DNA of 34,214 bases from Opitutia bacterium (GTDB lineage Bacteria > Verrucomicrobiota > Verrucomicrobiia > Opitutales > Opitutaceae). The notes under the pieces were generated by a model. That model made no database searches and was not told the origin of the DNA. It saw nothing but the letters and a program-made list of their open reading frames with translations. Below are positions 1 to 34,214 of this stretch, one piece after another (the stretch's first letter is position 1; each line of letters opens with the position of its first letter). Position numbers and translations under genes: made by a program. The DNA lies in contig CANHAH010000017.1 of the NCBI GenBank assembly GCA_947458705.1, positions 1-34,214 of the forward strand. Direction: 5' to 3'.

Positions 1-1
1 C

Positions 2-1054
2 GGCTCGATGCCGGCGCTCAAGTGGATGCAAGGCATCGGCCGGCCCGGTCGCGGGGCGCCTCGGCGCGTGCTCGTCGCCGGCTGCGGCACGGGCGTGGAG
101 GCGTTGGTGTTGCGGCGCCAATTACCGAAGGCGGAAATCGTCGCGGTGGATTTCAGTCCGCGCTCGATCGCGGTGGCGCGGAAATTGGAACGCGTGGCGA
201 AAGTCGGACGCGCGATCACGTTTCAAGTCGCCGATCTCACGGATGCAAAGTTGGCGAAAAAAATTGGCGGCGATTTTGATCTGATTACCTGTCACGGCGT
301 GTTGAGTTACATTCCTGAACCGGCGCGGGCGTTGCGCGCGTTGGCCACGTGTCTGGCGGCGGGCGGCGCGCTTTATCTGGGCGTTAATGGCGCGGGGCAT
401 CCGACGACGACCTTGCGGCCGTGGCTGCAGAGTTTCGGCATCGACGTCAGCGAGATGAAAGAGGAGCGGCGACTACGGGCGTTGCTACAGCTCTGGGATG
501 CGTTGCACGACGACGATCTCGGCGAACTCTCGACGATGCCCACAAGTTATTTGGCGGGCGATGTATGCGGGGCGTTTTTTAATAATGGGTCGCTGGCATA
601 TTGGCGGACGCAGGTGCGTCACAGCGGCTGGGATGTAGCGGGCACGGCGATTTTGCCTGCGGCGCTGCGGCTTGTGATGGACGGCGGGCGGGAGCGTCCG
701 TTGTTTCCAGCGGAGCCGGGCGAGATGGCGGCGCGACTGGATGCGGTGCGGCCGGCGGGTTTTCACCGGATGATGTTGCGCCGCGTGGAGCCGCGGGAAA
801 CCGCGCGGATTTGGACCGGACTTTATACCGTCAAGTACGGCGCGCGGACGGCGCAGTTTTTCAGTGCGACGCTGGGCGTGCGTTTTGAGGACGAGCTCAC
901 GGCGCCGCAGATCGCGGCATTGAAATCATTGGCGACCAAAAACGGCGCGCCGGAGGGCTGGGAGAAACTCTGGACGCGTAGCGACGCGGGGCGCCGGATG
1001 TTGTGGCGTTGGACCGGTCTTGGCGTGGTATCGGCGCAGTTCTTAGGCAGATGA
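2..1054 (+). CDS. class I SAM-dependent methyltransferase, 5' end outside window
   Basis: The reading frame is open to the left edge, so the first ATG at 8 is probably internal and the N-terminus is missing. From that Met, about 348 residues are visible. A Rossmann SAM-binding motif I (VLVAGCGTG) lies near residues 21-29. It is followed by a motif II acidic residue (VAVDFSP) and a motif with DLITCHGVLSYIPEP near residues 91-105, the typical layout of class I methyltransferases. The rest of the protein (about residue 150 onward) is a less recognisable C-terminal region that could bind the substrate. The substrate cannot be read from the sequence; a protein or small-molecule target is equally possible. 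No neighbour in the window is obviously linked to it. The family call is firm; the biological role is unknown. Confidence 0.8.
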   Translation, partial: GSMPALKWMQGIGRPGRGAPRRVLVAGCGTGVEALVLRRQLPKAEIVAVDFSPRSIAVARKLERVAKVGRAITFQVADLTDAKLAKKIGGDFDLITCHGVLSYIPEPARALRALATCLAAGGALYLGVNGAGHPTTTLRPWLQSFGIDVSEMKEERRLRALLQLWDALHDDDLGELSTMPTSYLAGDVCGAFFNNGSLAYWRTQVRHSGWDVAGTAILPAALRLVMDGGRERPLFPAEPGEMAARLDAVRPAGFHRMMLRRVEPRETARIWTGLYTVKYGARTAQFFSATLGVRFEDELTAPQIAALKSLATKNGAPEGWEKLWTRSDAGRRMLWRWTGLGVVSAQFLGR

Positions 1055-1132
1055 AAAACTCGGGCAGCCTTTGTTATTCGGCGCGACGCTTTCGCTGCTA
1101 GCGTGACCGCGGTCTAGTTTGTCTGTGCAGGA

Positions 1133-1144
1133 GCAAATATTTGC
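1133..1144. promoter_or_regulatory. 12-bp perfect palindrome upstream of the toxin-antitoxin pair
   Basis: GCAAATATTTGC reads identically on both strands. It lies 126 bp before the antitoxin start, in the only gene-free stretch between the methyltransferase and the small gene pair. AT-rich palindromes of this size are common operators, including self-repression sites of toxin-antitoxin operons, but nothing else here proves a function. Confidence 0.25.
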
Positions 1145-1269
1145 CGTCACGCCTAATTGAAAGTGAGGAGCGAGGCCAGAGAGTAAATAAACAGAGCTTG
1201 TCGGATGGCGCTTTATCAGGATTTAGCCAGCGCTTGCCGATCAACATGCTATCGTCCAAGATTCCTCTC

Positions 1270-1473
1270 ATGAGCACGGTCCAAGAAATCGAAAAAGCCA
1301 TCCAAGGATTGCCAGAGAGCGATGTTCGCACTCTCACGCAATGGCTCGATGACTATGCCGAAAGTAAATGGGACAAGCGAATCGAAGCTGATGTGGCTCA
1401 AGGCAATCTCAAGCGTTTGGCCGAAGAAGCTCGTGCTGCTCGTGTCACCGGCATGCGTCGCCGCTTTCCTTGA
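1270..1473 (+). CDS. small antitoxin-like protein (partner of RelE/ParE-type toxin)
   Basis: A 67-residue acidic and helical protein starting at ATG 1270; the frame is open further upstream, but this Met matches the usual N-terminus (MSTVQEIEKAI). The pattern is a short N-terminal helix, an LTQWLDDY segment, then KRIEADVAQGNLKRLAEEAR. It resembles the family of small antitoxin-like proteins encoded directly before RelE/ParE-type toxins, whose C-terminal helix wraps the toxin. The next gene, with a RelE/ParE fold signature, overlaps its stop codon by a TTGA junction, which supports a bicistronic toxin-antitoxin operon. No clear Shine-Dalgarno is seen. The family match is from pattern memory, so the antitoxin role is inferred mainly from the neighbour. 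Confidence 0.65.
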   Translation: MSTVQEIEKAIQGLPESDVRTLTQWLDDYAESKWDKRIEADVAQGNLKRLAEEARAARVTGMRRRFP

Positions 1474-1752
1474 ACTCTTTTTTGCACCGAACGCTTTTGG
1501 GCTGGTTATGAAGCGTTGCCGGCGAGTGCCCGCTTAACGGCTGATAAAAACTACGGGTTGTGGCGCCAGAATCCTCAGCATCCCTCGTTGCGTTTTAAAT
1601 CCGTGGGTGAGGGTTTTTGGTCGGTGCGGGTGGGAAAACATTATCGTGCCTTAGGCCATCGCGAAGGAGACGAAATCACTTGGGTGTGGATCGGTTCGCA
1701 CGCCGATTATGATCATTTGCTGACGGTGCTCAAAAAGCAGACAAAAACCTGA
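1470..1752 (+). pseudogene. RelE/ParE-family toxin with +1 frameshift in a T6 run
   Basis: The body of this small toxin is clear from about 1489 to the TGA at 1750-1752: ERFWAGYEALPA, HPSLRFKSVG, FWSVRVGKHYRALG and WIGSHADYDHLL, all hallmarks of RelE/ParE-type ribonuclease or gyrase toxins. In this frame the first codon after the antitoxin TGA is at 1474, and the only usable start is a TTG at 1516, which would cut off the first helix. A TTG at 1470 overlapping the antitoxin stop (TTGA) gives the expected N-terminus MNSF, but runs out of frame at six Ts (1478-1483). With five Ts the reading becomes MNSFCTERFWAGYEALPAS, a full-length toxin of about 93 residues. So the gene is either dead, slippage-dependent, or carries a homopolymer sequencing error. 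Family assignment is firm; the state of the gene is open. Confidence 0.7.
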
Positions 1753-1871
1753 CGCGCCGGGTCCACTCTCGACCGTCCAGATTGGCTGACTTCTTAAAGA
1801 CTCCGCCCACGGAGCGGTGCGGGCTAACTCTCATTTTACTTAACAAGGCCTTTGATCTAAATCAGGGTGAA

Positions 1872-2813
1872 TTAGCCGAGGTTTTTAAGTTTCAGCACGC
1901 GGCGGGCGTTTTCGAAAAGGAGTTTGCGCTCGGCTTTTTTGTTGGGGGCGAAGCGGCGGACGGACGCGATTTGCTGGATGCCGGAGCAGGCGGGGCCGTG
2001 GCCGACGGGATCGGAGCAATCGCTGCCATAGAGGAGTTTGTCTTGGTGGCGGGCGAAGAAGGCGCGGGCGTGGTCTTCGTCTCGGAGGAAGGCTTGGAGG
2101 CCGGATCCGGCGGAGAGGTCACCGTACATGTTCGGATAATCGGAGAGGAGGCGATCGGTGATGCCGCCGGGTGTGACGGGGCCTTTCGGGTAGAGAACTT
2201 TTTCGTCGTAGTTTTGAGAAATGTTGCCCCAAAACGTTTGCGCGTGGCCGATGAAATTCACAGTGGGGAATTTCTCGAGGATGCGGTGGAAGCGTTTGAT
2301 GTCGTGGTTGTATGAGCCCTGCTGGAAATGCATGAGCACAGGCACATCAAACTCGGCGGCGAGGGCGGCGATGCGCTCGGTGGCAGCAGAGTCGCAGGCG
2401 ACGTCAAATTTTTGTTCACCGATGCCGATGGCGCCGGCTTTGAGCTGGCGGCGTATGACCTCGATGGCGTCGGGTTGATCGGTGACCTCGTTGGCGAACC
2501 AGCGAAAACGGTCGGGATATTTTTCGGCGAAGGCTTGGGTTTCCGGATAAGGATTAACGCCGGCGGCCAGGCCCAAGCGGGAGCCGGCGGGAAGAAGAAT
2601 CGTGAGGGAAATCCCCATGGCAGCTTGGTGCGCCATCATCTGTTCAGCGGTGCGTTTGCTGTAGGGAATATGTTGGTGGATATCGATGATCGGTTCGGCG
2701 ACGGTGGGTTGTTCGCTGGCGGCGAAGAGACTTGGGCGGGCGAGCGCGGCGGCGCCGAGCAGTGTGGCGCTGGAAGTGAGGAAATCGCGGCGGGATAGAT
2801 TTGGGGTACGCAT
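1872..2813 (-). CDS. Tat-exported amidohydrolase-family metal-dependent hydrolase
   Basis: 313 residues. The N-terminus carries a twin-arginine signal (SRRDFLTSS, residues 7-15) followed by a hydrophobic alanine-rich stretch, so the protein is exported folded. The mature part is a TIM-barrel amidohydrolase of the amidohydrolase-2 type. It shows an HxH metal motif after strand 1 (DIHQHI, H46/H48), a central IGHAQ histidine, and a late catalytic aspartate in LLYGSDCSDPVG. The family hydrolyses or decarboxylates cyclic and lactone substrates; the substrate here is unknown. It starts 30 bp after the PVC cytochrome gene ends on the same strand, so the two are probably co-transcribed and both act outside the cytoplasmic membrane. 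The start at 2813 is set by the Tat signal. Confidence 0.82.
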   Translation of the reverse strand: MRTPNLSRRDFLTSSATLLGAAALARPSLFAASEQPTVAEPIIDIHQHIPYSKRTAEQMMAHQAAMGISLTILLPAGSRLGLAAGVNPYPETQAFAEKYPDRFRWFANEVTDQPDAIEVIRRQLKAGAIGIGEQKFDVACDSAATERIAALAAEFDVPVLMHFQQGSYNHDIKRFHRILEKFPTVNFIGHAQTFWGNISQNYDEKVLYPKGPVTPGGITDRLLSDYPNMYGDLSAGSGLQAFLRDEDHARAFFARHQDKLLYGSDCSDPVGHGPACSGIQQIASVRRFAPNKKAERKLLFENARRVLKLKNLG

Positions 2814-2843
2814 AGAAAATATGGGGACGGCGGACAGGATAAA

Positions 2844-5800
2844 TTATTTTAACGTTTCGATAAACGTGAGCAGGTCGGCCATGTCGCTGACGGAGAGGCC
2901 GGCTTCGAGGCCTTCGGGCATCAAGCTTTGGCCGGCGGAGGAACTGCCGCGAATGTTGGCGCGAGCGAGGGTGATTTCGCCGCCACCCATGATTTTTAAA
3001 GAGAGGCCGGTGGCGTCGTCGCGGGCGACGATACCAGTGTAGGCGTTGCCGTCTTTGGTGGCGACGTCGTAGGCGATGTAGTGCGGTGCGACTTCTTTAT
3101 GCGGCTCAAGAATAGCGGTGAGGAGTGCTTCGCGACCTTTCGATTTTACGGTGATCAGATCGGGGCCCACGGCTAAACCTTCGCCGCCGGCGCGGTGACA
3201 GACGAAGCAACGGCCCTGGTAAATCGTCTGGCCGCGAGTGGCGTTGCCGGCGGCGGTGAGGGACGGTTGGAACGTGGCGGTGACCTCGGCGCGCGAGGGC
3301 GGAATGACCGAGCTGAGCGCGGTGCGGGCAAGGGCGGCGAGTTTGGCGCTTTTGTGGTGCGCGAGCGCTTGAACTTGGGCGGCCGGAATATCAGTGGGTT
3401 TGATGGTGCGGGCTTGGATAGCTTGGAGTAGCGCGGTGGCGCGGTCTTCGCGGGCGATGAGGGCGGCGAGCGCGGCGTCACGGGCCGGTGGGGTCAAAAC
3501 GCGCCAATAAGTCGTGAGCGCGGTGGTGACGGCGGGCAGGGGGTGCTGCGCGAGGACCTTGATCGCGGTGGTTTGCAGATCGGCGGGTTGGCCGGCGGTG
3601 AGACTGGCGAGAAGGGCGGGCTGGGCGGTCTCGAAAGGCGCGACCTCGAGGAGCGCGAGCGCGGCGAGGCGTTCGGCGAGAGCAGCTTGGGCGTTGGCGG
3701 CGGTTGTAGCGGCGCGGGTGAAAACAGCGGTTAGTTTTCCGGCGGAGTCTGCGGCGGTGATCGTGGTGTGGGCGCGGCGAAGGCCCTCGCCGAGCGCGCG
3801 AAGCCAGAGCGGGTTGGTGCCGGGTTGGGCGACGAAGTCGATCAGTGCGGCGCGTTCGACGGCGGAGCTAGAGGCGGCACGGATCTCGATGAGTTTGGCG
3901 ACGAACGGGGCAGCGGCTTGCGCGGTGGCGAGCTGGCGTGTGAAGGCGGGTAGAAGCGTGGCGTTGAGCGCGTCGGGCGGGGCGCTGAGGAGCGCGGCGG
4001 AGATCCACGCATCGGCGTGGTCGCGGGCGGCGAGTTGGGTAAAGGCGGGGGCAAGAGCGGGGGCGACCGGGAGCGTAAAAGCGAGTTGCAGGCGAACGCG
4101 CGGGTCGGAGTCGTTAACGAGCGTGGTGAGTTGGGCGACGAGCGCGGGAGAGGGCGCGGCGCGGGTGGCGAGTTTTTCGGCGTAGAGGATGGCGTGTTCA
4201 CGCAGGCGGGCGTCGGGGCTCTGTAGGGCGGGGAGCACGGGGGCTTCCGTGAGCGCGCCGAGGCCGTCGAGAACACCGAGGGCGTGATGTTGAGCGAGGG
4301 GTGAAGTGGCCGTGCGGAAAAGGGCGATAAGAAGCGGGACAGCGCTGGCGTCTTGGCGTTCATACAGGAGGCGGGCGGCGGTGTCGCGGTGCCAACCGTT
4401 GGGGTGGGCGAGGGTGGCGACGAGTTCGGCGATGGAAGCGGAGCCGAGGGCGACACGGGCGCGGCGTTGCCACGTCGAATCGTCGGGTACGAGGCGGTAG
4501 AGGCGGCCACGGGTATGACCGTTGTTCAGATCGAGGTGTTGCTTGATTTCTTGAGGGACACTCCATGGGTGTTCAATGACCTCGCGGTACATGTCGCAGA
4601 GGTGCAGCGTGCCATCGGGCGCGTTGGCGAAATTTACGACGCGCACCCACGTATCGGTGCTGGCGGCAAATTCGTAGCCTTGCTCGTCGGCGGGGCGTCG
4701 GCCGATCAGGCTCACGCCGTCGGGGGAGATTTTTTTACGGTGAACGAGTTGGCCACCGGCGTCGCCGCTGAAGGTATTGTTCACAAAATCTTCGCCGTAG
4801 GCGTCGCCGCGGAAAACGGTGGTGCCGGTGGCGCCAGTGAAGTAACCGCTCACGCGGCCGCCGCCTTCGACCATGCCCTTGACGACTCCGCCGATGCGCC
4901 AGCGCGTGCGAACGATGCGCCAAGGCTCATCGGGGCTGATGCGGAAGACCTCGGCTGCTCCGCCGTCGGCGGCGATGCTTTGGCGGGCGGGTGGGGTGGT
5001 GAAGAACGGGTTACGCGCGGCGTAACGTTCGTCGTAGAGGAAAAACTGGAGGTGGTCGGAGTTGGAGCAGGCAAATTTGCGGCCGTAATTGTCCAAGCTC
5101 ATGCCGTATTGGGCTCCGCCGGCTTCGAAGCCGAAGGCGTACGTGCGTGGGTCGAACCAGAAATCGCGGGCGGCGAGTTCTTCGGCGGGGAGATCAGGGC
5201 GTTTTGGGCTGCTGATGGCGCCGCGGTTGCCGAGACCGCCTTGGAGGTGGATGCGGTTATCTTGGCCCCAGACGAAGCTGTTGAGCATAGCTTGGACGTT
5301 GAGGGCTTTCAGGCCTGTGCCGAAACCGGTAAACGCAATTTCGCGCACCTCGGCGCGACCGTCGCCGTCGCGGTCCTCGAAGCGCCAGATATTCGGCGTC
5401 GCAGCGACAAAAAGTCCGCCATTGGCCCAGATCAGACCGGTGGGAAGCGGAAGATCATCGGCGAAGACGTTACTGGTTTCGTAGACGCCGTCGCCGTCTT
5501 TGTCTTCGAGCATTGAGATGCGACCGAGGTGCGGGGTGGCATCGCGGCGCTCGGAATAATCGATCATCTCGCAAACGAACATGCGGCCATTTTCGTCGAA
5601 GGTGATAGCGATGGGGTCGCGAACTTGGGGTTCGTTCGCGGCAAGTTGGAGTTTGAAGCCGGGTTTTACTTTCCAGGTGGCGATCGCGGCGGCGGGTTCG
5701 ACCGGAAGATAGCGGGGAAGCTCTTTGGCGGCGTCGAAGGTGGTGCCGACGATCGCAGCGGGCGCGGAGGGGTTGGGATTGCGCGTTGTAAGGGCGTCGG

Positions 5801-5855
5801 CGGCAAAGGCTGGGGTGCACAGAGCGGCGAGGGTGGCGAGATGAAGGGTTTTCAT
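2844..5855 (-). CDS. PVC-type membrane-bound dehydrogenase / cytochrome c (propeller-HEAT-CxxCH)
   Basis: A start at ATG 5855 gives 1003 residues with a clean signal peptide (MKTLHLATLAALCTPAFA). The open frame extends to 5978, but the extra 41 residues look non-coding and would bury the signal. After it comes a sugar-dehydrogenase-like beta-propeller (repeated DGDGVYE and DRDGDGRAE loops near residues 110-170). A long alanine-rich HEAT-repeat region follows (about residues 480-840), then a C-terminal cytochrome c domain with one heme site, CFVCH at about 883-887, and a distal Met in SLMPEGL. This architecture is characteristic of the Planctomycetes-Verrucomicrobia-Chlamydiae group, where such proteins are thought to be periplasmic oxidoreductases; physiological substrates are mostly unknown. 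It is followed by the amidohydrolase gene and likely forms an operon with it. Confidence 0.85.
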   Translation of the reverse strand: MKTLHLATLAALCTPAFAADALTTRNPNPSAPAAIVGTTFDAAKELPRYLPVEPAAAIATWKVKPGFKLQLAANEPQVRDPIAITFDENGRMFVCEMIDYSERRDATPHLGRISMLEDKDGDGVYETSNVFADDLPLPTGLIWANGGLFVAATPNIWRFEDRDGDGRAEVREIAFTGFGTGLKALNVQAMLNSFVWGQDNRIHLQGGLGNRGAISSPKRPDLPAEELAARDFWFDPRTYAFGFEAGGAQYGMSLDNYGRKFACSNSDHLQFFLYDERYAARNPFFTTPPARQSIAADGGAAEVFRISPDEPWRIVRTRWRIGGVVKGMVEGGGRVSGYFTGATGTTVFRGDAYGEDFVNNTFSGDAGGQLVHRKKISPDGVSLIGRRPADEQGYEFAASTDTWVRVVNFANAPDGTLHLCDMYREVIEHPWSVPQEIKQHLDLNNGHTRGRLYRLVPDDSTWQRRARVALGSASIAELVATLAHPNGWHRDTAARLLYERQDASAVPLLIALFRTATSPLAQHHALGVLDGLGALTEAPVLPALQSPDARLREHAILYAEKLATRAAPSPALVAQLTTLVNDSDPRVRLQLAFTLPVAPALAPAFTQLAARDHADAWISAALLSAPPDALNATLLPAFTRQLATAQAAAPFVAKLIEIRAASSSAVERAALIDFVAQPGTNPLWLRALGEGLRRAHTTITAADSAGKLTAVFTRAATTAANAQAALAERLAALALLEVAPFETAQPALLASLTAGQPADLQTTAIKVLAQHPLPAVTTALTTYWRVLTPPARDAALAALIAREDRATALLQAIQARTIKPTDIPAAQVQALAHHKSAKLAALARTALSSVIPPSRAEVTATFQPSLTAAGNATRGQTIYQGRCFVCHRAGGEGLAVGPDLITVKSKGREALLTAILEPHKEVAPHYIAYDVATKDGNAYTGIVARDDATGLSLKIMGGGEITLARANIRGSSSAGQSLMPEGLEAGLSVSDMADLLTFIETLK

Positions 5856-6045
5856 AGGTCGAAGGGCGACGCGGCAATCCGTCTGGCTTTGATAGATCGC
5901 AGAAGAGGCGGAAGGCAACCGCAGGCACCGCTTAGGAGAATTTCTTTTTTCAAATTCAGCGTTCAGATGAAAAATCACGAGGGGCGGGGGAGTGATGGGC
6001 TTTAATCGATGCGCCGTGGATCCGGGGTATTGTACTATTCTCTAG

Positions 6046-6059
6046 ACCCAGCGCTGGGT
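6046..6059. promoter_or_regulatory. 14-bp perfect palindrome at the TonB-receptor start
   Basis: ACCCAGCGCTGGGT is fully self-complementary and ends two bases before the GTG codon at 6062 of the receptor gene, or 20 bases before the ATG at 6080. It could be an operator for a dimeric repressor placed over the translation or transcription start, or a hairpin in the leader RNA that covers the ribosome site. The sequence does not distinguish these. Confidence 0.4.
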
Positions 6060-6061
6060 AG

Positions 6062-9000
6062 GTGAATGACTGCTCTGTTATGTTGTCTGCATTCCCGATT
6101 TCTTCTCAAAAAATTCAGCACCGATTAGTCGGATTAAGCTGCTCGCTGCTGTTGTTCTCGATGAGCAGCAGTCTAGCCAGCGCTGAAGAAGCCGTGCGCA
6201 AATCCGCTGAGGCTGCGTCTGTGGCCAAAGAGCGTGAAGACACTATCTCTCTTAATGTCTTCGAGGTGCGCTCCGATTCCGATTCGAGTTATGGTGCGCT
6301 CAACTCCAATTCGATCACGCGCTTCAACACCGATCTCTCGCGCATGCCGATCTCGGCGGATATTTTCACCGAAGCGTTCATGGCCGATATCGGCGCCCGC
6401 ACGATCGAGGACATGGTGATGAATTACGTGGCTGGGGCCGGTTTCGATTCCGAAAACAACACCACGGTCGGCAACACTCAACCCGGTGACCGCAACGCCA
6501 ACTCCAATATCAAACTCCGCGGCCTCTCCACGCCCACGCTCCAACGCGACGCCTTCATGCCTAATAGCGGCATTGGCACCGGCGTGAGCAGCACGTTCGA
6601 CGTCGAGCGCGTTGAAGTTATCAACGGCCCCCAATCTCTGCTTTATGGTAACGGCGGCGCCGGCGGCGTCATAAATACCGTCTCCAAACAGGCTCGTTTT
6701 GGCCGCAAACCTTCCGGCTCGATCTCCGTGCGTGCGGACGAATTTGGCAACGCCATGGGCCAGCTCGATTTTGGTGCAGGCTACAAAAACCTCGCGGTCC
6801 GCGTCGCCGCTACTCGCGAACGCGTCGGTGGCCGCCGCGACAACGTTTATGGCGACCTCAACGCCGTTTACGCTCAATTCGCTCTCCGCGCTGGCGGCAC
6901 CGTGTTTCGCCTCAGTGCCGAACACGCTGATTATAACCGGCTGATCTCCGGCGCTGCCACTACCTACACGGCCAAAAGTGCGACCGACGACGTGCGCAAC
7001 GGCCAATACCTCAGTTACCTGCTCGCCACCAACCAGCTCGCCAAATCAGCCACCGGAGTCAGCGGCGGCGGTTTCATTGGTAACGGCAAACTCAATTGGC
7101 AGACGCTTAATTCCTACGAAGGCGACCTTAAGGCCGAGCGCACCATCGGACATTTTGTCACGCTCATGGCGGAGAGTCGCTGGAATAAGTGGCTCTCGAG
7201 TGAAGTGGCCGTCGGTTATCGCGATGAGCGTCGTACCCTGCGCGCCAGTGCCGGCAGCACTATGCTCGCGCCCAACAATGCCACCAATCCGACTGGAGAT
7301 TGGGCCATGACCCAAGCTACTTCCCTCAACGACCGTACCACCGACGGTCCAGCGCGCATCAAATCTGTCCGCGCTTCGCTCATCGCCAGCAACCTCTTGT
7401 TTAAAGGCGCTATAAAGAGCGACACCATCGTCGGCGCCGACTTTAACCGCCGAGACGACGCCTCCATTGATTACTATTATTATCAAACGAATGCCGCCGG
7501 CCAGACCATCATCAACACCGCTACCGCCTCCAATCTCGAATTTGGCCGCACCGTACTCGGAACGCCAACTCGTTTGACTTGGGCGGTCGGTGATGGCCCC
7601 AAGCGCAACCCGTTTTGGCAACCGTTCGCGACGCAGGTTTCCTACAACGGCACCAACTGGGCCAAGGGCCTCGCCAACTTCTCTGATCCCGCGCTCATCT
7701 CCCCTAGCAATCCACTCGGCCTGCGTCTCGGCGGTCGCCAATACTTGAACCGTCACACGATCAACAAGGGTATCTTCGGCGCCAATACGCTCTCGCTTTT
7801 CAAGAGTCGCCTCGAACTTCTCAGCGGCTTCCGCATCGCTCCCGTGTACCGCGTCCAATATAATCAAGGCGTCGCCACCCCGATCAACGGCGACTATCAG
7901 ACGACCGCACTCATTAAAAAAACCGCCGCCAGCTTTAGCGTCGGCGCCAACTATGCGCTTACCTCCGCGCTTCGCGTCTACGCCAACGTTTCCGATTCCT
8001 ACAACCCGCCGGCCGCGCAAGCCAACGATCCTTACGGCGCCGGCCCCAAAGTCGCGCATGGCTTCGGCAGCGAAACCGGCCTGAAACTTACCAATGCCAC
8101 GGGTACGCTTTCGGGCACGCTCGCGTATTACAAAACCAGTTCAAAAAATGAACAGTACGCGATCACCAGTACGCTCCAACTCGCGATCAATCCCACTGGC
8201 CTGAACGGCCAATACAATTACTCGAGTGTCTGGATCAACGTCGACCGCAAGAGCGAGGGTGTGCAACTCGCCCTCACCGCCGCCCCCACGAAAAATTGGC
8301 GCATGCGTTTTTCCGCCTCCGAAACCCTCGGTACGATCGGCACGAGCAAAAGCTACGGCCAACTCTACAACGACCAATTCTACGCTAACAGTGCCGGCCA
8401 AGTGACCTACAAGAACGGCTCCCCGGTTTACGTCTTACCGGTGTTTAACAAAGCCACTCCGGTGGTTGCTGCTAACGCCACGGGCGCGGTTCCGCTGACG
8501 ATCGCCATGATGAGTGAGCGCACCAACACCTATTACGCCAACCCCGCTGTCATCACGGGCGCGATCAACACAGCTTCCAATGTCGCGCTCGTCCTGCGCA
8601 GCTCCGATCCGGTTGGTGGGCCGATTTTGACCGGCGCGACCGGGCTTCCGATTTCCGCGATACAGATTAATCCCGGCTTCGCGGTACCCAGCTCGATTCC
8701 AGTCGCGGTGGCGGGCGAACAGACGGTTGGTTATCCAAAGTTTAATTTTAACTTCACGCAGATGTATACTTTCAGCGCGGGCCGCCTAAAAGGTCTGCGT
8801 CTGGGTGGTACCGTCACGCGCACGTGGAAAAACGCCGCTTATTATTATTTTCCCACCGGTGTCGCCGTCGGCGCTACGCGCGAGATTTATTATCGCCCCG
8901 ATCTGCTCCAGTTCCACCCCGTCGCTGGCTATAGCTGGAAACAAGGCCGCTTCCCAGTTTCAGTGCAGCTCAACGTGAGCAACGTGTTTAACACCTATAA

Positions 9001-9106
9001 CGTGCTCGTGATGCCTAACCCGACCACCGGCTTTAACGGGCCGATGATCGCGACCTTAGATAATCAACCGCGCGCTTACACGCTCTCAACCACAGTCAGT
9101 TTCTAA
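6062..9106 (+). CDS. TonB-dependent outer-membrane receptor
   Basis: 1014 residues from GTG 6062; ATG 6080 is an equally good start and leaves a signal peptide (hydrophobic GLSCSLLLFSMSSSLASA). After the signal comes a TonB-box-like segment (ISLNVFEVRSD, about residues 62-72). A plug domain follows with the classic pattern IKLRGLSTP ... FDVERVEVINGPQSLLYGNGGAGGVINTVSK (about 150-210), then a beta-barrel to the end. The last strand finishes in Phe (TTVSF), the outer-membrane insertion signal. It lacks the N-terminal STN signalling domain, so it is not itself a FecR-type transducer. Such receptors import siderophores, vitamins or large glycans using TonB-ExbBD energy; the ligand is not evident. 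It stands alone, divergent from the PVC cytochrome gene, with a 14-bp palindrome just before its start. Confidence 0.9.
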   Translation: MNDCSVMLSAFPISSQKIQHRLVGLSCSLLLFSMSSSLASAEEAVRKSAEAASVAKEREDTISLNVFEVRSDSDSSYGALNSNSITRFNTDLSRMPISADIFTEAFMADIGARTIEDMVMNYVAGAGFDSENNTTVGNTQPGDRNANSNIKLRGLSTPTLQRDAFMPNSGIGTGVSSTFDVERVEVINGPQSLLYGNGGAGGVINTVSKQARFGRKPSGSISVRADEFGNAMGQLDFGAGYKNLAVRVAATRERVGGRRDNVYGDLNAVYAQFALRAGGTVFRLSAEHADYNRLISGAATTYTAKSATDDVRNGQYLSYLLATNQLAKSATGVSGGGFIGNGKLNWQTLNSYEGDLKAERTIGHFVTLMAESRWNKWLSSEVAVGYRDERRTLRASAGSTMLAPNNATNPTGDWAMTQATSLNDRTTDGPARIKSVRASLIASNLLFKGAIKSDTIVGADFNRRDDASIDYYYYQTNAAGQTIINTATASNLEFGRTVLGTPTRLTWAVGDGPKRNPFWQPFATQVSYNGTNWAKGLANFSDPALISPSNPLGLRLGGRQYLNRHTINKGIFGANTLSLFKSRLELLSGFRIAPVYRVQYNQGVATPINGDYQTTALIKKTAASFSVGANYALTSALRVYANVSDSYNPPAAQANDPYGAGPKVAHGFGSETGLKLTNATGTLSGTLAYYKTSSKNEQYAITSTLQLAINPTGLNGQYNYSSVWINVDRKSEGVQLALTAAPTKNWRMRFSASETLGTIGTSKSYGQLYNDQFYANSAGQVTYKNGSPVYVLPVFNKATPVVAANATGAVPLTIAMMSERTNTYYANPAVITGAINTASNVALVLRSSDPVGGPILTGATGLPISAIQINPGFAVPSSIPVAVAGEQTVGYPKFNFNFTQMYTFSAGRLKGLRLGGTVTRTWKNAAYYYFPTGVAVGATREIYYRPDLLQFHPVAGYSWKQGRFPVSVQLNVSNVFNTYNVLVMPNPTTGFNGPMIATLDNQPRAYTLSTTVSF

Positions 9107-9125
9107 TTATCACGTTTAGTGAGTG

Positions 9126-9140
9126 GAGCCCAGTGGGCTC
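9126..9140 (+). terminator. hairpin after the TonB-receptor gene
   Basis: GAGCCC-AGT-GGGCTC forms a perfect 6-bp stem with a 3-base loop, 20 bp after the receptor stop codon. There is no T-run behind it, so it would be a weak or Rho-assisted terminator, or simply an mRNA-stabilising 3' hairpin. Confidence 0.4.
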
Positions 9141-9280
9141 GGAAGTTGTGGGACGGATTCACCGCTTCACGCCAACCCCCAAAGCCTGACCCCGTCCGGC
9201 TTCCCTTGGAGTGGTCGGAAACGCAGGGCGTTGTCCGCTCTTGCCTCCGGTCGTTTCCTGCGTCGTCGTCGGCGTGTTGT

Positions 9281-9769
9281 ATGGACAAGCAGACCGTAAT
9301 CAATGCGCTCGCTCTGCTCGGCCGAAAGGCCGAAGCGCGCGGCATCGCACCGGAAATCGCGATTTACGGTGGCACGGTGATGATGCTCGCCTACCGTTTG
9401 CGTGAAGGCACTCAGGATGTGGACGCAGTTTTTCGGCCGCGTGAGAACCTCCAGCCGCTTATTGTAGAGGTCGCGGCAGAACTGAACCTCGCCCCCGATT
9501 GGCTCAACGACAACGTCAGTCAATTTGCACCCAACGCCGGACCGGCGACGAATATCGCGTTCGAAGAGTTGGTCGGTTTGCCGGGGCTCCGTGTTTCCCG
9601 GCCTTCCGCTCGCAAGATGCTCGCAATGAAAGCCCGGGCGGCGCGACTGCCGCGACCCGGCCACGGCGGGGACTTGCACGACCTGGCGTTTTTAATCAAA
9701 CACACACGGCGATTCGCTCGACGACCGCCAGAGGCTCGTCGCGGAACGTGCGTTGGAGATCGCCTATGA
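9281..9769 (+). CDS. nucleotidyltransferase-like protein (DUF6036/AbiEii type)
   Basis: 162 residues from ATG 9281; the frame is open further upstream but that part has no protein-like features. The core has the minimal nucleotidyltransferase pattern: IAIYGGTVMMLAYRLREGTQDVDAVF, with the GGT loop and the DVD metal-binding pair about 15 residues later, followed by a helical part ending in LHDLAFLIKH. This matches the DUF6036 / AbiEii-like group, in which some members are toxins or act in phage defence. The last 22 residues (from HTRRFARR on) look like out-of-frame GC-rich sequence. The +1 frame instead gives a plausible end, GDSLDDRQRLVAERALEIAY, terminating at 9791, so a frameshift in the ACACACAC run at 9700-9707 is possible. 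Its stop overlaps the next start (ATGA), pointing to a two-gene unit. Confidence 0.65.
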   Translation: MDKQTVINALALLGRKAEARGIAPEIAIYGGTVMMLAYRLREGTQDVDAVFRPRENLQPLIVEVAAELNLAPDWLNDNVSQFAPNAGPATNIAFEELVGLPGLRVSRPSARKMLAMKARAARLPRPGHGGDLHDLAFLIKHTRRFARRPPEARRGTCVGDRL

Positions 9770-10176
9770 ACCCCGTCACCCAACGCCCTAAAAGCCTCTG
9801 CGAAATTGCCGAGCGCGCCGACTCGATCGAGGCGTGGGGCCTCGCACTGGGCGACTTGCTCGACGAGATCAATTTCCGTCGCGGGCGCAGTGTGGTCATT
9901 GCCTCGTGTTTGCAGGCGGAGCCGCCGCTCTTGCGTGGAAAATTTGCCCAGGGAGAGGTGGCGGACGCCTTTGCCGCTGCGTTGGCAGAATACCTCGCGG
10001 CGGAACATTTGCGCGATAAAGCGCCGCCGTGGACGCGGGGGCGTGAACGATTTCTCGCGCCGCCGTGGTTCGCCGATGATTCGCCGAAGTTGCGCGACTA
10101 TCTGCTGACGAGCGCACCGCTGACGTTTCGGGACCACGGGGTCTTTATCGATGCCATTTCGCTCAGCCGCGCCTGA
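9766..10176 (+). CDS. hypothetical partner of the nucleotidyltransferase-like gene
   Basis: 136 residues starting at ATG 9766, overlapping the upstream stop by 4 bp. It is mostly helical and charged with no signal peptide. Visible landmarks are LCEIAERADSIEAWGLALGDLLDEI near the N-terminus and a C-terminal FRDHGVFIDAISLSRA. I recognise the closing pattern (FR..xxFxxxxxLSRA) from small proteins encoded next to DUF6036-type nucleotidyltransferases, but cannot assign a biochemical function. By analogy with AbiE and MenAT-type two-gene modules it may be the antidote or regulator of the upstream protein. That role rests only on gene order and overlap. The gene is followed by transposase debris, which fits a mobile or defence-type neighbourhood. 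Confidence 0.6.
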   Translation: MNPVTQRPKSLCEIAERADSIEAWGLALGDLLDEINFRRGRSVVIASCLQAEPPLLRGKFAQGEVADAFAAALAEYLAAEHLRDKAPPWTRGRERFLAPPWFADDSPKLRDYLLTSAPLTFRDHGVFIDAISLSRA

Positions 10177-10285
10177 ATCGCTAAGTATTGTCCCGAACTA
10201 ATATACTTTATCCTGGCACGCCTGAAGTTACCCGATCGGAGAGCTAGGGGTGAATGAAAGAGCTAACCGTTGGTGGTGTGGATCA

Positions 10286-10474
10286 AGGGGGAGCGGCTGC
10301 GCTCATATGATCCTCGAGCCGGCGGAGCGAGGGATATAAGCGTTTGGCCACCGCCGCTTTGAGAAGGCCGCCGAAGCGTTCGACCGGATTAAGTTCAGGA
10401 CACTAGGTTGGCAGCACTCGTAAGTTGCTCGGCAAACGAACATCAGCTTTGGGCCGATGGAGCGACCGCAACTG
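10286..10474 (-). pseudogene. IS630-type transposase remnant (C-terminal DDE region)
   Basis: Reading the minus strand from 10474 down gives QLRSLHRPKADV, then RLPSNLRVLPT, a stop (TAG), then CPELNPVERFGGLLKAAVAK and RLYPSLRRLEDHMSAAAPP. The segment CPELNPVERF...LK is the hallmark of IS630/Tc1-mariner-type transposases, whose usual form is LPPYSPELNPVE with the last catalytic acidic residue in this block. The stop replaces the conserved Tyr (TAC to TAG). Only about 60 codons are left, without start, first catalytic Asp or recognisable inverted repeats, so the element is a decayed fragment. The 360-bp stretch 10177-10536 holds nothing else that looks coding. Confidence 0.7.
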
Positions 10475-10494
10475 CCTGCGTATAAAACGCAGGC
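10474..10494 (-). terminator. strong hairpin downstream of the oxidoreductase operon
   Basis: GCCTGCGT-ATAAA-ACGCAGGC is a perfect 8-bp stem with a 5-base loop. It lies 42 bp beyond the stop of the last Gfo/Idh/MocA gene and just at the edge of the transposase remnant. There is no T-run behind the stem on the minus strand, so it is either an mRNA-end hairpin or part of the old insertion element. Confidence 0.45.
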
Positions 10495-10536
10495 TTCATC
10501 AACACCGGACTTACCTTTAGGAAGGTTGCGTCACAT

Positions 10537-11889
10537 TCACACCCCCCAGCCACCGCGGTAGTGATCGCGGGTGAGCCACTGAGAGCTGCCGCCGCTGGCG
10601 AATTTATTTTTCGCGGGATTCCACTTGGCGTTGGCGCCGTAGCGGTAGGCAAAATTCATCACGTGGCACGCGATCGCGCTGCGGGCGCCGATCTCGACGT
10701 CGCAGATTGGACGCTGGCGCGAGCGCACGCAGGTGATGAAATCCTCGAAGTGGCTCTTGCTGTTGTAGAGTTTCACTTTGGCATTCGCTAGGTACTCGCG
10801 CTCGGTAAGCGTGACTTCGCGCTCCATGGACGTGCCCTTGTCGGTTTCTTTGTCCCAGAATTTATGGACCGTTTTGCCGTCCATGATTAGCTCGAACTTA
10901 CCGCGATTTACGTGGCAGACCCCTTCGGTGCCGTAGAAAGAGACGCCTTTGCCGCGGACGTGCGTGAGCACGGTTCCGTCAGCGTAGACAAGTTGCGCGC
11001 CACGTTTGGCGGTGGCCCAATTTTGCGGGGCGCGGACCTCAACGGGCCCGCTGGCATCGGCGTTGAGCGCCCATTGCGAGATGTCGATATGGTGTGCACC
11101 CCAGTCGGTGATCATGCCGCCGCCAAATTCCCAAGTTAGGCGCCAATCGGGATAATTATTGTGGATACCGCGTGGGCTGAGTGACGGGTTGTAAGCGACG
11201 AGTGGGCCTGGGCCGCACCAACGATCCCAGTCGAGGCCGGGTTCCATTGGTTCGGCGGGTAGGGTGTACGGCTTGGCGGGATCGCCGAAGGAAACATGGA
11301 TCGAATCAACGCGGCCCAGGACCCCGTTGCGTACGAGCTCGGCGGCGATACGGAATTCTTTCGATGAGCGTTGCTGGGAGCCTACTTGGAAGACGCGATC
11401 GGCCTTGCGCACTTCTTTCACGAGCTCGACGGCTTCGTGGACGTTATAGGTGAGTGGTTTTTCGCAATATACGTCTTTGCCGGCACGAACGGCGGCGATG
11501 GCGATGTAGGCGTGCCAATGATCGGGTGTGGCGATGATGACGATATCGATATCTTTGCGTGCGATGACTTCGCGAAAATCGTTGTACGCCGCACAGCCTT
11601 TGTAGTCGGCGCCGGCTTTGGCGGTGTAGGCGGTATCGACGCGCTTTTTGGCGTGCTCGCGGCGGGTTGTGTCGACATCGCACACCGCGAGGACTTCAAC
11701 ATCGTCGCGGTTGAGACAATTGCCGAGGTGGCTACCCATTTGTTTGCCCATGCCGATGCAGCCGATGGTGAGGCGTTTGCTCGGGGCGCTCTCGGCGGAC
11801 CAGACGCGGTTTGGTAAAATCAGGGGTGCTGAAAACAGAACGGCCGAGGTTTTGAGAAACGCGCGGCGGTTGGGTTGGGGAAGATTCAT
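10537..11889 (-). CDS. Tat-exported Gfo/Idh/MocA-family oxidoreductase
   Basis: 450 residues. A twin-arginine signal (NRRAFLKTSA, residues 7-16) and a hydrophobic stretch (VLFSAPLILP) lead into a Rossmann NAD(P)-binding domain with the glycine motif IGCIGMGKQMG. The signature YCEKPLT (catalytic Lys of the EKP motif) follows, then the C-terminal beta-sheet substrate domain with WGAHHIDISQWAL. Family members oxidise or epimerise sugars and polyols with tightly bound NAD(P); periplasmic forms are abundant in Verrucomicrobiota and Planctomycetota. It lies 42 bp after another Gfo/Idh/MocA gene and is the last of a three-gene minus-strand set that begins with an aldo/keto reductase, which suggests stepwise oxidation and reduction of a sugar. 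The exact substrate is unknown. Confidence 0.87.
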   Translation of the reverse strand: MNLPQPNRRAFLKTSAVLFSAPLILPNRVWSAESAPSKRLTIGCIGMGKQMGSHLGNCLNRDDVEVLAVCDVDTTRREHAKKRVDTAYTAKAGADYKGCAAYNDFREVIARKDIDIVIIATPDHWHAYIAIAAVRAGKDVYCEKPLTYNVHEAVELVKEVRKADRVFQVGSQQRSSKEFRIAAELVRNGVLGRVDSIHVSFGDPAKPYTLPAEPMEPGLDWDRWCGPGPLVAYNPSLSPRGIHNNYPDWRLTWEFGGGMITDWGAHHIDISQWALNADASGPVEVRAPQNWATAKRGAQLVYADGTVLTHVRGKGVSFYGTEGVCHVNRGKFELIMDGKTVHKFWDKETDKGTSMEREVTLTEREYLANAKVKLYNSKSHFEDFITCVRSRQRPICDVEIGARSAIACHVMNFAYRYGANAKWNPAKNKFASGGSSQWLTRDHYRGGWGV

Positions 11890-11931
11890 ATTGGGGTAAT
11901 TTAAAGGGTAATAAGTTTTGGTGCCGTCGGC

Positions 11932-13335
11932 TTAGTATTCGCGGTCCCGTTTCCGTCCGGGTTCGGGAATGGGATAAATTCCTTGGGCGTCGGGCATGAG
12001 CGGAGAGGCGCTTTCGAGGGTGAGTTTGTCGACGCCGGGCGCGAGCTCGACGGTGCTGTTAAAAAACGCATCCCAAGTGATCTCTTGGCCGGTGTGCGCG
12101 GCGAAGCGGCCCATCGAAGTGGCCACGCTGGCTTCGACGCCGCGTTTCACTTCGTTAAACGGGGTGTCGTGTCGGATGGCGTGGGTGAGGGCGTTCCATT
12201 CGTTTTGGTAAGGATCGCGCTCGGCGGGTGCGACCTCAGAGGTCCACAGCATTCGCTCGGGCACCGGAAGTTGGCCTGAGTAAATTGAAGACGGCAGACC
12301 GCAGTCGCCGTTTTTGGCGGCGACGGCCATGCCTTTGCTACCTTGGACGTGGCTAAAATACATGTCGTTGCAGCCGGTGACGCAGCGCCCGTCCATCAGC
12401 ATTTTTCCGCCGTCGGCGAAGGTGTATTCTACGGCGTAGGAATCAAAATTTTGGTCGATGTAGCGCTCGCCCTTGGGGCTGTGACGATAGTGGCGGCCGC
12501 CGAGCGCCTGAGCTTTGACGGGCCAGGCGTTTTTCATCCAGCAGAGGTGATCGATGTGATGGATGTAGAAATCGCTGTAACAGCCGCCACTTAGCCAGAT
12601 GAAGCTGTGGAAGCGTTTGATCTGGTACATCAGATCGGTGAGCGGTCCGGGATTGGCTTCGGAGAAAGCGGAGGCGAGCGGGCCAGCCATGCGGTAACCG
12701 CGCATGAGGATGACATCCCCGATCTGGCCGTCGCCGATGCGTTGGTGGAGCTCTTGCATCGCGCGGCTGTGGCGCGACATCAGGCCGACGCCCACTTTGA
12801 GGTTTTTTGCGGTGGCTTGCGCGGCGAGGTCGATCATCCGGCGCGAGGTCGGGCCGTCGGCGGTGAGCGGCTTTTCCATGAACACATTGAGCTTCTTCTC
12901 GATCGCGTAGGCGAAATGCACCCAACGAAACGCGAGCGGTGTGGTGAAGATGGCGATGTCGCCGGGCCGCAGGCAATCCATGGCGTGTTTGTACGCGTCG
13001 AAGCCGATGAACTTGCGGTCTTCGGGCACGTCGACGTTAGCGGCATGTTTCCGTTTTAACGCATCGTAGGCGGTCTTGAGACGTGGTGCGAACACATCGG
13101 CCATGGCGACGAGTTTGACCGGGCCAGTGTTGACGGAGAGGGCGTTGGACGCCGCGCCGGCGCCGCGACCGCCGCAACCGATTAGGGCGACTTGGATCGT
13201 GTCGGTACCTTGCGCGTGGACGTGAGGCAAGGTTACGCCGGCGAGGGCGGAAACGGCGGCAAACTGGGCGCCGGATTTCAAGAATTCGCGGCGGGGATTA
13301 AGCAACGTAGCGGGCGAGGTCGGGGTCGGGGGCAT
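11932..13335 (-). CDS. exported Gfo/Idh/MocA-family oxidoreductase
   Basis: 467 residues. The N-terminus has a Tat-like motif (PRREFLKSGAQF, about residues 13-24) followed by an alanine-rich hydrophobic segment ending VHAQG. The Rossmann motif is VALIGCGGRGAGA, and the catalytic EKP motif is FMEKPLT. The C-terminal domain contains GGCYSDFYIHHIDHLCWM, the conserved active-site helix with paired His residues. It differs enough from the downstream paralogue (10537-11889) that they probably work on different substrates or steps rather than being a recent duplication. It lies between an aldo/keto reductase (79 bp upstream) and that paralogue (42 bp downstream), all on the minus strand, consistent with one operon. 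Family assignment is firm, substrate unknown. Confidence 0.87.
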   Translation of the reverse strand: MPPTPTSPATLLNPRREFLKSGAQFAAVSALAGVTLPHVHAQGTDTIQVALIGCGGRGAGAASNALSVNTGPVKLVAMADVFAPRLKTAYDALKRKHAANVDVPEDRKFIGFDAYKHAMDCLRPGDIAIFTTPLAFRWVHFAYAIEKKLNVFMEKPLTADGPTSRRMIDLAAQATAKNLKVGVGLMSRHSRAMQELHQRIGDGQIGDVILMRGYRMAGPLASAFSEANPGPLTDLMYQIKRFHSFIWLSGGCYSDFYIHHIDHLCWMKNAWPVKAQALGGRHYRHSPKGERYIDQNFDSYAVEYTFADGGKMLMDGRCVTGCNDMYFSHVQGSKGMAVAAKNGDCGLPSSIYSGQLPVPERMLWTSEVAPAERDPYQNEWNALTHAIRHDTPFNEVKRGVEASVATSMGRFAAHTGQEITWDAFFNSTVELAPGVDKLTLESASPLMPDAQGIYPIPEPGRKRDREY

Positions 13336-13414
13336 GGGGTTAAAGTTTTAGGGGAGTAACACGAGGTCAACCGTCGGTTTAAGCGCGGCGTTAGGTCGAG
13401 GCTCAACGGCGAGG

Positions 13415-14395
13415 TTAATCAAAGATTGGAAAAAAGGTGTTAAACGCTTTTTCTCCGAAGTGACCTGGATCGTTGAAACGGCGGTGGCGATCGAGGCCGT
13501 CGATCGCGGTCATCTCGGCGGCGCTAAGCGTGAAATCAAAAAGCGCGAAATTTTCCGCGAGCCGCGCGGGTGAGGCGGTTTTCGGGATGACGGCGCAACC
13601 GCGTTGCACGCCCCAGCGTAGCGCAATTTGCGCGGGCGTGCGGTTGTGGGTGGTGGCGATGCGCGTCAGCACGGGATCGGCGAGAACGTTTTCGGCGGGC
13701 GTCGCCATTCCGAGCGGTAAATATGATGGAGCGCCGAGTGGCGAAAAAGCGGTGACGGCGATATTTTCTTGCGCGCAGTAACGCAGCTGGCGCGGCTGGG
13801 TTAGGTACGGGTGTAATTCGATCTGGTGTACGGCGGGGCGAATCGAGCAGGAAGCGAGTACCTCGCGCAGCGCGGAGATGTTGAGATTGCAGACGCCGAT
13901 GCGCTTTACGAGACCGGCGCGTTGGAGTTCTTCCATGGCGCCCCAGGTGTCGGCGTAGGGTACCGAGATGGGTTTCATGGCGGGCTGGGCGAGCTTGGGA
14001 TCGTGGAACCACTCGGGCGGGTAACGCACCTCAAAGGGCACGTACGCGAGTGCGATCGGGAAATGCACCAAGTACAGATCGAGCACATTGAGCTTGAGGT
14101 CGCGCAAGGAGCGTTCGCAGGCCGCGCGTACGTATTTTGGTTCGTGGTAGGTATTCCAGAGTTTTGAGGTCACCCAGAGTTCGTCGCGCCGGCACAGTCC
14201 ATCGCGCAACGCCGCGCTCAAACCTGTACCGACTTCGGGCTCGTTACCGTAGTCGCACGCGCAATCGAGATGGCGGTAACCCAGGCGGATCGCCTCGCGC
14301 ACAAGCCCAGGGAGTTCAGGCTTTGGCATTTTCCACATGCCGAGACCGACCGAGGGAAAATGACCGCCATCAGACAGAGAAAATGCGAGGGACAT
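13415..14395 (-). CDS. aldo/keto reductase (aldose/xylose-reductase-like)
   Basis: ATG 14395 gives 326 residues and the usual family N-terminus (MSLAFSLSDGGHFPSVGLGMWK); the 12 codons before it look non-coding. The catalytic tetrad is complete: D44 and Y49 in HLDCACDYGNE, K78 in VTSKLW, and H111 in LYLVHFP. The insert VPFEVRYPPEWFHDP and the later IPKTASPARLAEN NADPH-binding loop resemble aldose and xylose reductases. These reduce sugar aldehydes to polyols with NADPH, or run the reverse reaction. No export signal is seen, so it is cytoplasmic, unlike the two Tat-exported oxidoreductases downstream. It is the first gene of that minus-strand set. A role in pentose or hexose interconversion is likely; the precise sugar is not shown. 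Confidence 0.85.
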   Translation of the reverse strand: MSLAFSLSDGGHFPSVGLGMWKMPKPELPGLVREAIRLGYRHLDCACDYGNEPEVGTGLSAALRDGLCRRDELWVTSKLWNTYHEPKYVRAACERSLRDLKLNVLDLYLVHFPIALAYVPFEVRYPPEWFHDPKLAQPAMKPISVPYADTWGAMEELQRAGLVKRIGVCNLNISALREVLASCSIRPAVHQIELHPYLTQPRQLRYCAQENIAVTAFSPLGAPSYLPLGMATPAENVLADPVLTRIATTHNRTPAQIALRWGVQRGCAVIPKTASPARLAENFALFDFTLSAAEMTAIDGLDRHRRFNDPGHFGEKAFNTFFPIFD

Positions 14396-14512
14396 ACGCA
14401 GCGTGTTAGGCTTAGGCTGACGCGGCGTCACGGCGGAATTTTTTAGCTTCTTGGAGTCGAGGCTGGAGTCGGTCAGAAAATCACCAACCTCTTTTTTTCA
14501 CCCCTCATTATC

Positions 14513-15886
14513 ATGCGTTTCTTCTTATTGCTTCGCGCTGTTTATATTGGTTCCGCGATGTGGGCGGCGGCGGTCGCGGCCGAACGCGCCCCTAATTTCA
14601 TCGTCATCCTAGCCGACGATCTGGGTTGGGCGGATTTGGGCCACGATGGATCGCGAATCGACACGCCGCAGCTGGATCGACTCGCGCAACAAGGCGTGAA
14701 GCTTACGCATTTCCGCGCCTCTGCGCCGATGTGTTCGCCCACGCGAGCGGCACTACTCACGGGGCGTTACCCCCACAGCGTCGGCATGCCCGAACTCGCT
14801 AGCCCCGATGCGCGTGGCAACGTCCCGATCCTCGCTCTTGATCATACTGCGATCACGCTCCCCGAGGCTCTCCAGCCCGCCGGTTACCGGAGCACCCTCA
14901 TTGGCAAATGGCATCTTGGCTTCTACAAAGAAAACTGGCCGCGCACGCACGGTTTCGACGAATTCTGGGGCTCACTTATCGGTACGCCTACGTTTTGGCA
15001 CGCCCGCGAGACGTACCACAACGAGACCCCCATCACGGTCCCCGGTTATTACACCGATGAGCTCGCCACCCGCGCGATCGCTAGCCTCCGGCGCGATGCT
15101 GCCGAGGCGAAACCCTTTTTCCATTACCTCGCTTTCAACGCCCCGCATTACCCGCTCGAAGCGCCGTTTGAACTGGTCGCCAAGTACCGCAAACGCTTCC
15201 CCGACCGCGGCCTGTTTGCGATCTACGCGGCCATGGTCGAACATCTAGACACTGCCCTGGGTCGCATCTTCGCCACCCTCGATGAGCTCCATCTGGCTGA
15301 TAACACCCTGGTCGTTTTCATGTCCGACAACGGTCCCACCGCCGAGCTCAACTCCTACGGCCCCGAAGGCGCGGATTTTTCCAACGGCCCGCACCGCGGC
15401 TATAAATTTGGCACCACCGAAGGCGGCTTGCGCGTGCCTTTCCTTGCGCGTTGGCCTGGTAAAATCCCCGCTGGCACCGTGCGTCATGGCTCCGCTATCA
15501 CGATGGATATTTTACCCACGCTGCTCGACGCCGCCGGCGTGACGCCTGCCCCGGGACACGAAATCCACGGCCAATCGCTCATGCCGCTGTTGCGGGGCGA
15601 ATCCTTTACTCGTCGCGCCGCCCTCCACTGGGAAAATCAACAAAACGCCGCTGTCCTCGACGGAGAATGGAAACTCGTGCACCGCTTCTGGGAGCCAAAA
15701 CCTCGGCTTTATCGACCGCTCGAAGACATTAGCGAAGACCGCGATCTCGCGGCTCAAAACCCTGAGAAAGTCACCGCCTTGCTCGCGCTTCACGAGCAAT
15801 GGAAATCCCGTTACTATCCCAATCCCGTCAAGCGCATGATCAAGCGGCCCCCGGTGCAATTTCCGACGACGCCACTCGATCCTTAA
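14513..15886 (+). CDS. exported arylsulfatase (type I sulfatase)
   Basis: 457 residues with a signal peptide (MRFFLLLRAV..., cleavage near AAVAAE). The mature enzyme begins with PNFIVILADDLGW, where D35/D36 bind calcium. The sulfatase signature CSPTRAALLTGRY has C74, the residue converted to formylglycine; CxPxR is the form handled by both aerobic and anaerobic maturases. Further active-site groups are GKWHLG and the distal metal pair in VVFMSDNGPT. The length and the SDNGPT pattern fit arylsulfatase-A-like enzymes that remove sulfate esters from glycans or aromatic sulfates in the periplasm. It is transcribed divergently from the aldo/keto-reductase operon and convergently with the esterase gene, so it may release sulfate from a sugar handled by those neighbours. 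No maturase gene lies in the window. Confidence 0.9.
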   Translation: MRFFLLLRAVYIGSAMWAAAVAAERAPNFIVILADDLGWADLGHDGSRIDTPQLDRLAQQGVKLTHFRASAPMCSPTRAALLTGRYPHSVGMPELASPDARGNVPILALDHTAITLPEALQPAGYRSTLIGKWHLGFYKENWPRTHGFDEFWGSLIGTPTFWHARETYHNETPITVPGYYTDELATRAIASLRRDAAEAKPFFHYLAFNAPHYPLEAPFELVAKYRKRFPDRGLFAIYAAMVEHLDTALGRIFATLDELHLADNTLVVFMSDNGPTAELNSYGPEGADFSNGPHRGYKFGTTEGGLRVPFLARWPGKIPAGTVRHGSAITMDILPTLLDAAGVTPAPGHEIHGQSLMPLLRGESFTRRAALHWENQQNAAVLDGEWKLVHRFWEPKPRLYRPLEDISEDRDLAAQNPEKVTALLALHEQWKSRYYPNPVKRMIKRPPVQFPTTPLDP

Positions 15887-15890
15887 AATA

Positions 15891-15913
15891 CGGCGGTTAA
15901 TTTTTTGCCGCCG
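15891..15913 (-). terminator. hairpin between convergent sulfatase and esterase genes
   Basis: CGGCGG and CCGCCG pair across an 11-base T-rich loop in the 29-bp gap between the two convergent stop codons. On the minus strand the stem is followed by TATTTTAA, so it may end the esterase transcript. The loop is large and the T-run imperfect. Confidence 0.4.
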
Positions 15914-15915
15914 CC

Positions 15916-16833
15916 TCAGGCTTTGCGCTGCAACCAACCACCTCGCGCGAGCCAGGCTTCGGCGCGCGCAGGCCATTGCGTGACGGGTTTTTCGGCGACC
16001 GGTCGCAAGCCGTAACCGTGACCGCCCATGTCGTATACGTGCAACTCGGCCGAGCCGCCGGCTTTTTTTAACTGGGTGGCGACGTGCAGACTGTTTTCGA
16101 CCGACACGCCGTCGTCGAAAGCGTGCACGAGAAACATTGGCGGTGCTTCTTTGGTGAATGTGATTTGATGGGTCATCGCGGCTGGGTAGCGCTCGAAAAA
16201 TCCGCCGGTGTAAATTAACATCGTGAAATCCGGGCGGCATAGTTGTTGGTCGGTAGCGTCTAGGGCGGGGTAGCGGCGTTCGTTTAAAAACAACGAGGTA
16301 TAAGCTGCGGTTGTACCGCCGGCGCTGAAGCCGAGGATACCGACGCGTTGCGGATCGAGGCCCCATTCGCCGGCGTGGGCGCGGACCAGACTCATGGCTC
16401 GTTGCGCGTCTTGCACGGGCGCAAGCCAAGCTTGTTTTGGATCGCGGGATGGTACGCGGTATTTGAGAATGATGCCGGTGACGCCGAGTGAATTGAGCCA
16501 GGCGGCGACTTCGGTTCCCTCGAGATCGTAAGCGAGGATGTTAAAACCCCCGCCGGGGCAGATGATAACGCTGGTGCCGTTGGCTTTTTCGGGCGCGGGT
16601 CGGTAAACGGCGAGTTGGGGTGTGGTCACATTACCAAGTTTGATGATGCGGCGACCGGCGATGAGTTTGTCGGAGTCCTTGGTGAGATCGGCCTCGGGCG
16701 GCAGCGTGGCGGTGTCACCGGGTGGCCTCGCCGGCCAGACGTCGAGTACGAGCGGCGCCTCGGACGCGAGGAGCGAACGGGCGCTCAAAGTACCCAACAA
16801 AAAGAGTAGGCCAAGGCGAGGGGAGGAGCGCAT
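15916..16833 (-). CDS. exported alpha/beta-hydrolase (esterase, acetylxylan-esterase-like)
   Basis: 305 residues with a signal peptide (LGLLFLLGTLSARSLLAS). The alpha/beta-hydrolase features are an oxyanion loop CPGGGF at residues 92-97, where HGGGF is usual, the nucleophile elbow GFSAGG with S170, an acid in HAFDDGVS (D240/D241), and the catalytic His in MGGHGYG (H272). The combination of this oxyanion loop, the elbow and about 300 residues resembles the BD-FAE / acetylxylan-esterase-like group that removes acetyl or feruloyl groups from plant polysaccharides, but other carboxylesterase activity is possible. The gene begins 6 bp after the stop of the large SGNH/PVC cytochrome gene, so the two are almost certainly co-transcribed and act in the same extracytoplasmic space. 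Confidence 0.8.
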   Translation of the reverse strand: MRSSPRLGLLFLLGTLSARSLLASEAPLVLDVWPARPPGDTATLPPEADLTKDSDKLIAGRRIIKLGNVTTPQLAVYRPAPEKANGTSVIICPGGGFNILAYDLEGTEVAAWLNSLGVTGIILKYRVPSRDPKQAWLAPVQDAQRAMSLVRAHAGEWGLDPQRVGILGFSAGGTTAAYTSLFLNERRYPALDATDQQLCRPDFTMLIYTGGFFERYPAAMTHQITFTKEAPPMFLVHAFDDGVSVENSLHVATQLKKAGGSAELHVYDMGGHGYGLRPVAEKPVTQWPARAEAWLARGGWLQRKA

Positions 16834-16839
16834 GGAGAT

Positions 16840-19800
16840 TTATTGGGTCAAAAACGTCACGTCGCGGGAGCGCAGGCTGAGTTCGGTGGGGAGATTTTTT
16901 TCGCTTAGTTGGAGGACAAGCACGTTGGCGCCGGCCTTGGCGGTGCCGGTGAATGTCTCGCCGGGTTGAATTAATGTGCCGTTGAGCCATGCGGCTTTCG
17001 TGGGGCCGGCGAGCGAGAACGTGACCGGGCCGCCTTTCGCAGATTCGAAGCGCGTGGCGGCGAAGAGCCCGCGTGAGTTGAGAAACGATGGATAAGGCGC
17101 GGCGATGAGGTCGCGCGGCAGGGCACCGCTCACGAGTGAGAACGTGGGGATCCAGTCGGCGAGTTTCGCATCACCACGGATGACGGGCTCGATACCGATG
17201 GGTTCGTTGCCAGCGCCGATCATGTAAAGGTGCCAAAGGCGGGCGACTCCTCCTTGGGCGGCGTCGTAAGCGCCGGGGCGGCCGAGCTGGGACAGGAATT
17301 TGACTAGATCGAGGCGTTCTTCGGGTAGGAGGCTGTCGATCAAGCCAGCAGGCATGAGGGAGCCGGCGTTGGTGCGCTTGGTGATGTTTTGGGTGGCGAC
17401 GGAAACTTCCTGGTTCGCGGCGTCGCGGAGCATGACCTCGGTGGCGGTCTCGCGGGTGATCATACCGCTAAGATCGCGTCCGTCTTTGGTGGATAGGACG
17501 ACGGCGTGGTAACCCTCCTTGATTTTGGCGCCGGGGTAGAGGAGCGATTCGACGAGGTAATCGGTGGGGGCGCTGGCGCCGATGCTGGTGAGGTCAGGGC
17601 CGATGTGCGCGCCGGCGCCGCCGATGGCGTGGCAGGCGACACAGGCGAGTTCGGCGCGGCGGTAGATGCGCTCGCCGCGGGCGGCGTCGCCGGTGGCGAG
17701 GGCTTGGCGGCCGAGAGCCTGGAGTTCGACGCCGGTAAGCTGGACCTCGGAGAATGTGAGACCGGCCGCTTTGATCAGGGCTTGCACGAGGTTTTGATTT
17801 TGTCCGCCTTCGCGCGCCGGGCGGAGGCCGGCGCGGGCGACTTCGACGGGAAGTTTGATTTTGGGAACTTCGAGAGCGAGGCGGCCGCTGGCGCCGCGGA
17901 TGGCGAGCAGTTCGCGCCAGAGATTCATGGCCTCGGCTTCGACAGTGGTGGCGGCGAGGACGGTCATGACATCGGGTAGCGAGTTGGTAAGATCGGTGCC
18001 GGCGAGGGCGATGACGGCTTCGCGGCGGATAAGCGGCGAGGCAGCCGTGCGGGCAAGACGGCGAAGTTCAGCGATGACGGGCGTGCCGCCGAGTTCGCGA
18101 AGTGAAGTGAAGGCGGCGGCGCGGTCGGTAGGCGACGTCGTGGGCGCTTCTACGAGAGTGACGAGCGTCGGAGCGAGTGCCGAGAGTTTCCAAGCGCCCA
18201 CTAGAGACAGAGCCCCCGTGCGAGTCGCGGGCAAGGTGAGGAGCGAGGCCAGTGGGGCAAGCTCGCCGACGGGGACAGTTTTACGCAGACGGGCGGCGTC
18301 GTTGAGCGCGGCGAGGGCGCGGGTGGTGGCGGGCGCGTCGAAAGCGCCGGCGAGGAGCGCGTCGAAAAGCAGGCGTTGTTCGCGCGGGCTGCCGGCGGAG
18401 GCGATTAACTCGATCCAAGGGCCGGAGCCGTCACGGGGGAGTGGGCGGGTGGTGAGGAGCTGGGCGAGGACGTCGCCGGCGAGGGCGGGCTCGACGGCTT
18501 TGAGACCGAAGGCGAGTTGAGCTTCGCGATTTTGAAAACTCCACGAGCCATCGCGCACAGCGGCGAGCCAAGGCGTAGCGAGTTCGTTCATCGTGAGCCA
18601 GAGCGCGTAGTCGAGGAACGGGTCCATCGGATGGTCCAGGACCGAGAGGGCGAGCGCGGCGGCGCGGGTGGTGCCGAGTTTGCCGAGGGCGCGGACAGCG
18701 GCAAGGCGCACGCGGGGGTTTTCATCAGCGATGAGTTTTGTCAGCGGAGCGAGTGAGTCAGCGACCGGGAGTGCGCGAATGGCGGCGGCGCGGCGGTTGG
18801 CGTCGGTGGCGGTAAGTTGTTCAGCGAGGAGGGGAGCTGAGGAAAGGTTGAGGGCCTCGTGCATCCAGAGGGCTTGAAACCGGGCGAGAGGCTCGGTCTG
18901 GCGGGCGGTCCAAGCGGTGAGATCGGCGGCGACGCGGGTGGCGCCGCGCTCGGTCAGGACGCGTTTAGCCATGGCTTGGTCGTAGCTGTTAGAAGAAAGA
19001 AGGGCGTCGAGGAGCGCAGAATTTTCGAGCTGGGTAAAATCGCGGCGCGGCAGGAGCGCACGACCTTTGGCGGTGATGCGCCAGATGCGTCCGTGCTCTT
19101 TGTCGCGGCGGGTGTCTCGAAAATCGACTTCGCCGTGTTGGATGATTGGGTTGCTCCAATCGGCGAGGTAAAGCGCGCCGTCGGGCCCGAGCTTAGCGTC
19201 GAGCGGGCGGAAGCTAGAATCGGTGGAGCGCATCAGGTCGGGCAACTCGCGCGTGACGTAGGAGGAACCTTGATCGGAGGCTTTGAAACGTACGACGCGG
19301 TGGGCGCGGAAATCTGCAGTGATGAAGTCGCCCTGCCAATCGGCGGGAAAGTGCGCGCTGTGGATGATTTCTAGGCCGGAGAATTTCGGGTAATTACCGG
19401 GGCTAATGCTCGCGAGTTGGCGTCGGGCGGGAGCGAGCGTAAAGTAAGTCGCTCCGGGCACAGCCCAGCTGATGCCTTGGTAGCCGGCGCCGTCGGTGAC
19501 GAAAGATTGGCCGAAGGGATCGAATTGGTGGCCCCAAGCATTGACCCAACCGCGGTAGAAAATTTCCAGGCGGCTGTCCCGCGGATCGAAACGGAAAATA
19601 CCGCCAGCGGAAAGACGCACGACGCCGTGGGGCGTCTCGGTCTGGGTGCGCGTGTAAACGGATTGGTTGAAATAAAGTCGGCCGTCGGGACCCCAGCGGA
19701 GCGTGTGGACGTTGTGGTGGGTGTCCTCGGTGCCGAAGCCGCTGAGGACGATGCGACGTTGGTCGGCTTTGCCATCACCGTCAGTATCGCGTAAGTGGAG

Positions 19801-21126
19801 GAGTTCTGTACTTTGAGCGACGTAGACCCCGCCATCGCCGGGGGCAATGCCGGTGGGGATGAGCAAGCCATCAGCGAAAACGGTGGCTTTGTCAGCGCGG
19901 CCGCCGCCGGTTGTGTCTTCAAGAATGATGATTTTGTCAGAGGCGGCCTGACCAGGCTCGATCTGCGGATAGACCTCGGAGCTAGCGACCCAAAGACGGC
20001 CTTGCGGGTCGAAGTTCATTTGGATCGGTTTGTTGAGCAGTGGATTTTCGGCCCAGAGGGTGACCTCGAGGGCATCGTCGACGGTGAACGACGGGATCGG
20101 TTGTGGCGTGGATTTAGTGACGAGGTTACCGACGCGTAGGGGAGTTTCTGGTACTGCGGCGGTGGCTGCGGGGTCGAAGGTGCGCAGGCGGGCGATGCGG
20201 GCTTCTTCGGCGGCGATGAAGGTATCAAACTTAAGGACCTCGACGGCATTTTGACCCTGCTCTTTTTTGCGGAAGCCAAAAATGTAAGCCATATTGGCGG
20301 GACGGGAGCGGTGGAAAAACCACTCGTTTTTGCGGAGAATGGCTTGGCGGAGCGGTTCGGTGGCCGTGCTGGTGCGCCACGCGCCGGCGGGACCGGCCGC
20401 GCGCTCGGCGCCGAAGAGAAAATCCTCGAGGGCGAAGGCGGCGGCGCGGTAGCCGGAGTTGTTTAGATGGATGCCGTTATCGGTGAGGGTAGCCACTTTG
20501 GTGGCGGTCTGAGTGAGCGCGTCGAAGAGCGAGAAGAACGGGAGATGGCGCGCGGCGGCGATTTCGCTAAGACTGACCGAGAGGCGCGCGAGGGTGGCGT
20601 TGTGCGCGGCGGCGGTTAAGTCGGAACCGCTGGGGTTTTCGTGGGGCGTGGGGCTGAGCAGGACCAGGCGCGCGGTCGGGGCGAGTTTAGTGAGGGTGTC
20701 GAGCAGGCGGGTGTAATCGGCTCGGAATTTCTCAGTGCCGGCGGGGCCGTCGAAGGAGTTGGCCATGCCGTAGCCGACTAAGATCACGGTGGGGCGGGCT
20801 TCGGTGATCTGTTGTTGGAGCTGGATCCAGCCTTCGTCGGCCGGCTCGCGGCCGGCTTGCATGAGGCTGAGGCCGGTGCGGGAGGTGCCAGTGGGGGTGT
20901 CGGCGCTCCAACCTAGGTTACGGAAGGTGACATTGCGATCGGCGGCGCGGGCGGTCAGCATGAGCTCGAACCAGCCGTGGTATTGTTCGCGCTCGATGAG
21001 GGTATCGCCGAGGAAGACGACGCGGTCACCGTCGCGAAGTTCGAGGCGCGGCGCCGTAGAGTCGGCGGCGCGGGCGGTGGTCAGGGCGAGGATTACGAGC
21101 AGGGCGGAGCGGAGGAGTGAGCGCAT
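16840..21126 (-). CDS. PVC-type cytochrome fused to an N-terminal SGNH-like domain
   Basis: 1428 residues with a signal peptide (MRSLLRSALLVILALTTARA). Domains in order: an SGNH/GDSL-hydrolase-like domain (about 25-245), a sugar-dehydrogenase-type beta-propeller with DGDGKAD loops (about 350-680), and HEAT-like alanine-rich repeats (about 740-1090). Next comes a cytochrome c domain with heme motif CVACH at 1162-1166 and distal Met in SLMPAGL, and last a short beta-rich C-terminal tail (about 1290-1428). In the SGNH domain the expected GDS nucleophile is GDT (residues 40-42) and the DxxH Asp is Asn217 (DNGIH), so ordinary esterase activity is doubtful. Such fusions are typical of the PVC group; the donor oxidised is unknown. 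It precedes the esterase gene by 6 bp. Confidence 0.83.
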   Translation of the reverse strand: MRSLLRSALLVILALTTARAADSTAPRLELRDGDRVVFLGDTLIEREQYHGWFELMLTARAADRNVTFRNLGWSADTPTGTSRTGLSLMQAGREPADEGWIQLQQQITEARPTVILVGYGMANSFDGPAGTEKFRADYTRLLDTLTKLAPTARLVLLSPTPHENPSGSDLTAAAHNATLARLSVSLSEIAAARHLPFFSLFDALTQTATKVATLTDNGIHLNNSGYRAAAFALEDFLFGAERAAGPAGAWRTSTATEPLRQAILRKNEWFFHRSRPANMAYIFGFRKKEQGQNAVEVLKFDTFIAAEEARIARLRTFDPAATAAVPETPLRVGNLVTKSTPQPIPSFTVDDALEVTLWAENPLLNKPIQMNFDPQGRLWVASSEVYPQIEPGQAASDKIIILEDTTGGGRADKATVFADGLLIPTGIAPGDGGVYVAQSTELLHLRDTDGDGKADQRRIVLSGFGTEDTHHNVHTLRWGPDGRLYFNQSVYTRTQTETPHGVVRLSAGGIFRFDPRDSRLEIFYRGWVNAWGHQFDPFGQSFVTDGAGYQGISWAVPGATYFTLAPARRQLASISPGNYPKFSGLEIIHSAHFPADWQGDFITADFRAHRVVRFKASDQGSSYVTRELPDLMRSTDSSFRPLDAKLGPDGALYLADWSNPIIQHGEVDFRDTRRDKEHGRIWRITAKGRALLPRRDFTQLENSALLDALLSSNSYDQAMAKRVLTERGATRVAADLTAWTARQTEPLARFQALWMHEALNLSSAPLLAEQLTATDANRRAAAIRALPVADSLAPLTKLIADENPRVRLAAVRALGKLGTTRAAALALSVLDHPMDPFLDYALWLTMNELATPWLAAVRDGSWSFQNREAQLAFGLKAVEPALAGDVLAQLLTTRPLPRDGSGPWIELIASAGSPREQRLLFDALLAGAFDAPATTRALAALNDAARLRKTVPVGELAPLASLLTLPATRTGALSLVGAWKLSALAPTLVTLVEAPTTSPTDRAAAFTSLRELGGTPVIAELRRLARTAASPLIRREAVIALAGTDLTNSLPDVMTVLAATTVEAEAMNLWRELLAIRGASGRLALEVPKIKLPVEVARAGLRPAREGGQNQNLVQALIKAAGLTFSEVQLTGVELQALGRQALATGDAARGERIYRRAELACVACHAIGGAGAHIGPDLTSIGASAPTDYLVESLLYPGAKIKEGYHAVVLSTKDGRDLSGMITRETATEVMLRDAANQEVSVATQNITKRTNAGSLMPAGLIDSLLPEERLDLVKFLSQLGRPGAYDAAQGGVARLWHLYMIGAGNEPIGIEPVIRGDAKLADWIPTFSLVSGALPRDLIAAPYPSFLNSRGLFAATRFESAKGGPVTFSLAGPTKAAWLNGTLIQPGETFTGTAKAGANVLVLQLSEKNLPTELSLRSRDVTFLTQ

Positions 21127-21519
21127 CGGGGAAGGGGTGGCTGGAAAAACTTAAACGAGATTTTCCGCATGGACTGTAACGAGCAAGGCCTTGTTTACGC
21201 CTAGTCGCGCCTCAGCAAATAATCATCGGTTTACAAAGTAAGTATGCTGTAAGACTAGACTTTGAGAGGTCACGGCCTCGGGTTCATGCAGCTTATGGGT
21301 AATGGGATCCGTGATTTCTGCAACGCTACGAAAGCTGAAGCCTTGGAGACTTACTTACCTATCTTGGGTTGATCGAAAGGTGGTCTGCCAATCCTGCGCT
21401 ACTTTTTTGACTAAGGAGGATAACCCAGAAACGGCCCGTCTGCGTCTCAATGCGTCGCAATCGAGTAGCGACTCCATGACCCCGCTCGATTCCACGATAA
21501 TTTTCATATTTTCCCTGCT
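21127..21519. other. 393-bp gene-free region between divergent operons
   Basis: This spacer separates the minus-strand SGNH/PVC cytochrome gene from the plus-strand MFS operon. A plus-strand open frame covers 21302-21523 but has poor codon character, except for its last 15 codons, described separately as a possible leader peptide. The only strong signal is the bipartite motif at 21420-21448. The rest, with AT-rich patches near 21210-21260, probably holds the promoter of the cytochrome gene, but I cannot place it. Confidence 0.5.
21420..21448 (+). promoter_or_regulatory. bipartite motif ATAACCC-N14-TGCGTCTC, copy 1 (ECF-promoter-like)
   Basis: ATAACCC at 21420-21426 and TGCGTCTC at 21441-21448 are separated by exactly 14 bases. 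The AAC-containing left part and the CGTC-containing right part, 16 bases between AACCC and CGTCTC, fit the general layout of ECF-sigma promoters (-35 with AAC, -10 with CGTC). It points at the MFS/CoA-transferase/lyase operon, whose first codon is 72 bp downstream. Two further copies with identical spacing lie near the sigma/FecR/receptor genes. Confidence 0.55.
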
Positions 21520-21523
21520 TTGA
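21476..21523 (+). CDS. possible 15-residue leader peptide coupled to the MFS gene
   Basis: ATG 21476 opens a short frame, MTPLDSTIIFIFSLL, whose TGA overlaps the TTG start of the transporter gene in a TTGA junction. It lies just behind the bipartite motif. The transporter start is a weak TTG without a visible Shine-Dalgarno, so ribosomes finishing this peptide could re-initiate there. The peptide itself has no recognisable family and has only a weak ribosome site (GAGTAGCG). Confidence 0.3.
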   Translation: MTPLDSTIIFIFSLL

Positions 21524-22797
21524 ACCACCCCATTATCACTAAAGTTGCCTGGCGGCTGATGCCCACCATCATCATCTGCTATTTTTTCGCATACTTTGAT
21601 CGCATCAATATCAGTTTTGCTAAGTTTCAGCTGCAGGACGCTCTAACCTTGAGCGACACAGCCTACGGGCTAGGGGCGAGTCTCTTCGTCATCGGTTATG
21701 TGATTTTTGAAGTCCCGAGCAATATGCTGCTTTACCGATTCGGTGCACGAAAGTGGTTGGCGCGAATTATCATTTCCTGGGGGTTGGCTACGGCGGCAAT
21801 GGTGTTTGTTCAAGCCACGTGGCAGTTTTATGCACTGCGCTTTTTAATCGGAGCGATGGAAGCGGGATTTGCGCCCGGTGTTCTGTACTACCTTACCACG
21901 TGGTTTCCTGCCAGCCATCGTGGCCGCATCACGGCGTTACTTTTTTTGGCGCCTGCATTCTCGGGATTAATAGGCAGTCCGCTCGCGGGTTTGATTCTTC
22001 AAAAATCCGAGGGACTGATGGGTTTGTCGGGTTGGCACTGGCTGTTCATAAGTGGTGGCCTGCCCTGTGTGCCGCTTGGGTTGTTAGTACTGCGCGTACT
22101 GAAAGATAAAGTGGAGGATGCGCCTTGGCTCGACGGCGAAGAAAAGCGCTGGTTGATCGAGCATATTCGCCAACAACATTCAGGGGTCCGGGAGAAATCT
22201 TTCCTCGAGGCGATCAAGACCCCTGGATTCATCGCTCTCGCGGTGGTCTACTTTCTAGTGCAGGTGGGATCTTACGGGCTTAATTTTTGGGCGCCCCACT
22301 TGATTCGCACTGCCGGTGTAACGGATGCTTCGACGATGGGTCTTCTGGTTGCCGGACCTTATATTTGCGGTGCCATCGCCATGGTTGTGACCGGACGCTG
22401 GGCTGATTCGGCGGGCCAGCGACACCACGTATTGGCCGGCTTGCTCGTGATTGCCGCGATCGGTTTTGCGGCGTGTGGAATCTTTGATCATAGCCTCGCG
22501 ATTCTCGTCGTCGCGTTAGCCTTCACGGGACTCGGAATGGTCGCGGCGATCCCGGCATTTTGGTCTCTGCCGCCAAAATTGGCGACGGGAGTAGGGGCTG
22601 CTGGAGGTATTGCCCTGATTAACACGTTGGGGCAAATGGGTGGAATTGTGAGCCCTTACATGGTCGGCAGGATTCGCGACCTCACCGGCAGTACCACCCC
22701 TGCGCTCTATGTTATTTCGGGTGCCCTACTGTTGGGTGCCGGCGTGGTTTCATTTCTGCTCCCGCTGGGTCTACGATCGAAAGAGAGGGCCGAATGA
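21520..22797 (+). CDS. MFS transporter, anion:cation symporter (ACS) type
   Basis: 425 residues with 12 hydrophobic segments. The TTG at 21520 is the only start upstream of the first helix, because an in-frame stop lies at 21466 and no ATG or GTG follows it. The N-terminus (ITKVAWRLMPTIIICYFFAYFDRINISFAK) has the YxDRxNI motif of the ACS family. The loop between helices 2 and 3 carries RFGARKWLARI, and FEVPSNMLLYRFGAR is characteristic of ACS permeases for tartrate, phthalate, hexuronates and related organic anions. It overlaps the CoA-transferase gene by 4 bp (ATGA), which in turn overlaps the lyase gene. The transported compound is therefore likely the acid that those enzymes activate and cleave. 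Sits in the cytoplasmic membrane; proton- or sodium-driven import is expected from the family. Confidence 0.87.
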   Translation: MNHPIITKVAWRLMPTIIICYFFAYFDRINISFAKFQLQDALTLSDTAYGLGASLFVIGYVIFEVPSNMLLYRFGARKWLARIIISWGLATAAMVFVQATWQFYALRFLIGAMEAGFAPGVLYYLTTWFPASHRGRITALLFLAPAFSGLIGSPLAGLILQKSEGLMGLSGWHWLFISGGLPCVPLGLLVLRVLKDKVEDAPWLDGEEKRWLIEHIRQQHSGVREKSFLEAIKTPGFIALAVVYFLVQVGSYGLNFWAPHLIRTAGVTDASTMGLLVAGPYICGAIAMVVTGRWADSAGQRHHVLAGLLVIAAIGFAACGIFDHSLAILVVALAFTGLGMVAAIPAFWSLPPKLATGVGAAGGIALINTLGQMGGIVSPYMVGRIRDLTGSTTPALYVISGALLLGAGVVSFLLPLGLRSKERAE

Positions 22798-24035
22798 GCC
22801 TAGTCGACTCGCTCTGCCCATCATTATCGTCTCCCGCGCTACTTCAAACTCAGGCCCTCGCTGGAGTCCGCGTGGTGGAAATGGGGCAATTGATTGCGGG
22901 TCCTTTTGTTGGCAAAACTTTAGGTGAATTCGGGGCTGAGGTCATCAAAATCGAGCCTCCGATTAACGGTGACCCCCTCCGGCAATGGCGTCTCATCGAG
23001 GGCGGCACGTCTCTTTGGTGGCAGGTGCAGTCGCGCAATAAGCAATCGCTCGCGCTTGATGTGCGGACCGCCCAGGGTCAGGAAATTGCCCGGCGGCTGA
23101 TCGGCGAGTGCGATGTGTTAATCGAAAATTTTAGGCCCGGCACGATGGAGAAATGGGGGCTGGGTTGGGATGTGCTTCAAGCTATCAACCCCGGCCTGAT
23201 TATGTTGCGGATATCCGGTTATGGACAGACCGGTCCCTATCGCGATCTTCCGAGTTTTGGCGCCATCGGGGAAGCCATGGGCGGGCTGCGCCACCTTACC
23301 GGTCAACCCGGACAGATTCCCGTGCGCTGCGGCATCTCCATCGGGGACACGTTGGCCGCATTACACGGCACCATCGGCGTGCTCATGGCTTTGCACCATC
23401 GTAAGGTGAACGGAGGCGCCGGCCAAGTCATCGACGTGGCCTTGCATGAGTCGGTCTTCAACGCGATGGAAAGTATGCTGCCCGAATACAGCGCGCGTGG
23501 GGTCGTGCGTGCGCCCGCTGGAAGTGCCCTGCCAGGGATCGCTCCCTCCAATGCCTATCGTTGCCAGGACGGCGTGGTGCTGATTGCTGGCAACGGGGAT
23601 GCGATTTTTACCCGCCTGATGAGCGTGATTGGCCGCGACGATCTCGGTCGGCGTCTGGATCTTGCCTGCAATCAAGGCCGCGTAAAAGCGGCCCTCGAAC
23701 TCGACGAGGCGATCGGTGAGTGGACGCAGCGCCACACGGTCGCCGAAGTCCTCGCGCAGATGGGCGCGGCCAGTGTGCCGGCTGGAAGAATCTACGACAT
23801 CGCAGACATTGCAAAGGACCCGCATTATCAGGCGCGCGACATGATTCTCAAACAACATACGCGCCAGGGATTCGACGTTGAGGTGCCGGGTATTGTGCCG
23901 AAGTTGCTCACCACTCCAGGCGCAATCCGCTCACCGGCACCCGTGCTCGGCGAGCATACTCAGAGTATTCTTCAAGGCCTTGGTTTCACGGATGAACAGC
24001 AAGCACAACTTAAGGCCGAGGGAGTCATCGCATGA
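22794..24035 (+). CDS. family III CoA-transferase (CaiB/BaiF)
   Basis: 413 residues. The fold signatures are VRVVEMGQLIAGPFVGKTLGEFGAEVIKIE at about 25-54 and RNKQSLALD at 81-89. The catalytic aspartate is D185 in GISIGDTLAALHG; it forms the aspartyl-CoA anhydride. Family III enzymes move CoA from a donor, often succinyl-CoA, to an organic acid in the cytoplasm. The next gene is an HMG-CoA-lyase homologue, so the acceptor is probably a 3-hydroxy acid that can be split after activation, such as 3-hydroxy-3-methylglutarate or (R)-citramalate. It resembles the human SUGCT type only at family level, so the substrate is inferred. Both junctions (ATGA at 22794 and at 24032) indicate translational coupling within a three-gene operon. 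Confidence 0.87.
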   Translation: MSLVDSLCPSLSSPALLQTQALAGVRVVEMGQLIAGPFVGKTLGEFGAEVIKIEPPINGDPLRQWRLIEGGTSLWWQVQSRNKQSLALDVRTAQGQEIARRLIGECDVLIENFRPGTMEKWGLGWDVLQAINPGLIMLRISGYGQTGPYRDLPSFGAIGEAMGGLRHLTGQPGQIPVRCGISIGDTLAALHGTIGVLMALHHRKVNGGAGQVIDVALHESVFNAMESMLPEYSARGVVRAPAGSALPGIAPSNAYRCQDGVVLIAGNGDAIFTRLMSVIGRDDLGRRLDLACNQGRVKAALELDEAIGEWTQRHTVAEVLAQMGAASVPAGRIYDIADIAKDPHYQARDMILKQHTRQGFDVEVPGIVPKLLTTPGAIRSPAPVLGEHTQSILQGLGFTDEQQAQLKAEGVIA

Positions 24036-25003
24036 ACCCCTGGAGTGGCCAGGCAAGGATGGTTCATGTGCAGGAGGTGGCGTTGCGCGACGGCTTGCAA
24101 AGCGAGGCCACCTTCGTGCCGACCGATGAAAAAATTAAATTGATCGACCGGCTCGCGGCGAGCGGGCTTAAAAAAATTGAAGTCAGTTCTTTGGTTTCGC
24201 CCCGCGCAGTCCCGCAACTGGCCGACGCCGAGGCGGTGCTCCAAGGAATCACCCGTCTACCTGGAGTGATCTATGCAGCGTTGGTGCCTAATGTCCGCGG
24301 CATGGAGCGGGCTATCGCCGCCCGAGCCGATGAGGTGAACTTGGTGATGTCGGCCAGCGAGAGCCACAATCGCTCGAATCTGCGCATGTCCTGTGACGCC
24401 TCGTTTCATGCTATTAAGGAAGCGGCTTCACTTGCCGCCTCCGCGGGACTGAGGGTCACCGCGTCCCTTTCGTGCAGCTTCGGCTGCCCGTTCGAAGGCG
24501 AGGTTGCAGCTGCTACGATTTCGATGTGGTGCCGACGCTTGCAGGATGAGGCGGGCATCCGGTCGATTAGCCTGTGCGACACGACGGGCATGGCTTATCC
24601 GGCGCTAGTCCAGGATCTGGTCGGACTGATTCGTCGAACTTATCCAGCGCTCAACTTGGCGCTCCATTTTCACAACACGCGGGGACTCGGTCTTGCCAAT
24701 GTTTTCGCAGGCCTTGATGCTGGTGTGATCCATTTTGACGCCGCCTTGGCTGGGATTGGCGGTTGCCCGTATGCGCCAGGAGCCACCGGAAATATTTGTA
24801 CCGAGGATCTGATCCACGCGCTGGAGGTTTCCGGCTACCGGTGTGGGGTAAATTTGGATGCGTTGATTGAGACGGCTGCAGATTTGGAAAAACTCCTCGG
24901 CCATACGACACCGGGCCAAGTGATGAAGGCGGGTCGGCGACTGGGAGGGCATGTCGACGACAAACCCCGTTTTGTAGATGCAAAGCCAATCTTAGACAGG
25001 TAG
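24032..25003 (+). CDS. HMG-CoA lyase family protein (HMG-CoA or citramalyl-CoA lyase)
   Basis: 323 residues with every known catalytic group of 3-hydroxy-3-methylglutaryl-CoA lyase: R19/D20 in ALRDGLQ, the SSLVSPRAVPQ stretch near 52-62, H212 and H214 in HFHNTRG, C245 in GIGGCPYAPGATGN, and N254. It forms a DRE-TIM metallolyase barrel that uses a divalent metal. HMG-CoA lyase yields acetyl-CoA and acetoacetate; the related (R)-citramalyl-CoA lyase yields acetyl-CoA and pyruvate. From memory, the Chloroflexus (R)-citramalyl-CoA lyase belongs to this superfamily and is encoded beside a succinyl-CoA:citramalate CoA-transferase. That gene order is the same as here, so either activity is possible. 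The start overlaps the CoA-transferase stop (ATGA). It is likely cytoplasmic and ends the operon. Confidence 0.87.
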   Translation: MNPWSGQARMVHVQEVALRDGLQSEATFVPTDEKIKLIDRLAASGLKKIEVSSLVSPRAVPQLADAEAVLQGITRLPGVIYAALVPNVRGMERAIAARADEVNLVMSASESHNRSNLRMSCDASFHAIKEAASLAASAGLRVTASLSCSFGCPFEGEVAAATISMWCRRLQDEAGIRSISLCDTTGMAYPALVQDLVGLIRRTYPALNLALHFHNTRGLGLANVFAGLDAGVIHFDAALAGIGGCPYAPGATGNICTEDLIHALEVSGYRCGVNLDALIETAADLEKLLGHTTPGQVMKAGRRLGGHVDDKPRFVDAKPILDR

Positions 25004-25050
25004 TTTTTCAATCGCCGCAACGCCCGTGGAGAGGTTAGCTTTTCTAAGCG

Positions 25051-25078
25051 TACCCCGCCACCCCCCGCTTCACGTCTA
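25051..25078 (+). promoter_or_regulatory. weak relative of the bipartite motif before the DASS transporter
   Basis: TACCCC at 25051-25056 and CGTCTA at 25073-25078 are 16 bases apart, the same spacing as between AACCC and CGTCTC in the three clear copies, and 42 bp before the ATG of the transporter. The left half lacks the ATAA part, so chance similarity in a C-rich stretch is quite possible. Confidence 0.2.
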
Positions 25079-25120
25079 ATCCTCTTTGGGTTATTTTAAG
25101 TCCACTTAACTGCTTTCTCC

Positions 25121-26647
25121 ATGACCCCCTCCGTCGCCGTTTCCAGAGTTCGCCTTGTTGGCCTGTTTTCCGGTTTTATAGTATTTGCTCTGCTGCTCTG
25201 GGGCTGGGGTGGGCCGGCGGATCGCCCGCTGGTCGGCGCGATGGCTGCCGTCGCCGCGCTCATGTCTATTTGGTGGATGACCGAGGCCGTGCCTTTGGCC
25301 GTCACCTCGTTGCTTCCATTGGTGCTATTTCCGCTGCTTGGGCTCGGTGATGTGCGCCGCACCCCGCAGAACTATTTTAACGAGATTATTGTACTTTATC
25401 TTGGTGGTTTCTTCATCGCACTCGCGATGGAGCACTGGCGGCTTCACCAGCGTATCGCCCTGGGCTTTCTTAACCGCATGGGTTCGAGCCCGGGTTCCGT
25501 CTTGGCTGGTTTCCTCCTCGCGACCTCTTTGTTGTCGATGTGGATTTCCAACACCGCTACCGCGATGATGATGCTCCCCATCGGCCTGGCGGTCGTCCTG
25601 AAGCTTGAAGACACCTTTGGCAGCGCTCGCGCCCGCCCGCTTGCGCTCGGCCTGATGCTCGCCATCGCCTACGGTTGCTCGATCGGCGGCATGGCCACGC
25701 TTGTCGGCACGCCGACGAACTTAGTGTTCCTGAAAATCTATCGCGACATGTTCCCTTCCGCTCCGCCGGTCGCTTTCGGCGAGTGGATGTTCTACGCCAC
25801 TCCGCTGGCCGCCATCTTGCTGGCCGCCACCTGGTTTTTGCTCGCGCGCGTTTTCTGCCGCTGCGATACCTCGCTACGGCTTGATCGCTCGGTCGTGCGG
25901 GCTGAACTCGAGCGTCTTGGCCCGATGCGCTTCGAGGAAAAAGTCGTCGGCACTCTCTTCATTGTCGTGGCTCTGCTTTGGGTTTTCCGCAGTGATCTCA
26001 ACCTCGGCCTGTTCACCATCCCCGGCTGGAGCCGGCTGCATCCCGCGCTGGCCGCCTTGGACGACGGTTCTGCCGGACTGCTCGTTGCCTTCTCGCTATT
26101 TTTCATTCCGTCTCGCTCCGAACCTGGCCGAGCGTTGCTCGACGGCGCAACTTTCGCCAAGATTCCCTGGGATGTCTTGTTGCTGCTGGGTGGCGGCTTT
26201 GCCCTTGCCTCCGGCTTTGTCCCCAGCGGACTTTCCGAATACCTAGCCAATGCGCTGCGCGACTTCGGCCATCTACCGGCTTTAGCGATTCTGGTTCTGG
26301 TTTGCCTGCTGATTACTTTCCTCTCGGAGCTTACATCCAACGTGGCCACCGCCACCATGTTTCTTCCGGTGATTGCCGCTTGGGCCGTGGCCGAGCAGAT
26401 CAACCCGCTCATGCTAATGATCCCTGCCACTATAGCGGCTTCGATGGGCTTTATGCTTCCGGTCGCCACTCCGCCCAACGCCATTGTCTTCACGAGTCGA
26501 CGCGTGCACATCGCCGAGATGGCCCGCGTCGGCTTGGCGCTCAATCTGATTGGCGTTATCGTCATCTCAGCTTATTCCAAGTGGATCTTGCCTCTGATAT
26601 TCCGTTTCGACCCGACGATCCTCCCGGTTTGGGCCGCATCTAAGTGA
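25121..26647 (+). CDS. DASS/SLC13-family anion transporter
   Basis: 508 residues and about 11-12 hydrophobic segments. The two pseudo-symmetric SNT-type motifs that bind sodium and the carboxylate are present: SNTATAMMMLP near residues 143-153 and SNVATATMFLP in the second half. Each is followed by its partner loop, GTPTNLVF and ATPPNAIVF. An N-terminal WWMTEAVPLAVTSLLP segment is also typical. DASS proteins import C4-C6 dicarboxylates or sulfate, most using sodium. It follows the HMG-CoA-lyase-family gene by 117 bp on the same strand and may bring in or recycle a dicarboxylate such as succinate made by the CoA-transferase reaction, but it could be a separate unit with its own promoter. ATG 25121 fits the first helix. 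Confidence 0.87.
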   Translation: MTPSVAVSRVRLVGLFSGFIVFALLLWGWGGPADRPLVGAMAAVAALMSIWWMTEAVPLAVTSLLPLVLFPLLGLGDVRRTPQNYFNEIIVLYLGGFFIALAMEHWRLHQRIALGFLNRMGSSPGSVLAGFLLATSLLSMWISNTATAMMMLPIGLAVVLKLEDTFGSARARPLALGLMLAIAYGCSIGGMATLVGTPTNLVFLKIYRDMFPSAPPVAFGEWMFYATPLAAILLAATWFLLARVFCRCDTSLRLDRSVVRAELERLGPMRFEEKVVGTLFIVVALLWVFRSDLNLGLFTIPGWSRLHPALAALDDGSAGLLVAFSLFFIPSRSEPGRALLDGATFAKIPWDVLLLLGGGFALASGFVPSGLSEYLANALRDFGHLPALAILVLVCLLITFLSELTSNVATATMFLPVIAAWAVAEQINPLMLMIPATIAASMGFMLPVATPPNAIVFTSRRVHIAEMARVGLALNLIGVIVISAYSKWILPLIFRFDPTILPVWAASK

Positions 26648-26769
26648 CCTTTGGGAGCTAGCCGCCCCCTTAAGGAGTCATGCCTTGAGTTGTCCCTGTG
26701 ATAGAGGCGCGACGGCGACGATGACCCCTTCTGGTCGATAGCTCGGTCCGGTCGGGGACAGGTTTAACC

Positions 26770-26784
26770 GCGTCCCTAGGACGC
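26770..26784. terminator. short hairpin between convergent genes
   Basis: GCGTCC-CTA-GGACGC is a perfect 6-bp stem in the 154-bp gap between the DASS transporter and the PhoD-like gene, which converge. Behind it on the plus strand comes a loosely T-rich stretch (CTTCTCATTTT). Weak, possibly bidirectional. Confidence 0.35.
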
Positions 26785-26801
26785 ACCTTCTCATTTTCAC
26801 C

Positions 26802-28277
26802 TTACTTTTTCTCCCGATAAACCACACGTCCATCCACATCATGCAGGCGAAGCTCAAGGCTTGCGCCGCTGAGGCTAGGGGTGATCACACCCGATAAGAA
26901 TCCGCCCTGTCCGGTGCGCAGAAAGCGATGCTCGGGACGTGGCGATTTCTCCTCCCAACCGCCGGCATGGCTTACACTCGTAGGCCCGACACTCCACTCA
27001 TTGACCGAAGTTGCGGGGTCTACCGAAACATACTGCCAGTGTCGATCGCCGGTGATCACGGTGAGATTGGGGTAGCGTGCTAGTAACTCGCGAACCTCTT
27101 TTCCTTCCACGGCGAAGCCGACATTCGCGTAGTTGTCGTCCTTGTTGCTTCGGTCTGGGCCTACCACGGGTACGGTGGTGAGGATCACGCGAAAGGTGGC
27201 GGTGGAGGCGGCCAGCGTTTCGCTAAGCCACTTGATTTGATCGCGACCCCAGAGGGTCGGTGAGGGCCCCGGATTCTCCGCCCAATCTGGGGTGCGGTAA
27301 TCCCGACCTTCCATTAGCCACACCTGCAAATCGCGCCCCCAGCGGAACGTCCGACTGGCCTTATCGGGCAATACCGTCTGTTCACGGAACAACCGCACGC
27401 CCTCTGCGTAGGTCAATTCTCCACTGCGCGTCGCTGGCCCGCAGTCGTTGGAGAGAATATCGTGATCATCCTTCATGAAGAAGCTGCTGTAATTGCGGTG
27501 AAAATCACGTAGGGTCGGCAGGGCAAACATCCGCGCCCAATGATAGCGGGCCAAGGCAGGGGTCAGCGCGATCACGGGTCCATGGTCGTAGTAGACGGCA
27601 TCTCCTGTGTTCACAAAAAAGTCCGGTTTTAATGCTCCCATCGCGGGGTAAATCGCCAAGCCATCGGGGCGGTCCAAGTGCTCGTATTGTTGGCAAGTCA
27701 TCACGCAAAACGTGACGGGCCCGCGGTGCTCGGGCAGCGGAGCGGTTTTGAATTCACCTGGCTGATCATCCGTCTGTTTATCATCCGCGCTGCTTCGAGC
27801 CTGCACCACGACTTCGTACAGGGTGCCTGGCGCGATCGCCGAGAGGGCATGCACGGCAATGCCATCGTGCTCAAGTTGGGCACTCTGCCAGGGGGTTTGC
27901 GACCACGCGGTCGTACCTTTCGGGCGGAAGCGCACCCGAGTCTGGCCCGAAGTGGCGGGCGCGCCGCCCGCCGCGCCGCCGAGGTCCATCCCCTCGGGCA
28001 TTTGCACGACGACGCGGGTATCCGGAAACGCTCGGTTCTCCCGTAAAGGCACGAGTTTTCCGCTCGTCTTATCGAAAGCCTCGACCCGTGGTAATGGAGC
28101 ATCGGCTGGATTTGCCGCTGCGCGCAACGTGACACGGGTCCAGATATCGGCGGCGGTTGAGGTCACATTAACGACCTTGAAACCGGTGGCCTGGTGTACC
28201 TCTGCGGCCAAGGTAGGCCAGGCCAGTCCAAGCGTCAGAACAATGAGCAAATGAAACGGACGCTTGGAATTTTTCAT
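26802..28277 (-). CDS. exported PhoD-like phosphodiesterase/alkaline phosphatase
   Basis: 491 residues with a signal peptide (FHLLIVLTLGLAWPTLAAE). An N-terminal immunoglobulin-like part is followed by the calcineurin-type metallophosphatase domain of PhoD. Metal ligands are visible in order: VNTGDAVYYD, the KDDHDILSNDCGP block and ITGDRHWQY. PhoD enzymes are periplasmic or secreted and cleave phosphomonoesters and phosphodiesters; they typically use calcium with iron, but this cannot be read here. The gene begins 12 bp after the TonB-dependent receptor on the same strand and is the last of a sigma, FecR, receptor, phosphodiesterase array. The natural reading is that the receptor imports a phosphorylated compound or the hydrolase processes what the receptor takes up. 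Confidence 0.85.
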   Translation of the reverse strand: MKNSKRPFHLLIVLTLGLAWPTLAAEVHQATGFKVVNVTSTAADIWTRVTLRAAANPADAPLPRVEAFDKTSGKLVPLRENRAFPDTRVVVQMPEGMDLGGAAGGAPATSGQTRVRFRPKGTTAWSQTPWQSAQLEHDGIAVHALSAIAPGTLYEVVVQARSSADDKQTDDQPGEFKTAPLPEHRGPVTFCVMTCQQYEHLDRPDGLAIYPAMGALKPDFFVNTGDAVYYDHGPVIALTPALARYHWARMFALPTLRDFHRNYSSFFMKDDHDILSNDCGPATRSGELTYAEGVRLFREQTVLPDKASRTFRWGRDLQVWLMEGRDYRTPDWAENPGPSPTLWGRDQIKWLSETLAASTATFRVILTTVPVVGPDRSNKDDNYANVGFAVEGKEVRELLARYPNLTVITGDRHWQYVSVDPATSVNEWSVGPTSVSHAGGWEEKSPRPEHRFLRTGQGGFLSGVITPSLSGASLELRLHDVDGRVVYREKK

Positions 28278-28289
28278 GGAGAGCGGGTC

Positions 28290-31200
28290 TTAATGTGACC
28301 AATTGACGCCAAACGTCCAGAGCGAGCCATACTTGGTGGTTTGAAAAAACCGGGCGTTACGCGGTGTGCTGGGGCCGTAGATTTCCGTCGTGGCTCCTTG
28401 GTCGGTGACGTTGCGCAGATTGGCATAAATGGAGAGGTTCTTGCGCAGGTTGTATTCGCCAATTACGTCCACGAAGGTAGAGGGCGGCTGCCAATTAAAC
28501 GTGCCAGGCTCGATGCTGGCCCCCGCCGTCACCGCGTTTAAGCGCGTGCGGCCGCGATGATTCGCATTTACCCTCAGGTTATATTTTTCGCGGGTAAAGC
28601 TGAGCCCGGCACTGCCGCTGCGTGGAATATAGCCGGCGAAGTTTCCGCCCGTATCGCCCACCGCGCGTTGGGAGGTGCCGTTGGCGAAGACCTCGAAACC
28701 TCGGGCCCAATGAGGCAGAAAGGTAAGGCTTTGGCGGTAGTTGAAGCTTACGCCCTCGAAGCGCACGGTGCCCGGAATATTGAATTGGGTCGAAACCCCA
28801 TAGCGGCCATAGGCGTTGGGATCGAGACCGTAGGAGGCGAGAAATTCGGGGGTGGCGGCTTGTACAGTGCTACCAAAGAAATTGCGTACGTCGCGACGAA
28901 ATGCGGCTACCGACACGACACCGACGCCTTGGAAATAATGTTCGAGACGCAGGACGAGCGACTTGGCGGACCACGGATTGATATCGACGTTGTTGACGAT
29001 GATCCGGTTTGTCGCGCTGTCGCCGGCGCTGGTATCGGGCAAAGTTAGGCCGCCGGCATATTGATTATAATCCGGCCGACCGATGGACTCGTAGGCGGCG
29101 ATCCGCCCGATCAAGTTTTCCCGGATGGAGTAACTTGCGTTGAGGCTTGGGAAGAGTTTTTCGTAGGTCTTTTCAATCGAGGAGCCGCGCTCGATCCCGT
29201 TGGCGCTTTTCTTGGGATCGGTCAGCGGCCCCTGGGCTTGAACGGTGGTTTTTTCTCCGCGCACCCCGGCGACGATCTTCAGGCGTTGGTCGAGGAAATC
29301 GAAATCGGTGCGCAGGTAAGGAGCCATGACCTGTTCGCGGGCAAACTTGGAGGTCGCCACGCGGTTGCGCGCGATCGTGTTGGCGTTGGTGGTGAAATAG
29401 GTCGGCTGAGCCTTGTAGTGCTCCCACACCTTACGATTGCTGGGGGCCTCCGAGGCTGGAAATCCGTAGGGCATCACGCGCTGCGAAAAAACGGGATCGT
29501 AAAATGGCGCGAGTGAATCATCGCCGGTGAGGGGTGTGGTGCTGGCGACGCGGTCTGCGCCCACATAGTTGTAGGTCGCCGAGTCGTCCGTGATATCGCG
29601 CACCCCTTCCTGAAGATTGAATCCGGCCTTCAACGTCACCGGAATGCTCGTCGGAAGCTTCCGGCTGACACTGCCGTAGGCGGTCTTTTGCGTGTCGTGG
29701 GTGGCGTTCTGCTGGCTCGCCGCCGAAGTGAGGGCATAGTTGGAGATAAGGTAAGGATTCACGTCGGCACCGGCCGTATTCTTCACCGTGATTGCGCCGG
29801 GACGCAGGTAGGTGACGTCGTCAAACGACACCGTCAGGCCGGTGCGAGTCGCATTCACCGCGCGGAAATATCCTTGGTTGGTATCATGGTTATCATCCGT
29901 GGCGGAAGAGTAACCCAAGCCTAGGTCGGCCTTCCACTCAGGGCCCTGGTGTTTCCACACCACGCTCGGCATATAGGTACGATTGAAGCGATTTCGTTCG
30001 TTGTGGATCATCGAAACGTTGCCCGCTCCGGCGGTCCCGCGGACGAAGTTCGAGGAGAAGCCGCCGGGCTGAACGCCGCCGGGGTTGAACGTGAGCGAAT
30101 GTAGCGCGAACTGCACATCGAAGGAGGAATAAAGGAAGCCCACGGAAACGCGGTCGTTGTCCGACAACTTGAAGTCCATGGATCCGGCAAAGGATTTACG
30201 CTCCGTGATCTTGGGCTGATCTTCCACGCGGTAGGCCGACAAATAGGGCTGCGAAAATGCCGTGGCGGGGAAGGCGGTGCCGGCGGTGGCGACGCCCGTG
30301 CCGCGCCAGGTGGCCTGCACGCGATCCTGTGCTGAATAACTCGTGGAGTCACCGGCCGACAGAGAGAAGCCAAATTTCTTATTTACCGGCGCGGAGTAGG
30401 AGAAATCGAATCCCGGATAAATGTTGCGCGTCGAGTTTGGTTTGGCCCCTGGAGCCTTGCTGAAACTCTTGGCGTTGTCGCGCATGCTCAAATAGACGTT
30501 GGACTGGAACAAGGGTTTGGCGCGCTCGAAGGAACTGCGCGTTACCATGTTCACCGTGCCGGCGAGCGCGGACGCGGGAGACTCGGGCGTGGGAGTGTTA
30601 AGGACCTCGATGCGCGAGAGGTTGTTGATCGAAACCATGTCCGCCATGACGGTGCGATTGGTTTTACCGCCGTCAGCGGAGGCGAGATTGAAGCTGTCGA
30701 TCGTGACCGGCACATAGTCGGACGGCACGCCGTCGATCGAGATGCCCCGGGCGTTGCCGCCGGTGTAGCTGATCGTGATCCCAGGCAGAAATTTCAAAAA
30801 CTCGGCCGTGTTGCCTTCGGCTACGTTACCAAACTGTTCGGTCGAAACGACCTGCTTGATGTTGGGCGCGAACCGCTGCTCGTTAATCGCCAAGGCTGAG
30901 GCGTCCATCTCGCGCGAGGAGGAGACCTGAAATTCAGCCAACTGCACGACCTCGCCGCTGTTTTTGGGTGGCACGCCCAGCGCTATGCTGAGCTCGGTGG
31001 TCTTGCCCGCCGAAATTTCAACGGAGCGCACATCGCGCGGCAGGCCCGTGTAGAAGGTCTGCACCTTCACCGCGCCCGTCGGCACCTGCGTCAGGCGGAA
31101 ATTACCCTCGGCGTCGGTTAGGGTCACCAACCCAGTGCCTTCGATGGAAATACGTGCCCCCTCGACGTACAAAGCGCTACGCTCGTTGAGAACTCGGCCT

Positions 31201-31706
31201 TGGAGTGTGCCGGTAATTTCTGAGTTAGCCGGCCCCTGGGCTTGGACGGTGGATGCGGTGATGGCGAACCATACTCCGAGGATACTGAAGACGTTTGGTT
31301 TTTTCATGGGGGATTCTTGAGAATTTTTTTTAGCGGTCGGTGTTTGGGTGGATTTAGATTTTGCGGCAGGAGCGCCTTCGTTCCCCGTCCGGTTTATCAT
31401 CAAAGCGCCGGACTTGGCGTCTTCCGCGAGGACGAGTCCGGTGTCGGCGATGAGCAGCGTGAGTGCCTCCTGTACCGTATACGCGCCTCGCACGGCATTA
31501 GTCGTGATGCCGCGTACGGCATCGACTAAAAATACCACCTGGCGCCCCGATTCATCGGCAAAACGCTTCAACGTGCTGGCGGCATCGCCGCGCGCGAGGT
31601 CGAAGCTTTTGCGCGCTGTTTCCTCGGCTTGGGCGGGCGCGCAGGCGCAGGCCAAACAAACGACGGTCACGACGGCAGCCGAACCGGTGGGGATAAGGGG
31701 TTTCAT
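28290..31706 (-). CDS. TonB-dependent transducer-type receptor with STN domain
   Basis: I place the start at ATG 31706 (1138 residues), which gives a good signal peptide (MKPLIPTGSAAVVTVVCLAC). The frame opens at 31772, but the extra 22 codons run through a copy of the bipartite motif. Domains: STN signalling domain (about 28-105), a Lys/Ser/Thr-rich linker, a second signal-like stretch beginning MKKPNVFSILGVWFA at 134, and a carboxypeptidase-like regulatory domain (about 166-245). A TonB-box-like VVQLAEFQVSSSRE, a plug with ISIDGVPSDYVPV, and a barrel ending in FGVNWSH complete it. The STN domain passes ligand occupancy to FecR, as in the fec paradigm. The FecR and sigma genes lie directly upstream and a PhoD-like gene 12 bp downstream. 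Ligand unknown; a phosphorylated compound is suggested by the last gene. Confidence 0.87.
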   Translation of the reverse strand: MKPLIPTGSAAVVTVVCLACACAPAQAEETARKSFDLARGDAASTLKRFADESGRQVVFLVDAVRGITTNAVRGAYTVQEALTLLIADTGLVLAEDAKSGALMINRTGNEGAPAAKSKSTQTPTAKKNSQESPMKKPNVFSILGVWFAITASTVQAQGPANSEITGTLQGRVLNERSALYVEGARISIEGTGLVTLTDAEGNFRLTQVPTGAVKVQTFYTGLPRDVRSVEISAGKTTELSIALGVPPKNSGEVVQLAEFQVSSSREMDASALAINEQRFAPNIKQVVSTEQFGNVAEGNTAEFLKFLPGITISYTGGNARGISIDGVPSDYVPVTIDSFNLASADGGKTNRTVMADMVSINNLSRIEVLNTPTPESPASALAGTVNMVTRSSFERAKPLFQSNVYLSMRDNAKSFSKAPGAKPNSTRNIYPGFDFSYSAPVNKKFGFSLSAGDSTSYSAQDRVQATWRGTGVATAGTAFPATAFSQPYLSAYRVEDQPKITERKSFAGSMDFKLSDNDRVSVGFLYSSFDVQFALHSLTFNPGGVQPGGFSSNFVRGTAGAGNVSMIHNERNRFNRTYMPSVVWKHQGPEWKADLGLGYSSATDDNHDTNQGYFRAVNATRTGLTVSFDDVTYLRPGAITVKNTAGADVNPYLISNYALTSAASQQNATHDTQKTAYGSVSRKLPTSIPVTLKAGFNLQEGVRDITDDSATYNYVGADRVASTTPLTGDDSLAPFYDPVFSQRVMPYGFPASEAPSNRKVWEHYKAQPTYFTTNANTIARNRVATSKFAREQVMAPYLRTDFDFLDQRLKIVAGVRGEKTTVQAQGPLTDPKKSANGIERGSSIEKTYEKLFPSLNASYSIRENLIGRIAAYESIGRPDYNQYAGGLTLPDTSAGDSATNRIIVNNVDINPWSAKSLVLRLEHYFQGVGVVSVAAFRRDVRNFFGSTVQAATPEFLASYGLDPNAYGRYGVSTQFNIPGTVRFEGVSFNYRQSLTFLPHWARGFEVFANGTSQRAVGDTGGNFAGYIPRSGSAGLSFTREKYNLRVNANHRGRTRLNAVTAGASIEPGTFNWQPPSTFVDVIGEYNLRKNLSIYANLRNVTDQGATTEIYGPSTPRNARFFQTTKYGSLWTFGVNWSH

Positions 31707-31731
31707 CAACAGGAGCAGGGTGAGCGTCTTT

Positions 31732-31760
31732 GAGACGCAGCGGCGGACGAAACGGGTTAT
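31732..31760 (-). promoter_or_regulatory. bipartite motif, copy 2, before the FecR-linked receptor
   Basis: On the minus strand ATAACCC (31760-31754), 14 bases, TGCGTCTC (31739-31732). It lies between the FecR stop and the receptor ATG at 31706, pointing at the receptor, the position of the fecA promoter relative to fecR in the E. coli model. Its right half also forms a small inverted repeat (GCGTCT-CAA-AGACGC, 31724-31738). Confidence 0.55.
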
Positions 31761-31799
31761 TCGGGCGCGCATGATTTTTTCCGCCGGTCTCAGCCCAGC

Positions 31800-32855
31800 T
31801 TAGTGTTTGGCGCGCAGGACTACGGTCGTCTCACTCTGCCGCTCGACGGCGATGCTATTGCCGCCCTCGAGTAAGCGAATGAAGCCCTCGACGTTGTCGG
31901 CAGCGAAGGTGCCTCCGACGGGACGCTCCGCGAGCGTGGGGTCGCCGAAGATAAGCTGGACGCGGTTGCGGCGATTGAACTGGGCGACGACTTCCGAGAG
32001 CGGAGTCTCGGAAAACGCTAGCTTGCGCTCCTGCCAAGAGAGCGCGTCGCGGACCGTCGCGGGCGCGATCTTCTCCACAGCGGGAGCGGACGGCGTGGGG
32101 TTAGCAAGAGAAGGCAAGTTGACGAGGGTGCGTTCGTTGGCGACGACGTAGGTGGTTGAGGCGGGCGATGAACGTGCGTGGGGGACAACGCGCTCCACCT
32201 CGGCGACTGAGACTTTGCCCTCGGTGACCAGCACTTCCACGGCAGTGGGGGCGAGGCGGACATTAAACGCGGTGCCGACGGCGCGCACGGCGACGCCGCC
32301 GGCGGAAACGATAAATGGCCGCGTGCGATCGTGGGCGACGGTGAAGTGGGCCTCGCCGGCGACAAGTTCTACGCGGCGGTTCGTGGGCATGAGCACAACG
32401 CGCACCTTGGTTTCAGCATTGAGTTCGATGACGGATCCATCGGCGAGGGCGACGCGTTCATAACCACCGGTGGACGTCGTGAAGACCTGCGCCGCCGAGC
32501 CTGATGGCGGAAGAAACGGCATGAGGGTGAGAAACGCGACGGTGAGGGCGGCGGCGATGCCGAGGGCGACGCGCAGTGGCCTAAGATTGCGCCGGGCCGC
32601 GCTGACTGGTCGGCCCGGGCGAGCGGCCACAGGAAATGCGATGACGGGTTGCAGTTCGTCGCGCACGAGGGGCATTTTCTCCAGCAGCGCACACGCCGCT
32701 TCGAGTCGCGCGACGGCGGCGGCGTGGCGGGGGTCGGCGCGGCACCAGCGTGCAAACTCTTTTTTTTGCGCGGAAGAAAAACCCTCGGCGCGGAGCGTTA
32801 GCCAATCGGCGGCGGCTTCCTCGATGGGATCTTCGTGGTCGAGCGAGTCGTTCAT
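31800..32855 (-). CDS. FecR-family anti-sigma/sigma regulator
   Basis: 351 residues. The N-terminal cytoplasmic part (about 1-90) has the FecR-type helical motif AADWLTLRAEGFSSAQKKEFARWCRADPRHAAAVARLE, which contacts the sigma factor. One membrane helix lies at about 93-114 (LRVALGIAAALTVAFLTLM). The periplasmic FecR domain follows (TTSTGGYERVALADGSVIELNAETKVRV ... GEAHFTVAHD ... GTAFNVR, about 118-215). At the C-terminus is an STN-like module that would meet the receptor (LAFSETPLSEVVAQFNRRNR). Its start overlaps the sigma-factor stop by 4 bp (ATGA), and the TonB receptor follows. By the fec paradigm it receives the receptor's occupancy signal across the periplasm and controls the sigma factor. 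Confidence 0.88.
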   Translation of the reverse strand: MNDSLDHEDPIEEAAADWLTLRAEGFSSAQKKEFARWCRADPRHAAAVARLEAACALLEKMPLVRDELQPVIAFPVAARPGRPVSAARRNLRPLRVALGIAAALTVAFLTLMPFLPPSGSAAQVFTTSTGGYERVALADGSVIELNAETKVRVVLMPTNRRVELVAGEAHFTVAHDRTRPFIVSAGGVAVRAVGTAFNVRLAPTAVEVLVTEGKVSVAEVERVVPHARSSPASTTYVVANERTLVNLPSLANPTPSAPAVEKIAPATVRDALSWQERKLAFSETPLSEVVAQFNRRNRVQLIFGDPTLAERPVGGTFAADNVEGFIRLLEGGNSIAVERQSETTVVLRAKH

Positions 32856-33433
32856 GCGGTGTCTGCTGCTTGAGAGGGAATAGCGGCGTCCATTAGGCCA
32901 CGGGCGGCAAAGAAGGCGGCGCAGCGGCGCATGCCTTTGGCCATATGGACTTTTACGGTCTCGGGCGAGATGCCGAGTTGGTCGGCGATTTCCTTGTAGG
33001 CGAGGCCGTCGAGGTAGCGCAGCATAATGACTTGGCGGCAGCGGTCCGGCAGGGCGCGCACGGCCTCAGCGAGGACTTCGAGTTCGTAGCGTTGGTCGAG
33101 GGCTTCGGCGGCACTGGGCTGGGCGTCGAGGACGACGAGCTCGGCGCGGTCGTTGATTGATTCGGTGGGGTGGGCGCGGCGACGGCGGAAGAGATCGAAG
33201 GCGGCGTTGCGGGCGGCAGTGAACAGGAAGGCCTTCGGGTAGCGCACGCCGCCGGTGTCTTTAGCGCGGAGTAGGCGCGTGTAGGTTTCCTGGACCAGAT
33301 CGTCGTGATCAGCGAGGGTGGGGAAGCGAGCTTGGAGGTAGGCACGCAGGGCCGGTTCATGGGGATGAACTTCCTTGGCAAACCAGTGGGCTTGTTCGGT
33401 CGGTGGCATGGGGTGATGCGCGGCCATGGGCAT
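32852..33433 (-). CDS. ECF sigma factor (FecI-like RNA polymerase sigma-70)
   Basis: About 193 residues. Region 2 is seen as LADHDDLVQETYTRLL (about 40-55) and KAFLFTAARNAAFDLFRRRR (68-87), the -10 recognition helix. Region 4 is LPDRCRQVIMLRYLDGLAYKEIADQLGISPETVKVHMAKGMRRC (129-172), a helix-turn-helix for -35 binding. The absence of regions 1 and 3 marks it as an ECF-type factor. Three in-frame starts lie close together (GTG 33436, ATG 33433, ATG 33427); the GGGGTG stretch suits ATG 33427 or 33433. It is encoded directly before FecR with a 4-bp overlap and is presumably held or activated by it. Its target is likely the receptor promoter (bipartite motif at 31732-31760). Confidence 0.9.
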   Translation of the reverse strand: MPMAAHHPMPPTEQAHWFAKEVHPHEPALRAYLQARFPTLADHDDLVQETYTRLLRAKDTGGVRYPKAFLFTAARNAAFDLFRRRRAHPTESINDRAELVVLDAQPSAAEALDQRYELEVLAEAVRALPDRCRQVIMLRYLDGLAYKEIADQLGISPETVKVHMAKGMRRCAAFFAARGLMDAAIPSQAADTA

Positions 33434-33504
33434 CACCCCGGGATTTCATACTGTCGAGGGCATTTTCGGCTGAAACGGAATTCGGAAACTATTTCGCGGC
33501 GCGG

Positions 33505-33533
33505 ATAACCCGAAACGTTAGACGGTGCGTCTC
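33505..33533 (+). promoter_or_regulatory. bipartite motif, copy 3, between sigma and sulfatase genes
   Basis: ATAACCC at 33505-33511 and TGCGTCTC at 33526-33533, again 14 bases apart. It lies in the 175-bp gap between the sigma gene and the sulfatase, both on the minus strand, but points to the plus side, away from the sigma gene and into the antisense of the sulfatase 3' end. If active it would make an antisense transcript; alternatively it is a repeat with another role. Confidence 0.45.
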
Positions 33534-33608
33534 ATTATTTCATGTGTGCGCGGAAAGACGATATCCGGCGGTGAAATCGCCTCAATTAAACAGTGACGGA
33601 TATTTAAG

Positions 33609-34214
33609 TTAGCGGAAGGGAATCGGATCGTCTTCGGAGATGGGGCGGCCTTCCCAAACCGCGCGGCGGGTGGCGGGATCGTAGGTGAGGACGCGCTGGG
33701 CGCTGGCGGGGGCGGCCGGCACATCTACTTTGGGCAGCCAGCGACGGAGTTCGGCAAGGAGGGCGGCGGAGGTGGGGCGGGCGGCGAGGTTGGTCCACTC
33801 GTGCGGGTCATTGCGGAGATCGTAGAGTTCTTCGCTGCCGTCGGCGTAGCGGATGTAGCGGTGGTGTTCGCTGCGGATGCCGTGGTTGCCTTGATTGTGG
33901 GTGGTGATCGCGGGGCGTTCGCGCGGGGCGGTGGCGTCGCGGAGTTGCGGGACGAGACTAAGACCTTCGAGGCCGGCGAGGGCGGGAAGGCCGGCGAGGT
34001 CGGCGAGGGTCGGAAAAATGTCGAGCAACTCAGCGGGGCGGGTCACGCGGGCGCCGGCGGCGATGCCGGGTCCGGCCATGAAGAGCGGGACGCGGGTCGA
34101 GCGTTCCCAGAGCGTGTTTTTGCCGCTGATCTCTTTTTCGCCGAGGTGATAGCCGTGATCGCCGGCGAGGACGACGACGGTGTGTTCGCGTTGGCCGGAG
34201 GCATCGAGGGCGGC
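33609..34214 (-). CDS. sulfatase, C-terminal part (iduronate-2-sulfatase-like), truncated by window edge
   Basis: The frame is open to the right edge of the window, giving the last 201 residues; an internal ATG at 34079 is not the start. The visible part begins with the second metal-binding block of type I sulfatases, TVVVLAGDHGYHLGEKEISGKNTLWERSTRVP. This resembles iduronate-2-sulfatase and related choline-sulfatase-like enzymes (GDHGxHLGE...LWExxTRVP) rather than the arylsulfatase-A type seen at 14513. The next segment, LDIFPTLADLAGLP, and the C-terminal YADGSEELYDLRNDPHEWTNLA are conserved family features. The catalytic CxPxR motif lies outside. Its tail may be the sequence antisense to the third bipartite motif's transcript. 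It probably acts on sulfated glycans. Confidence 0.85.
   Translation of the reverse strand, partial: AALDASGQREHTVVVLAGDHGYHLGEKEISGKNTLWERSTRVPLFMAGPGIAAGARVTRPAELLDIFPTLADLAGLPALAGLEGLSLVPQLRDATAPRERPAITTHNQGNHGIRSEHHRYIRYADGSEELYDLRNDPHEWTNLAARPTSAALLAELRRWLPKVDVPAAPASAQRVLTYDPATRRAVWEGRPISEDDPIPFR

Follow-up and report, generated by a model that had tools for sequence, protein, structure and literature searches.

A bipartite repeat as the probable promoter of a small FecI-type sigma-factor regulon that includes a catabolic operon in Opitutaceae

A stretch of 34,214 nucleotides from an Opitutia bacterium, referred to here as the window, carries three copies of the two-part repeat ATAACCC-N14-TGCGTCTC near genes for a FecI-like sigma factor, a FecR-like regulator and a TonB-dependent receptor, and before a catabolic operon. 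Are these repeats promoters of the sigma factor, in which direction are they read, and which genes might they serve? A pattern scan of the window returned three copies with zero mismatches each, on the same coordinates and strands as in the preliminary description of this DNA, which had read them as extracytoplasmic-function (ECF) promoters linking surface signalling to acid catabolism. None of 100 dinucleotide shuffles of the window contained a match, a zero that overstates the significance because the pattern was picked post hoc, after reading the sequence; a rough calculation of ours puts the figure for any bipartite 15-base triple in 34 kb at about 0.01. The relevant features are the following.

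21400-21408, plus strand: A/T box of copy 1 (TACTTTTTT), upstream of the -35, putatively UP-element-like
21420-21448, plus strand: copy 1, candidate promoter, with the -35 ATAACCC at 21420-21426 and the -10 TGCGTCTC at 21441-21448
21520-22794, plus strand: MFS transporter, anion:cation symporter-like, TTG start
22794-24032, plus strand: family III CoA-transferase
24032-25000, plus strand: HMG-CoA-lyase-like enzyme with RDGLQ, HxH and GGCP motifs
25121-26644, plus strand: DASS-family anion symporter, the fourth gene downstream of copy 1
26805-28277, minus strand: PhoD-like phosphatase, directly downstream of the receptor gene
28293-31772, minus strand: TonB-dependent receptor with an N-terminal STN signalling domain; a start at 31706 is likelier than one at 31772
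31732-31760, minus strand: copy 2, candidate promoter at the fecR/receptor junction, facing the receptor gene, whose ATG 31706 follows after 25 nt
31774-31780, minus strand: A tract of copy 2 (AAAAAAT), counterpart of the A/T boxes, upstream of copy 2
31803-32855, minus strand: fecR-like sigma regulator
32855-33436, minus strand: fecI-like ECF sigma factor, region 4.2 helix SPETVKVHM
33485-33495, plus strand: A/T box of copy 3 (GAAACTATTTC), within a conserved block upstream of fecI
33505-33533, plus strand: copy 3, the same element, about 95 bp upstream of fecI and pointing outward

The sigma factor and its regulator were assigned, with the sigma-70 region 2 and region 4 and the FecR Pfam matches above their cut-offs and fecI adjoining fecR. 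The likely start of fecI is ATG 33409, and CCCATGCC[AC]CC is conserved. The genome that holds the window (2.91 Mb in 198 contigs, about 81% complete) contained no exact copy of the motif beyond these three, none with one mismatch, and three with two mismatches. At up to three mismatches, 62 matches were counted versus 72 for a reversed control, which leaves no room for a wider, diffuse family of similar sites in this genome, and a genome-wide regulon of near copies was rejected. Matches scattered inside genes, named in the preliminary description as evidence against promoters, were not seen in the genome scan.

Related genomes, whose comparison the preliminary description had proposed, were searched for exact copies. 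The 252 genomes of the family yielded 45 matches, spread over four genera and 24 genomes, compared with 3 for the control; these counts are inflated because sequences within a genus are not independent. Nearly all matches fell at the positions seen in the window, namely in front of the CoA-transferase operon, at the fecR/receptor junction and just upstream of fecI. This conservation settles the objection that a pattern chosen post hoc might be a product of chance. Alignments covering 10, 16 and 18 genomes showed 97-100% identity in the half-sites and 66-87% in the 14-base core. Identity was lower in the flanks, dropping to 39% at their outermost positions, but stayed at 72-85% downstream of copy 2 and upstream of copy 3, as would be expected of coding sequence and of a fecI promoter region, respectively. 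Most named relatives with a closely similar fecI are metagenome-assembled genomes of Opitutaceae or Opitutae. In G226, a copy precedes a DASS transporter gene, which in turn lies ahead of fecI-fecR. A second site in G135 (L067:6049) was considered as a receptor promoter read backwards and rejected, since it adjoins a truncated fecI remnant; it appears to be a duplicated copy 3. The remnant, a truncated fecI N-terminus (MPPSEQTRWFAEEA..., L067:6171-6335), lies next to this duplicated outward site and ahead of a receptor gene.

Two conserved boxes at a fixed promoter spacing, the second of the CGT type, support an ECF-type promoter with ATAACCC as the -35 half and TGCGTC as the -10 half. The spacing is AAC-N18-CGT; in many ECF promoters it is 1-2 bp shorter. 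An A/T box (for example GAAACTATTTC or ACTTTTTTC) is common to copies 1 and 3 about 10 bp upstream, and the A tract of copy 2 occupies a similar place; these elements may resemble UP elements.

The direction of the element and its link to the sigma factor emerged from paralogous FecI systems, which are 50-63% identical and carry other -35 letters (CTAACCC, ATCCCCC, CTAGGTC, CCAGGTC and others), always N14 before TGCGT. Upstream of fecI, a relaxed motif pointed outward in 39 of 58 loci and towards fecI in 0 of 58; at the fecR/receptor junction, it pointed towards the receptor in 22 of 53 and backwards in 0 of 53, with reversed-sequence controls giving one match for each region. The two sites of one locus agree in their -35, with 13 mismatches observed versus 58 expected, and without the ATAACCC group 12 versus 37 (p=5e-5, by permutation tests that ignore phylogeny). 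The -35 also follows the FecI recognition helix: KVH occurs with AACC, KGH with GGTC or GGCC, KT[QH] with CCCC and KSH with C[AC]CC. By the residue x of KxH in region 4.2, V was paired with ACC 23 times, G with GG[TC] 13 times and T with CCC twice. The other FecI copies found in the window genome have different helices. Region 4 of sigma factors contacts the -35; the covariation of ATAACCC and its counterparts with region 4.2 thus identifies this half as the -35 and the forward reading as the right one.

A natural exchange of the sigma factor provides a further comparison. On one contig of the genome G233 lie the receptor (74% identical), the phosphatase, the lyase, the CoA-transferase and the MFS transporter (the last three 78-83%), together with a fecI only 56% identical, whose helix is SEHTVKAQL. 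All three sites of G233 read RTAGCCC-N14-nnCGTCT: ATAGCCC-N14-TTCGTCTA outward of fecI, GTAGCCC-N14-TTCGTCTG at the junction and ATAGCCC-N14-ACCGTCTC before the MFS gene. A paralogue in the window genome shares the SEHTVKAQL helix and was predicted to use the G233 motif; its sites are GTAGCCC-N14-TCCGTCTA and ATAGCCC-N14-TCCGTCTG. Covariation, natural swap and confirmed prediction together indicate that -35 specificity is set by region 4.2 of the cognate sigma factor, and the ECF-promoter reading of the preliminary description gains support from the conservation and from this covariation of both sites. Since the site before the operon has moved with the sigma factor, G233 also offers the strongest evidence for the claim, made there too, that the MFS/CoA-transferase/lyase operon belongs to the regulon.

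Copy 1 lies 71 nt before the TTG start at 21520, and in 10 genomes of three genera its -35 and -10 are 100% identical. Orthologues of the CoA-transferase were found in 12 of the 252 genomes, 11 of them with the exact motif (p=5e-12); the twelfth is G233. Only a remnant of the MFS gene is left in G010, G211, G238 and G240, and no more than its first codons can be recognised in G008 and G009; all six genomes have kept the promoter, which now faces the CoA-transferase gene. Assignment of copy 1 to the 1428-aa GDSL/DUF7133 gene on the opposite strand was rejected, as this neighbour is replaced in G010 and the distance of 71-72 nt to the MFS start persists. The window encodes two large DUF7133/HEAT/cytochrome c proteins (2844-5978 and 16840-21126), one of them fused to a GDSL lipase domain, near genes for sulfatases, Gfo/Idh/MocA proteins and an aldo-keto reductase.

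The lyase passes the cut-off of NCBIfam NF004283, and its RDGLQ, HFH and GGCP motifs align with solved HMG-CoA lyases, with the catalytic Arg/Asp, HxH and Cys present. The CoA-transferase matches several family III specificities (SUGCT, formyl- and oxalate-CoA transferases) and passes no NCBIfam cut-off. Judging from these assignments, the operon might serve the uptake and CoA activation of 3-hydroxy-3-methylglutarate or a similar branched hydroxy-dicarboxylate, followed by cleavage to smaller CoA thioesters. A family III CoA-transferase next to an enzyme of the HMG-CoA-lyase subfamily with its catalytic motifs is also the arrangement of the SUGCT and HMG-CoA lyase route, unlike which the transferase here matches several specificities and the substrate is putative. 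In the literature on HMG catabolism, we found only a growth study of the bee gut.

Copy 2 would fall inside the open reading frame if the receptor started at ATG 31772. We favour ATG 31706 as the likely start for two reasons. Several paralogues have no start codon a short way upstream, and their translation must begin at the site corresponding to ATG 31706; and this ATG, which follows the -10 by 25 nt, begins a good signal peptide. Conservation of copy 2 as mere protein sequence was considered and judged less likely on two grounds: L131, L132, L141 and L144 have no nearby start, and the -35 changes with the sigma helix. The frame across copy 2, reading ITRFVRRCVSG or similar, is open in all loci, and ATA accounts for 9 of 181 Ile codons in the window genes. 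Nucleotide constraint at copy 2 is more likely than protein conservation. Comparative evidence bears out the view that copy 2 occupies the position of a fecA promoter, a sigma-type promoter being present at the fecR/receptor junction. The phosphatase is presumed to belong to the receptor operon; the order of the two genes is conserved in related genomes.

The receptor belongs to the TonB-Xanth-Caul subfamily, and its Pfam STN match is below the cut-off. In the predicted structure of its N-terminal region, residues 51-120 have pLDDT values of about 80-89 and the rest is low; the predicted domain matches the signalling domains of FpvA, FecA, PupA and PupB. This modelled STN fold completes the FecI/FecR/transducer set. 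The signal peptide and STN domain (about 150 aa; window 31206-31706) are conserved before quite different TonB receptors (L066:394-3495, L068:8870-11563, L070:3-1229), several of which keep a second, internal stretch resembling a signal peptide (MKKPNVFSILGVWFAITASTVQAQ in the window), as though STN had been joined to receptors that were already complete.

Copy 3 has no obvious mRNA target. It points away from fecI in every genome and is not placed as a fecI promoter would be, and no forward gene follows it in the window. In the ATAACCC group, the gene nearest to it is usually convergent, and there is mostly no forward gene. Some paralogous loci have an outward gene, for a sulfatase (L134, L149 and, by sequence, L137), a BNR-repeat protein (L162) or a HAD acid phosphatase (L186). 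Copy 3 could be a relic of a lost divergent target, the source of an untranslated transcript, or an element acting on fecI; as a mere relic it would hardly be so strictly conserved. Tentatively, and with less than even confidence, we suggest that copy 3 is a conserved outward sigma promoter, retained although it has no gene to drive, and that it works as a regulatory device on fecI itself: bound holoenzyme would cover the conserved fecI-upstream block, or an antisense or short transcript would feed back, giving feedback without conventional autoregulation. The block, AAATAGTTTC...CCGAAAAT-N-CCCTCGACA (window 33401-33495), is conserved across genera in 18 loci; it overlaps the A/T box of copy 3, and the fecI promoter probably lies within it. 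The CTAACCC and CCAGGTC groups (L133, L134, L137, L149 and similar) have a conserved GGNGGCAGGCG immediately after the outward -10, possibly as part of a transcript leader.

Could the repeat be the binding site of an ordinary DNA-binding activator or repressor rather than a sigma promoter? Orientation would then be irrelevant, which would explain why copy 3 is reversed upstream of fecI, and copy 2 might lie within coding sequence. However, the orientation was violated in 0 of 58 loci, the half that stays constant is a CGT[CT] box of ECF-like type and lies at promoter spacing, and the half that varies follows region 4.2 in the linked sigma factor, as the natural swap and the correct prediction also show. 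We regard such a site as improbable. Reading the element backwards, with GAGACGCA as -35 and GGGTTAT as -10, would turn copy 3 into an autoregulated fecI promoter with a natural target, and ECF sigma genes usually autoregulate (PMC3817407), whereas those of the FecI type are reported not to do so (PMC9249621, PMC3817407). Copies 1 and 2 would then face antisense fecR or different genes in different genomes, the half varying with region 4.2 would be the -10 rather than the -35, and forward genes do follow in G226 and in the sulfatase-flanked loci, which makes backward reading slightly less probable still.

The post hoc pattern and the mere three copies genome-wide might also suggest a chance repeat, or shared ancestry only, with three unrelated sites chosen afterwards. 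Half-sites conserved in four genera despite diverging flanks, and the concerted change in G233, leave this extremely improbable.

The three repeats are very probably promoters of one small regulon of the FecI-like sigma factor. A ligand on the STN-domain receptor would signal via FecR to FecI, whose holoenzyme would read ATAACCC by region 4.2 and TGCGTC by region 2 and start transcription just downstream of TGCGTCTC. Copy 2 would drive the receptor and the PhoD-like phosphatase, copy 1 the MFS, CoA-transferase, HMG-CoA-lyase-like and DASS-transporter genes, and copy 3 an outward transcript beside fecI. The sequences themselves show the motif, its conservation, its direction and its co-evolution with FecI; promoter activity, ligand and substrate are inferred. 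Surface sensing appears to activate not just uptake but metabolism too.

As in Escherichia coli FecI/FecR/FecA, the order is fecI-fecR-receptor, the receptor has an N-terminal signalling domain, and a sigma-specific promoter lies between fecR and receptor with none of its own type towards fecI. Unlike in the E. coli system, a promoter is also found at a distal catabolic operon and an outward site beside fecI, and the receptor differs from FecA in its subfamily. An iron-carrier substrate and Fur control are defining for the iron branch of surface signalling only. E. coli FecI has been described as controlling a single promoter (PMC9249621). The iron-starvation box of Pseudomonas PvdS, TAAAT-N16-CGT (PMC2235872), is likewise a two-part ECF promoter with a TAA-containing -35, a CGT -10 and similar spacing, and PvdS also activates genes beyond the receptor; here the element is TAACC-N17-CGT with a G+C-rich -35, and no siderophore genes are nearby. 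PrhA/PrhI/PrhR is a FecI/FecR/transducer set for a non-iron purpose (mentioned in PMC1790865); PrhA senses plant contact, whereas the extra target here is a catabolic operon.

Our literature search found no paper combining Verrucomicrobia, ECF sigma, FecR and TonB. A large survey of ECF promoters left out FecI-like sigma factors since they do not autoregulate (PMC3817407), and few of their promoters are therefore known. The comparative data provide promoter sequences for several FecI types of Opitutaceae and a simple relation between recognition helix and -35, including a natural swap. They support a FecI-type sigma factor that would also serve a catabolic operon and keep an outward promoter beside its own gene, and suggest that surface signals can induce a breakdown pathway along with the outer-membrane importer.
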